Source: Longimicrobiales bacterium
Lineage (GTDB): Bacteria > Gemmatimonadota > Gemmatimonadetes > Longimicrobiales > Gaopeijiaceae
Length of the DNA: 50,083 nt
Reading direction: 5' to 3'
Assembly: GCA_028278645.1 (NCBI GenBank)
Contig: JANQDZ010000072.1
Location: forward strand, 1-50,083
Positions within the stretch are counted from its first letter, which is position 1. Every line of letters begins with the position of its first letter. The notes beneath the pieces are model-generated. The model was not told the DNA's origin. It saw only the letters and a list, made by a program, of their open reading frames with translations, and made no database searches. Position numbers and translations under genes: made by a program. Positions 1-50,083 of the stretch are shown here, in pieces.

Positions 1-34
1 CCTTGAACTCTGGCGTGTAAATCCGATGGCTCAT
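1..34 (-). CDS. IS3-family transposase OrfA, N-terminal fragment (runs off left edge)
   Basis: Reading leftwards from an ATG at 34-32, the first residues are MSHRIYTPEFK. This matches the usual opening of IS3/IS911-type OrfA proteins, where a short basic segment leads into YTPEFK and a helix-turn-helix. A Shine-Dalgarno AGGAGG (plus-strand cctcct, 39-44) lies four bases before the start. Only 11 codons are inside the window, so the downstream OrfB, the frameshift site and the state of the element cannot be judged. IS3 OrfA binds the terminal repeats and is normally made both alone and as an OrfAB fusion. The call rests on a short but characteristic motif. Confidence 0.6.
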   Translation of the reverse strand, partial: MSHRIYTPEFK

Positions 35-49
35 GACACCTCCTGGGTT

Positions 50-67
50 GGTCTAGAATTCTAGACC
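50..67. repeat. 18-bp perfect palindrome upstream of the IS3-type orfA
   Basis: GGTCTAGAATTCTAGACC is a perfect 18-bp palindrome between the transposase ribosome-binding site and the flanking LexA-like gene. If the element ends near 78 (on the minus strand the DNA there begins TGGACACG, with the TG start usual for IS3 ends), the palindrome lies inside the element's leader. It could then be an operator. The element boundary is inferred, because the other terminus is outside the window. Confidence 0.5.
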
Positions 68-150
68 CCACGTGTCCACCAAACCATGGGAATTCCAACC
101 TGGCCATCGAATCCAATGGTGACGGGATCGGTCTCATACTCCATGCCGCC

Positions 151-402
151 GTGGCACCTCGCGAGGAGGGTGTCCCTCGTCCGTCTCGTCGGCAACTCGA
201 ATACCTCGAGTTCATCCGGCGTTATATGTACCGCAACGGAGTATCCCCGGCGGAGACGGACATCCAAACGCACTTTCAGGTGTCCCCTCCTTCGGTGAAC
301 CAGATGATCAAGACCCTGGAGCGTCGTGGTTTTAACACTCGGGACCGGGACTGGTTTGGGAAGACGGTTCCGCGGTCGATTCGTGTTTTGTGGGACGAAT
401 GA
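151..402 (+). CDS. LexA-type winged-helix DNA-binding protein lacking a protease domain
   Basis: An 83-residue protein that is almost entirely a LexA N-terminal winged helix: RRQLEYLEFIRRYM (helix 1), NGVSPAETDIQTHFQVSPPS (turn and recognition region), then NQMIKTLERRGF and a wing ending in VPRSIRVL, close to the end of the LexA DNA-binding domain. The S24 autocleavage domain with its Ser/Lys dyad is absent, so it cannot self-cleave as full LexA does. The chosen start is GTG 151, which has no convincing ribosome-binding site; the frame is open upstream to about 37, so the true start is uncertain. A GAAC-N4-GTTC site lies 250 bp downstream, before the next operon. It may be a DNA-binding regulator of that operon, by inference. 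Confidence 0.7.
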   Translation: MAPREEGVPRPSRRQLEYLEFIRRYMYRNGVSPAETDIQTHFQVSPPSVNQMIKTLERRGFNTRDRDWFGKTVPRSIRVLWDE

Positions 403-651
403 GGCGGGATGACGTGAAGTGGGTAGACGGTGCCAAGGGTGCCGACGGCCGATAACATAGCTGTTGCGGATCCGGCCGCCGGAGGCGACCTTCGACCCAA
501 CCCGCCGACAACTCCAGTGAATGCCAGGACAGAATGGATCGGCTACCATACGTGCCGTTTGGAGGTAGTCAGGCTATGGCCGGTTCGGCAACAGCCTGGC
601 CGTTACATGCCGCAGAGTTCCCATTCTACCATTGCCGTGCCGAGAGAAATG

Positions 652-667
652 CGGAACATTTGTTCCG
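652..667. promoter_or_regulatory. SOS-box-like operator (GAAC-N4-GTTC)
   Basis: CGGAACATTTGTTCCG consists of 7-bp perfect arms around TT. Its core GAACATTTGTTC fits the GAAC-N4-GTTC SOS box used by LexA (DinR) in Firmicutes and Actinobacteria. It ends 44 bp before the TTG start at 712, the position expected for a promoter operator. The rest of the 403-711 interval shows no convincing gene; a possible but weak -10 (TATTGT, 671-676) follows the box. Whether LexA of this host uses this motif is unknown. Confidence 0.6.
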
Positions 668-711
668 AGCTATTGTCTCCTTCGCCCAGTAGGTAGGTTG
701 GAGGCGAAACG

Positions 712-1191
712 TTGCCAGATTTCCTCACTGATGCTGAAATCGAAGCCCTCTTGGCCGAACCGAAGCGCCTTCCCGAGGGTTTCCGAGAGCGGCTGTCCGT
801 AAGACAGAAGCGAGGGCATCAGGAAGCCGAGTTGGACGTGAGGGGAGATGAAGGGTCTGAGTTCCGCGTTATTGTTCGCAGGTCCTCGTCGAATCCACTC
901 GACTTCTCCATCATTCTGGCTTACCTCGTCCCGAACTCGAATCAGGTCATTCGCCTCCGCCGATACAACGGAAGGAGTCACCATCATTCAAACCCGCTGG
1001 AGCGAGAGGACTTCTTCGACTTCCACGTCCACTCCGCCACCGAGCGGTATCAGCTCTCCGGGAACCGAGAGGACACCTTCGCCGAACCCAGTGACCGGTA
1101 CGCGAGCCTGGAAGAGGCAATTGATTGTCTTATGGAAGATTGCGGCTTCGTTTTCCCGCCGGGGCACCAGGCGGACATGTTTCGGTTGTGA
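712..1191 (+). CDS. DUF6978-like protein of unknown function
   Basis: A 159-residue soluble protein starting at TTG 712, supported by GGAGG at 700-704 with seven bases of spacing. The N-terminus [17 protein letters not shown] followed by a basic, beta-rich middle and a late motif around HADMFRL-like [10 protein letters not shown] resembles the family I recall as DUF6978. No catalytic motif is evident. The next gene begins nine bases after the stop, so the two are surely co-transcribed. The family is often seen beside DUF1828 proteins in accessory DNA, which fits here. A role as an immunity, antitoxin or defence partner is a guess from context, with no direct sequence evidence. Confidence 0.6.
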
Positions 1192-1199
1192 GGGATGAG

Positions 1200-1994
1200 A
1201 TGTCTTTGGATCTGATTTCGGAGTCATTTAAGGAGAAGGTCTCCAAGAAGATCGAGCTCCATCCTGAAGGCCATGAGCGCTTCCGGGTATTCACTCCCTT
1301 CCAGTTCGACGACCGGGACCATCTCGTTGTCGTTCTTCGAAGGGAGAACGGGAGTTGGCTGCTTTCCGATGAGGGGCATACCTATATGCACCTAACCTAC
1401 GACCTTGCAGAAAAAGACCTCCAGCGGGGAACACGGGCTAAGATCATCGCCAATACCCTCGACGCCTTCCGGGTGGAGGATCGAGAGGGCGAACTCCGAC
1501 TCCGAATCGAAGAAGGCGACTTCGGCGGCGCACTCTATGATTTCGTCCAGGCGCTCCTCAAGATCACCGATGTCTCCTACTTAAGCCGTGAACGGGTAAG
1601 GTCCACGTTCCTGGAGGATCTTCGGCGGTTCCTCGGGGAAACCGTTCCGTCTAACCGGCTGACTCCGGACTGGCACGATCCTGACCACGATCCGGCAGGA
1701 CACTATTCGATCGACTACCGAATTAACGGCACGCCCATTCCACTCTTCATCCTCGCTCTCCCGAACGACGACAACGTCAGAGATGCCACCATAAAGCTCC
1801 TGCAGTTCGAAAAGTGGAGCCTCCAGTTCCGCTCAATAGGGGTGTTTGAAGACCAAGAGCAGATCAACAGAAAGGTCCTGGCCAGGTTTTCTGATGCCTG
1901 CGAGAAGCAATTCTCTAGTCTCACCGCAAACAAGAATCGGATTTCCCGATACCTTCATGAGCATCTCGATGTGGACTCGGCCGAGATCGCGTAG
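1200..1994 (+). CDS. DUF1828/DUF1829 domain protein
   Basis: A 264-residue protein. The N-terminal part (about 15-105) has the DUF1828 signature: a short helix, [15 protein letters not shown], a beta-strand pair, [13 protein letters not shown], and a predicted helix reaching the [12 protein letters not shown] segment. The C-terminal part (about 130-250) matches DUF1829: [19 protein letters not shown], then [12 protein letters not shown] and a final [16 protein letters not shown] helix. The chosen start is ATG 1200, with GAGGG at 1190-1194 and a nine-base gap from the upstream gene; an upstream in-frame start at 1125 would overlap that gene by 67 bases. The biochemical role of these domains is not established to my knowledge. 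Such pairs occur in mobile and defence-rich DNA, consistent with the adjacent IS and SOS box. Confidence 0.75.
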
Positions 1995-2228
1995 CGGCCT
2001 TTCGACCAGCGGCATGTAACGCCCGCTCGGGCCCTCAGTCTTCGCGTTCGCTCAAAACTCTTGTGGCCGTATCCTGAATACCACGGGCCCGGCCCTCCGG
2101 GACCTCGCCGGATAGAGGCAGGTGGTTTTTCCTGGCCATCAGGATGTCCGGCTCCGATCTTGAACCGAATGGTTCGTTACTTGAATCGGCCATTCGAAAG
2201 ACCCAACTCCGAGTTCGTAGGGGCTGAG

Positions 2229-3380
2229 ATGGAATCAAAGCGGGCTTTCCGGGCCGTTCTTGGGTGGTCGGCCACGATCACCCTGACCTGCAGTCCTGTT
2301 CCGAAAGCACCCCTGTCTGAGCTAGAAGCTGACCTGCAGGCTCTCGTGGAAACCTCTGTCAGAGGCCACGAAGAAGACTGGGGTGCCGCCTTGCACGTCG
2401 ATGCTCCAGCCATCGGTCTGAGGTGGGCGGGCGCAGCGGGCGTTGTCGATCCAGCCACGAGTGCACCTATGAGGCCTCATCTGCCGGTGTTGGTGGCAAG
2501 TAACACAAAAACCTTCGTGTCGACGAGCGTGCTTCGGCTATGGGAGCAAGGTGAACTGGGCCTGGACGACCCGATCTCACTCCACCTTCCGCCTGACCTG
2601 TTGACCATCCTTGAGAATGGCGGTTATGCGCCGGCGGCGATTACCGTCCGACACCTCCTTTCCCACACCGGGGGGCTGTTCGACTACGCCACTACCGAAT
2701 CCTACAATCAAGCCCTTCGGAGGAATCCGGATCGCCGATGGACCCGTGTTGACCAACTGAGATGGGCGATGGACCACGGTGAGCCCCACGGCCAGCCGGG
2801 TGATGAGGTGAATTACTCCGATACCGGGTACATTCTCCTCGGAGAAATCCTCGAACAGGTCAGTGGATCCGGCCTGCCCGAGGCAATCCGAACCCTGGTG
2901 GACTACAGCCGTGCAGGCCTTGAAACCACCTGGTTTGTGTCACTCGAATCGAAGCCAAAGACCGTGACAAGGCTGGCCCATCAGTTCTGGTCCGAGATCG
3001 ACGCCACGACTCTTGATCCATCGAACGACCTGTATGGTGGCGGTGGGATCGCGTCCACTGTCGGGGACCTAGCCGCCTTCTTTCGTGCAGTTTTCACGGG
3101 GGCGGTGTTCCGGCATCCAGAAACCGTCGACACCATGCTCAGTACGCGGCTTCCCGGATCTGATACTCCCCTCGGCATCTATCGCTTAGGGGTGGCGGTG
3201 ATGGAATTCGGCGGTCACACCGCCTACTGCCACAGTGGGTATCTAGGTACTTTTGCGGCGTACGTACCAGCGCTTGATCTAGCACTCGGGGCAGCGGTAA
3301 ACCAATCGGAGGAATGGGATTCCCTTGAGTCACTGGTCGACGGAGCCATAAGGGCCGTTTCCGGAGCGCGGGGGGGGTAG
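2229..3380 (+). CDS. Serine hydrolase, class C beta-lactamase family
   Basis: A 383-residue member of the beta-lactamase/penicillin-binding-protein-like serine hydrolases. The catalytic SxxK is SNTK (Ser91, Lys94), the second motif is Tyr196-Ser-Asp in place of YxN, and the third is HSG (335-337), replacing KTG as in many esterase-type members. GHTGG-like LSHTGGLFDY follows the first motif, as usual. ATG 2229 is preferred; an upstream in-frame start at 2061 would add a proline-rich stretch that is not family-like. The hydrophobic N-terminus ending in TLTCS suggests export, possibly as a lipoprotein with a poor lipobox. Substrate unknown: peptidase, esterase or beta-lactamase are all possible. 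It stands alone, with over 200 bp on each side. Confidence 0.8.
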   Translation: MESKRAFRAVLGWSATITLTCSPVPKAPLSELEADLQALVETSVRGHEEDWGAALHVDAPAIGLRWAGAAGVVDPATSAPMRPHLPVLVASNTKTFVSTSVLRLWEQGELGLDDPISLHLPPDLLTILENGGYAPAAITVRHLLSHTGGLFDYATTESYNQALRRNPDRRWTRVDQLRWAMDHGEPHGQPGDEVNYSDTGYILLGEILEQVSGSGLPEAIRTLVDYSRAGLETTWFVSLESKPKTVTRLAHQFWSEIDATTLDPSNDLYGGGGIASTVGDLAAFFRAVFTGAVFRHPETVDTMLSTRLPGSDTPLGIYRLGVAVMEFGGHTAYCHSGYLGTFAAYVPALDLALGAAVNQSEEWDSLESLVDGAIRAVSGARGG

Positions 3381-3504
3381 AGCCTGAGGATGGCCTCTCA
3401 AGTAACGCCGGTTTCCCGCACCACCTCTCGCCACCCCCGAGAAACCCACCCCACCTGTCCTTGCCCTTCCCGTAAGATCCCCTCACGATCCACTCTCCTT
3501 TCTC

Positions 3505-3533
3505 TTGATCCATAAGAGCCTGAGGGGTAGAAT
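3505..3533 (+). promoter_or_regulatory. Sigma-70-like promoter for the first PadR/permease operon
   Basis: TTGATC (3505-3510) and TAGAAT (3528-3533) are separated by exactly 17 bp. Transcription would begin near 3540, about 48 bases before the padR-like start. The spacing and position support it, though the AT-rich context is limited. Confidence 0.5.
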
Positions 3534-3587
3534 ACTGATGGGTAACGTTTCTTGGTATAGCAGATACTCCCAGGAGGAGGCCTGACG

Positions 3588-3926
3588 GTGGGTTCTCTCG
3601 AACTCCTACGGGGAACCGTAGACGTACTGATCCTGAAGACTCTGAGCTGGGGCCCCCTCCACGGCTACGGCATCTCGCGGGCGATCCGGAACGCCACGGA
3701 GAATGCCCTCACCGTCGAGGAGGGCGCCATGTATCCAGCCCTTCGCAGGTTGGAGAACAAGGGACTTGTGGAATCGAGCTGGGGAAGAACCTCTACGGGT
3801 AGAGAGGCCAAGTTCTATCGACTCACCCGGACCGGGTCCGCGGCCCTCGAAAAGGAAGTCCGTAGTTGGACGAAGTACGTTGCTGCGATGGCGGGCGTGA
3901 TCGAAGCGGAAGGCCCAAAGAAGTGA
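3588..3926 (+). CDS. PadR-family transcriptional regulator
   Basis: A 112-residue PadR winged-helix repressor: LLRGTVDVLILKTLSWGPLHGYGI, then VEEGAMYPALRRLENKGLVESSW (recognition helix), and a wing of GREAKFYRLTRTG. It starts at GTG 3588 with AGGAGGAGG at 3572-3580. The stop overlaps the GTG of the following permease (GTGA), so the two are translationally coupled. PadR proteins of this short type commonly sit directly before ADOP permeases and are thought to repress the operon in response to a small ligand. The ligand here cannot be read from sequence. Confidence 0.9.
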   Translation: MGSLELLRGTVDVLILKTLSWGPLHGYGISRAIRNATENALTVEEGAMYPALRRLENKGLVESSWGRTSTGREAKFYRLTRTGSAALEKEVRSWTKYVAAMAGVIEAEGPKK

Positions 3927-6553
3927 GTACCCTGGACGATCAGGCCCGGGAAGACGTTCGACGGGAGCTTCAGGCGCACCTCCGCCTCAGGGCGGAAGAG
4001 CTGGAAGCCCAAGGATGGTCTCCCGAGGACGCTCGCAGAGAAGCCGTGCGGCTTTTTGGTGACTACCACGCCCTTAGGGAAGCTTGTGAAGAACTGGCCA
4101 CTCACCAGGTTCGGAAACGGGCCCGCCTGGAATCCTGGGCAAGGGTGTTCCAGGATCTGAAGCACTCCCTCCGGATGACGGTTCGGAACCCAGCTTTCAG
4201 CCTGCTTTCCTTCCTCACCCTAGCCCTGGGTATTGGCGCAACGACGGCGATATTCAGCGTGGTCCATGGCATCCTGGTCCGCCCCCTGCCCTTCGAGGAT
4301 CCGCAGGCTCTTGTGCAGGTGTACGAGAAGGGTCGTGAGGGTGGAATCATGAATACCGCTTGGCCGAACCTTCAGGACTGGCGAAGGGAGAGTCGTTCCT
4401 TCGATGGTTTGGCGGGGTACGGCCAACGAACCGTGACCGCAGTCGGGGGCGCCGAACCGGCCCGCGTTGAGGCCGCCGCTGTCTCTGTGGACTTCTGGAA
4501 GGTGTTTCGCATTCGGCCCGAAAGGGGTCGCCTGACAGGTCCTGATGACCACCGAGTCGGTACACACGCCGGGGTGGTGATCTCGGAGAACCTGGCCACC
4601 CGTTTGTTCAACTCCGACGAGGTGGTTGGCCGGACCCTTTCACTCAGCGGCGCTCCAGCCCTAATCCTCGGGGTGGCCCAATCCGGGTTCGATTTCCCAA
4701 TCGGAACAGATCTTTGGTACCCCCTCGAGATGGAAGACCCAAGCACGTCGAGAACGGCCCACAACTGGTCCGTGGTCGGGCGCCTTCGACGGGGCTCCAC
4801 CGTTGAGGGGGCTCGGTCGGAGTTGGACGAGCTTACAATCCGGATGCTGTCCGCCGTTCAGGATGAGGACCCCGAGTACCTTGCGGCCGGCGCCCATCTC
4901 TACACACTCCAGGACAGGATTGTCCAGGAGGTGAAACCACCCCTGGCCTTCTTGATGGCCGCGTCGATCTTGGTACTGGTCCTGGCCTGCACGAACCTAG
5001 CAAGCATGCACTTGGCCAGAGGTACAGCACGAGTGGAAGAGCTTGCCGTTCGGTCCTCTCTGGGAGCCGAGAGGAGTCGGCTCGTGGGCCAGCTGGTCAC
5101 CGAGGCAGCCGTCCTCGCCACCGTCGGAAGTGGTTTGGGAATCCTCTTGGCCGTGGTCCTTCTCAAGGTCATCAAGGCCCTGGGGAGAGACCTTCCCCGC
5201 ATCGACAGCATCGGGGTCACCCCAGGGGTGCTGGCTTTTACCGTGTTTCTGGCTGGAGCCACCGTCGTGGGTTTCGGGCTCATTCCGGCGTTGCGTCTCA
5301 CCGGGACCCACAACGCGGCGGCCCTTCGATCCGGTCGAAGTGGGAGGACGGTTCGGGAAGGCCGGGTCTGGAGTCTCCTCGTGGGTGGCCAGGTTGCCCT
5401 GACCCTCGTTCTTCTTGTCGGTGCGGGACTTCTTACCCGGAGCTTCCGCGCCGTGCTTTCAGAGGACTCAGGCTTCGGTCACGAAGCCGTGCTCGCCTCT
5501 GAACTCTCATTGAATCAGCTTCGGTACCAAGACCCTGCCGCCGCCGCTCGATTCTACTCGGACCTCGTCGGCCAACTCAGCACCGTCCCCGGGGTTCAGG
5601 CAGCCGGTATCATCAGCACACCACCGCTCAATGGGTGGGTCCCCGCCGGTCGAATACAGATCGATGGGAACTCCGAAAAGCATGTCGAAGACGTGGGTTA
5701 TGTCGTCATCAGCCCCGGCGTCTTGGAAGCCCTCGACGTACCTCTTTTCCACGGCCGAGGGTTCGAGCCAACGGATCAGCCCTCGACTCCTCATGTCGTA
5801 TTGGTCAATCAGGCTTTCGTGAATCGCCATTGGCCTGGCCGAGACCCACTTGGCCGAACCGTATCCGGTGGCGGGATGGACAGTTACTGGAATGCGGACC
5901 CACCGGTGTTCGGAACCGTGGTCGGGGTCGTGGGAGACCTCCGCCACGAAGCATTGACCCGACCACCGCGGCCCACCGTTTTCTGGACCGTGTCCCAGCG
6001 ACCGGGGCGTGTCTGGGGAGGAGCACACCTCTTCGTCGAAGCCGGTCACAGCAACTTACCGGGTCTCGCCACCGCCGTCCGATCGGTGGTGACCGCTGCA
6101 GACCCCGACATCCCGTTGGACCTCTTCCTCCTCTCCGACCGTGTCCAGGAGACTCTGGCCAGCCGCCAGTTCCTGCTTTTTCTGGTAGGAGGGTTCGCCG
6201 TCCTCGCCCTCGTTCTCTCAGCCGTTGGGATCTTCGGCGTGGTCTCCTACTCGGCCGCTCGCCGTCAGAGGGAGATCGGAATCCGGATAGCTGTTGGCGC
6301 CAATCCCCGGGGAATACCCGGATTGATTCTGGGAGGGCTCGCCGGAATCGTTGGACTAGGGCTTCTTTGCGGGCTCTTGGGCGCTGCTGCCCTTACCCGG
6401 CTTCTTTCGGGTTCCCTATACGGGGTGGAGCCTCTCGACCTGGCGACATTCGTGGGGATGCCGGCTCTGGTCGGTTTCGTCGCCCTCCTTGCCGCAGCTT
6501 TCCCCGCCATCCGATCTTCTCGCCAGGACCCATCCAGAACCATCCAGGCCTGA
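3923..6553 (+). CDS. ADOP-family MacB-like ABC permease
   Basis: An 876-residue membrane protein of the acidobacterial duplicated orphan permease type. Residues 1-70 form the helical prefix domain (RELQAHLRLRAEEL, GWSPEDARREAVRLFGD). The first membrane helix, with the signature LALGIGATTAIFSVV, lies at about 92-114. It is followed by a MacB periplasmic core domain, an FtsX-type membrane block (about 330-450), a second periplasmic core domain, and a C-terminal FtsX block containing REIGIRIAVGA. The start is GTG 3923, overlapping the padR-like stop. No ATPase gene is adjacent, as expected for an orphan permease. The transported or signalled substrate is unknown; MacB relatives act in efflux or mechanotransmission across the envelope. 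Confidence 0.9.
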   Translation: MSTLDDQAREDVRRELQAHLRLRAEELEAQGWSPEDARREAVRLFGDYHALREACEELATHQVRKRARLESWARVFQDLKHSLRMTVRNPAFSLLSFLTLALGIGATTAIFSVVHGILVRPLPFEDPQALVQVYEKGREGGIMNTAWPNLQDWRRESRSFDGLAGYGQRTVTAVGGAEPARVEAAAVSVDFWKVFRIRPERGRLTGPDDHRVGTHAGVVISENLATRLFNSDEVVGRTLSLSGAPALILGVAQSGFDFPIGTDLWYPLEMEDPSTSRTAHNWSVVGRLRRGSTVEGARSELDELTIRMLSAVQDEDPEYLAAGAHLYTLQDRIVQEVKPPLAFLMAASILVLVLACTNLASMHLARGTARVEELAVRSSLGAERSRLVGQLVTEAAVLATVGSGLGILLAVVLLKVIKALGRDLPRIDSIGVTPGVLAFTVFLAGATVVGFGLIPALRLTGTHNAAALRSGRSGRTVREGRVWSLLVGGQVALTLVLLVGAGLLTRSFRAVLSEDSGFGHEAVLASELSLNQLRYQDPAAAARFYSDLVGQLSTVPGVQAAGIISTPPLNGWVPAGRIQIDGNSEKHVEDVGYVVISPGVLEALDVPLFHGRGFEPTDQPSTPHVVLVNQAFVNRHWPGRDPLGRTVSGGGMDSYWNADPPVFGTVVGVVGDLRHEALTRPPRPTVFWTVSQRPGRVWGGAHLFVEAGHSNLPGLATAVRSVVTAADPDIPLDLFLLSDRVQETLASRQFLLFLVGGFAVLALVLSAVGIFGVVSYSAARRQREIGIRIAVGANPRGIPGLILGGLAGIVGLGLLCGLLGAAALTRLLSGSLYGVEPLDLATFVGMPALVGFVALLAAAFPAIRSSRQDPSRTIQA

Positions 6554-6647
6554 CCTCACCCGTCCCGCAGAATCCCCCTGGATCCGGCCTTCCGTGACCC
6601 TCGGCCCAACCCGGTCCGGTTCCATTGGATCGGCGCGACCCTGCCTG

Positions 6648-6676
6648 TTGACGCCCCAATATCCTTTTTGTATGAT
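6648..6676 (+). promoter_or_regulatory. Sigma-70-like promoter for the second PadR/permease operon
   Basis: TTGACG (6648-6653), 17 bp, TATGAT (6671-6676) is a near-consensus promoter. It rules out a TTG start at 6676 for the next gene, because that codon overlaps the -10 element. Confidence 0.65.
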
Positions 6677-6744
6677 TGCTTCTCAGCGAATCACTCTTTG
6701 TAGGAATGGTTCGTGGAAATGTAACCCTGGCGGACGTAGATGAG

Positions 6745-7074
6745 ATGCCCAAAGGCAAACACCTCGGTGAGTTGGAGCAGATGGTCCTCTTGGCGATTCT
6801 CCGCCTGGAGGACGAGGCGTACGGCTTGAACGTCATGAGGGAGTTGAAGGAGCGAGCCAAACGGGAGGTGTCACGCGGGGCTCTTTACGCCGTCCTGGAC
6901 CGACTGGAAGGAAAAGGAATCGTCGTTTCCCGGTTCGGTGACCCAACCCCCGGCCGGGGCGGAAAGCCCCGCCGTTACATGTCCGTGACCCCCCTGGGGG
7001 TTGAGGCGCTCCAGAGGGCGCGGATGGCCTGGCACTCACTCTCGGAGGGGCTGGGGGAGATTCTCGGCAGATGA
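6745..7074 (+). CDS. PadR-family transcriptional regulator
   Basis: A 109-residue PadR regulator beginning MPKGKHLGELEQMVLLAIL, the typical opening of the group linked to ADOP permeases. The recognition region is VSRGALYAVLDRLEGKGIV and the wing is GGKPRRYMSVTPLG. ATG 6745 is chosen from family alignment; an in-frame ATG at 6706 is possible and has no better ribosome-binding site. The stop overlaps the following permease start (ATGA at 7071-7074). It is distinct in sequence from the PadR protein 3 kb upstream, so each permease probably has its own repressor rather than a recent duplicate. Confidence 0.9.
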   Translation: MPKGKHLGELEQMVLLAILRLEDEAYGLNVMRELKERAKREVSRGALYAVLDRLEGKGIVVSRFGDPTPGRGGKPRRYMSVTPLGVEALQRARMAWHSLSEGLGEILGR

Positions 7075-9815
7075 ACAGCGGAAAAGAGCACAAGCCCCCG
7101 CGTCTGGCCTCTGCTCTCCTGGCCCGTTGCGTACCACCGGGACCCGGAGGCGAGGCGATTCTGGGGGACCTCCAGGAAGGATTCACAGAGCTGGTGAAGG
7201 AAACCGATGGAGTGGAGGAGAAGGTAAGAGACTCCGGGTCAGACGCCGGTGGGAGAGCCGTTCTCAGAAAAGCCCGCTTCTGGTATTGGGGGCAGGCTCT
7301 TGCCCTTGGTAGCCGCTTCCTCCTTCGCAGGGTCCTACACGTTCGACTATACCGGAGGCTGGCACCGTCATCCCCTCATGATGGCCGATCCCGGATGGGC
7401 TTCATTGGCCTCTCCATTGATGTGAAATTCGGCCTCCGATCCCTCCTACGGGACAGGGGGTTCACGGCCATCGCCATGTTGACCCTGGCCCTGGGGATCG
7501 GGGCCACAACGGCCATCTTCAGTGCCGTCAACGCGGTTCTTCTACGACCGCTTCCCTACCACGAATCCCACCGTCTTGTTTCCATACGAGACATCAAGTC
7601 ACCCCAGTACCTCTTCGGCATACAAGTGGCCATGGGCCATTTTGTGGAGTGGAGGGAGCGGGCTAGGTCCTTTGATCATATGGCCGCGTATGTCTCCCGG
7701 CGGTACACGCTCACGGGGAGGGGTGAACCCAGGCGACTGTCCGCAACTAACGTGTCCGCCGGGCTATTCACCATGCTGGGGATCCAGCCCACGCTGGGCC
7801 GGGACTTCACACCGGCGGAGGATCAGCCCGGCGGAGACGACGTGGTCCTGGTGAGCCACGGTCTCTGGCAGAGACAGCTGGGAGAGGATTCGGATGCCCT
7901 GGGACAGACGCTCATGCTGGACGGCCGACCCCATACCATCGTGGGGGTTCTGCCGCCCGGCGTGGACTTCCCCGAATCCGATGTGGACCTCTGGACACCG
8001 CTTGCCCTGACACCGGAACAACGGCAGGCCCACGGAAACCACCTCCTTTGGGTCGTCGCTCGCCTGAAGCCCGGAGTCACCACTGCACAGGCCCAGACGG
8101 AGATGGACGGGGTCGCCCAACAGCTTGAAGCCGAATTTCCAGGGGTGAACACCGGGTGGGGTGTTCGGATCGAAGGCCTCCTGGAATCCAGGGTGGGCGG
8201 CAGGAAAGTCGGCCTCTGGATGCTGTTCGCAGCGGTGGGATTCGTTCTACTCATCGCCTGTGCCAACGTGGCCAACATGCTCCTCGTCCGAGCCTCGGAC
8301 CGGGGCAGGGAGTTGGCTGTTCGGGCAGCCATGGGTGCCCGACCCATCCAACTCCTTCGTCCAGCTTTTACAGAGAGCGCCCTCCTGGGGATGGGCGGTG
8401 GACTCCTGGGCCTGGCTGTTGCCGGGGCCGGTGTGAAGGCTCTTCCGATCCTCTTCCCTGGGCTGCCCCGCATCCAGGAGGTGGGTCTGGACGGGGCGAC
8501 CTTGGCCGTTGCCCTCTCCAGCGGGGTCCTCGCGACACTTCTTTTTGGCACCATGCCGGCTGCCCAGGCTCTCAGGGCAGATCCCACGGACGGGCTCAAG
8601 GAGGCCACGAGGGGTTCCAGTAGCGGACCAGGGAGACTGAAGCTCAGACGCCTTTTGGTGGTCGCTGAGGTGGCCCTGGCCCTGGTACTCCTCACCGGGT
8701 CCGGCCTCATGGTCCGGAGCCTTCGCATGCTGCAGGAGGTGGATCCCGGCTTCAAGTCCGAGAACGCCTGGGTGACTCAACTGGAACTCCCGGAGGCATC
8801 TTACGCTCCAGGACCCCAGACGGCCGACTTTTTCCGGCACGTCACACAGGGCGTCGCCCAGATCCCCGGCGTCGAAGCGGTGGGTGTGGCATTCACTCTT
8901 CCGTTCATTCGCGACCAGCACCTGGGGTTCGTCATCGAAGGGCGCCCCATGCCCAGACCGGACCAGATCCCCACGGTCCTCTACTATGCCGTGAGCCACG
9001 GGTATTTCAGGGCCATTGGATTACCTCTGATCCGGGGCCGATCCTTCACAGAGGCGGATCGGGAGGATGCACCGGGAGTCGTAATCATCAATCAGACCAT
9101 GGCCCGGCGGTTCTTCCCTGATCAGGATCCCATCGGCCAGAGAATCCATGTATCCAACGGCCCCGGGAACTTCCGTGAGATCATCGGAGTCGTGGGCGAC
9201 GTTCGGCAGAACGGCTTGGACGACGGAGGTCGGCAGCAGGTTTACGAGCCGTTCTCCCAACAGGTGTATCAGGACCTGGATATGTGGCTTGTGCTTCGCT
9301 CCGAGTCTGATCCAATTGCTTTGAGCGCCGCCGTCCGGGAACGGGCCCAGGAACTGGAGGGGGATCTGCCGGTAGCCGATCTCACGTCTCTGTCTGAGAA
9401 GGTCGATGGCTGGGTCTCCATACGACGGGCACCCGGAGATCTCCTTACCTTTTTCGCAGCGGTAGCCCTTTTCCTGGCTGCCCTGGGTATCTACGGGACC
9501 ATGGCCTACTCGGTGGCTCGGCGGACACGGGAGGTGGGCATTCGCATGGCCCTGGGCGCTGATCGCTCCGATGTGGTCAAGCTGGTTTTTCGGGAGGGGA
9601 TGATCCTTACGACGACGGGGGTGGTGGTCGGCCAAGTGATGGCCTTTCCGTTGACGCGACTCATGGGCGGGATGCTCTTCGGAGTCACTCCTGCTGATCC
9701 CGCCACCTTGGTCCTTTCGCCCCTGATTCTCGTCACGGCGGCGGCCTTGGCCATCCTGATTCCCCTCAGAAGAGCGACTCGAGTGGATCCGAATGTGACG
9801 CTGAGATCCGAGTGA
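7071..9815 (+). CDS. ADOP-family MacB-like ABC permease with type-2 prefix domain
   Basis: A 914-residue orphan permease. Its N-terminus (about 12-45: PRLASALLARCVPPGPGGEA, then ILGDLQEGF) is the second type of ADOP prefix domain, different from the one in the neighbouring permease. The first membrane helix carries LALGIGATTAIFSAVNAVLL (about 139-158). Two MacB-type periplasmic domains and two FtsX blocks follow; the last includes TREVGIRMALGA and ends in RVDPNVTLRSE. The start ATG overlaps the PadR stop by four bases. With the 3923 gene it forms two tandem PadR/permease units on the same strand, each with its own promoter. Substrate unknown. Confidence 0.9.
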   Translation: MNSGKEHKPPRLASALLARCVPPGPGGEAILGDLQEGFTELVKETDGVEEKVRDSGSDAGGRAVLRKARFWYWGQALALGSRFLLRRVLHVRLYRRLAPSSPHDGRSRMGFIGLSIDVKFGLRSLLRDRGFTAIAMLTLALGIGATTAIFSAVNAVLLRPLPYHESHRLVSIRDIKSPQYLFGIQVAMGHFVEWRERARSFDHMAAYVSRRYTLTGRGEPRRLSATNVSAGLFTMLGIQPTLGRDFTPAEDQPGGDDVVLVSHGLWQRQLGEDSDALGQTLMLDGRPHTIVGVLPPGVDFPESDVDLWTPLALTPEQRQAHGNHLLWVVARLKPGVTTAQAQTEMDGVAQQLEAEFPGVNTGWGVRIEGLLESRVGGRKVGLWMLFAAVGFVLLIACANVANMLLVRASDRGRELAVRAAMGARPIQLLRPAFTESALLGMGGGLLGLAVAGAGVKALPILFPGLPRIQEVGLDGATLAVALSSGVLATLLFGTMPAAQALRADPTDGLKEATRGSSSGPGRLKLRRLLVVAEVALALVLLTGSGLMVRSLRMLQEVDPGFKSENAWVTQLELPEASYAPGPQTADFFRHVTQGVAQIPGVEAVGVAFTLPFIRDQHLGFVIEGRPMPRPDQIPTVLYYAVSHGYFRAIGLPLIRGRSFTEADREDAPGVVIINQTMARRFFPDQDPIGQRIHVSNGPGNFREIIGVVGDVRQNGLDDGGRQQVYEPFSQQVYQDLDMWLVLRSESDPIALSAAVRERAQELEGDLPVADLTSLSEKVDGWVSIRRAPGDLLTFFAAVALFLAALGIYGTMAYSVARRTREVGIRMALGADRSDVVKLVFREGMILTTTGVVVGQVMAFPLTRLMGGMLFGVTPADPATLVLSPLILVTAAALAILIPLRRATRVDPNVTLRSE

Positions 9816-10257
9816 ACTGAGGCACAACGCGGTAGACCACGCGTTTGATCTGTCCCACGGCTTCCAAGACCGCCACCATGGGCGCCGTGAGTCTTCTGCA
9901 CCGCTTCGGCTCCTGACACCACCCCCACCCGGCCCTCCAAATGGGCCACCCTTCTGGCTCGGATCTATGAAATCTTCCCCCTGGAAGGTCAGATGGGCAA
10001 AGCAGTTGCTAGCAATGGGCCTGGGTAGACTCGAGTCGGAGGCCGCTACAACGGCTTGAGACGACTGAGGATCGGCCACAGGCCGCCCGCAGGTCCATTA
10101 CCGACCACAGGCTTATCAGACCCCTCTCAATAGCGCTTCATGGACTGGGACTGATTTCACGTGGGGGATGCCGTTGGACCACGGCTCAGGGCAAGGAAGC
10201 GGCGAACCTGGGCACAAGGCGGCGGGCTGCCGGGCCTCCCCCTCCCGTCCCTCCCCC
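9816..10257. other. 442-bp convergent intergenic region, no gene seen
   Basis: This lies between a plus-strand permease end and a minus-strand receiver gene end. No open frame here looks like protein coding in composition or recognisable motif, and no clear stem followed by a T-run was found for either direction. Confidence 0.5.
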
Positions 10258-10746
10258 TCATCTCAGGTCATCGTCCAGCTCCCGGAGCCTCCGGAGAATG
10301 CCAAGGGGGCTCTCCCCGGCGGCCAACTCCCCGATTTTGGCCATCCGCACCTCGTCAGCCGCGAACTTCTTTTTCAGCCTGGCCTCGTACGCTTCCCTCA
10401 GGACCTTGATGAGCATATCCAGCTCATAGGGCTTCGGGAGGTAGCTGAAAGCTCCGAGCTTTGTCAGCTCCACTGCGCTCTCCAGGGATCCGTGACCTGT
10501 CAGGATGATCGCCTCGAGAAACCGATGCTCTCCCTTGAGAACTTTGAGGACCTCTCCCCCATCCATCCCAGGCATCTTCAGGTCCAGGAGTGCGATGTCG
10601 AACTTCTCCTTCCGGCTCAGCTCGATAGCATCCGGGCCGTTGGAGGCGGTCCGGACGTCGAAGTCCCGCTTCCTGAGGCGGGAAGCAATCGCGTTCAGGA
10701 AACGCGTTTCGTCGTCAACGATGAGAAGCTTTATGACGTGGTCCAC
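10258..10746 (-). CDS. Stand-alone receiver-domain response regulator without DNA-binding output
   Basis: A 162-residue CheY-like receiver. The acidic pair is Asp11-Asp12, the phospho-acceptor Asp55 is in LLDLKMPG, the switch Thr83 is in ILTGHGS and Lys105 is in LPKPYE. After residue 125 there is only a charged helical tail of about 35 residues (FAADEVRMAKIGELAAGE), with no winged helix, AAA or enzymatic domain. The start is GTG 10746 with AGGAGG five bases before it. It is the last gene of a four-gene minus-strand operon after the transporter fusion (35-bp gap). It could serve as a phosphate sink or phosphorelay intermediate for the kinase at 13432-15138. It could also act through protein contacts. 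Confidence 0.9.
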   Translation of the reverse strand: MDHVIKLLIVDDETRFLNAIASRLRKRDFDVRTASNGPDAIELSRKEKFDIALLDLKMPGMDGGEVLKVLKGEHRFLEAIILTGHGSLESAVELTKLGAFSYLPKPYELDMLIKVLREAYEARLKKKFAADEVRMAKIGELAAGESPLGILRRLRELDDDLR

Positions 10747-10781
10747 TGTAGCCTCCTAACGAGGATTCGGGCTCCTGTTGT

Positions 10782-12845
10782 TCAAACCGCCGGGAACCCC
10801 AGCCATAGCCAATACCCCAGAATCGCCCAGACCCAGAGGACGGCGAAGCAGATGAGGAGTACGAAGAAACCGTGCTTAAAAAAGTCCGCCAGAGTCACCA
10901 GCTGTTCGCCGGTGCTCGGGTCCTTCGCCATGGCGTACGCCAGGGCATTGGATGGGGTTCCAATGATCAACATATGAGCGAAGGACGATGCAAACGCGGT
11001 GGCCAGGCCAACCATCCATGGGTGAACTCCGGCTACCGTGGCCATTGGGACCGTTACCGGTCCGATGGCGGCCACGGTGGCGCCGTCACTCATGAAGTTC
11101 GTGGCCAGGCCGGTGAAGAGGCTGGAAGCGACGGCCAGACCCGAACCGGTGGCCATGAAGTCCGGGAGGATGGCGACAAAAGCATCCGCTAGGAAGAGGG
11201 CCACGCCGGTGGAAGCCAGCCCAGCACCTATGGCGGTGGCTCCGGCGTAGAGTAGCACGACTTCCCAGTGAATGGACTGCATGTCCCTCCACGGCAGAAT
11301 CCTGAAAACATTCAGTAGTACCAAGCCCAATATGACGGGCCCACCCATTCCCAGGGTGCGGCTGGAGGTGATCCACAGAACGACCACCAGAACCAGAACT
11401 CCCGCGGTGATGTACTCAGCTCGAGTCATGGGTCCGATCTTCTCGGCGGCCCGCCGCACCTCCGCGGCAACGTTCACGGAGGGGACCTTCACCTTACGCT
11501 TCAGAGCGAACAGGAAGTAGAGGCCTACACAGAACGACAGGACCGGAACGAGGGGCAGGCCGTACATGACCCACTGCCCGAAGGTGGGTGCGATGCCATA
11601 GTCAGCCAGGATCCCCACCATGATTGCGTTCCGTCCCCCGGCGGCGGGGGAGCCGGGGCCGCCAGAGTTGGCCGCAAAGCAGAGGGAAAGAGCAAGGAGG
11701 ACCATGAAATTCCGGTCCTTCTTGAGGCCGCTGGACCGCATGCCCGTGGCGTAGACCATGACAAACAGGGGCATGGTAAAGGCCACGAGGGCGTGCTCCG
11801 AAAGAAAAGAGCAGGCCACGGACAGGAGAGGCAGGAAGACTAGAAGAAAGAGGGTCAAGTTTCTGGCAGGAGCCAGGAGAAGGAGACCTATCCTTCGGTC
11901 CAGCCCGGTCTTGGTGATGGCCTTGGAAAGGGCCAGGACCCCGAAGATGAAGAAGACCGCGTCTTTGGCGAAGGCCTGGGCCACGCCGTCCGGTTTGAAC
12001 ACATCGAAGAAATACAGGGAAGCTGCGATGAAGAGCGTCGTCACCGCCACCGGCACCGCTCCTGTAGCCCAGAAAAGGGCGGAAACCATGAGCGTGGCAA
12101 GCATTATCATAGCTCGCCGGGCCACTTGCTCGGCCTCCAACGGGGCCTTAGCCCGGGGCCCGGGGCCCTGAACGATCTCCTCTCCCAGCTTATACTTTTC
12201 GGAATAGTACTCTGAGATGGTCTCCCCCGGCTCCATATCCCTGTAAGACGCGAATCCCATGATAGGATCGGGACCCTCCGTCACAGTTTCCGGGGCGCTC
12301 TTCGGGGTGCCCACCAGCTCCACCAGGCGGGTGGGTGGCGGCAAGAGCGCCAGGATGGCGAAGAGAGCTGCTCCAAGAAGGATGAAGAGGGGCCTGGAGT
12401 TGTGGGTTCCAAGGAGCCAATGTTTGGCAGAACGCCGGTCCGGGGGGTGGTGCACGATCTCATGCCGGGCCTTGGCAAAAACCACCTCCTCCTTGGCCGA
12501 CTCCAGGACTTCCTCCAACTCTTCGACCGAACAGGGTTTTTGGAGGAATTTGAATGCCTCGAGACGGCCGGCCTCTTTGGCCGAGTCCAGGCTACCATGC
12601 CCGGTCAGCATGATGGCCTGGACGGCCGGGTTGAAAGCCCTCATCTCCCGGAGAGTCTGGATCCCGTCCAAACCGGGCATCTTCAGGTCTAGGACCGCAA
12701 TATCGATGTCAGGATCTAGCCTCGCCTCCTTGATGGCGTCCTGACCATTGTCGGCTTCAACGACTTCGTACCCCCGCGTGCGAAGGCGCCCGGCCAGGTT
12801 CGTACGGAAACGATCCTCATCGTCTACGAGAAGGATCTTGGACAT
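10782..12845 (-). CDS. Receiver domain fused to SLC13/DASS-type membrane transporter
   Basis: A 687-residue protein with a complete CheY-like receiver at 1-118 (Asp9-Asp10, phospho-acceptor Asp53 in VLDLKMPG, Thr81, Lys103). A charged linker and one membrane helix (about 150-170) follow, and then a DASS/SLC13-like transporter from about 243 to the end. The transporter shows paired re-entrant regions: SFLSEHALVAFTMP (345-358) with GGPGSPAAGGRN (394-405), and NFMSDGATVAAIGPV (582-596) with IIGTPSNALAY (626-636). Both canonical SNT ion-binding triplets are changed, to SEH and SDG. ATG 12845 has AGGAG upstream. It sits six bases after a CBS-domain gene that follows the sensor kinase, so phosphorylation of the fused receiver by that kinase is the simplest hypothesis. 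Family members import di- and tricarboxylates or sulfate; the substrate here is unknown. Confidence 0.85.
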   Translation of the reverse strand: MSKILLVDDEDRFRTNLAGRLRTRGYEVVEADNGQDAIKEARLDPDIDIAVLDLKMPGLDGIQTLREMRAFNPAVQAIMLTGHGSLDSAKEAGRLEAFKFLQKPCSVEELEEVLESAKEEVVFAKARHEIVHHPPDRRSAKHWLLGTHNSRPLFILLGAALFAILALLPPPTRLVELVGTPKSAPETVTEGPDPIMGFASYRDMEPGETISEYYSEKYKLGEEIVQGPGPRAKAPLEAEQVARRAMIMLATLMVSALFWATGAVPVAVTTLFIAASLYFFDVFKPDGVAQAFAKDAVFFIFGVLALSKAITKTGLDRRIGLLLLAPARNLTLFLLVFLPLLSVACSFLSEHALVAFTMPLFVMVYATGMRSSGLKKDRNFMVLLALSLCFAANSGGPGSPAAGGRNAIMVGILADYGIAPTFGQWVMYGLPLVPVLSFCVGLYFLFALKRKVKVPSVNVAAEVRRAAEKIGPMTRAEYITAGVLVLVVVLWITSSRTLGMGGPVILGLVLLNVFRILPWRDMQSIHWEVVLLYAGATAIGAGLASTGVALFLADAFVAILPDFMATGSGLAVASSLFTGLATNFMSDGATVAAIGPVTVPMATVAGVHPWMVGLATAFASSFAHMLIIGTPSNALAYAMAKDPSTGEQLVTLADFFKHGFFVLLICFAVLWVWAILGYWLWLGFPAV

Positions 12846-12851
12846 GGGCTC

Positions 12852-13412
12852 CTAACTCCTTTCGTCGGAGCAGTCTCCCTGGGAAACCTGTCGGGAGAGT
12901 TCGTCGAAGAAATCACTGAGCCTCAGGATCCCTACGGTCCTGCCCTGGCGGGTAACCAGGAGGGACGCCGTTTGATGTTTCAGAAAGTGAGCCGTGGCGT
13001 CGAGAAGGGGCGCGTCCTCATCGATGCTAATGGTGATGGGACTCAGAACCTCCCGCACCGAGACGTGTTTGAATCGTTCGCAAGTATCCACCAGGTCGGC
13101 GGTTAGCAGATCCAGCGTCTGCAAGGAGCTTTCGAGGAGATCCGCAGCCACACCCGCCCGGTGCATCAGTCCACGGGTGGCGAGGGCTTTCCGTTCCGGG
13201 ATCAACGCCCGCAGGAAAGCGAAATGATGGAGCTTTCCGATGATCTCTCCCGCTCGGTCCCGTACCAGGACCGCCCGGTGAGGCTGACGACCGGGGGTGA
13301 GCCGCTCTTGGGAGGTCTGGAGAGCCTTGAGGGCATCGAGGACGGTGGCATTCTCGTCCACCATAGCATACTCCGACAAGGCCAGGGTCAGGTCTCTGAC
13401 TCGATCTGCCAT
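12852..13412 (-). CDS. CBS-domain-pair protein
   Basis: A 186-residue soluble protein with two CBS repeats: the first from about 14 (YAMVDENATVLDALKALQTS, later RAVLVRDRAGEIIGKL) and the second from about 118 (VREVLSPITISIDEDAPLLD, later ASLLVTRQGRTVGILRLSDF). Between them is an unusual helical insert (ALIPERKALATRGLM and so on). CBS pairs bind adenosine nucleotides and often gate transporters or enzymes. ATG 13412 has GAGGAG upstream; an earlier start at 13493 would overlap the kinase gene. It lies between the sensor kinase and the receiver-transporter fusion, so it may couple energy status to the same transporter. That role is inferred from gene order. Confidence 0.8.
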   Translation of the reverse strand: MADRVRDLTLALSEYAMVDENATVLDALKALQTSQERLTPGRQPHRAVLVRDRAGEIIGKLHHFAFLRALIPERKALATRGLMHRAGVAADLLESSLQTLDLLTADLVDTCERFKHVSVREVLSPITISIDEDAPLLDATAHFLKHQTASLLVTRQGRTVGILRLSDFFDELSRQVSQGDCSDERS

Positions 13413-13431
13413 GATCACTCCTCTTTCCGGG

Positions 13432-15138
13432 TCACCCGATCCCCAGGGGAAGCTCCAGGGTGAATGTGCTCCCCTGGCCGGGAGCGCTCTCAACCTCGAT
13501 GGACCCCCCGAAGCTCTGGATGATGTTGTAGCTAACGCTCAACCCCAGGCCTGTGCCCTTTCCCGGTTCCTTGGTCGTAAAGAAGGGCATGAACGCCCGG
13601 TCCATCAGGGCCGGGGTCATCCCCAGTCCCGTGTCCTGCACTGCGATAACCGCCCGGTCGTCTTTCCGCGTCGTGGTGACGGTGAGGGTTCCCCCATTCG
13701 GCATGGCATCCAGGGCGTTCTTCACAAGGTTCACGAACACCTGCACAAGCTGGTTCCGATCGGTGAGGATTTCCGGGATGGACTGATCATATCGGCGAAC
13801 CACCTCCACGTTTGAGATGGCGAGTTCGTTTCCGAGCATTACGTCGAGGACCTCGTCCAGAACGCCCCGAATCTTGTGAGGCTCGACCCTCACATCGGTT
13901 TTCCGGACGAAGGTAAGGAGTTTCCGGGTTATGTCCCGGCACCGGAACACAGCTTCGTGAATCGCATCGAGGTGGTCCGAAAGAACCAAAGGCTCGTCGT
14001 CTTCCTGCGCCAGCTCCGGATCGAGGGAGTCCCGGACCACTCCCACCTCCTCGGCTATGATCGCGAGAGGGTTGTTGATCTCATGAGCGATACCGGCGGC
14101 GAGCTCCCCGACGGAGGCGAGGCGTGAGGCATGGACCAACTGCCCGGAGAGTTCCGCCTCATAGCGCTCGCTCTCGAGCTTTGACCCCACCACCTGCCGG
14201 GCACGAATTAAAATGACCAGTCCTGCCAGGAGGAAGGTGGCGAAGGTAGCCAGGAGAGGGAGATTCCCGAAGACGGAAGCTCCCCAACCCGAAGGCTCAT
14301 CCTGGGCACCGGTGACAACCAGTGCCCACGGTGTCTCTTTGAGCCAGGCATAGGCATACTGGATTTTCCCATCGTCCCCGTGCTCCACCACGAACCCCCG
14401 GTCCGGGTCCCTGGGCGGAACAAACGGCGAAGCCCCCAGGACCTCCCCGACCCTTGGCGTAGTGACCTGGAGGATCCCTTCGTCATTCACCACTGCAGCG
14501 TGGACCTCGTTGGCTCCCTCGAGGGTGGTGAGGTACTCGGAGAGCCGCTCAGGAGAGAGGGCGGATCTCAGGACCGTGAGGGACGCTTCCTCCCCCCTTC
14601 GAACGGCAATGGTGAAGTGCGGTCGGTCTCGAAACCCGCGATAGATCTCGGTGATCAGTGTTTCAGGCGAACCCGACAGAAGGTCCTCGAACCAGCCCTG
14701 AGCCCTGTAGTTCACCGGGCCGGCGTAGGCAACAGGTCCTACGTAGGACAGAAGGTCCCCACCTCGGTTCACAACGCCCAGGTCTACAAAGGCGTCGCTG
14801 GTCTGCTGGAGGGAGGCAAGGAAGCTCTCCAGGGTCGTAGAATCCCGTCCGAAGCGGAACCTGGGGTCGTCGATGACGTTCCCGAGGTTCACCAGCCGTT
14901 CCCTTAGGAACAGGTCGAAGGTTGTGGACTGGTGTTCCGCGATGGCTTCCAGGTGGGCCCGGGTGCCGTCACGGACGAGATACCAGTATTGCAGGTGAAA
15001 GAAGCCCGCCAGCAGGAGGAGAGGGGCGAAATAGAGGACAACCAGCCGTCCGAATGTCGTCAAGAACAGCTCCCGCTCGTACCCGTCCCGAGCCGGTTTG
15101 TCCTGAGCCTTCGATGCCCCACCCGGTGGGCCAGACAT
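13432..15138 (-). CDS. Membrane sensor histidine kinase with periplasmic Cache-like domain
   Basis: A 568-residue kinase. There is a membrane helix at about 29-53, an extracytoplasmic sensor at 55-285 with Cache-like features (WFEDLLSGSPETLITEIYRG, PHFTIAVRR, and later YAYAWLKETPWALVV), and a second helix at 290-312. The H-box is ELAAGIAHEINNPLAII with His352, the N-box is QLVQVFVNLVKNALDAM, and the G-boxes are DTGLGM and GKGTGLGLS. No receiver or HAMP domain is evident. It heads an operon with a CBS protein, a receiver-transporter fusion and a lone receiver. As no DNA-binding regulator is encoded, its natural partners are probably those two receivers. The sensor type suggests a small organic ligand, perhaps the transported substrate. 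Confidence 0.9.
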   Translation of the reverse strand: MSGPPGGASKAQDKPARDGYERELFLTTFGRLVVLYFAPLLLLAGFFHLQYWYLVRDGTRAHLEAIAEHQSTTFDLFLRERLVNLGNVIDDPRFRFGRDSTTLESFLASLQQTSDAFVDLGVVNRGGDLLSYVGPVAYAGPVNYRAQGWFEDLLSGSPETLITEIYRGFRDRPHFTIAVRRGEEASLTVLRSALSPERLSEYLTTLEGANEVHAAVVNDEGILQVTTPRVGEVLGASPFVPPRDPDRGFVVEHGDDGKIQYAYAWLKETPWALVVTGAQDEPSGWGASVFGNLPLLATFATFLLAGLVILIRARQVVGSKLESERYEAELSGQLVHASRLASVGELAAGIAHEINNPLAIIAEEVGVVRDSLDPELAQEDDEPLVLSDHLDAIHEAVFRCRDITRKLLTFVRKTDVRVEPHKIRGVLDEVLDVMLGNELAISNVEVVRRYDQSIPEILTDRNQLVQVFVNLVKNALDAMPNGGTLTVTTTRKDDRAVIAVQDTGLGMTPALMDRAFMPFFTTKEPGKGTGLGLSVSYNIIQSFGGSIEVESAPGQGSTFTLELPLGIG

Positions 15139-15155
15139 AAGGTATTCTCCTCAGG

Positions 15156-15192
15156 CCAGCCGTGCGTCGAAAGACATGACCCTCACGGCTGG
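15156..15192 (-). promoter_or_regulatory. Leader hairpin before the sensor kinase gene
   Basis: CCAGCCGTG (15156-15164) and CACGGCTGG (15184-15192) form a perfect 9-bp stem around a 19-base loop, ending 17 bases upstream of the kinase start codon on the minus strand. There is no T-run, so it is not an intrinsic terminator. It could be an RNA stem near the ribosome-binding site or a DNA operator. Confidence 0.4.
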
Positions 15193-15321
15193 AGGCCTCA
15201 AACGGGAAGTTGGGGCACCCGGATCAGGGCCCCCAGGACTTCCGGATGGAAGAAATCCATGGCTTTTCAACGCAACCTTTATGCCACTACTCGTAGCTCC
15301 AGGTGGCCGGCTACCTAGAGA

Positions 15322-16056
15322 TCATCCGGGCCGGGTGGTCAGGGTCTCCTCCAAAGGCTCAAGCAGATCCTGGGCCGAGATGATGCCGACCAGGTCCCCG
15401 TGTTTGTTCAGGACCGGAAGAGCCCCAAACCGGTGTTCGCGAAATACCTTGACCGCTTCCAGGATGTGGTCTGAAGCGCGGACGGTCATGGGGTTCCGCG
15501 TCATAACGTGCTCCACTCGATGATCGTCATTGATCTGGTAGCAACTCGTCCAGTCATCGAGATCTTCCGTCCATCGGGGTCGCCGGAGGTCCCGGTCACT
15601 GATGATTCCTACGAGGCTTTCCCCATCGACCACGGGTATGTGCCTCACCCTATTGGACTGCATGAGAAGGAAGGCTTGCTTCACCGACATGTCCTCGGTG
15701 GTGGAAATGAGCTTTTGGGTCATGTATCTGCTTACGTTCATCAGCTTGGACCTCTTTGGTGCGAGGTTGACCTGGGACCACAAACCTGAGCTTTGGCCCT
15801 CCTTACTGGGAGCAGGGGTTTTTGGGCTTCGGCTCAACTGGCGGCGAATCTGTTGCCAGATGGAAGGCTCCGAAAGAGGGCGGTGGTCAAGGAGATCTCT
15901 AAGAGCGCCACCAAGGGCCTTGTAGGTATCAATCTCCTCCCTGAGCTCGTCGCAAGAGGAGATCCCTTGTATCACGCGCTCTCGTTCCCAGACGGGGAGC
16001 TCATCATCCAAGAGCCTGGAAAGATCTTCGCGAGACACCGGAGGGCCTGAGAGCAT
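15322..16056 (-). CDS. Anti-sigma-like N-terminus fused to a CBS pair
   Basis: A 244-residue protein. Residues 1-65 (SREDLSRLLDDELPVWERER, then a helix ending GGALRDLL) resemble the N-terminal domain of zinc-binding anti-sigma factors, but only one Cys is present and the His-x3-Cys-x2-Cys metal site is missing. A linker (about 66-104) leads into two CBS repeats from Met106: VSRYMTQKLISTTEDMSVKQ with HIPVVDGESLVGIISDRDL, then VEHVMTRNPMTVRASDHI with ALPVLNKHGDLVGIISAQDL. ATG 16056 is preferred because residues upstream of it are not family-like. It precedes the kinase operon on the same strand by 183 bp. CBS pairs sense adenosine nucleotides; the N-terminus may bind a partner protein. Both roles are inferences. 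Confidence 0.75.
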   Translation of the reverse strand: MLSGPPVSREDLSRLLDDELPVWERERVIQGISSCDELREEIDTYKALGGALRDLLDHRPLSEPSIWQQIRRQLSRSPKTPAPSKEGQSSGLWSQVNLAPKRSKLMNVSRYMTQKLISTTEDMSVKQAFLLMQSNRVRHIPVVDGESLVGIISDRDLRRPRWTEDLDDWTSCYQINDDHRVEHVMTRNPMTVRASDHILEAVKVFREHRFGALPVLNKHGDLVGIISAQDLLEPLEETLTTRPG

Positions 16057-16181
16057 TTCCTTCCTTCTTCGCCATATCCTCAAGTATCGAGCGCGGTTGG
16101 GGAAGCTCGGCCCTGAAAATCTGCACCAACGGCCAGAACCGCTTTCCAGAGCAGGCGGTTCGATCGGCACTCTCCTCAACA

Positions 16182-16199
16182 TACGAAGAACAATTCGTA
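16182..16199. promoter_or_regulatory. Inverted repeat upstream of the anti-sigma-like/CBS gene
   Basis: TACGAA-GAACAA-TTCGTA is a perfect 6-6-6 dyad in an AT-rich patch about 130 bp before the ATG at 16056. A TTGACG-like hexamer (plus-strand CGTCAA, 16210-16215) lies just upstream on the minus strand, so the dyad would sit inside or next to the promoter. No good -10 was identified. Confidence 0.35.
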
Positions 16200-16246
16200 A
16201 CTTATTTATCGTCAATTTCCTCTCGTCTTTCTATCAGCACCCGAAC

Positions 16247-16275
16247 AAAAAACGGCCTCATTCCGTACGCCCAGC
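16247..16275 (-). terminator. Possible intrinsic terminator of the CNNM gene
   Basis: On the minus strand the end of the coding region reads into ACGGAATGAGGCCGTTTTTTG. A short ACGG/CCGT stem is followed by six T residues directly at the stop codon. The stem is only four base pairs, so efficiency is doubtful. Confidence 0.35.
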
Positions 16276-17562
16276 CGCCGATTCCGAACCACTGGGTCCA
16301 TCGTGCGAAAAGAGAACGGATTCGACTCGCAATCCCCTAAGGCGACCTACCCGAAAGGTGCCCCCTTCCACGTGGACTTCGTCCCCGGATCGGGGGACCC
16401 GCCCCAGCCGTCCGAAAACGAAACCCCCGACGGTGTCGGCTTCCTCATCGGAAAGGTCCAATGAGAGAGCGTGGTTCACATCCCGGACCAGGACATCTCC
16501 GCCGACCAGGACTTCTCCGGTCTCGAGTATCTGGAAATCCTCCAACTCCGGAGGCTCGTGCTCGTCCCGGATATCGCCGACGATCTCCTCGATGAGATCC
16601 TCGAGAGTCACCAGACCCGCTGTACCTCCGAACTGGTCAAGAACGATGACCATTTTCGACCGTGCTTCCCGCATCTCCGAGATGAGGTTCTCCACTGGCT
16701 TTCCGGCGGGGGCAAAAGCCATAGGCCTAACGGCCGACCGGATGTGGGTGTTGCCGGAACGGGCTGCCGCCCATAGATCCCTGGCGGCCAACAACCCGAC
16801 GATATGATCGAGGTCCCGGTCAAAGACGGGAAGCCGGAGATTGCCCTGGTCCAGCATGAGATCCATGGCTTGCTCGACCGAAGCGTCAATGGGAATGCCC
16901 ACAATGTCCATCCGGGGAGTCATGACATCCCCCACGGCCACCCCTTTCAAACCCAGGACATTCCTCACCATATTCCACTCGCCCTCTCCGAGGATACCTT
17001 CCCGACGTCCAAGCTCCGCCAGGACCTCGATCTCAGCACGACTCACCGCCACCCCTTTCCCTCCCCGGGGTTGGATGAGGCGGTTGAACCAGGAAAGGGG
17101 CACCAGGACGGGTTTTAGCACGACTATCAAGAAGGCCAGGACATAGGCCGAGGGAACGGAGAGCGTTCTCCAATGGGATGCCCCCAGGGTTTTTGGAATG
17201 ATCTCCGAGAAGACGAGGACCACGAGGGTCAAGACGGCCGAGAAAAGGGCGATCCATCGATCTCCGAAGACCTCCAGGGCGATCGACCCTCCCATGGCAG
17301 CACCCACGGTGTGGGCGATCGTGTTCAGGGTCAGGATCGCGCCGATTGGCTCATCGATGCGTCGAAGCATCCTGTCGAACCAGATTCCCGCCCACTTTCC
17401 TCTTTCCTTCAAGACTCCGACCCAGGAGTGCGTGACGGAGAGGAACACCGCTTCCAACACAGAGCAAAGGAAAGACAAAGACAAGGAGATCCCGAGAACC
17501 CAGAAAAGTCGGTTCACGCACGGCCTCGACAGTCGCTCGATATGGGCACCAGGGGAGAGCAT
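16258..17562 (-). CDS. CNNM/CorC-family transporter-associated protein (DUF21, CBS pair, CorC_HlyC)
   Basis: A 434-residue membrane protein. It has a DUF21/CNNM membrane domain at about 17-190 (LNTIAHTVGAAMGG, FSEIIPKTLGA), a CBS pair at about 210-330 (VMTPRMDIVGIPIDASVEQA, then DQFGGTAGLVTLEDLIEEIV), and a C-terminal CorC_HlyC domain with a conserved EEADTVGGFVFGRLG segment. Relatives such as CorC, MpfA and CNNM proteins export Mg2+ or modulate Mg2+/Co2+ transport, with ATP binding at the CBS pair. It is the first of two such proteins in the window; the second is at 19470-20765. The ribosome-binding site of the ATG at 17562 is weak, so the exact start could be a few residues inside. Confidence 0.9.
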   Translation of the reverse strand: MLSPGAHIERLSRPCVNRLFWVLGISLSLSFLCSVLEAVFLSVTHSWVGVLKERGKWAGIWFDRMLRRIDEPIGAILTLNTIAHTVGAAMGGSIALEVFGDRWIALFSAVLTLVVLVFSEIIPKTLGASHWRTLSVPSAYVLAFLIVVLKPVLVPLSWFNRLIQPRGGKGVAVSRAEIEVLAELGRREGILGEGEWNMVRNVLGLKGVAVGDVMTPRMDIVGIPIDASVEQAMDLMLDQGNLRLPVFDRDLDHIVGLLAARDLWAAARSGNTHIRSAVRPMAFAPAGKPVENLISEMREARSKMVIVLDQFGGTAGLVTLEDLIEEIVGDIRDEHEPPELEDFQILETGEVLVGGDVLVRDVNHALSLDLSDEEADTVGGFVFGRLGRVPRSGDEVHVEGGTFRVGRLRGLRVESVLFSHDGPSGSESAAGRTE

Positions 17563-17770
17563 CCTAGCTTCGGAAGGGTTTTATGTCGGATCCATAAGAC
17601 GTTCGGAACCGCGCCAAACGACGAGAACGAGGAGATTCGAGCCAACTGGATTGCTTTCCCGCTTGACCCGACAAAGAAGAAGACGACTTCCCCTCTTCGA
17701 CGCCCTCGCCGGGGAGGTCCGCTACGTCTTCCTCCGGCTCCGGCCCTGAGGTTACTTTGGAAAAGGGTGA

Positions 17771-18178
17771 TCACCGTGGACGGCGAAGGATCTTCTGGAC
17801 ACGGTCTACGACGGACCAAAAACCGAAGGGTTTTTCGACAAGTTCGGTAAAACCTTCTCGGGGCCCTTCCCGTTCTTTGTCCGTGCTCGCCTGAGTTGTA
17901 AGGCCGATTGCCGAGACCTCGAGACCCTCCTTTTCGAGAGCCCCCAAAAGCTCCGATCCGCCCATACCCGGGAGGACCGTGTCGGTGATCAAGACGGCGG
18001 GCTCCTCACCATTCAGTTGGTTCAAGAGTTGCTCAGCGGTCGAGAAGGCGACCACTCTTACCCCAAGCGTGCCGAGAACCCTATAGAGGCCATGCCGGGT
18101 TTTTTCATCCTCGGAGACCACGCAAACTGCCCCTTGAAGGTTTGAGAGAGTCCTCCTTTTTCGCTTCTTGATCTTCAT
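17771..18178 (-). CDS. Orphan receiver-domain protein
   Basis: A 135-residue receiver-like protein with a basic N-terminus (KIKKRKRRT). The beta1 acidic residues are reduced to Ser-Glu-Asp-Glu (VVSEDE), the phospho-acceptor is Asp66 in LITDTVLPGMGG, a Thr pair follows in IGLTTQAS, and Lys116 is in VEKPFGF. There is no output domain. ATG 18178 is tentative: no clear ribosome-binding site is visible, and the frame extends to 18304, where it would overlap the next gene. It is probably phosphorylated by a kinase encoded elsewhere, or acts as an atypical receiver. It lies between a CNNM gene and a small hypothetical gene on the same strand. Confidence 0.7.
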   Translation of the reverse strand: MKIKKRKRRTLSNLQGAVCVVSEDEKTRHGLYRVLGTLGVRVVAFSTAEQLLNQLNGEEPAVLITDTVLPGMGGSELLGALEKEGLEVSAIGLTTQASTDKEREGPREGFTELVEKPFGFWSVVDRVQKILRRPR

Positions 18179-18272
18179 TTGAGCATCATCCGATCCCGCT
18201 GGAAGAGACCTCAGCGAACCGTGAACGGCCATGCGCACCAACGGTGGCGCCGCGTGCACGTTCCCTGATTCC

Positions 18273-18590
18273 CTAACGGGGTGTGTGCCGAAGCCAATCC
18301 TCATATCGATGCCTGAGTCTCACCCTCAAGCCGGCGAGACCCAATTCCTCTGAATGGTCGAGCCAGCCCAAGCTTGTACGGAAGAACTCTTCTGAAAGCC
18401 AGGTAGCCGCACTCTTTGACCACCGTTCATCCTCCACGAGGGATTCTGTTGTGGAGATGCGGGCTGACTGGAATGCTGAGACAAATGCCCTGAACTCGTC
18501 AGTATCCCGCTCAACAGGGACTTCCGGCACGATCTGCCCGTCTACGTCCCGTTCGACGGCCTCGAAATAGATCACCCACGCAGCCTTCAT
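18273..18590 (-). CDS. Hypothetical protein, 105 residues
   Basis: ATG 18590 has an excellent GGAGG six bases upstream. The product (KAAWVIYFEAVERDVDGQIV near the N-terminus, then a helical, acidic segment around AFVSAFQSARISTTESLVED and a basic C-terminus) has no membrane segment and no motif that I recognise. It is the first gene of a possible two-gene unit with the receiver at 17771-18178; the two are 94 bp apart. Function unknown. Confidence 0.55.
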   Translation of the reverse strand: MKAAWVIYFEAVERDVDGQIVPEVPVERDTDEFRAFVSAFQSARISTTESLVEDERWSKSAATWLSEEFFRTSLGWLDHSEELGLAGLRVRLRHRYEDWLRHTPR

Positions 18591-19087
18591 ACCTTTCCTC
18601 CAGAAGGGCCGGGGCCCGAATCCTTTCCAATGGAGGCCTGAGTGGGATTCCACCATCCGAACTCCGACCTCTCTCTCACACAGGCGGGTGACGTTCGATA
18701 GGCCGCTCGAAAGCCCCAATTCCTAGCCTCTAGCCGTCGAGGTCTTTTCTCACTGGGGACTAGATCATCAGTGCCTAGCTCTCAGGTTCCCTAGGTTCTC
18801 ATGAACCGGGAACTCACCCGCCTCTTGACAATTGAGTATACGTATCATATTTCATGAAATGTAAAACATGAATTAGATACCGGCAATAAAGGCAACCGTG
18901 AAGCCCGTCTGTGGTGCCATCTGCCTCTGATCTCGGGATTCCTCAATACCTACCTAGTTTCAAACAAAGAGCCGGGAGGCCTGGCGCCGACAGCGTCCGG
19001 TTGCACTTATGCGGTGGGTTGCGGTATAGATTCAGGTGTGAGCTTCCGAGCCATCTCCCCTCGCCTTTTCCCAAACCCCATTTTGCC
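18591..19087. other. 497-bp divergent intergenic region with an AT-rich promoter patch
   Basis: Between a leftward hypothetical gene and a rightward regulator. At 18820-18890 the composition turns sharply AT-rich. TTGACA (18825-18830) is consensus -35; possible -10 hexamers are CATATT or TATTTC at 18847-18854. The same patch contains the palindromes ATACGTAT (about 18838-18845) and TTTCATGAAA (18850-18859). The transcript towards the regulator would have a leader of about 225 bases in which no known riboswitch pattern was recognised. Confidence 0.45.
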
Positions 19088-19405
19088 ATGGATGGAAACA
19101 CGAACGACCCGAAAGAGAAGGGCGGATCATGGACTTTTCTGACGAACCATTCCCACGTCCTGATCTGTATCCATGAGGACAGTTCCATTCGTACGCGTGA
19201 CATCGCAGCGCGCGTCGGGATCACCGAAAGGGCAGTCCACCGGATAATCTCCGAACTCTCTACGGCTGGATATCTCTCCCGGACACGGGAGGGGCGCCGA
19301 AACCGCTACACGGTGTGTGCGGAAAAACCCCTTCGGCATCCGGTAGAGGCTCACTGCCTCATTTCCAGCCTACTCAAAACCGTAGAGCAGTCAAACGCAG
19401 CTTAG
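19088..19405 (+). CDS. Winged-helix transcriptional regulator (MarR/HTH_24-like)
   Basis: A 105-residue protein. SIRTRDIAARVGITERAVHR is a clear helix-turn-helix, followed by IISELSTAGYLSRTREGRRN (recognition helix and wing). The preceding TNHSHVLICIHED gives the usual first helix. The C-terminal 35 residues (LRHPVEAHCLISSLLKTVEQ) may form a dimerisation helix. ATG 19088 gives a compact protein; the frame extends to a GTG at 18911, but the added residues are proline-rich and not family-like. It faces away from its neighbours and is probably monocistronic, with its promoter in the AT-rich patch upstream. The regulated target is unknown. Confidence 0.75.
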   Translation: MDGNTNDPKEKGGSWTFLTNHSHVLICIHEDSSIRTRDIAARVGITERAVHRIISELSTAGYLSRTREGRRNRYTVCAEKPLRHPVEAHCLISSLLKTVEQSNAA

Positions 19406-19469
19406 GGGACCCTGCACGAGTCCCTTGGCTGTTCTACGCCGTGCTGGGTCCGGGATGCCGGGGCCGCGC

Positions 19470-20765
19470 TTATTCATACCGAATCAGGACTTTGTCCACC
19501 CGACTGCCGTCCATATCCACCACCTCCATGTGAAGGCCTCTCCACCGAAGCGTGGAAGTCACCTCCGGTTGGTCGTCCAAAGATTCGGAGATCAGAGCGT
19601 GGAGAGTCGGATACTGTCTGGGTTCTGGTACATCGAGTCCAAAGGCCCCAACAAACTCCTGGAATGGTAGAAGCCCATCAACCAGCCAAGAGCCGTCCTT
19701 CCTCTGCACCATGCCCGGTGCTACGCCTTCTCGGGTTTCGGGTAGTTGGCCAACCATGCCTTCCAACACGTCGTAGAGGGTGACGATTCCCTGGACCTTG
19801 CCGTCATCGTCAGTGACCAGGGCCATGTGGACATGGGACCACTGGAAGAGTTCCAGCAACCGAAACACCGGGGTCCAGGGTGGGAGGAGGTGGGGCTTGC
19901 GTAGGAACGAATCGAGGGTCGCCGGTTCCGGCGCCAGAACTAACTCCAACAGGTCCTGAACCTTCACGTATCCGGCAGTCCGGTCCAGGGCTCCATCGGC
20001 CACCGGGTACCTCGTGTATCGTACTTCCCCAAGCCGACTCCGCCAGGAGTCGGGTCCCGTAGAACGGTCCAACCACACGATCTGCTCCCTGGGCGTCATG
20101 AGCATCCCGACCGTCATATCGCTCAGTCGAAAGAGGCGTTCAACGATCTGTTGCTCGGTAGCTTCCAGGACACCGGCCTCCGTGGCGTGTGCGATCAAAG
20201 CCCGAATCTCTTCTTCTGTGATATCGGGCCCCTCCGAGCCTTTGAGCGGCAGAAAGCGAAGGACCATGTCCGTGGAGCGACTCAGAATGTGGACCAGGGG
20301 GGTTGCCAACAGGGAAAGGCGGGTCATGAGGCCCCCGAAACGGGCCGCCATCCGCTCCGGGTCATGTAGTGCGACGCGCTTCGGTACCAGCTCTCCGAGT
20401 ACCAGGGTCACAAAGGTTACGGCCATTACGACCGAAATCAGGGCGACCTGATCAGCGACTCCGGTGGGGACGCCGAGGGTCTCCAGAAGCGGAGCGAGCG
20501 TCCCGGCCAGGCTCGTCCCACCGAACGCACCGGCCACCACCGCAATGGTGGTAATTCCGATCTGGACCGTGGAAAGAAAGCGATTAGGGGAATTGGCCAG
20601 GTCCAAGGCCGTTGCGGCGGCCCTATCGCCTTCCTTGGCCCACTGATTCAAGCGGGCCCTCCTGGATGCCACAATGGCAATCTCGGCCCCGGCAAACAGG
20701 CCGTTGGCCAAAATCAGGAACAGGAGGATCACGACCTCCAGAATGATGAGAGTCAGGGTATTCAT
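19470..20765 (-). CDS. CNNM/CorC-family transporter-associated protein (DUF21, CBS pair, CorC_HlyC)
   Basis: A 431-residue protein with an N-terminal DUF21/CNNM membrane domain (LILANGLFAGAEIAIVASRR, then STVQIGITTIAVVAGAFGG and LVLGELVPKRVAL), a CBS pair at about 205-330 and a C-terminal CorC_HlyC domain. The FAGAEIAIV and GELVPKRVAL motifs are more typical of the family than those in the paralogue at 16258. Its ATG overlaps the stop of the KefB-like antiporter gene (ATGA, 20762-20765), indicating translational coupling. Coupling of an Mg2+/ion-handling protein to a nucleotide-gated K+/H+ antiporter suggests a joint ion-homeostasis unit. Confidence 0.92.
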   Translation of the reverse strand: MNTLTLIILEVVILLFLILANGLFAGAEIAIVASRRARLNQWAKEGDRAAATALDLANSPNRFLSTVQIGITTIAVVAGAFGGTSLAGTLAPLLETLGVPTGVADQVALISVVMAVTFVTLVLGELVPKRVALHDPERMAARFGGLMTRLSLLATPLVHILSRSTDMVLRFLPLKGSEGPDITEEEIRALIAHATEAGVLEATEQQIVERLFRLSDMTVGMLMTPREQIVWLDRSTGPDSWRSRLGEVRYTRYPVADGALDRTAGYVKVQDLLELVLAPEPATLDSFLRKPHLLPPWTPVFRLLELFQWSHVHMALVTDDDGKVQGIVTLYDVLEGMVGQLPETREGVAPGMVQRKDGSWLVDGLLPFQEFVGAFGLDVPEPRQYPTLHALISESLDDQPEVTSTLRWRGLHMEVVDMDGSRVDKVLIRYE

Positions 20766-22780
20766 TGAGGCTGTATCCAGGTGTCGGCACCCCGGGCCAG
20801 GGCGGCGGCATCCGCCACCTGCCTTGGACTGCCGAAGATGATGAGCTGGTCTTTGGCCTGGAGCCGAAAGCCGGCACCAGGGTTGGGAAGAGTCTCGCCA
20901 CTCCGTCGGACCGCCAGCAGAGTGACGCCGTACTCGGCTCGAAGGGCCACTTCCTCCAGAGTTCGTCCCACCAGGTAGGATTCCTCCCCAACTTCTACCG
21001 TAACCACTTCGGAATCGGGTATATGTTCGCCGATATCCTGAGGGTCCACGCCGGGGTCGGCGGATATCTCCCGGAACATCTCATAGCCCTTTGACCGGAC
21101 ATCTCCGACAAATTCCTCGATTTCAACTTGTGGAATCAGATACCGCCGAAGAACTCGAACCAGGATCTCGACAGACGTCTCGAACTCTTCCGGGATTACG
21201 TCATCGGCGCCGACACCGTACAGGGGTTCCACCTCTTCTACATACCGGGTCCGGGCCAGTACGAAGAGCCCTGGGTTTAGGCGTTTGGCCGCCTGGATGA
21301 TGGTCCTGGTTGCGCCGGGGTCGGCGATGGCCGACACAAGAATCCGAGCCTGCTCGACCCCGGCATGCTCAAGGATCGCCGGGTGAGTCCCGTCACCGTA
21401 GACCATCGCTTCACCCTTTCGCCGCTCTCTCTTCACCGTGTCGGGGTTGGTTTCCAGAATCAGGTAGGGAATCCCTGCCACCTGGGCCGCCCGGGCCAGA
21501 TTCCGGCCGTTGACTCCATATCCCACGATAATGAGATGGTCGGAAAGGGGCTCATCTAGAGGTAGACCTACGTCCACGTCTCCGGGTCCGGATTGCCGTA
21601 CTAACCATGAGGGGAGAGGAAGGACGAGGATCCTGTCTACCAACCCCGGTGCTCCAGCGATGATGAAGGGAGTGGCTGCCATAGTCAGAACCGATACCGC
21701 CAAGAAGAGCTGCTCGTGTTCGCCTGGGAGCAGGCCGTATTGGATTCCAACGCGGGAGAGGATAAATGAGAACTCTCCTACTTGGCTCAGCGTGAGCCCG
21801 CCCAGCAGGGCTGTCTTGAGCGAGAACCCAAGGAGTCGAATGGCCAGGGTCGCAACCCCGGCCTTGAGGACGAGCACTAAGAGAGTGGCAACAGAGACCT
21901 GGACCAGGCTCGAAAAGACGAAGTCCAGGTTGAGCAGCATTCCCACTGAGACGAAGAAGAACGATAGGAAGACCTGCTTGAAGGGCAGGACCTCCCCAAG
22001 GGCCTGGGCGCTATATTCGGATTCAGAGATGACAAGACCCGCCAGAAAAGCTCCAAGTGCGAGGGAGAGGCCCGCCAGGGAAGTCAGCCACGCCGCAGCC
22101 AAGCCCATTCCCACCGTAGCCAGGAGGAAGACTTCCCGGTTCCGGGTCCTGGCTACCCGGAAGAGGAGCCACGGTACCGCCCAGCGGGCCGCCAAAAGGA
22201 CGAGGCCGACGATGAGAAGGGCTTTGAGGATCAGGCTCAAAAGGGGGCCAGTGATGTCGCCACCGCCCAGGGCCAGCAGTGGCGTGAAGAGCATCATGGG
22301 GACGATGGCCATGTCCTGGAAGATGAGGATTCCGAGGGTAGTCTTCCCTTGAGGGGTTTCGATCTCGGCCCGGTCCTGTAGAAGCCTCAACACGATGGCC
22401 GTGCTGGACAGTGAAACCAGCATGGCCGCGAAGACCGCTTCGGCTCCGACCTGACCGAAGGCCCGGGCCAAACCCCACGCGGCAACTCCAGTCAGGAATA
22501 CCTGGAGCCCCCCACCGAGAACCACAGATCGCCAGATGCGGACCAGGCTCCCCAGTGAAAACTCGATTCCAATGGAAAAGAGCAAGAGTATGACGCCGAC
22601 CTCGGCCAGGACCTCGACCTCGTGAACCGCCCTCACCAGTCCCAAACCGTGGGGGCCTGCGATGATTCCGGTCAGAAGAAAACCCAGGACGAGCGGTAGG
22701 CGGAATCGCTGGAATACGAGGATCACCCCCAGGGAGAGCCCCAGGATGATCACAACATCGGTCAGGAGTGGGATGGTCAT
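20762..22780 (-). CDS. KefB/CPA2-type monovalent cation:proton antiporter with RCK domains
   Basis: A 672-residue CPA2 antiporter. A 12-13 helix Na+/H+ exchanger domain (about 1-385) includes LLLFSIGIEFSL, VSLSSTAIVLRLL and GILIFQDMAIVPMM with the conserved FQD. An RCK_N Rossmann domain (about 415-535) has the nucleotide-binding IVGYGVNGRNLA, and a TrkA_C domain follows at about 590-672. Such proteins exchange K+ or Na+ for H+ and are gated by NAD(H) or other ligands on the RCK domains. The start ATG 22780 (TIPLLTDVVIIL) gives the usual family N-terminus; the longer frame to 22876 adds a hydrophilic stretch not seen in relatives. Its stop overlaps the CNNM start. Confidence 0.93.
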   Translation of the reverse strand: MTIPLLTDVVIILGLSLGVILVFQRFRLPLVLGFLLTGIIAGPHGLGLVRAVHEVEVLAEVGVILLLFSIGIEFSLGSLVRIWRSVVLGGGLQVFLTGVAAWGLARAFGQVGAEAVFAAMLVSLSSTAIVLRLLQDRAEIETPQGKTTLGILIFQDMAIVPMMLFTPLLALGGGDITGPLLSLILKALLIVGLVLLAARWAVPWLLFRVARTRNREVFLLATVGMGLAAAWLTSLAGLSLALGAFLAGLVISESEYSAQALGEVLPFKQVFLSFFFVSVGMLLNLDFVFSSLVQVSVATLLVLVLKAGVATLAIRLLGFSLKTALLGGLTLSQVGEFSFILSRVGIQYGLLPGEHEQLFLAVSVLTMAATPFIIAGAPGLVDRILVLPLPSWLVRQSGPGDVDVGLPLDEPLSDHLIIVGYGVNGRNLARAAQVAGIPYLILETNPDTVKRERRKGEAMVYGDGTHPAILEHAGVEQARILVSAIADPGATRTIIQAAKRLNPGLFVLARTRYVEEVEPLYGVGADDVIPEEFETSVEILVRVLRRYLIPQVEIEEFVGDVRSKGYEMFREISADPGVDPQDIGEHIPDSEVVTVEVGEESYLVGRTLEEVALRAEYGVTLLAVRRSGETLPNPGAGFRLQAKDQLIIFGSPRQVADAAALARGADTWIQPQ

Positions 22781-23050
22781 CTCCCCGATTCCTAGTTTCG
22801 GCCACTGGTAATGAGAGCGTTTCGATTGGTTTTCGCGCTGTCGAGGAATGTGATGGGATGTGGACCGGTCGGACAAGGAATGGAACGGTGAACCGCATCA
22901 TCGGCGAGCCTTGGGCCCGGGCAGACTTCAGCCGGAGGCCGCGCTGGCGGCCGTGGCCCTTCTAGCCTGCTACGCCCCGGCGAAACGGGCTTCGGTAACG
23001 GGCCCTCTTCTGACCCTGAAGGAGGATTAAGCTCAGGAGGGACCTGGTGC

Positions 23051-24001
23051 CTACCCTCCCCCGCCCGGCACCTCCACGGGCAGATCGGTCCTGCGCTCCC
23101 ACTCCTGGAAAGACCCGTCGTAGAGTACTGCCGAAATGCCCAGCGTTCGGGCGCCGAAAGCCACGAGCGTGGCGTACTGGCCGATGTGACAGTAAGCGAC
23201 CACCGTTTCCCCCTTTTCCACCCCGGCCTCGGAGAAGATCCTGGCCATCTCCTGGGAGGACCTCAGGGTCAGATCTTCGTTTATCAGATCGGAGGCGTAG
23301 ATGTTCACGGCCGAGGGGATGTGTCCCGGACGGGTGCCCTCGGCGATCCGCTCCTCGGGGATATTCCCCGTGTAATAGGTGGGTGAGCGGGCATCCACCA
23401 GTTGGAACCCTGGCGATCTCATGTGGTCCTTGATCCAGTCAGCCTGGACCAGCAGTTCGGAGTGGGGACGGGGCGTCAAGTGGACTGGCGATGGCGGGCC
23501 GGTGACCTCAGAGGTGGTGGGCCGGCCCTCCGCCTTCCACTTCGGCATCCCTCCGTCGAGAATGGAAGTACGGTCCCCCAGCCCGATCCAGTCCAGGGTG
23601 AAGACCACCCTGGTGGAAGGGGTGACCCAGTCCGATCCCCAGTAGACGATGATCCGGGTGCCGTCCCCGATCCCCAGGCCTTCGAGGGTTTCGACGAGCA
23701 CTTCGGGATCGGGAAGCTCCAGCGTGAGTCCACCGGGTTCTCTGGGCGCGGCGACCATCTGGTGCGTGAGGTGACGGGCACCGGGAATGTGCTCCTCGGC
23801 ATATTCCTCCTCTGGGCTCACGTGGAGTAGAACCAGGTTCTCCTCACCCAGGTGCTTGGCCAACCACTCGGTGGACACAAGGATCCGCTCCCGTGGGCTC
23901 TGGGCGAGGGTATGGGAGGGGAGGAGACTTCCCAGCAGGCCTGCAACGAGGACGGACGGGAGGATCCTTAGCACGACACGCCGGGAATTCTTGATTTCCA
24001 T
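23051..24001 (-). CDS. Exported tandem-rhodanese sulfurtransferase
   Basis: A 316-residue protein with a signal peptide (RRVVLRILPSVLVAGLLGSL, cleavage near ALAQ-like TLAQS, about residue 34). Two rhodanese domains follow. The first (about 40-160) has WGSDW where the active-site loop should be, so it lacks the catalytic Cys. The second (about 183-310) has Cys271 in AYCHIGQYA and is probably active. This split matches thiosulfate:cyanide or mercaptopyruvate sulfurtransferases. ATG 24001 has AAGGAAG upstream. It follows the permease at 24063 by 61 bp on the same strand and may be co-transcribed. The sulfur donor cannot be deduced. Confidence 0.88.
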   Translation of the reverse strand: MEIKNSRRVVLRILPSVLVAGLLGSLLPSHTLAQSPRERILVSTEWLAKHLGEENLVLLHVSPEEEYAEEHIPGARHLTHQMVAAPREPGGLTLELPDPEVLVETLEGLGIGDGTRIIVYWGSDWVTPSTRVVFTLDWIGLGDRTSILDGGMPKWKAEGRPTTSEVTGPPSPVHLTPRPHSELLVQADWIKDHMRSPGFQLVDARSPTYYTGNIPEERIAEGTRPGHIPSAVNIYASDLINEDLTLRSSQEMARIFSEAGVEKGETVVAYCHIGQYATLVAFGARTLGISAVLYDGSFQEWERRTDLPVEVPGGGG

Positions 24002-24062
24002 TGGCTTCCTTCTGTGGTAGGGATGATACCTCTACCGGGAAGGACGCATCGAGGTTCCTCCC

Positions 24063-26795
24063 TTATTCGTACCGCAGGGCCGTGGCGGGGTCAACGCGGG
24101 CCCCCCGGGCAGCGGGGATCCAGCAGGCCAGGAGGGCTACCAGTAGGAAGAGGGCGGGCACCGTCGTAAAGGTCCCGAGGTCGGTGGGCTCCACACCGTA
24201 GAGCATTCCCTCCATCAAGCGGGTCAGGAAGAAAGCCGCTCCGGTTCCCACCACAACTCCCAACCCGGCCATGACCATCCCCTGGCGGACCATGAGGCGA
24301 ACCACGTCCCCTGTCTCGGCGCCCAGCGCCATACGAATTCCGATCTCCTGGGTTCTCCGGCTCGCGGCGTAGGAGATCACCCCGTAAATCCCCACCACGG
24401 CCAGGGTCAGGGCCATGGCCGCGAAGGCCGCGAGGAGGACCATGGCGAAACGGGGTTGGGCCACGGAGCTCGCGAGGACGTCGTCCATGGTGGCGACCTC
24501 GGCCAGGGGAATGGAAGGATCCATCCGCCGGACGGCTTCCCGAACTCGGGGAAGGGCCGAGAGAGGTGGTCCTTCGGTCTCGATGGTGAGGGTCAGGCTC
24601 CGCTGGGAATAGCCGTCGAGCTGGGCATGGGGCCGGTAGAAGCGCCCCCTCACGGATCCCGTCAACCCGTTATGTGTCACGTCGCCGACGACGCCGATGA
24701 CGACGCATTCTTCCCCAAAGACCGTGGCCAGCGTCCCTATGGGGTCCCGGCCGACCCAGTACTGCCTGGCCAGGGACTCGTTTATGATGATGACTTCCAG
24801 GGCCCCGTCCTGGTCCCGGGAGTCGAAGGTACGGCCAGCCAGGAGGGGGATGTTCATCACCTCCAGGTACCCGGGGGTGGCCCACTGCCATTCAGCCTGC
24901 ATGGCCTCGTTGTCGCCCCGGTCGTATCCATCCACCCGGATTCCGGCATCCCCCATCGTGGTGGCCAGGGGGAGGATCCGGGCACCCCCGGCCCGGGTCA
25001 CCCCCGGAACCTCCCGGAGTTCGGTCAGGACCTCATCGTAGAACTGCACGATGGACTCTGTGTCTGGATAGGAGCCCGGCGGCGCCGTGAGGCGGAAAGT
25101 AAGGACGTTCTGGGGTTGGAAGCCGGGGTTGATCTCCAGAAGGCTCACGAAGGTACGGACCATGAGAGTGGCCCCCGCCAGGAGCACGACGGCCATGGCC
25201 ATTTGAGCGGCCACGAGCAGTCCTTGTCCCCTGGTGGACACCGCCCCTGTCCCGCGGCCGCTCTCGTGAAGGGAGGCGTTCGCTCCACCCCGGGCCACCC
25301 GGATCGCCGGGACGATCCCGAAGATCAGAGCAGTGAGGAGGGAGGCCCCGAGGGCGAAGGCAAGTACCGTGAGGTTCGTGGACACCGACGCAGACCGGGG
25401 CACAGAATCGGGATCGATGGCCAGAAGCGCGTCCACACCAAGGTGGGCCAGGGTCACACCCAGCACCCCCCCCAGGAGAGCGAGGATTGCGCTTTCGGTG
25501 AGGAGCTGCCGAAGAATGCGGATCCGGCCCGCACCAACTGCGGTCCGCACGGCTACCTCCCGGACCCGCTTCTCAGCCCGGGACAGGAGAAGGTTCGCCA
25601 CGTTCCCACAGGCGATGAGGAGGACGAAGCCCACCGCGCCAAGGAGGACGAGTATGGTGCCCCTGGCCCCTCCAACGATGTCGGACTTGGCGGCAAATAC
25701 GCGGGGCGTGAACCGCCGTTCGGGGCTGTAGAGGCCCACGGGCTCCACCTGGGACATGATCCGGGCGAGATCGGAGCGGGTCTCCTCCACGGTCGCCCCG
25801 TCCAAGAGGCGGGCCACGCCGTACGAACCATGACTGCCTCCGCCTCCCGGATCCTGGGCCGGAGACTCGACGTCGACGTACCACGGAGCGTACACCTCCG
25901 TCACCGAGGACGATGCGTAGTCCACCGGGAGTACGAACCCGCGAGGGAGGACGCCGGCGACGGGCATGGGTGTCCCGTCGAGCTCTGCCGTCGTCCCCAG
26001 TACACCCGGGTCCCCGTCCCAGCGGCGCTGCCAGAGCTCGTACCCGATCAGGATGGGGGGCACGCTGTCACGGGCTTCATCCCAGGTGGGCACCCGCCCG
26101 ATCACGGGCTGGACTCCGAGAACCGTGAACGTGTTCGGGGTCACCATCGCGGCCCCGACCCGCTCCGGGCTCTCCGGTGAGGTGAACGTGGCCGTGCCGG
26201 ACCGATAGAGCGCGATGTCGTCGAGAGTCCGGTTTTCCTGGTGGAAGAGCTGGAACTCCTCCACCGAGAGCCAGGTCTTATCGGGGAAGTTGTCCCAACT
26301 GGCCCACACCGTTACCACCTCTTCGGGGTCCCCATAGGGGAGCGGCTTGATTAGGACTCCGTCGGCCACGCTGAAGATGGCCGTGGCCGCCCCGATCCCC
26401 AGTGCCAGCGTCACCACCGCCACCAGTGAGAACCCGGGGGCCTTTCGGAGGGACCTGAGGGCAAACCTCACGTCATGAACCAACGGTTCCATCCATCCTC
26501 CTTCGAACAGTCTTCGGACCCATCTCCCCACCAGCACCGCCACCGTCGCGCCGGACGGAGCTCGGTTGGGCCGGAGGGTCACGACGATGATCTCTTTGGT
26601 TTCGGGCTCCTCTACGCAGACCAGGAATTGGTCTCCCGCCGGGAAGAGGCATGCGCCGCTTTCCCGGTGCGCGCCGGGCGGTATCCCGTACCGTTCCAGG
26701 TCCCGGATCCTCCCCGCGACTCGCCTCTGCTCCCAACGGGGTAGCGACCGAAGTGCGCGGACAGCCGGACGTGAGAACTCGATACGCCAGGGCAT
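24063..26795 (-). CDS. RelE-like domain in frame with an ADOP-family MacB-like permease
   Basis: One uninterrupted frame of 910 codons from ATG 26795. Residues 1-78 resemble RelE/ParE toxins (WRIEFSRPAVRALRSLP, then RRVAGRIRDLERYGIPPGAH, ending EIIVVTLRP). Residues 79-101 are a linker, and from Met102 a complete ADOP permease begins: EPLVHDVRFALRSLRKAPGF, LALGIGAATAIFSVADGVLI, two periplasmic core domains, two FtsX blocks and a C-terminal RVDPATALRYE. An AAGGAGG lies four bases before the Met102 ATG at 26492, so the permease (809 residues) could also be translated separately from inside the frame. The antitoxin gene ends just upstream at 26825. The alternatives are a true fusion, a toxin that lost its stop, or two overlapping products. 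Substrate unknown. Confidence 0.8.
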   Translation of the reverse strand: MPWRIEFSRPAVRALRSLPRWEQRRVAGRIRDLERYGIPPGAHRESGACLFPAGDQFLVCVEEPETKEIIVVTLRPNRAPSGATVAVLVGRWVRRLFEGGWMEPLVHDVRFALRSLRKAPGFSLVAVVTLALGIGAATAIFSVADGVLIKPLPYGDPEEVVTVWASWDNFPDKTWLSVEEFQLFHQENRTLDDIALYRSGTATFTSPESPERVGAAMVTPNTFTVLGVQPVIGRVPTWDEARDSVPPILIGYELWQRRWDGDPGVLGTTAELDGTPMPVAGVLPRGFVLPVDYASSSVTEVYAPWYVDVESPAQDPGGGGSHGSYGVARLLDGATVEETRSDLARIMSQVEPVGLYSPERRFTPRVFAAKSDIVGGARGTILVLLGAVGFVLLIACGNVANLLLSRAEKRVREVAVRTAVGAGRIRILRQLLTESAILALLGGVLGVTLAHLGVDALLAIDPDSVPRSASVSTNLTVLAFALGASLLTALIFGIVPAIRVARGGANASLHESGRGTGAVSTRGQGLLVAAQMAMAVVLLAGATLMVRTFVSLLEINPGFQPQNVLTFRLTAPPGSYPDTESIVQFYDEVLTELREVPGVTRAGGARILPLATTMGDAGIRVDGYDRGDNEAMQAEWQWATPGYLEVMNIPLLAGRTFDSRDQDGALEVIIINESLARQYWVGRDPIGTLATVFGEECVVIGVVGDVTHNGLTGSVRGRFYRPHAQLDGYSQRSLTLTIETEGPPLSALPRVREAVRRMDPSIPLAEVATMDDVLASSVAQPRFAMVLLAAFAAMALTLAVVGIYGVISYAASRRTQEIGIRMALGAETGDVVRLMVRQGMVMAGLGVVVGTGAAFFLTRLMEGMLYGVEPTDLGTFTTVPALFLLVALLACWIPAARGARVDPATALRYE
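26562..26795 (-). other. RelE/ParE-like toxin domain region
   Basis: This marks the N-terminal 78 codons of the frame described at 24063-26795. The beta-helix-helix-beta order and PPGAHRESGACLF, followed by a QFLVCVEEPETKEIIVVTL hairpin, match the RelE/ParE fold. Free-standing RelE toxins end about here, but no stop codon occurs before the permease. The usual positively charged C-terminal residues of active RelE (as in VRHR-type endings) are reduced to RPNR. Confidence 0.65.
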
Positions 26796-26824
26796 GGGTG
26801 GGCGCGCTTCCTGGAGCCGGTTCG

Positions 26825-27079
26825 TCAAAGGCCCAGGTCCCGCCGTATTTCGTCCCAGGGAACGGTGCCGGTTTCAGCAATCTCCTGAAGAGCAGTCTCG
26901 AAATCCCTGGCCTCCAGTAGGGTGCGGAGCCGGTCGAGGAGGGTGGCGTCCTCGACGGGGACGATTGCCACCAACTCCTTCCCATGCCGGGTCACAACGA
27001 AACGTTCTCCGCCGTAGGCGGCGCGATTCAGGAGCTCGGCCATGTTCTTCCGGGCCTCGGCCGTGGTTACGTTCTTCAT
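26825..27079 (-). CDS. Phd/YefM-type antitoxin
   Basis: An 84-residue protein beginning MKNVTTAEARKNMAELLNRA, followed by GGERFVVTRHGKELVAIVPV. This is the Phd/YefM DNA-binding fold; the acidic helical C-terminus (TLLEARDFETALQEIAETGT) would wrap a toxin. ATG 27079 has GAGGA upstream. Its stop lies 29 bases before the ATG of the RelE-like frame; a TTG at 26828 in that frame would even overlap the stop. Phd-type antitoxins normally repress their own promoter by binding a palindrome, and one is present at 27202-27211. By location it would regulate the permease as well. Confidence 0.88.
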   Translation of the reverse strand: MKNVTTAEARKNMAELLNRAAYGGERFVVTRHGKELVAIVPVEDATLLDRLRTLLEARDFETALQEIAETGTVPWDEIRRDLGL

Positions 27080-27191
27080 GGTTTTCCTCGGGTTGATCCG
27101 ACCTTCGGGGCGTGGTCGGCCGTAGATCCGGCCGGTCTCCGAACCCGCTCGCAGTTTGTTCGATGGGTACCGCCGTCGAAAAGTTGGGACA

Positions 27192-27219
27192 AAGATACCA
27201 ATTTGTACAAAATTTACAA
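27192..27219 (-). promoter_or_regulatory. Antitoxin operon promoter with central palindrome
   Basis: On the minus strand, TTGTAA (27214-27219) and TATCTT (27192-27197) are 16 bp apart, about 110 bp before the antitoxin ATG. The palindrome TTTGTACAAA (27202-27211) lies between the two hexamers, the place expected for autorepression by a Phd-type antitoxin. The hexamers are only fair matches. Confidence 0.45.
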
Positions 27220-27267
27220 GAGTCGAGTTTGGGCCACCGGCCCTGGTTCGATGTTGGGTGAGAACAG

Positions 27268-27329
27268 AAAAACGGCCTCCCTGGCTCATGGAACAAGGGG
27301 AGAGTTCTCCCCGGTTCCGCGAGGGCCGT
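27268..27329 (-). terminator. Intrinsic terminator after the Ser/Thr kinase gene
   Basis: On the minus strand, ACGGCC (27324-27329) pairs with GGCCGT (27272-27277), GGAAC with GTTCC, and GGGGAG with CTCCCC around an AACT loop. A run of T residues follows the final GGCCG. It ends the kinase transcript about 190 bp before the antitoxin gene. Confidence 0.6.
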
Positions 27330-27358
27330 CAAACCTCGGGGCTCCCCGGGGCCAGCCG

Positions 27359-30022
27359 TTATGTGGCCTCAGGAGATCCCGATGCCGGATCTTGGTACCT
27401 ATCCGCCTCAGCCCGGAACGCCTGGGCATCGCCTGGTCTACCAAGAGCATCGTAAGCTGCGGCAAGGTCCTGTCGTGCGGCCTGGAGCCAACTGACCGAA
27501 GGGTCTGTGACCGCCGACAGCACCTCGTAGCCCGCCGACAGTTCGGCCTCCGCTTCAGACCAGCGGTCCTGGCGAATGAGGGCTCTGCCCAGTTTGATCC
27601 GGGCGATACCCGTATTCATATCTTCCGGGGAAAGGGTTTGAGCGAAAACTCTCACCGCTTCGCGGAAGAGTCGTTCCGCGTCAGCGTACCGCTCCGCCTC
27701 CAGAAACACGTCACCCAGGTTGGACCTCGCGATCGCTTTCAGCCAATGCGGCTCTGAATAGACGGAATCGTAAACCTCTGCCATGGAGCGGTAGCTCTCT
27801 TCCGCCAGCCCGAGATCCCCCGTAGTCAGGGCGATAATGCCGATGTCGTTTCGGGTGGATGCGACTGACGGATGAATCGGCCCGTAGAGATTGACCTGCG
27901 TCTTGAGAGCTTGTTCTAGGTGGCCCAGCGCTTCCTGCGTCTTACCCTGATAATTCAAGGCTCTTCCTAACATCGTGAGGGCGGAGGCCGTCTCCGGATG
28001 GTCCGTCCCGTAGTACGCCTCTATGATCCCGAGGGCCTCTCTGTACCTGGACTCGGCTTCTCCATATCTCCCCCATTGAAATTGAACCGCCCCGAGGTTG
28101 ATGAGCCCATCCGCGACGTTGGGGTGCTCTGCCCCATAAAGCCGGCGATCGATCTCCAGGCTGATTCGGTTCAAGGAGTCGGCCTCTTCATAGTGTCCGG
28201 CATAAAAATGCGTGTTGGCCAATTCCCCCACCGCCCCCGCATAGGCCGACCCGCCGGGGGACACCTCCTGGTATCGGTCGGCCACTGATCCCAGGAGTGG
28301 GATGGCCTCGTCGTACCGTCCTGCCTCCTGAAGCACCCGACCCAGGGCGACCCTGGCTTCAAGGACGGTCGGATGGTTGGCAGGAAAAAGGTCGGAGGCC
28401 ATATCAACCGCTTCCCTGGCAAAGGTCTCTGCCTCATCAAATCGGGCTTGGCTCACCCTGAGACTCCCCAAGGCGACCAGGCTCTCTGCAACGTCGCCGC
28501 TTTTTTCCCCGGAGAGCTCCTTCCGGCCCAGGAGAGCCCTGGTGAGTAGGCTGTCGGCCCGATCCAGGCTTCCCAGCTGCTGGTACAGTCCCCCGAGCGT
28601 GTAGAGGAGCTCGGCTTGGATGGCCGGTTCCCCGTCCAGGAGGTCCGCCTCCTGAGCTCCTCGATCGATTAGAGCGACCACTCGGAGAGAATCTGCCGGA
28701 CCGGCGTCAGCATTCCCTCCTTGGAAAAGACTCATCATGAAATCCTGAATCCTCTTCGTGCTCTCCGCTTCGGCCAGGGCGGCGTCCCGGGCCGCAGCCA
28801 AACGGACCGTATAAAAGCCCACCAACCCGACACCGACCAACAAAACCGCCGATGCTATCGCCACAGACCGAGCGTTCCTTCGCAGGAATTTCCCGACCCT
28901 GTACCCCACAGAATCCGGCTGGGCGTCCAAAGGCTCCCGCCGGAGGAAGTGATCGATGTCCCGGATCAAACCCTGAACAGTCCTATAACGGCGTAGAGGG
29001 TCCTTGTGCATGGCCGTCATGCACATCACGTCCAGGTCTCCCCACTCCCCTCGCGTGGCCACGAGCCTAAGCCCGTCCCCAGGCCCTTGCCCGATCTGGG
29101 ACGGTCTATCGGGTTCCACTTCTGCGATGGCTACCTCGGCCTCACCGGGGGTTTTTCGGGATAGGTCCAACGGCTGCCGACCGGTAAGGATCTCGTAGAG
29201 AATAACCCCAAGCGCGTAGATGTCCGTGTAGATGCCTGTCGCTCTTCCAAGCACCTGTTCCGGCGCAGCATAGGCCGGCGTCATGAGGCGGAGTGCGGTC
29301 TGGGTGGGATCTCCGCCAGCTTCGGATCCATCGAGCTGCTTTGCGATGCCGAAGTCCAGGAGTTTGAGGCCACCCCCAGTCTTGACGAGGATGTTGGATG
29401 GCTTGAGATCTCGGTGAATGACAGCTTGCCGATGGGCTGCCTGAACGGCTTCGCAAACCGACCGGAACAGATCCAGGCGCTCTCGCAGCGAGAGATCCCA
29501 GAACTCGCAGTACTCGTTGAGGGGCAGACCCTCCACGTACTCCATGACGAAGTAGGGAGTGCCGTCGGGGAGGACATCCGCATCGAAGAGCTTCGCAATG
29601 GAAGGATGGTCCAACCCGGCCAAGGTCCGCTGTTCCTCCGCGAACCGTTCCCTGCGGGCGGGTGAGAGGGCAGCGTCCCTGAGAATCTTTACGGCTGCCC
29701 TGCCCCCCGTGTCCTCGCGTTCGCCCAGGTACACCACACCCATCCCCCCCCGGCCAAGAACGGTTGAAAGGCGGTAAGGTCCCACCCGACGGTAGAGGAT
29801 CGAGCGGCCCTCGAAGACGTCCTCGGCCAACTCCCCCAGGTCCCGGTCCAAGATCGAAGAGTCGCGTTCGTCCCCCTCTAGTAGGGCACGGACCGCATCA
29901 AACAGAGCGAGGTCACCGCCACACTCCGTTTCCAGGAACTCAGCCCTTTCGTCCAAGGGCAGTTCAACGGCTTTATGAAACAGGTCCTGGACCCGCTCCC
30001 AGCGCTCGGGATCGAGGCGCAT
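27359..30022 (-). CDS. Ser/Thr protein kinase with membrane helix and TPR repeats
   Basis: An 887-residue protein. The kinase domain (about 83-360) has the glycine loop GRGGMG (90-95), Lys112, HRDLKPSN (203-210), DFG (223-225) and the APEQ motif, so it should be active. A membrane helix lies at about 386-405. The extracytoplasmic half (about 410-885) is built of TPR repeats, with recurring YxxAxxLxxxAL-type units such as RYGEAESRYREALGIIEAYY. N-terminal residues 1-60 form a helical segment common in these kinases (DLFHKAVELPLDERAEFLE). The start has GGGAAG upstream. The ECF sigma gene ends 55 bp upstream on the same strand, a pairing frequent in Acidobacteria and Gemmatimonadota. It probably relays an envelope signal to the sigma factor or other targets. 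Confidence 0.92.
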   Translation of the reverse strand: MRLDPERWERVQDLFHKAVELPLDERAEFLETECGGDLALFDAVRALLEGDERDSSILDRDLGELAEDVFEGRSILYRRVGPYRLSTVLGRGGMGVVYLGEREDTGGRAAVKILRDAALSPARRERFAEEQRTLAGLDHPSIAKLFDADVLPDGTPYFVMEYVEGLPLNEYCEFWDLSLRERLDLFRSVCEAVQAAHRQAVIHRDLKPSNILVKTGGGLKLLDFGIAKQLDGSEAGGDPTQTALRLMTPAYAAPEQVLGRATGIYTDIYALGVILYEILTGRQPLDLSRKTPGEAEVAIAEVEPDRPSQIGQGPGDGLRLVATRGEWGDLDVMCMTAMHKDPLRRYRTVQGLIRDIDHFLRREPLDAQPDSVGYRVGKFLRRNARSVAIASAVLLVGVGLVGFYTVRLAAARDAALAEAESTKRIQDFMMSLFQGGNADAGPADSLRVVALIDRGAQEADLLDGEPAIQAELLYTLGGLYQQLGSLDRADSLLTRALLGRKELSGEKSGDVAESLVALGSLRVSQARFDEAETFAREAVDMASDLFPANHPTVLEARVALGRVLQEAGRYDEAIPLLGSVADRYQEVSPGGSAYAGAVGELANTHFYAGHYEEADSLNRISLEIDRRLYGAEHPNVADGLINLGAVQFQWGRYGEAESRYREALGIIEAYYGTDHPETASALTMLGRALNYQGKTQEALGHLEQALKTQVNLYGPIHPSVASTRNDIGIIALTTGDLGLAEESYRSMAEVYDSVYSEPHWLKAIARSNLGDVFLEAERYADAERLFREAVRVFAQTLSPEDMNTGIARIKLGRALIRQDRWSEAEAELSAGYEVLSAVTDPSVSWLQAARQDLAAAYDALGRPGDAQAFRAEADRYQDPASGSPEAT

Positions 30023-30077
30023 GCACTTCCCTTTTCAGAGATGAGGAACAACGAATCAGCAAACGAACAATCCGAGA

Positions 30078-30590
30078 CTAAACCAGCCGGGTGGCCAGCC
30101 AGGCACGAGCAGCCCGCCAATCCCTCTCCACCGTCGACTCCGAGATCCCCAGAGCCACGGCAGTCTCGGCTACCTCCAATCCCCCGAAAAACCGGCACTC
30201 GACGACCCGAGACTGCCGTGGGTGCATCTGGGCCAGCTCTTCCAAGGCCGAGTCCAGAGCGAGGATCTCATCCGGGCTTTGTCCTCCGCTACCGAGATCG
30301 TCGGCGAAGGTGACCAGTTCTTGACCTCCCCCTCGCTTCTTAGCACCTCGACGGCGAGCAGCTTCCACCAGGACCTGCCGCATTGCCCGAGCCGCAATCC
30401 GCTTGAAATGAGTCTTCGATTCCGGTTCGATCCGCAGGGACGCGGCCAACTTCATATACGCTTCATTCACAAGGGCGGTCGGGTTGAGAGTCTCATTCGG
30501 GTGATCCCGGCGCACGCTGGATGCGAGCCGCCGTAACTCTTCGTACGTCGCACTGAAGAGCGTGTGCAGTGCGTCGTTCTCCGAGGGCAT
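30078..30590 (-). CDS. ECF-type sigma-70 family sigma factor
   Basis: A 170-residue sigma factor of the ECF type common in Acidobacteria. Region 2 is TLFSATYEELRRLASSVRRD with LNPTALVNEAYMKLA, and region 4 is LAQMHPRQSRVVECRFFGGL with VAETAVALGISESTVERDW (helix-turn-helix). ATG 30590 has AGGAG seven bases upstream. No zinc-type anti-sigma gene is next to it; a Ser/Thr kinase gene follows, which suggests regulation by phosphorylation instead. The target promoters are not evident in the window. Confidence 0.92.
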   Translation of the reverse strand: MPSENDALHTLFSATYEELRRLASSVRRDHPNETLNPTALVNEAYMKLAASLRIEPESKTHFKRIAARAMRQVLVEAARRRGAKKRGGGQELVTFADDLGSGGQSPDEILALDSALEELAQMHPRQSRVVECRFFGGLEVAETAVALGISESTVERDWRAARAWLATRLV

Positions 30591-30786
30591 TGGACCGCTC
30601 CTTCTGACTCCGAGCCGATCTCACCGGCAAATGTGAAATAATCTCGAGCAGGTCCAGCCGTGGCCGCCCGAGCATAGAGATCGAAGCTACTTAAGCTGAA
30701 CGAAGGCGGTCAATTCTTTTCGATGACGGTCGAGGGGAGGGTTTTTCGCAAAGGGAAATGAGCCCAACCCATTAAAGGAGACATCA

Positions 30787-31335
30787 ATGGCCGACATCGT
30801 GATCAACAAGAAGACCTATGAACACCTGTTCTTCCGGGGCAGCGTGGTCGGTGCGGAGAAGCAGTTGGAGACCAAGGTGAGCGGCGGCGGTGGCGGCGGC
30901 GGCACCTACCGGGGGACCGGGTATACAGCCCCGGTCCGCATCCAATCCACCACCGTCACCCACGACATGATTCACCTTGCCGACGAAGACGGTCGGGAGC
31001 ACGCCATGCGGCTCCAGGATTGGGACCTGTCTGTACGAGAAACCCATCTCCTCACCGCCATCTGGCTGGTCAAGAAGGGAAGGAAGAAAGGACCCTACGT
31101 GGCCATCCATAACCACTCGCTGGAAGAGACGGACTACAACGAAAAAGAGTTGGCTAGGATGCACCGCTCGCTCTGGATGTTCTTCGCGAGTTTGGCGCTG
31201 TTCTTCCTCCCCTTCAGTACAGGAGTGAAGCTCACCCTGGTAGCTGTTGGCCTCGGGTACTGGTGGTACAGAGGGATCAGCGGACGGAAACAACTAATCG
31301 CCAGCGGACAGTTGCTGCAGATGGCCGGCGTCTAG
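30787..31335 (+). CDS. Membrane-anchored protein of unknown function
   Basis: A 182-residue protein. The N-terminal cytoplasmic part (1-120) has a glycine run (SGGGGGGGTYRGTGYTAP) and a beta-rich segment with RIQSTTVTHDMIHLADEDG. Two membrane helices follow near 127-158 (LWMFFASLALFFLPFSTGVK, then LTLVAVGLGYWWYRGI). The start has an AGGAG ribosome-binding site. The composition suggests a soluble sensor or binding domain with a C-terminal membrane anchor. I do not recognise the family. It is divergent from the ECF sigma gene, which lies 196 bp away. Confidence 0.75.
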   Translation: MADIVINKKTYEHLFFRGSVVGAEKQLETKVSGGGGGGGTYRGTGYTAPVRIQSTTVTHDMIHLADEDGREHAMRLQDWDLSVRETHLLTAIWLVKKGRKKGPYVAIHNHSLEETDYNEKELARMHRSLWMFFASLALFFLPFSTGVKLTLVAVGLGYWWYRGISGRKQLIASGQLLQMAGV

Positions 31336-31858
31336 CCGAACCGGGATCCCTGGGGCAGGAGAGGTCTGGCCAGGAGCGTCGAAGACTGTCTTCTAGCACC
31401 CAATACCGAGACAGTTCGGGAAGAAGTCGCTACCCAACGACCCGGTGAGTTACCGCACTCCGACAGCCTCCCAGCTGATTCCTCCCTTGACACTTAACCT
31501 GGTTTTCGTGGGAATTGTGTCTTTCGCAGATCGAGGCTGCCCGGGAGATCCTGGCGAGAGGCGGTCTGGGTGGCGAACCCCGAGGGGTGTCGCCGATGTC
31601 CACGATCCTCGCTTCCTTCACATCGTGTCCTGGAGGGCGGGGAGCCTTGTGTACACCATGGATGAGGTCGAATCCGTCGACCAGGCCCTCCAAGAGCTCC
31701 TGGGTCTCCTCGGTGGCCGATAAGTGATTGGCGCACGCTTCACCAAGCGTTTGTTCCTGTCCGGGTAAGCCGTAGGGTCCGGTCGCCCTCGCTTCGCACC
31801 TCGGGCTCCGGATCGGCAAGATGCTCCGGCAGAAGAGACGCCAGCCGTTAGGGACGAA
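31336..31858. other. 523-bp region with possible frameshifted gene remnant
   Basis: No intact gene is convincing. On the plus strand, 31515-31600 reads IEAAREILARGGLGGEP in one frame. The next frame reads HDPRFLHIVSWRAGSLVYTM and then EVESVDQALQELLGLL up to a stop at 31723. The two pieces look coding-like and would join after a single frameshift near 31600. This may be a decayed small gene, but no homologue is recognised. Confidence 0.3.
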
Positions 31859-32584
31859 ATGGTTGATTCAGAATCCAGGAAAGGACCACAAGTGTTGTTG
31901 CGCCTCTTCACTGAAGGCGTGGTTATCGTTCTCAGCATCCTTCTGGCGTTTTGGATCGATGCTTCGTGGGAACTCCACCGTGAACGGGATCAAGCGTTGG
32001 AGCATCTCCAACTTGTCCGGGACGAGCTCGTGGGGAACCTCGATGTGCTCGAGGAAGGTGCGCAGCAATGTGAGGACGGCGCAGCTCATGTGATCCGTCA
32101 CCTTCTGACTCTGATGGGACCTGAACCAACGATGGTCCCTGTCGATTCTCTCGCCCATCTCGTCGCGAGCTCGTTGAGGGGCAACGCCCCCCCTCTGAGG
32201 ACCTCTGCATTCGACGCGTTCCTCTCCTCTGGTACCCCGGGAGAAGTCGCCTCCTTGCCTCTACAGGAGGAGCTGAGGCGTTGGCAGGGTACCATAGAAG
32301 TCAGACGGGAGCGCGTGCAGATAACGTCGGACGAGATCGCGAAGACCATCGAATACCTGGTGAGCATCGGCGCCCAAGCTCGCATCAACGACGCCTCGCG
32401 AGTGAATCTGCCCCCATCGCGGTTTTCGTTTGACGTGAAAGCACTGCTCTCCGATGCGGTTTTCGCAAGCACCATTGGGTCACTTGGTGTTCGCAGGGAC
32501 CAGGTGTGTATGGACGACGCGAACCGGAGGAAGCCTCGAGCTCAGGCTCTTATCGACCTCATATCCGCAGAGTTGGACCGCTAG
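31859..32584 (+). CDS. Single-pass membrane protein of unknown function (DUF6090-like layout)
   Basis: A 241-residue protein with a membrane helix at about 18-36 (EGVVIVLSILLAFWIDASWE), then a long helical extracytoplasmic region (DQALEHLQLVRDELVGNLDV, RRWQGTIEVRRERVQITSDE). The EG.LIV.SILLAF.ID.W pattern with an immediate helical REHDQA-like segment is like the DUF6090-type proteins that occur in Bacteroidetes and Gemmatimonadota. The start has only a weak GGGA. Function unknown. It stands alone before a convergent SDR gene, with a possible bidirectional terminator between them. Confidence 0.7.
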   Translation: MVDSESRKGPQVLLRLFTEGVVIVLSILLAFWIDASWELHRERDQALEHLQLVRDELVGNLDVLEEGAQQCEDGAAHVIRHLLTLMGPEPTMVPVDSLAHLVASSLRGNAPPLRTSAFDAFLSSGTPGEVASLPLQEELRRWQGTIEVRRERVQITSDEIAKTIEYLVSIGAQARINDASRVNLPPSRFSFDVKALLSDAVFASTIGSLGVRRDQVCMDDANRRKPRAQALIDLISAELDR

Positions 32585-32688
32585 CGTCGCCCCCTCTCAC
32601 AAGCAACCGCTGCCGCCCGTTATTGGGTCCATTCGTTGGGTAGCGCCCGTTTCCCACCGCGGCCTTGGAGTAGGAGGTAGGGGGGATG

Positions 32689-32732
32689 AAAAAACGGCCT
32701 CCCCGATCCATTGTCGAGAAAGCCGCTTTTGT
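32689..32732. terminator. Possible bidirectional terminator between convergent genes
   Basis: A-run 32689-32694, then CGGC (32695-32698), CGA (32704-32706), TCG (32714-32716), GCCG (32722-32725) and a CTTTT run. The stem is imperfect, with bulges, but it has a T-run on either strand. Its position between two convergent genes supports it. Confidence 0.4.
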
Positions 32733-32768
32733 TTGGCCTGGATAGACGGGAAGAAGGACCAGGACAGC

Positions 32769-33641
32769 TTAGCCTTGAGGGCCGTCCCACTCACTCAGGT
32801 TCATGGACTCGAGGTTGGCTTTCCGCAGGGGTTCGGTGGCATCGTTCATCGCCTGGAATCCGAAGTCGATGCCCGCGATGGTTCGAAGCGGACGTTGGCC
32901 CTTCGGGGTGTCGATAAGGCGATCGAAAATGTCCACGACGACATGAGCGTCCGTCGGGGCTCCACCGCTATCGAACAGCTCCCGAACCGACTGCTGGAAG
33001 CCTCCGAAGAACTCACCGACGTGGCCGTAGTCGGACATGACGTGCTGGCGTGACCCTTGCTTCATGTTATCGAGGAAGTTCGTCTCGAAGGGCCCCGGCT
33101 CCACGATCACGACGTCGATCCCCAGCGGCGCGAGTTCGTAGCGCATCGCCTCGCTCATCCCTTCAAGGCCCCATTTGCTGGCGTGGTATACCCCGAATCC
33201 GGGGAATGCGCCACGCCCCGCCACCGAACTGACCTGGATGATGAGACCTTCACCCTGGGCCCTCATCCCCGGGAGCACAGCCGCCGAGGTACGGGCGGTC
33301 CCCACCACGTTCAGGTCGAGCTGGGCGAGGATCTCGTCACCCTCGAAAGACTCCACCGGACCCCCGTATCCGTATCCGGCATTGTTGATGAGGACATCGA
33401 CCCCGTCCATCTCAGCCACTGCACTGGCTACGCTCTCATCCGACGTGACGTCCATCTCATGCACGGAGATCGACACGCCCTCGGACTCCGCAAAGTCCCG
33501 CAGCTCTTGGGCCTTGGGCGCGTTTCGGCCATCCGTAGCCCGCATGGTTGCGTAGACGTGATGACCTTTTCCTGCGAGAGTTTTGGCCGCATCGAGTCCA
33601 AACCCGCTACTGCAGCCCGTAATCAAGATCTTTCTCAACAT
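32769..33641 (-). CDS. Short-chain dehydrogenase/reductase (classical SDR)
   Basis: A 290-residue NAD(P)-dependent oxidoreductase. The cofactor motif is TGCSSGFG (8-15), the NNAG motif is at 86-89, and the catalytic residues are Ser138 or 139, Tyr152 and Lys156 in YHASK. The EPGPFETNF segment follows the active site, as usual. An Arg34-containing ATMRATDGRN after strand 2 suggests NADP preference. The start has AAAGGAGA upstream. It shares its strand with the GMC oxidoreductase and haem lipoprotein genes, although 253 bp separate them. Substrate unknown; the family reduces or oxidises diverse alcohols and ketones. Confidence 0.93.
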   Translation of the reverse strand: MLRKILITGCSSGFGLDAAKTLAGKGHHVYATMRATDGRNAPKAQELRDFAESEGVSISVHEMDVTSDESVASAVAEMDGVDVLINNAGYGYGGPVESFEGDEILAQLDLNVVGTARTSAAVLPGMRAQGEGLIIQVSSVAGRGAFPGFGVYHASKWGLEGMSEAMRYELAPLGIDVVIVEPGPFETNFLDNMKQGSRQHVMSDYGHVGEFFGGFQQSVRELFDSGGAPTDAHVVVDIFDRLIDTPKGQRPLRTIAGIDFGFQAMNDATEPLRKANLESMNLSEWDGPQG

Positions 33642-33894
33642 TGTTCTCCTTTGGGGTGGTGGGGTGGCAGGCCTCCGCCTGCGGACGCAGAAAGGCGAGC
33701 CAAAGGTGTTTTCCCCACGAAAGTTGACGGGAGTCGAGGTCTGGTACCGGCAATCCCGGCAACTGTTCCGTCCCCCCTGAGCCGTAACGAACTCGGTAGA
33801 CTCAAGACGGCCTCGGCTCGGTTCGGTGGGGAGGGAGGGCCGGGAGGCCGACCGGAGAGTATTGGATCAGAACCGAATCGCCTCACCACCTCCT

Positions 33895-35466
33895 CTAACC
33901 CGCCTCGCCAATAAAGTTGTGGGCTAGGCGCGCCGATAACGCACAGACGGTGAACGTGGGGTTTTGGTATCCCGCAGTTGGGAAGACGCTCGACGCACTG
34001 ACGTACACATTTGCCGTGTCGTGCACCCTGAGTTGCGGATCGACGACTCCGTCGGCGGGGTCGGTGGACATGCGGGTGGAGCCCATCGGGTGCAGGCCCG
34101 GGGCGACGGCGAATGAACCGTCGCGCTTCCACTCCGGCCAGTCGCTGGTCACCCAATTCGGATCTGCCACGGCCCAGCCGTCGACATAGCCGAACTCGTC
34201 GACAAGTACCTTCCTGGCGACTTCGATGGTGGCCCTGAGTGTCTCGGTATCCGCGTTTCGGCCAGCCTCGATGAGCGACTTCCAATCGACCTTGGCCCGG
34301 CGTTGGCCGAACAGGTCGGTCTCATCCGTCAACGTGATGCGGCTGTTCGGATCGGGCTGGGGCTCAATGTTGACCCAGGTTCCTCTCACCGAGCCGCCCT
34401 GGCTTCCGAGTAGGATCCGGAAATCCCCCAGCCCTGGGTTGTCCGACAGCCACGTGTCGCTCGGCACCAAGCCAGCGATGAAGGTGGAGTTGTTCGGGGG
34501 TCCGCCCGGGAGTGGTGATCGGTTGAAGTAGAACCTCTCGACATCGCCGGGAAGAGAGTCCGTGACCTTAAAGCTCACCATCTGGTTCATATAGGGATGA
34601 TCCATGAACCACCGACCCAACTGTCCGCCTTGGTCGCCGAGTCCGTTCAGCAGGAGTAGCCGGGTTGATTCGATGGCGCCGGCGCACACCACGTACCTGG
34701 CCGCCTCGACGTACCAGGACTTTTCGACGCCGCACGTCTCGTTCAACGAGCCGACCCTGAGGCGCGTCGCGCGCCGGCTGCCGCCTTCGACCACGGTTTC
34801 GAACTCAAGAGCATTGGCGTTGAACCGCAGGTCGACATACGGCGATTGCTCCACCCTGGGACCGAAGATCTCGCCGAACCTGATGCCATTGAACTGGAGG
34901 ATACGCGTCTTGAGGGGGCTCCCGGTGCTCAGAGGAATGGCTCCCAATCCCGAGTACACCCGCACCCAGTAGTCCGGGTTGTCGAACTCTTGGTTGTTCA
35001 GCTTCATGACGTCGCTGAACACATGCTTGTACCACGGCCTCAGGTCGTCCATGGTCAGGGGCCACTCGGAACCGCGGTGGAACGGGCGGCCCCCGAGGTC
35101 GTGTGCCTCCAGCGGCCAGTTCCAACCACCCCAATGATTCGCCGTGCCGCCGTACTCTCTGAGTCTTCCCGCCCAGGGGCCACAGCAGAGGTAGTTGTCG
35201 GAGCGACCAGGAAGCAGACCTGCGAGCTCCCCTGGGTACAACAACGCTTGAACGTCACAGTGGACGCCCTGCCCGACGGCCAGCGCCCGCTGGATGTTCG
35301 TCTGCATGGGCTGGCTCTCCAGCATTACCACCTTGAACGGCTTGCTCGCCGGAGCCCCTTCGGTGAACTGGAGCGCGAACGCGAAGGCCGCTGGTCCGCT
35401 GCCGATGACACAGATGTCAGCGCTCACCACCTCACCGGCTTTGACGTCTTCGGTATGGCAAATCAT
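33895..35466 (-). CDS. GMC-family FAD-dependent oxidoreductase
   Basis: A 523-residue flavoenzyme. The FAD-binding motif is ADICVIGSGPAAFAFAL (about 16-32). The GMC signature region is GGTANHWGGWNWPLE, and VCAGAIESTRLLLLNG is the second signature. The C-terminal catalytic region has His459 in HPMGSTRMS and Asn502 in AGYQNPTFT, as in cholesterol oxidase and glucose dehydrogenase relatives. No twin-arginine signal is evident, so cytoplasmic location is likely unless it is exported with a partner. Its start (GAGGAAG upstream) is 73 bp after the haem-motif lipoprotein gene, suggesting co-transcription. The haem protein could accept electrons. Substrate unknown (sugar, sterol or alcohol). Confidence 0.9.
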   Translation of the reverse strand: MICHTEDVKAGEVVSADICVIGSGPAAFAFALQFTEGAPASKPFKVVMLESQPMQTNIQRALAVGQGVHCDVQALLYPGELAGLLPGRSDNYLCCGPWAGRLREYGGTANHWGGWNWPLEAHDLGGRPFHRGSEWPLTMDDLRPWYKHVFSDVMKLNNQEFDNPDYWVRVYSGLGAIPLSTGSPLKTRILQFNGIRFGEIFGPRVEQSPYVDLRFNANALEFETVVEGGSRRATRLRVGSLNETCGVEKSWYVEAARYVVCAGAIESTRLLLLNGLGDQGGQLGRWFMDHPYMNQMVSFKVTDSLPGDVERFYFNRSPLPGGPPNNSTFIAGLVPSDTWLSDNPGLGDFRILLGSQGGSVRGTWVNIEPQPDPNSRITLTDETDLFGQRRAKVDWKSLIEAGRNADTETLRATIEVARKVLVDEFGYVDGWAVADPNWVTSDWPEWKRDGSFAVAPGLHPMGSTRMSTDPADGVVDPQLRVHDTANVYVSASSVFPTAGYQNPTFTVCALSARLAHNFIGEAG

Positions 35467-35539
35467 GAGGCTTCCTCATCCCTAACGGCTGGACGCTCTG
35501 TCGCCCAGGCTGCTTTGAACCCGAACAGACTAGTGCTCC

Positions 35540-36808
35540 TCACCGCAATGACTCGTAGATATGGCTCACGCTCAGTGGGGAGGCCGGGTTGTAGCCATGG
35601 CAGCTGAAGCAGTTGAGGTTCTGGTGAAAGGTTTCCATCGTCGTGTTGGCGATCTGGAGCGACCCCCGCTGATTCAGCGAGTCGGAAACCAATCCCCCCG
35701 TGGTCCACACGGCACCGACGAGGAAGTAGTTCTTCCAGACGGCCATCGGATCGTTTTCGGGCAACGAGTGGAGGTAGCCGCCCGGTCCGACCAACTGGGC
35801 GTTCAGGGTGTCGATCGCAGCCACGTTCAGCGCGTTGTTGTTTGGGTTGCTCGAAAAGTTGTGGCCGGTGCCGTCGCGGTGGACCCGGGTCACCTCAGTC
35901 GCTGGTCCCGTGAGACCTTTTGCAGACGTGTCAGGTGTGTTGAACAGGCATCCTGGACAACCGTTTGGCAGGCACTGGGCACACTCCGCGCTCGTGAAGG
36001 ACCACCCGGCCGAGGGCGCAGGTTGGGGATTGGCTGAGTCCGGAGCGTTCCCCAAGTGCTCGAAAGTGGCCCAGATGAACTCCGGGTGCCGCTGCGTGTT
36101 ACGCACTAGGTGAAAGCCGACCAGGCCAAGGAGTATCGGATCCGAGGAGACACCCTCCACAATGGCCTCGATCGCGTAGTAGCGACTTTGCTCCGCAGGA
36201 TCGATCTGTCGCCAAGAAGTTTTGATCTCCATCGTCCCAGGAAGGAACCCCGAGGACGTCGCATCGCATTCGATCTGGTTGTAACGCACGTTGTAGAACA
36301 CGACGTTGCCGTTCTGGTCGAACAGCGCCCAGCCTCCGCCGGCTTGGCCCCGTCTGTCAGGAATCTCAGGCTCGAACGGTGAACCGTCAGACTTGACCGT
36401 TCGCACGAACAGACTTCCGGGCGTGCCGGTGGACCCCAGCAGCGGATTGGCACATTGATCACCTTGGCCGTGCTGCCAGATGGGGAGTTCTTCCCAGCGG
36501 CGTTGGTCCGACCCGGTGGCCACGGGCTGGGTCAGATCCAAGAACCACTGCCAGACGAACTGATAAAAATCGCAGAACGTCTCCGAAGTCGCGATCTCGC
36601 CGGGCGGATCCGGATTTGTGATCCACTGCATGCTGGCAACGCAGCCCACGGGCGCGGCGGCGGCCACGTCAGTCTCGATAGCCTCCTCGGCATCACACCC
36701 CGCCAGGAGTGGCATCAGCCCCACGACCAAAAGAAGTTGGCGGGCCAGGGGCACGGAGCGCCCGTTGGATGGATCCTGCCTGGTGGCCGGGTTGAACGCA
36801 TCCTTCAT
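35540..36808 (-). CDS. Lipoprotein with a single C-terminal haem-binding motif
   Basis: A 422-residue lipoprotein. The signal is basic, then hydrophobic (LARQLLLVVGLMPLLAGC) with lipobox Cys38. The large middle part has many Cys residues (AECAQCLPNGCPGC about 280-295) and aromatic beta-rich segments but no domain that I can name. CFSCH (400-404) near the end is a c-type haem attachment motif. An axial Met is not obvious within the short tail. It is encoded directly before the GMC oxidoreductase on the minus strand, so an extracytoplasmic electron-transfer role is plausible. ATG 36808 has GGGAGG upstream. Confidence 0.75.
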   Translation of the reverse strand: MKDAFNPATRQDPSNGRSVPLARQLLLVVGLMPLLAGCDAEEAIETDVAAAAPVGCVASMQWITNPDPPGEIATSETFCDFYQFVWQWFLDLTQPVATGSDQRRWEELPIWQHGQGDQCANPLLGSTGTPGSLFVRTVKSDGSPFEPEIPDRRGQAGGGWALFDQNGNVVFYNVRYNQIECDATSSGFLPGTMEIKTSWRQIDPAEQSRYYAIEAIVEGVSSDPILLGLVGFHLVRNTQRHPEFIWATFEHLGNAPDSANPQPAPSAGWSFTSAECAQCLPNGCPGCLFNTPDTSAKGLTGPATEVTRVHRDGTGHNFSSNPNNNALNVAAIDTLNAQLVGPGGYLHSLPENDPMAVWKNYFLVGAVWTTGGLVSDSLNQRGSLQIANTTMETFHQNLNCFSCHGYNPASPLSVSHIYESLR

Positions 36809-37278
36809 GATTTGCCTCCCTCAAGGACCTCCATGATGAAGCTCGGGCTGTCAACCCAGGCTTTTTCGCCCTGTAGGGCGCTCAAACACTCTTCTGCTGT
36901 TCTGGTCGGCGCAAAGGGACGCTTCGAATCCCAGGCCGTTTTGAAGCACCAGCGACTGGGGGATACCCTGGCGTCCGGGCCCTATGGTCAGGTGACCTTA
37001 GACCTCGGTCAGATGTCCATTCTCGCCGGGTCGCAGTGCAACTGGCCGTCATAGGACGGCTCCGGCGAACCTGAACAGGTACGTCGGTAGCCACGCAGTT
37101 GCGCCGCGACCGTCCTAACCCATAGGCGCGGTTCCTCGCGTGGGAGATTTCTTCGGGGGGGCATGCCGAAGTTGCAGAACCAGGACCAAATCCGCAAGAA
37201 AATTCTTCTTCTGGAAAAGAATCGGGTGCACCTAGTCCGGTTGAAGATGCCGCTCCTTATTTTCCAGCGGGAATTCGG
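36809..37278. other. 470-bp intergenic region, no gene supported
   Basis: This lies between the haem lipoprotein gene start and the end of the propeller lipoprotein gene, both on the minus strand. It has a small CGCCCT-GT-AGGGCG palindrome at 36867-36880 without a T-run. No protein-like frame was accepted, and no regulatory element was recognised. Confidence 0.45.
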
Positions 37279-38433
37279 CTACCTGTCCACGATTCTATAC
37301 TCGAAAACGGCCATCTCCTCCTGGCTATCCAGGAAAAAGATCCTGTCGCCAAAGATCGAAATGTTGCCCAGGCGGGGTATGGGTAACCTCCCGAGGAGCA
37401 GACCGTCCACATCGAAAATCTCGAACTCGAGATAATCCTCGAGGCGATCTCCCTCGCTCTTCTGTTTCTTGTAGGTTCTCACCCAGATGCGGTCCCGGTA
37501 GTCGATCCCTATTCCGCCGGACACAAACGGATCGTCCGGAAGCTCGATGGTCATCATGCGACCGAGTACTTCAACCTTCCTTTCCACGATATTGCCGTAC
37601 GTCAATTCATATGGGATCGGGCGATCCGCTCTCCAGATCAACCCGCCGGATGCATCGTATTTGTCTATCCGGTTCTGGTTGCTGAAGGCGAGATAGATGT
37701 GGTCATGAGAGTCAAATGCGAGAGAAAAACCGTTCGGCGAATACTTCTCCCCATCCTGTTCGATTGTGATGACCTCGCCAAATTCCCTCTTGGGACTACC
37801 GTCATCGGTCAAGAATTGAAGCAACGAAGTCCCATCTTGGACAGCACCTGTCTCTTCTTCGATCTGGCCATAAGCCAGGGTGATGATCCCACCCGCTCGG
37901 GTCAGCCAGAATTCGTCTGATAACGGTGGCAACTGAAATCGCTTCAACTCTTCACCGGCGGGAGAAAGCACCTGTATCCAGCTAACCCGAGAAGCGAGGA
38001 CATCACAGACGTAGAGGTTGCCTTCGCTATCGATCTCCAGGCTGCTGGGCCGTTTGAATTCGCCCGGGCCGGTACCCTCCCGGCCAAAGCTCGCCAGAAA
38101 ACCCCCATCAGAATCGAATTTCTGAATCCGATGATTCCCGGCGTCCAGGAAATAGAGATTCCCAAGGGAATCTCGAACAATGTCCCTCAGCCGATAGAAC
38201 TCATACTCCTGGTCCTCGGGATCTAGTTCGCCGATTTTCTGCACGAACTCGAGTTTGACCCTCGGTTCATCACCCCAGATCGGCACCTCGTTGTAAATAT
38301 GCGTGATGCCGTCAACGACCTCCGAGGAATAGGTGGTGGGAGCCCCCGTGCAGGAGAGAGCCAGATATGTGAGTCCGACACTCATGATGAGACAGCTCTT
38401 GGGAACTCCCCGACCCTCCATTCCCGTATTCAT
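37279..38433 (-). CDS. Six-bladed beta-propeller (NHL-type) lipoprotein
   Basis: A 384-residue protein with a lipoprotein signal (SVGLTYLALSC, Cys28) and NHL-like repeats, for example DIVRDSLGNLYFLDAGNHRI, SSLEIDSEGNLYVCDVLASR and SLAFDSHDHIYLAFSNQNRI. This predicts a cell-surface or periplasmic propeller, typical of Gemmatimonadota and Bacteroidetes 6-bladed families. Its ATG overlaps the stop of the M56 protease gene (ATGA, 38430-38433). Co-translation with BlaI/BlaR1-like proteins suggests that it is part of the response or the sensing complex. It resembles the protein at 40730: both have SEV-nG-TH and an EPRV-LE segment after the signal. Confidence 0.85.
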   Translation of the reverse strand: MNTGMEGRGVPKSCLIMSVGLTYLALSCTGAPTTYSSEVVDGITHIYNEVPIWGDEPRVKLEFVQKIGELDPEDQEYEFYRLRDIVRDSLGNLYFLDAGNHRIQKFDSDGGFLASFGREGTGPGEFKRPSSLEIDSEGNLYVCDVLASRVSWIQVLSPAGEELKRFQLPPLSDEFWLTRAGGIITLAYGQIEEETGAVQDGTSLLQFLTDDGSPKREFGEVITIEQDGEKYSPNGFSLAFDSHDHIYLAFSNQNRIDKYDASGGLIWRADRPIPYELTYGNIVERKVEVLGRMMTIELPDDPFVSGGIGIDYRDRIWVRTYKKQKSEGDRLEDYLEFEIFDVDGLLLGRLPIPRLGNISIFGDRIFFLDSQEEMAVFEYRIVDR

Positions 38434-40118
38434 CGGACATGTTCCACTTCTCGGACATCGTTGACCACGCTGGATCCCGACATCGCGATGAAATAGGTGC
38501 CGCTTGGTTGCGGGATACCCCCGTCATCCTCCCCATCCCATGTGAACGAGACCGGCCCTTCCCGGAACGTCCTGGGGTCATACCTCCGGACTATGTCCCC
38601 GAAGCTGTTCGCAACAAAGATTTTCGCGGGCATGGCCTCAGGAAACTCGAATGTGACCGTCCTCCCGAGCTCTTTCTCCTGGGAAGATAGGCCATTGCCG
38701 CGGGAATCAAGCGTCCGGGACAGGTGAAAAACGATCTCTCGAAACTCGATCTTCGAATCGACCACGCTCTGTTTGGATGACCACACCCGAGGATGCACTG
38801 CCGCCAGAGAGTCCAAACGAGCATTGCTGATTCTGAACATCTCCACCGGTTGGCCCAACGTGTTGTGATCATAGAGTTCGGCCCGGAAGGGCACGATTGA
38901 AAGACGGTGCGTGGCATGCCTTCCATACGTAATGATGACCCCGTCCAGGCCCGATCCCTCCAGTGCGCCGTCCACCGTCTTGAACGGGTGATCCTCCGTC
39001 CCGTTTCCCGTGGCGTCATCGCCCGTCCGATTGTCCACAAAGATCGGTCGGGAAGGGCCGCGGTCTTGGGCCGTTATCTCTACGTTCCCAGGCCCTGCAT
39101 AAAGAGCCACTGCCTCGTCCGGCCAATACCAAGAGAACGAAAGGAGGGCGGTGGACAGGATCATCACCGTGGTCACCTGCCTCTTCAGGGATACCGTCGG
39201 GCGCTTCCCTCCGGTTAGTTGGTAGGCGATCCGCTCCCTGAGCTGACCAGGCCATTTCAGGAACGCAACAAGCGCGGTCGAAGGAACTGCGCGGGAGACG
39301 GTCTCGGCAACCTGGAGGAGTTGCTTCGAGTAGTGGGACCGGGAGAACCTGTTAGCTCGAACCGCGGCGTCATCACATGAGAGTTCATTGAAAAGGTCCA
39401 TCCTCCTGCAAAGGAGCCACACCATTGGGTTGAAGAAATGGATCGCCTGCACCATCACCTGCAGCCAATTGATCCAAATGTCCCCATGCCTGATATGCGC
39501 TATCTCGTGGGCCAGAACCGCCCGCTTGCAGTCGTGAGACCAAGTCTCCCAGCACCGGGGAAGTATGACTCTGGGCCGGAGAAGGCCGAAGACCAGGGGG
39601 CTGTGGATGTGGTCGGACCTCAGGAATATCACTTTCCCGGCAGGAATCTCGGCGTATCGCGACACACCAACCGGCTCGGTTTGTGAGAGGAAACCTCTCA
39701 ACCGGAGGAGTCGCCGGAGGTTCAAGAGGACGATGCCAATGCAAATCAGGATCCAGCCCAGAAAGAGGAGGGCCTGAAAGGTGAGGGCGGGAAGAATCGG
39801 CCCCGCCGTCGGCCCTGCAAGCGCCGAGGGGCCCAAGGAGATGTCCCAGGAAGTTGCGGGGATCCGAAGATTTGACCCGAAGAGAAGAGAAAGACCGGGG
39901 AGGGCTTCTGAATACGGGCCAGAAGGAATCGGAAAAAACGGCGGAAGGAGCAGCTTCACGAGTCCAATAACAGCGATTACCCGCAGCAGCCGGACATCAC
40001 TCCGTCGCAGCACCCACAACAAGCCAAAAACCACGGCGAGGAACACAGAGTTCTGAACAGACGTCAGGAGGAAGATGTCGGCCCATGAAGAAGCGATGGC
40101 GTTCAACGCATCAGTCAT
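38430..40118 (-). CDS. BlaR1-like M56 metalloprotease with C-terminal DUF1565-like and FlgD-Ig-like segments
   Basis: A 562-residue membrane protein. Four membrane helices surround an M56 protease core with zinc motif HEIAH (204-208) and Glu245 in NELSCDD. After the last helix (about 315-335) is an extracytoplasmic part. At 358-398 IFVDNRTGDDATGNGTEDHP leads into FKTVDGAL, resembling a DUF1565 right-handed-helix start. At about 488-548 SFTWDGEDDGGIPQPSGTYF resembles a FlgD-type Ig domain. Canonical BlaR1 instead carries a penicillin-binding sensor. In BlaR1 systems, ligand binding activates the protease, which removes BlaI. The ligand here is therefore likely different. The gene overlaps blaI-like by eight bases and the propeller gene by four. 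Confidence 0.88.
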   Translation of the reverse strand: MTDALNAIASSWADIFLLTSVQNSVFLAVVFGLLWVLRRSDVRLLRVIAVIGLVKLLLPPFFPIPSGPYSEALPGLSLLFGSNLRIPATSWDISLGPSALAGPTAGPILPALTFQALLFLGWILICIGIVLLNLRRLLRLRGFLSQTEPVGVSRYAEIPAGKVIFLRSDHIHSPLVFGLLRPRVILPRCWETWSHDCKRAVLAHEIAHIRHGDIWINWLQVMVQAIHFFNPMVWLLCRRMDLFNELSCDDAAVRANRFSRSHYSKQLLQVAETVSRAVPSTALVAFLKWPGQLRERIAYQLTGGKRPTVSLKRQVTTVMILSTALLSFSWYWPDEAVALYAGPGNVEITAQDRGPSRPIFVDNRTGDDATGNGTEDHPFKTVDGALEGSGLDGVIITYGRHATHRLSIVPFRAELYDHNTLGQPVEMFRISNARLDSLAAVHPRVWSSKQSVVDSKIEFREIVFHLSRTLDSRGNGLSSQEKELGRTVTFEFPEAMPAKIFVANSFGDIVRRYDPRTFREGPVSFTWDGEDDGGIPQPSGTYFIAMSGSSVVNDVREVEHVR

Positions 40119-40515
40119 CGGAATGCTCCGTTTCCTCGTCTTCCCTTTGCCGGATCAGATCTTTCAGATGTCGAAGTTCCTCATCGGTTAGACTGTCACG
40201 GCCAAGCATGAAGTTGGCCATCTTCTGAAATGAGCCGTTGAAGACCTTCTCCATGAAAGCGGCGGTTTCCTCGGTGGTTGCCTCTTCCCGCTGGATGAGC
40301 GGCGAATAGATATTGATCGGTCCGAGTTTCTCCTTTGACAGAAAGCCATTGTCCACCAGGATGTTCATGACCGTCTGAACGGTGGTGTAGGCTTTCTCCC
40401 CGTCAGGAAATCCGATTTCCATCACCCGTTTCACCGTCACCGGCCCTTCCATATCCCAGATTATGCTCATCAGCTCCCACTGACGGGGTGAGAGGTATCC
40501 CTTGGGTCTGGGCAT
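40111..40515 (-). CDS. BlaI/MecI-family transcriptional repressor
   Basis: A 134-residue winged-helix repressor: LSPRQWELMSIIWDMEGPVT (helix 1), EKAYTTVQTVMNILVDNGFL (recognition helix) and a short wing, then a helical dimerisation and cleavage region with ATTEETAAFMEKVFNGSF. ATG 40515 has GGAGG seven bases upstream; the in-frame ATG at 40548 is less well placed. Its stop overlaps the M56 gene. Family members bind a TACTA/TAGTA-rich dyad and are inactivated by BlaR1-type proteolysis. A fitting dyad lies at 40555-40576. Confidence 0.92.
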   Translation of the reverse strand: MPRPKGYLSPRQWELMSIIWDMEGPVTVKRVMEIGFPDGEKAYTTVQTVMNILVDNGFLSKEKLGPINIYSPLIQREEATTEETAAFMEKVFNGSFQKMANFMLGRDSLTDEELRHLKDLIRQREDEETEHSDD

Positions 40516-40554
40516 GGATGGCCTCCGTTCTCGTGTTTCTTTCTTCACATCTAC

Positions 40555-40576
40555 TAGTAATATCGTCTTATTACTA
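40555..40576. promoter_or_regulatory. BlaI-type operator dyad in the blaI/propeller divergent region
   Basis: TAGTAATA-tcgtct-TATTACTA is a perfect 8-6-8 inverted repeat, flanked by AT-rich DNA. It lies 39 bp upstream of the blaI-like ATG and 153 bp upstream of the divergent propeller gene. On the minus strand, TTGGCA at 18 bp spacing from TAGTAA would place the dyad's first arm over the -10, a repressing position. The sequence agrees with the TAGTA/TACTA content of BlaI and MecI operators. Confidence 0.7.
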
Positions 40577-40729
40577 ATTAATTAGGAGACTACTTGCCAA
40601 CGTGGCTCTTGTCAAGAAAGAAAACGGCAGGAACCCAGAATGTCGGCGGGTGTCAAAATGGGGTATGGTGGTTACGACGGTAGGGGCAGACGATTGAATT
40701 ATCCTCGAAAAAAGAGGAGAGATAAGGCA

Positions 40730-41860
40730 ATGGGATTCCCGATCAGATCGATAGGCCCCGGGTTATTCTGTTCCCTGTTGTGCAGCTGCAGCACTGGGGT
40801 GGACGACACCGCATTCGAATCGGAGGTGATCAATGGCGTCACCCATGTTCGCAATCTTGCGCCCCAGTGGGGAGAAGAACCCAGGGTCGGCCTCGAGCTG
40901 GTCCGACAGATTGGCGGACTTGGAGAGACCGATGAGCGTTACCTGTTCTATTCACCCAGTGATGTGGCCGTGGATGATGAGGGAAACATCTACGTTCTCG
41001 ATGCTGGCACGAAGGAAGTGAAGATCTACGACTCCGACGGTGAATATGTGGCCACTTTCGGACGGGTAGGCCAGGGCCCGGGTGAATTCAATTCACTCCC
41101 GGCGGCCATGAATATCGGAGCCGATGGCGAGGTCTTCATTCATGAGGACCCGCCCAGCCGAATGCACACGTTTGCTCAGGACCGGACCTTCCTCGATCGG
41201 ATCCTCTTCCCCCGCGCAATGCACTATCGATTCGCCCTGCTTGGGCCAGACAAGTTCTGTATGTCCCACAGCGACATAGAAGAGCAGTTGGAGTTCCCGG
41301 ATTCATTGGAAGCATTCTTGGTGGGCATCTACGACAGGGCTGGGCAGATGGTCCATGAGTTCTGCGAACCCCTCCTTCTGGAAGACCACCGCCTGACGGT
41401 CGCGGCGAATCGGCATGCCCTGGAGGTCGATTCTGAGGGTAACATCTATGTAGCGTTCTACCATCAGAACCGAATCGACAAGTACTCGTCCGACGGGACG
41501 CATCTACTCCGGGTCGATCGCCCCCTCAACTATGAGATCACGTACGACATGGGGACCCGAGAGTTGGAGATGTTCGGGCAGATCCGGGAATTCCCCTACG
41601 TCATCGCCACGAGGGTGGCGAAGGGGTTCGGGATCGATCACGAGAATAGACTTTGGGTTCCAACCTTCGTCGCTCAGCCCGAGGAAGGTGAACAAAACCC
41701 AGAAAAACTGGTTTTTCAGATCTTCGATGCGGGGGGGGTGTGGTTGGGCAGCCTGCCCACGCCGCGGTATTTTACAGATTTACGCATCCGAAGGTCGCAG
41801 TTGTTCCTTCTGGACGACGAGAATACCGCCATATACCAGTTTTCGATCGAGGAACGGTAG
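40730..41860 (+). CDS. Six-bladed beta-propeller (NHL-type) lipoprotein
   Basis: A 376-residue paralogue of the 37279-38433 protein, beginning GFPIRSIGPGLFCSLLCSCS with a lipobox-like LLCSC, then NHL-like units SDVAVDDEGNIYVLDAGTKE, GADGEVFIHEDPPSRMHTF and LEVDSEGNIYVAFYHQNRID. ATG 40730 has AAGG five bases upstream, with AGGAGA a little further. Its promoter region shares the dyad at 40555-40576 with the divergent blaI-like gene, so the BlaI-like repressor may control both directions. Propellers of this kind may bind peptides, sugars or proteins. The function of this one is unknown. Confidence 0.85.
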   Translation: MGFPIRSIGPGLFCSLLCSCSTGVDDTAFESEVINGVTHVRNLAPQWGEEPRVGLELVRQIGGLGETDERYLFYSPSDVAVDDEGNIYVLDAGTKEVKIYDSDGEYVATFGRVGQGPGEFNSLPAAMNIGADGEVFIHEDPPSRMHTFAQDRTFLDRILFPRAMHYRFALLGPDKFCMSHSDIEEQLEFPDSLEAFLVGIYDRAGQMVHEFCEPLLLEDHRLTVAANRHALEVDSEGNIYVAFYHQNRIDKYSSDGTHLLRVDRPLNYEITYDMGTRELEMFGQIREFPYVIATRVAKGFGIDHENRLWVPTFVAQPEEGEQNPEKLVFQIFDAGGVWLGSLPTPRYFTDLRIRRSQLFLLDDENTAIYQFSIEER

Positions 41861-41972
41861 GGAAGGAAGGGTGGGGCGATCTGGTTCAGAGAATCCACCC
41901 CATTGGCTGTCTTCCTACCTTTTTGACGGACGCGGAACCTCCCGGATGACCTCACTACAAACGACTCCATCG

Positions 41973-43313
41973 TCAGGGATATATGAGCCCCTCTGCCATT
42001 GGCCGAATCGAATAGACAGCGAGCCTGCGGAGGTCGGTCTCAGGGTCGTTGTACTGCACCAGCAGGTGGCCGTGGGAAGGACTCCAGGATGAGCCGGTCG
42101 GGGCAGTGGTGTTGCCAAGGTATTCCCCTTCCGGGCTGACAATCCGAAAGCGGGGGGTTCGGTCCTCCGACAGAAATTCCATGGGGTCCGGGATTTGCAG
42201 CCATACGAAACCAGAATCGTCGATGTAGACGTCCTTCCAGAATGCTTTTTCCTCAGGAAGATCCTCCAACCGAGTGAGGAGTGCTTCGTACAATGCATTC
42301 CTGGAGGGATTGTCCGTCTCCTCCATCTTCCTTTGCACAGCGTCGAGTAGGGTCTGTTTCTCCTCCTGCGTCGGGGCCTCCGGAGTCAACCCGAGCACCA
42401 CCTTTCGGGAAACCTCACCTTCAATATCCAGGTAGTAGAACTCGGATCCCTCACCGCTGCTTACCATGAGCCCGAAATCGGGATGATAATCCGCTCTCGG
42501 TGCGGATCCGAACAGGATGGGGGTCGGAACAGGTAGAGCAACCCCCATCATCTGGACTTCCATGTTCTCCCGGACCAGGACCTTGGGAGTCCGGTGGGTC
42601 CAGAGGGTGTCCCCACCCACACCAAACATGGATACGACCGCAGCTACGTCCCCGCTGGTGACGGGAAGGATGGTCTCATCCAATCTGAAGAGGAGATGGC
42701 CACCGCCGGGCAGAACCCAGTACCCCCTCACCGGAGAGATGACGTCCTCAGGGGGCAGATCGATGACCTCGATGAGCTGTCCGTCGGTTTGGAATCGAGA
42801 GACCCGGTTCTGGACCGGATCGATGACCGTGAGGATACCGTTGCGCACCTCCGGGATCTGGACCCATTGGAACTCGCCGGGCCCCTCCCCTTCTCGGCCA
42901 ATCGCCCTTTCATATCCGCCCCGGGGGTCGAAGACGGCGATCCGGTCGTTGCCGTAGTCGGCAACGTAGAAGAAACCCTCCTCATCCATCAAGAAACCGG
43001 TCGGTTGAAATAGAAGGGATTCTTCCCGTTCGTCCCCCCTCAGTTCGAACAAGAATTCATACGCGAACAGCTCTTCTTCGAACTTTGGACCACCGGAGGT
43101 TGCAGCAACAAGGCTGCCGTTCTCCTCGCGTATTTGGAAGGAATGTCCTGGCGCTTCTGTGGATCGGGAGCACGCGGCCTGTATAGCGAGAACCAGGAAC
43201 GACGGTAGAACACATCGAAGCAGGGTTTCGAGGTGCCTGCAGGGACCGGGCTGCTGGGAAGCACCCAAATGTCGAGACACTTTTCCCGCCACGGTCGGGA
43301 GTTCCAATACCAT
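41973..43313 (-). CDS. Six-bladed beta-propeller (NHL-type) lipoprotein
   Basis: A 446-residue protein. After a signal ending LVLAIQAACS (Cys48) come propeller repeats: GFLMDEEGFFYVADYGNDRI, GEGPGEFQWVQIPEVRNGIL and DVYIDDSGFVWLQIPDPMEF. It is more divergent from the other two in the region. The start is uncertain. ATG 43313 is used; GTG 43280 is also possible. The frame stays open to 43592, but that would overlap the asnA leader and add a sequence without a signal, so the shorter form is preferred. It is convergent with the propeller gene at 40730 and divergent from asnA. Confidence 0.75.
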   Translation of the reverse strand: MVLELPTVAGKVSRHLGASQQPGPCRHLETLLRCVLPSFLVLAIQAACSRSTEAPGHSFQIREENGSLVAATSGGPKFEEELFAYEFLFELRGDEREESLLFQPTGFLMDEEGFFYVADYGNDRIAVFDPRGGYERAIGREGEGPGEFQWVQIPEVRNGILTVIDPVQNRVSRFQTDGQLIEVIDLPPEDVISPVRGYWVLPGGGHLLFRLDETILPVTSGDVAAVVSMFGVGGDTLWTHRTPKVLVRENMEVQMMGVALPVPTPILFGSAPRADYHPDFGLMVSSGEGSEFYYLDIEGEVSRKVVLGLTPEAPTQEEKQTLLDAVQRKMEETDNPSRNALYEALLTRLEDLPEEKAFWKDVYIDDSGFVWLQIPDPMEFLSEDRTPRFRIVSPEGEYLGNTTAPTGSSWSPSHGHLLVQYNDPETDLRRLAVYSIRPMAEGLIYP

Positions 43314-43437
43314 CGGACCATTCCGGTAATGATGAACTTCCTCGGTCTCTACTGGGACGCTTTTGACCCGAATCCAGTTGTTTTTCAGAAATGAGGAACG
43401 TTCGGAGGGATGATGGCCGTGTTGGACCACAGGGCAC

Positions 43438-43466
43438 TTGTAACCCGGCCCATCGGCTGATACTGT
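43438..43466 (+). promoter_or_regulatory. Candidate promoter of the asnA leader transcript
   Basis: TTGTAA (43438-43443), 17 bp, TACTGT (43461-43466). Transcription near 43473 would give a leader of about 235 bases including the Asn-rich ORF and terminator. The -10 is a moderate match. Confidence 0.4.
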
Positions 43467-43521
43467 TTGGTGGAATGGGTACAAATGGGAGTTTAGGCGA
43501 ACTGACAAGGTGACTTCCGGG

Positions 43522-43596
43522 ATGAGCAGCCGAAACACCAATAGCAACCGGAACAATCCCTGCGCACGGCGTGCGAGGGAGGGAGTCGGCATGTAA
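43522..43596 (+). CDS. Asn-rich leader peptide of asnA (putative)
   Basis: An ATG-initiated 24-codon ORF. Codons 5-12 read N T N S N R N N, so there are five Asn codons (AAC 43534, AAT 43540, AAC 43546, AAC 43552, AAT 43555) in eight. It ends with ATG TAA at 43591-43596. An AAGGTG at 43506-43511 is a moderate ribosome-binding site. It sits upstream of an intrinsic terminator and asnA, as leader peptides of trp, his, leu or ilv operons sit before their attenuators. Synthesis of this peptide would measure charged Asn-tRNA. The mechanism is inferred from layout, not shown. Confidence 0.7.
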   Translation: MSSRNTNSNRNNPCARRAREGVGM

Positions 43597-43665
43597 CTAA
43601 CCGACGGTCCGATTTTCCGGAGCCCCCGACTCGCCGCCCAGAGAGTCGGGGGCTTTTCTTTTTCC
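43583..43665 (+). promoter_or_regulatory. Candidate attenuator: antiterminator and intrinsic terminator before asnA
   Basis: Terminator: AGCCCCCGACTC (43621-43632) pairs perfectly over 12 bp with GAGTCGGGGGCT (43643-43654), with a 10-base loop, followed by TTTCTTTTT. Antiterminator: GAGTCGG at 43583-43589 can pair with CCGACTC (43626-43632) and so disrupt the terminator. A third option is GTCGG (43585-43589) with CCGAC (43601-43605). The leader stop codon is at 43594-43596, so a ribosome that finishes the leader would cover 43583-43589 and favour termination. A ribosome stalled at the Asn codons would leave it free and favour readthrough into asnA. Confidence 0.7.
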
Positions 43666-43708
43666 CTGTTGACCGAAGGATCCCAAGAATCCCCGAGAGG
43701 AGACGGTA

Positions 43709-44749
43709 ATGAACACAGATCTATGGATTCCCGCAGGTTACAGCCCGATCCTGGACCTCATGGAGACCGAGAAAGCCATCCGCCTGATCAAGGAGTTCTT
43801 TCAGACAAACCTTGCGGTGGAGTTGAACCTGACCAGGGTAACGGCACCGATTTTCGTGGTGAGCGGGACAGGGATCAACGATGACCTAAACGGCGTTGAG
43901 AGGCCGGTCAAGTTCACCATCGGGGCGATGGATGAACAGGAGGCCGAGATCGTTCAGAGCCTTGCCAAGTGGAAACGGATGATGCTCGCCGACTACGGGT
44001 TCGAACACGGCAGTGGCCTTTACACCGACATGAACGCGATCCGCCCCGACGATACCCTGGATAACCTCCACTCTATCTACGTCGATCAGTGGGACTGGGA
44101 GAGGGTGATCAGCAATGGAGAAAGAAACCTCCACTTTCTGAAATACATCGTGGAGAAGGTTTATAGCGTCATCACACGAACCGAGCGCTACATCTCACAA
44201 CAATACCCAACCATCGAGCCCATCCTGCCCGAAAAGATCACCTTTATCCACAGCGAGGAGTTATTGGCCAAGTACCCGGACCTGACACCCAGAGAAAGAG
44301 AGAAGGAGATATGCAGGGAGCTTGGAGCCGTGTTCGTGGTCGGGATCGGAGGGGCACTCAAGGATGGTCAGCCACACGATGGCCGAGCTCCGGACTATGA
44401 CGACTGGACCACGGAGGCCGGAAAGGGAAACAGAGGACTGAACGGGGATATCCTGATCCACTATCCGCTCCTGGACGATGCGTATGAGCTGTCCTCCATG
44501 GGAATACGCGTGGACCCAGAGACTTTAGAGCGACAACTCGAGATCAGCGGCCATACGGATCGGAAAGGACTCCTCTTCCATCGACGGTTGCTTGCGGGCG
44601 AACTCCCGCTCTCAGTGGGCGGTGGCATCGGCCAATCGAGGCTCTGCATGTTCTGCCTGCGAAAGGCCCATATTGGAGAGATTCAGGCGAGTATCTGGCC
44701 CGAGGAAGTGATTCGGAAATGTAGGGCGAACAACATCGTTCTTCTGTGA
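43709..44749 (+). CDS. asnA: Aspartate-ammonia ligase (asparagine synthetase A)
   Basis: A 346-residue protein with near-continuous similarity to E. coli AsnA (330 residues): VVHSLAKWKR is matched by IVQSLAKWKRMML, then LHSIYVDQWDWERV, HSEELLAKYPDLT, RAPDYDDW, LNGDILIHYPLLDDAYELSS and GGGIGQSRLCMF. AsnA forms asparagine from aspartate, ammonia and ATP via an aspartyl-AMP intermediate, in a class II tRNA-synthetase-like fold. ATG 43709 has GAGGAGACGG upstream. It is monocistronic, convergent with the M23 peptidase gene. Its leader carries the Asn codons and terminator described above, so transcription is probably controlled by asparagine supply. Confidence 0.97.
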   Translation: MNTDLWIPAGYSPILDLMETEKAIRLIKEFFQTNLAVELNLTRVTAPIFVVSGTGINDDLNGVERPVKFTIGAMDEQEAEIVQSLAKWKRMMLADYGFEHGSGLYTDMNAIRPDDTLDNLHSIYVDQWDWERVISNGERNLHFLKYIVEKVYSVITRTERYISQQYPTIEPILPEKITFIHSEELLAKYPDLTPREREKEICRELGAVFVVGIGGALKDGQPHDGRAPDYDDWTTEAGKGNRGLNGDILIHYPLLDDAYELSSMGIRVDPETLERQLEISGHTDRKGLLFHRRLLAGELPLSVGGGIGQSRLCMFCLRKAHIGEIQASIWPEEVIRKCRANNIVLL

Positions 44750-44835
44750 AAGTTCGATTCCGCGGCTGGGATGCGGGCCCCGGCACTGGAACAGGTGAAG
44801 GGCAGGAGGCATCTGCTGACACCACCTCACCCAGG

Positions 44836-46311
44836 TTAACCCCTTGGAAACCGGACGCGAGCGTCCTGCATCGGTAGCTCCTCCCTGTGATGGACCCATT
44901 CGCCTTGTTGACCCACCGACTCCCAGGAGTCGATCACATACGGTATTCCCTCAGCCCCGAGGATTCCTTTTCCATCAGACACGTGAAAGTGGAGATGCGG
45001 TCCAGTGCTGTTCCCAGAGTTTCCGAGATATCCCAGTACGTCGCCGCGGCGTACACGATCTCCGGGTTTAACACGAATGCTGCCAGGAATCAAATGCCCG
45101 TAGAATGCATAGCGGCCTCCACCGAGGTTCAAGACCACGTGGTTTCCTGAGACCGTCTCAAGGGTGATCGCGGCCGCCCGTAGCGTGTCCCCCTCGGAAG
45201 ACGTTCTCAAACTCGCGGTACCCGCCACATTCTCCGGGATGCCGTCTCTCACCGATTCGATGGTGCCATCGGCTACGGCCAGCACCTCTTCACCGTACCC
45301 GAAATACGACTCGTTGGCACCCCGGTCACCATCGTACAGTCGTCCGGTGGGACCGAGTTTAGCCCAGTCGATCGCATACCGCTGCGCGACGAAAGCCTGG
45401 CCGGCAATTGGAACAAGGGCTCGCCGATGCCCAGCATCGTTCCCGGGACCGTTCGCCGCAAACCAGATCCCTCCACGCAGAGGCGGGCCCACCACGATCG
45501 GGTCTTCACCCACGACGTGAACAGTTCCCTCCAGGGTCCGGTCGCCCACCGTCAGGCGATGGCGGAGTACCGAAGGCTGGGAGACGGTGGTGTCCATTGC
45601 GACCCAAACGTACGCAAGCGCCCAACCACCAGGAGGTAAAAGGCGATTATCCGGGACGTTCGAACGCCGCTGGCCAACGATGGCATGGAGTCCTCCCCCG
45701 TTCCAGCTCCCCAGAGCGGTCTCCCCGTCCAGAACATCCAGCCGGGTCAGGAGCATCTCCACGCCTGAGTGGTTTCTGATGTGGATCTCATAGGCGAGGT
45801 GCCGTTCGCCGTTTCCCAAGACAGGAGTCGGTGGAACGGGAACGGAGATATCGGCTGCAACGCCAAAGAGGGAATAGGCGTTCGGCTCCGGCTTTGGTTC
45901 CGGAGGTTTCTCTGTTCGAGAGAACTCAAGACGCGCTCGACCCCGTTGAATCCAGGTGCCGACGAGATTCGTTTTATCACGGTTCATTTCAGCGACGTAA
46001 GCTGCACCAGCCGAAGGAACCTCGAACCGGATCGAGTCACCGTTCACTTGGACGCAGTCGATCGAGAGCATGGCGTTGCCCTGATCAACGCTCGTCAGAA
46101 TACCGAAGTAGAGCCCGTCCACGGTCTTTGTGAGGTCCAAAACCAGGAGCAGGTCGCTGGCGCCCAGCCGCCCCTCCCATCTCCCTTCGAACCCCATCGT
46201 TTGCCCCGTTTCCAGATCAGTTTCAGTCTGAGCGGGAAGGGGCGGAGAGAAGAAGCCGAAGAGGACCCACCCGACCAATGGGATCAACAACCAGCGGATC
46301 ATTTTCGTCAC
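44836..46311 (-). CDS. Exported M23-family metallopeptidase-like protein
   Basis: A 491-residue protein with a signal peptide (RWLLIPLVGWVLFGFFSPPL, cleavage near PAQ). A beta-rich N-terminal domain (about 38-135, with FEGRWEGRLG and VGTWIQRGRARLEF) and a middle domain precede the M23 domain (about 295-460). The M23 domain has Asp315 in YAIDW, His406 in YGH and HLHFH (439-443). In M23 enzymes a His occurs four residues before the Asp; here it is Arg311, so the zinc site is unusual unless another residue substitutes. Active relatives cleave peptidoglycan cross-links. It follows the HTH gene by 70 bp on the same strand, probably in the same operon. Confidence 0.85.
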   Translation of the reverse strand: MTKMIRWLLIPLVGWVLFGFFSPPLPAQTETDLETGQTMGFEGRWEGRLGASDLLLVLDLTKTVDGLYFGILTSVDQGNAMLSIDCVQVNGDSIRFEVPSAGAAYVAEMNRDKTNLVGTWIQRGRARLEFSRTEKPPEPKPEPNAYSLFGVAADISVPVPPTPVLGNGERHLAYEIHIRNHSGVEMLLTRLDVLDGETALGSWNGGGLHAIVGQRRSNVPDNRLLPPGGWALAYVWVAMDTTVSQPSVLRHRLTVGDRTLEGTVHVVGEDPIVVGPPLRGGIWFAANGPGNDAGHRRALVPIAGQAFVAQRYAIDWAKLGPTGRLYDGDRGANESYFGYGEEVLAVADGTIESVRDGIPENVAGTASLRTSSEGDTLRAAAITLETVSGNHVVLNLGGGRYAFYGHLIPGSIRVKPGDRVRRGDVLGYLGNSGNSTGPHLHFHVSDGKGILGAEGIPYVIDSWESVGQQGEWVHHREELPMQDARVRFPRG

Positions 46312-46381
46312 CTTTCCCTCTCAATGTGGCCTTACGGAGGCGGCTTCGATTCTCCCATGCCCATGGATCCCGCTCCCCAGA

Positions 46382-46627
46382 TCACGCCTCCGGCTCATCG
46401 TTCTCTTCACCGTCGGTGAGTTCCTCCTTCACGTACTCGAGGAGGTCACCGGGCTGGCAGTCCAATTCCCGGCAAATCGCGTTCAGCGTCCTGAACCGGA
46501 TCCCTCGGGCCTTGTTTGTTTTTAGGACCGATAGGTTTGGCAGGGTGATTCCCACACGCTCAGCCAGCTCGGTAAGGGTGATTCCTCTCCGGACCACCAT
46601 CAGATCGAGATTCACGCGGATTGCCAT
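46382..46627 (-). CDS. Small XRE-type helix-turn-helix regulator
   Basis: An 81-residue protein: MAIRVNLDLMVVRRGITLTE, LAERVGITLPNLSVLKTNKA (helix-turn-helix), RGIRFRTLNAICRELDCQPG and an acidic tail. It is of the short Cro/CI-like type (HTH_26). ATG 46627 lies seven bases after the stop of the DUF2975 gene. DUF2975 membrane proteins are often paired with such regulators. It probably binds the dyads upstream of the operon (47291-47329), giving autoregulation. Confidence 0.9.
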   Translation of the reverse strand: MAIRVNLDLMVVRRGITLTELAERVGITLPNLSVLKTNKARGIRFRTLNAICRELDCQPGDLLEYVKEELTDGEENDEPEA

Positions 46628-46634
46628 GTCGGCC

Positions 46635-47273
46635 TCACACGACCAGGTCCCGGTCCTGCTGCAGTTCAACCCCGTAACGCCAAGCCGCTGCTACGACCAA
46701 GACCAGGATGCCAGGGACGAAAGTCCCGAAGGACCAGATTCGCAGGGACAGAGGAACCCCCTCAAGACCTGCCGTCTTGATGAGCAGGGCAGAGTGGAGG
46801 AAATCCAACAGTGGCAACGCCACCCCAGCGCCTATTAGCAACCATCCCAAGAGCGTAAGACGCCGGGCATTGGTCGCGGAGAAGACCTGTCTCCCGAGAA
46901 CATCCCTGAGGAAGGAACGGGCCAGGAAGAGCCCGAGAACGACAACCGCGAAGAACGGAAGGGCAAAGATCCATTCCAGCAGGATGGATCGAACTCCGAA
47001 CAGTTCAAACCTGAGATTTCCTTCGACACCATTCAGCGATGGATGTCGAGCAATCAGGGTGTCCGGAGAGGTGAGGAGGAGAAGGTGTTGGGCTGTTTCA
47101 TCGGGGATTGATACGTGGATTTCCACACCCCAGTATCGACTCCCGGTGATCACCGGCCAAAGAAAGGACAAGGCCAGGGCGAGGACGATCCCACCTATCG
47201 CCAGCCACCATCCAACATCCGCCAGAACTTTCGCAAGCCGTGTGACCCGCCTGCCCGGGATAGCTGTTGTCAT
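46635..47273 (-). CDS. DUF2975-family membrane protein
   Basis: A 212-residue membrane protein with about four helices: GWWLAIGGIVLALALSFLWP (20-39), ILLEWIFALPFFAVVVLGLF (about 94-115), LTLLGWLLIGAGVALPLLDF (140-159) and FGTFVPGILVLVVAAAWRYG (185-205). FSATNARRLTLLGW before helix 3 is a conserved part of DUF2975. It has an extracytoplasmic beta-rich loop of about 45 residues between helices 1 and 2. ATG 47273 has GGAGG five bases upstream and is preferred to the ATG at 47285. First gene of an operon with an HTH regulator and probably the M23 protein. Molecular function unknown. Confidence 0.88.
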   Translation of the reverse strand: MTTAIPGRRVTRLAKVLADVGWWLAIGGIVLALALSFLWPVITGSRYWGVEIHVSIPDETAQHLLLLTSPDTLIARHPSLNGVEGNLRFELFGVRSILLEWIFALPFFAVVVLGLFLARSFLRDVLGRQVFSATNARRLTLLGWLLIGAGVALPLLDFLHSALLIKTAGLEGVPLSLRIWSFGTFVPGILVLVVAAAWRYGVELQQDRDLVV

Positions 47274-47290
47274 GGAAGCCTCCACTAAAC

Positions 47291-47337
47291 TTATCGTTTT
47301 ACGATAAAATCTTACCGTAATACAGTAAGTTCGTCAA
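47291..47337 (-). promoter_or_regulatory. Promoter and two operator-like dyads of the DUF2975 operon
   Basis: On the minus strand, TTGACG (47332-47337), 17 bp, TAAGAT (47309-47314). Dyad 1 is TTATCGT-TTT-ACGATAA (47291-47307), perfect 7-3-7 and placed at the expected transcription start. Dyad 2 is a 19-bp imperfect palindrome, CTTACcGTA-a-TACaGTAAG (47311-47329), filling the space between -35 and -10. Two different dyads at such positions suggest strong repression, perhaps by the HTH protein of the operon. Confidence 0.6.
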
Positions 47338-47550
47338 GAACCTCCAAGACCAAACTCTTTTAGCCGTGTCGGCCATGGGCAGGAAGAGGAGGCCGCTTTC
47401 CTTTCGCCGTCGAACCACGGCGAACGAAATACATCGTGTAGATCCCTGCTGAGATCTCCCGGAGCCGCCCGGAAAAGGCCAAGGAAGCCTCCCGCGATCG
47501 GATGATGCGGGAGGTTGCACACACAAAGATCATCGCGAAGCCGTACCCGT

Positions 47551-50083
47551 CTACTCTTCCCGCAGCGCCTCCATCGGCTGGATTCTGAGCGCCCGCCGAG
47601 CCGGACCGAGGGCCGCCACCAGGCCCGAAAGAAGCATGATTGCAGAGACAAATACGAGTAAAGGAACGGCCTGCCCGTCTAACAGCTCCCCGTCTGAGAG
47701 TCGGTCAAGGAGAGCCGCCACCACCGCTCCGATCAATAGCCCGATCCCTAGCTGCCGAGTCGATCGTGAGAAGATCGAGGTGACCACCTGACGGCGCGAC
47801 GCACCCAGGGCGGTGCGAATCCCTACTTCTCTCTGCCGTTGTGTCACAGCGAACGACATCATGGCCGAGATCCCGGCAGCAGAGAGTACCAACACACTCA
47901 GCGTTATCATGCCCACGATCAGCAGAAGGAGCCGCAGCTCGTTCGGGTCTCTCTCGTACTGTGATCCGATTGGGATTGCGTTGAAGGCGAGGTCGGGAGC
48001 GATTTCCGCGGCGATCTCCCGGACCCGCGGAGTGATGTTGGCCGCAGCGCCTCTCCTCGCACGCGCAGCGAGGCTGACCGGCTCGGTCCCGAGAGCCGTC
48101 GCGTGGTAGGCTCGCGGCGTGGCTCGCCTGCCCCGTCTCGAGGGACGGAGCATGTTCTCGATGACGCCGACGACCTCGAACGACCGGGCGTTTTCGCTCC
48201 CCTCCTGTGGCCCTTGGGGGATTTCGCGGAACCGCCTACCCACTGTAGTTCCACCGTTGAGGAATTCGTCAACGAACGCTCGGTTCACGACAACCGCAGT
48301 TGAACTCTCGACTGCATCGTCTCGATCGAAGGCCCTGCCGGTCAGCAATGATGCACCAAACACGTCGAAGTATTCGAAGCCAACTCGTACGGACCCGCTG
48401 AGCCGGGAGTTCACCTCCGCTGCCCCGGTTGGCTCTTCGACTTCGATACGGACCCAAGAGGTGCCGGCGGAGAAGGTAACACCGGCGACCGCCGGGATCT
48501 CCTCCACTCGGCGGAGCAGCTCTGTTTGGAGGCCACCGAACCCGGCGTGTGTCCCAGCCTCATCGGCTTCGACCCCGCCGGGCCGAAGTGAGGGTGGCCG
48601 TAACTGGAAGGAAAGGATCTCGGAGGCGGGAAAGGTAGGGTTCGGAGGCGGTGTGTAGTTCCAGGCGATACCGACGACAGTTGGCAAAACCCCGACGGCG
48701 ATGGCTACCTGAACACAGATCAGAACAGTCCAGGTCCTCCCCATCCGCAATCCGGTTCCGCTCCCAACCTCGCCCAGCGTGGAACTTAGATGCCTACCCG
48801 TCGCGGGGAGCGCTGGAAGGACGCCGACGACGACGGCGGCAAGGGCGGCCAGTCCGAACGCATAGAGTGTAGTTTCTGGGGGTAGACCTCCAAAGAACCA
48901 ATACGGAAGGCCATCTTGGAAATCCGCGACCAGGGTCAACTGACGGAAGCCCACCTGTGCGAAGAATAGGCCAAGGGCGGCGGCCCCAGCAGAGAGGGTC
49001 AGGGCCTCGAGGAACAGTTGTGTGACGATTCTGCTCCTCGACGCACCAAGGGCCGTTCGAACCGTGATCTCCCCCCGGCGGAGTGCTGTACGAGCATAGA
49101 AGAGGACCGCGACGTTCACTGCGACGGCAATTAGGATCAGCCCTCCGAAGAGTTGCATAACCCAGACCGTCCAGGCCGGCACATGTTGCACGTCCATCAG
49201 GTGACGGACGTAAGGCCTAACTACTGCCTGAAGCCTACCATAGGTCTCCGGGTATTCCGTGATCATCCGGTTGCCGACAACGGCGGCTTCCACCTCGGCG
49301 GCGGCGGCAGTGATGCCGGGCCCCAGGCTCCCGAAGACGTGGACCCCAGGTTCCCCTCCCGGTTCGTCGAGCGGCGCTCCAGTCCGCAGGGCGGTCCAGA
49401 ATCCATGGTTCACCGGGAGCCGGAAGCCTTCCGGCATCACGCCCACGACAGTGTGCGTAGTCCTGTCGAGATATACCTGGCGCCCGATGGCGGATGGATC
49501 GGCGCCAAACCTCTGGTGCCACTCTCGGTGACCGATCACGACCACTGGCGGTGCTCCCTCTTGCTCATCCGATTCCAGAAGGGGTCGGCCCAAAAGCGGT
49601 CGTACGCGGGCGACGTGGAAGGCCGATGCGGTTACCTCCGCCACTTCAACCCGTCCCGACCCAATGCCCGGACCCTCGAAATCGTGATCCACCGTCCGAT
49701 AGGCAGCGAAATCCTCGATCGACTTCAACTCCTCCTTCCAGAGCTGGTAGTCGAAGAGAGTCGAGCGGTTGTGGTCGCCTTCGATGTAGTCTACGGTGAC
49801 GACACGGTCGCCGCCCTCAATGGGAGGATCGGAGTAGTAGAAAGTCAAAAAGGTGAATAAGCCCGTTGAAATGGTGATCGCCACAGCCATGCCCAGCCCG
49901 CCAACCACACTGAGGAAGGGGCTCTTGACCATCTTGCGGAAGCCGAGCTTTGCATCCGCTGACAGCCCGGTGGCCCATCCCAGCGTCCGAGCCTCCCGGA
50001 CCTTCTCTTTGTACCTCTCCACTCCTCCGAACTTGATAGCCGCCTGCCTCCGGGCCTCCTTTGGGTCCAGGCCCTCCCTGATG
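47551..50083 (-). CDS. ADOP-family MacB-like permease, 5' end outside the window
   Basis: The frame runs from the right edge to a stop at 47551, at least 843 codons. Upstream of a GTG at 50022, the frame continues to the edge with REGLDPKEARRQAAIKFGGV, the ADOP prefix domain, so the true start lies outside. The first membrane helix has VGGLGMAVAITISTGLFTFL, diverged from the LALGIGAtTAIFS signature of the other three. Both FtsX blocks are present (RRGEITVRTALGASRSRIV; QREVGIRTALGASRRQVV) and the end is RIQPMEALREE. It is the most divergent of the four permeases here. Neighbouring regulator not visible. Confidence 0.9.
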   Translation of the reverse strand, partial: IREGLDPKEARRQAAIKFGGVERYKEKVREARTLGWATGLSADAKLGFRKMVKSPFLSVVGGLGMAVAITISTGLFTFLTFYYSDPPIEGGDRVVTVDYIEGDHNRSTLFDYQLWKEELKSIEDFAAYRTVDHDFEGPGIGSGRVEVAEVTASAFHVARVRPLLGRPLLESDEQEGAPPVVVIGHREWHQRFGADPSAIGRQVYLDRTTHTVVGVMPEGFRLPVNHGFWTALRTGAPLDEPGGEPGVHVFGSLGPGITAAAAEVEAAVVGNRMITEYPETYGRLQAVVRPYVRHLMDVQHVPAWTVWVMQLFGGLILIAVAVNVAVLFYARTALRRGEITVRTALGASRSRIVTQLFLEALTLSAGAAALGLFFAQVGFRQLTLVADFQDGLPYWFFGGLPPETTLYAFGLAALAAVVVGVLPALPATGRHLSSTLGEVGSGTGLRMGRTWTVLICVQVAIAVGVLPTVVGIAWNYTPPPNPTFPASEILSFQLRPPSLRPGGVEADEAGTHAGFGGLQTELLRRVEEIPAVAGVTFSAGTSWVRIEVEEPTGAAEVNSRLSGSVRVGFEYFDVFGASLLTGRAFDRDDAVESSTAVVVNRAFVDEFLNGGTTVGRRFREIPQGPQEGSENARSFEVVGVIENMLRPSRRGRRATPRAYHATALGTEPVSLAARARRGAAANITPRVREIAAEIAPDLAFNAIPIGSQYERDPNELRLLLLIVGMITLSVLVLSAAGISAMMSFAVTQRQREVGIRTALGASRRQVVTSIFSRSTRQLGIGLLIGAVVAALLDRLSDGELLDGQAVPLLVFVSAIMLLSGLVAALGPARRALRIQPMEALREE

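Follow-up and report, generated by a model that had tools for sequence, protein, structure and literature searches.

A receiver-SLC13 carrier fusion beside a Cache-type histidine kinase: a candidate post-translational switch on sulfate uptake

The operon and its products

The stretch of DNA analysed here (the window) comprises 50,083 nucleotides of contig JANQDZ010000072.1 from a Longimicrobiales bacterium of the phylum Gemmatimonadota. Four genes lie in a row on its minus strand, in the order dCache histidine kinase, CBS-domain protein, receiver-SLC13 fusion and lone receiver, with intergenic gaps of 19, 6 and 35 bp. The initial annotation had described a one-strand operon of four genes, none with a DNA-binding domain, and both observations stand: the open reading frames were recovered at the same positions, and no DNA-binding family in Pfam or NCBIfam was matched by any of the four proteins. 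A scan for sigma-70-like promoters inside the operon, which has little power, found none. Upstream on the same strand (window 15322-20765) are genes for a two-CBS protein, two CNNM/CorC-type proteins and a receiver-only protein (17771-18304), and the 50 kb also hold four MacB/FtsX-type permease genes (3866-6553, 7071-9815, 24063-26828 and 47551-50022).

The first gene (13432..15138, minus strand) encodes a sensor histidine kinase of 568 amino acids, recognized by Pfam and an AF2 model, in which a dCache sensor (about residues 59-276) is flanked by transmembrane segments and followed by HisKA, with H352 in the motif HEINNP, and HATPase_c. HisKA and HATPase_c are both above their Pfam cut-offs, and the H-box and ATP-lid motifs are invariant in 53 kinase orthologues. 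The Pfam match to dCache_1 reaches 44.7 bits against a cut-off of 45 (E 1.6e-11), and the AF2 model (pLDDT 83.8) has a pattern of strands and helices over residues 60-277 that is compatible with a dCache domain. Within the sensor half, R81, R170, H174, R191 and Y166 are invariant among 37 orthologues. A Foldseek search listed kinase domains, and no solved structure was found that gives the ligand class of this sensor. The invariant R81, R170, H174 and R191 point to an anion such as sulfate as a candidate ligand, at about even odds.

The second gene (12852..13412, minus strand) starts with an ATG preceded by the Shine-Dalgarno-like sequence AGAGGAG and encodes a CBS-domain protein of 186 amino acids that is specific to this operon family, its orthologues (62-64% identical) being found only in the four Gemmatimonadota genomes that carry the operon. 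The initial annotation spoke of a CBS pair; Pfam confirms one CBS match, and the second repeat is implied only by the length and the alignment. At the other end of the operon, the lone receiver (10258..10746, minus strand) has 162 amino acids, including a tail of 43, and matches Response_reg only in Pfam, with the phospho-acceptor position D55 at codon 10582-10584.

Between them lies the fusion gene (10782..12845, minus strand), whose product of 687 amino acids was identified by Pfam, AF2 and 75 homologous loci, with Response_reg (residues 4-114) and Na_sulph_symp (241-683) in a single frame. The receiver domain occupies residues 1-118 (12492..12845, minus strand), with the phospho-acceptor D53 at codon 12687-12689, and the AF2 model superposes it on CheY-like domains (Z 22.2 to 3crn). 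Both receivers of the operon exceed the Response_reg cut-off, and the key Asp, Thr and Lys residues, as had been noticed in the initial annotation, are all present in each: D8, D9, D53, T81 and K103 in the fused receiver and D11, D12, D55, T83 and K105 in the lone one.

The transporter part (residues 139-687; 10785..12431, minus strand), assigned by structure match, is well above the Pfam cut-off for Na_sulph_symp (128 against 27 bits). The AF2 model of the fusion has a pLDDT of 88.7 and a pTM of 0.80, and its transporter part superposes on NaCT (8uvb, Z 41.2) and VcINDY (6okz, Z 34.3; VIA-align). The two SNT motifs of characterised SLC13 carriers such as VcINDY bind Na+ and substrate. In the fusion, the first is replaced by S349-E350-H351 (11793..11801, minus strand; aligned with SNT 150-152 of VcINDY, 4f35), with S kept in 68/68 homologues, E in 67/68 and H in 66/68, and the second by S586-D587-G588 (11082..11090, minus strand; aligned with SNT 377-379), which is invariant in 68/68. 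R405, at the position of VcINDY P202 in the alignment to 4f35, is also invariant. The carrier thus combines the SLC13 fold with a distinct predicted ion and substrate site that is conserved, and Na+-sulfate symport should therefore not be assumed. The match to the NCBIfam DASS model (TIGR00785) falls short of its cut-off (178.6 against 198.6 bits), and this, with the replacement of both SNT motifs, means that the sequence does not establish sulfate transport.

Spread of the fusion and its kinase partner

A single scan of genome contigs for the fusion recovered 75 loci, the window being counted separately (76 in total). By record title these loci span at least eight phyla, namely Gemmatimonadota, Acidobacteriota, Zixibacteria/GN15, Planctomycetota, Calditrichota, Desulfobacterota, Krumholzibacteriota and Kapabacteria. 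The receiver is in frame with the SLC13 part in 74 of the 75 scanned loci and in the window, the one exception starting at a contig edge, and Pfam matched Response_reg and Na_sulph_symp independently in 64/64 non-redundant full-length fusions. Full-length copies that are 74% and 69% identical to the window's protein occur in two other Gemmatimonadota, a relative from the same family and one from the same class (genomes G021 and G218, loci L065 and L068). An assembly error, which the initial annotation had named as the weak point of its own proposal, is ruled out by the 74 scanned loci with the same fusion, and the homologous loci in other genomes likewise rule out a one-off of the window's genome.

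In a phylogenetic tree, all of the sampled fusions form one clade (support 86/78), and the sister of this clade consists of unfused carriers from three Desulfobacterota genomes; a single fusion event therefore explains the data. In these three genomes the unfused carrier adjoins a dCache kinase and a stand-alone receiver. The probable sister carrier of Desulfobacterium autotrophicum is presumably HRM2_38230, matched by position, which is unfused and lies beside a dCache kinase. TOL2_19410 of D. toluolica may be one of the fusions, an assignment in which only the position and the length of 691 amino acids agree. PMC5840216 places DASS proteins of 474-691 amino acids in its group Cii.

The question of whether proteins with this architecture adjoin a kinase, raised by the initial annotation, can be answered from the 55 loci with at least 2.6 kb of upstream sequence. 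Fifty of them have a neighbouring histidine kinase: less than 1 kb upstream on the same strand in 47, about 1.2 kb upstream behind two CBS genes in two, and just downstream in one. A dCache domain was detected in nearly all kinases of the 47 loci. As a control, 35 other SLC13 loci of Gemmatimonadota were surveyed, and only three have a receiver or kinase within about 1.5 kb, two of these being the same kind of module; the control rules out a chance neighbourhood of kinase, receiver and SLC13 genes. At L115 and L124 the fused receiver is intact and no adjacent kinase was detected. Some loci (L099, L100, L105, L117, L135, L137 and L138) have a kinase with an extra N-terminal receiver (REC-dCache-kinase, 681-697 amino acids), so that, unusually, a cytoplasmic receiver comes before the sensor.

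The receivers themselves are strongly conserved. All key residues of the fused receiver are intact in 65/68 homologues, and the lone receiver, which follows within about 300 bp of the fusion in 54/65 loci, keeps its DD pair, D55, T83 and K105 in 59/59 orthologues. The three degenerate fused receivers, with DPASK at L084 and DQDTK at L086 and L116, come from loci with neither a kinase nor a lone receiver in the available flank (only 237 bp downstream at L084). There are no degenerate receivers among the 50 kinase-bearing loci (Fisher P = 3.8e-4), but because L086 and L116 are sisters in the tree, receiver decay without a kinase represents two independent events. These three proteins, which have lost acidic-pocket or phospho-acceptor residues, are natural kinase-independent versions of the fusion.

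Co-variation analysis reveals a related pattern. In partial Mantel tests that take the transporter into account, the kinase correlates with the fused receiver (0.47) and with the lone receiver (0.32), neither value being reached in 999 permutations, and the coefficient between the two receivers is -0.08. The kinase thus tracks both receivers and the receivers do not track each other, the pattern that would be expected if one kinase serves two. Given the adjacency and this co-variation, phosphorylation of both receivers by the kinase is very likely. A role of the lone receiver as a phosphate drain is possible; its tail (window 10258-10380), in which S146, I150, L151 and D158 are conserved in 47-52 of 59 orthologues, suggests that it may have a binding partner and do more than drain phosphate. 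The tail has an S-P-L-x-I-L-R-x-L-R-E-L-D-D pattern, common to several phyla, that could be a docking helix.

Sister modules provide another view of the same components. In some of them it is the CBS protein, not the carrier, that bears the receiver, as in contig C342 of genome G021 (L027), and nine such REC-CBS proteins occur in the scanned loci; in others, the receiver stands alone beside SLC13 and dCache kinase genes. By a Rosetta-stone argument, the existence of both REC-CBS and REC-carrier fusions implies that these three components work jointly. The REC-CBS modules (L027:4094-9676, L105, L107, L119, L122, L125, L133 and L137) also encode a dCache kinase, additional receivers and an unfused SLC13 carrier of 615-670 amino acids in which SDH and ADG replace the SNT motifs. 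The window's genome has a second, unfused module (G000:C27; L028:5157-12560), with genes in the order REC-REC, beta-carbonic-anhydrase-like, small HK-like, REC, dCache kinase, REC, REC, CBS and SLC13.

Sulfate respiration and the proposed switch

Among 395 Gemmatimonadota genomes searched, dsrA is present in only six and the operon's CBS protein in exactly four, all four being among the six with dsrA (hypergeometric P = 1.5e-8). In the fourth of these genomes, G330, the contig breaks off within the fused receiver, and the kinase and CBS genes lie upstream in the same order. Outside the phylum, dsrA is above its cut-off in 40 of the 50 fusion-bearing genomes and not in the other 10, many of these genomes being incomplete MAGs. 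The window's genome has dsrA and dsrB above the NCBI cut-offs, together with DsrM, K, J, O and P (DsrMKJOP-DsrAB), and it also encodes ATP sulfurylase. Directly after dsrB is a gene for 82 amino acids (L170:221-469) that is 76% identical in two other Gemmatimonadota; it is DsrD-like by position and size, with no Pfam or NCBIfam name, and makes a reductive rather than an oxidative Dsr pathway likely in this genome. The tracking of dsrA by the operon is newly reported here, and the link to sulfate respiration was, along with the replaced SNT motifs and the relatives already described in Desulfobacteraceae, one of three points missed by the initial annotation.

The model that best explains these observations begins with a dCache domain that would sense an extracellular anion, most likely sulfate. 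The kinase would then autophosphorylate and pass phosphate to two receivers without DNA-binding domains, one free and the other joined by a short linker to the cytoplasmic N-terminus of the SLC13-fold carrier. Phosphorylation of D53 would alter transport activity, the CBS protein would bring a second, intracellular input (probably adenylate) to the same carrier, and the carrier would serve dissimilatory sulfate reduction. On comparative evidence, we put the probability at roughly 0.6 that the operon encodes such a post-translational two-component switch, in which phosphorylation of the carrier's built-in receiver gates sulfate uptake. The initial annotation had already proposed that the kinase acts on the transporter's own receiver with no DNA output; comparison across phyla favours the direction of that idea, and its core gains support from the conservation of the fusion, the adjacency of the kinase, the intact phospho-acceptors, the co-variation, and the decay of receivers that lack a kinase. 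As for the individual steps, that the carrier moves sulfate is probable in view of the dsrA association, and that receiver phosphorylation changes transport is reasonably likely.

Three other explanations need to be weighed against gating of a sulfate carrier. The regulation of transport could be as proposed and the substrate something else, such as another sulfur oxyanion, a C4-dicarboxylate or bicarbonate. The loss of the SNT motifs would fit with such a substrate, as would a fold closest to that of citrate and dicarboxylate carriers and the presence of a beta-carbonic-anhydrase-like gene in the second module of the window's genome, but the dsrA association is very strong and crosses phyla. 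Bicarbonate, suggested by that gene in G000:C27, was dropped as the main reading because the fusion operon tracks dsrA. Furthermore, HRM2_38230, which we assume from its position to be the D. autotrophicum sister carrier, appears to be induced at low sulfate. The expression data come from PMC5840216, one passage of which describes high expression of the DASS genes HRM2_38230 and HRM2_38300 at sulfate concentrations below 100 uM, whereas a second passage gives the opposite assignment for HRM2_38300. On balance, we consider a non-sulfate substrate fairly unlikely.

The same transcripts, from two DASS genes in such a region that rise below 100 uM sulfate in that passage of PMC5840216, can also be taken to favour transcriptional control, in which the Cache kinase would signal external sulfate to a DNA-binding regulator of transporter expression and the operon's receivers would be side branches. 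A path from sensor histidine kinase to 'WalR-type' response regulator to promoter has been proposed for related DASS clusters (PMC11887813), and NtrC-like regulators do occur in seven of our loci, suggesting that transcriptional control coexists in some clusters. However, the receiver proteins of the window's operon have no room for a DNA-binding domain, and 113 of the 122 receiver-only proteins in the 76 loci are receiver-sized, with at most 70 residues after the receiver (the other nine being the seven NtrC-like and two LuxR-like proteins). Five of the seven NtrC-like regulators each adjoin their own histidine kinase, in which no Cache domain was detected, and the receiver fused to the carrier would be left unexplained, making this an improbable account of the operon. 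The remaining alternative inverts the flow of information: the state of the carrier would set the phosphatase or acceptor behaviour of its receiver, a transceptor or phosphate sink that tunes kinase output to the lone receiver. With its SNT motifs replaced, the carrier could have become a sensor; CbrA and similar transporter-kinase fusions are known as transceptors (PMC13022988), and the conserved tail of the lone receiver could mark the true output. Nonetheless, the ion and substrate-site positions have not decayed but are polar and almost invariant, some loci keep the fusion and kinase without a lone receiver, and no downstream target of the lone receiver is evident, so that we regard this arrangement, too, as distinctly unlikely.

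Relation to known systems

Two-component systems are mostly read as switches of gene expression, and hardly any bacterial transporter is known to be phosphorylated directly. The phospho-gating reading suggests that sulfate uptake is instead controlled directly at the transporter. If this is true, a receiver-carrier fusion found in at least eight phyla would represent a new output class, and would allow phospho-gating of a secondary carrier to be tested cleanly. The broader proposition, that kinase phosphorylation of a built-in receiver gates a widespread class of carriers and gives sulfate-respiring bacteria direct control over sulfate entry, seems to us evenly balanced between true and false. 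Sulfate reduction begins with the uptake of sulfate, a step that influences the overall rate (PMC5840216), and control of uptake thus bears on the marine sulfur and carbon cycles. In uncultured phyla, the operon could also serve as a marker for genes of sulfate reduction.

Such gene clusters are partly known. A 30.5-kb cluster of Desulfosarcina variabilis, shared by 26 sulfate reducers (D. variabilis and 25 others), combines genes for DASS sulfate transporters and CBS proteins with those for Cache kinases and response regulators; sulfate has been proposed as its signal and promoter-binding regulators as its output (PMC11887813, Sci Adv 2025). The resemblance to the window's operon lies in the combination of Cache sensor kinase, response regulator, CBS and DASS genes in one cluster. 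The response regulators there are WalR-type by description, whereas the receivers in the window and nearly all of those in related loci have no output domain; in addition, one receiver is here part of the carrier, and the system reaches phyla other than Desulfobacterota. A search of the main text of that paper found no mention of receiver, fused or fusion, and our findings suggest a re-reading of its transcriptional model for Desulfobacteraceae. Searches of a mainly open-access literature found no receiver fused to a transporter. The initial annotation's remark that such a fusion is rarely or never characterised agrees with this result for the fusion itself, with the addition that related Desulfobacteraceae clusters have been described; what appears to be new is the receiver within the carrier, together with the post-translational reading.

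Other systems share single elements of the arrangement. VcINDY, NaCT and NaS1 (SLC13, DASS) have the same fold and the Pfam domain Na_sulph_symp, but the fusion differs in its N-terminal receiver, in SEH and SDG for the SNT motifs and in R405 for VcINDY P202. In LacS, under PTS phosphorylation, a domain on the carrier is directly phosphorylated, although that domain is a PTS EIIA-like one; according to a 2023 review, LacS was the only transporter in bacteria regulated by being phosphorylated itself (PMC10710835), and KdpD-KdpFABC joined it in 2024 (PMC11018627). KdpD, likewise a sensor kinase protein, controls its transporter after translation, but it inhibits KdpFABC via serine phosphorylation by a separate serine kinase domain and not by His-Asp transfer to a transporter-borne receiver. 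EpsW of Myxococcus is a single-domain response regulator that acts directly on a membrane protein, EpsZ (PMC12802240); in that case an unfused regulator acts on a glycosyl transferase, and the input is a chemosensory system. Finally, CbrA and other SLC5-STAC-kinase transceptors (PMC13022988) combine a transporter and a two-component module in one polypeptide, but there the kinase is the fused partner, the carrier is SLC5 and the output is transcriptional via CbrB, whereas here the carrier is SLC13 and the kinase is a separate protein.
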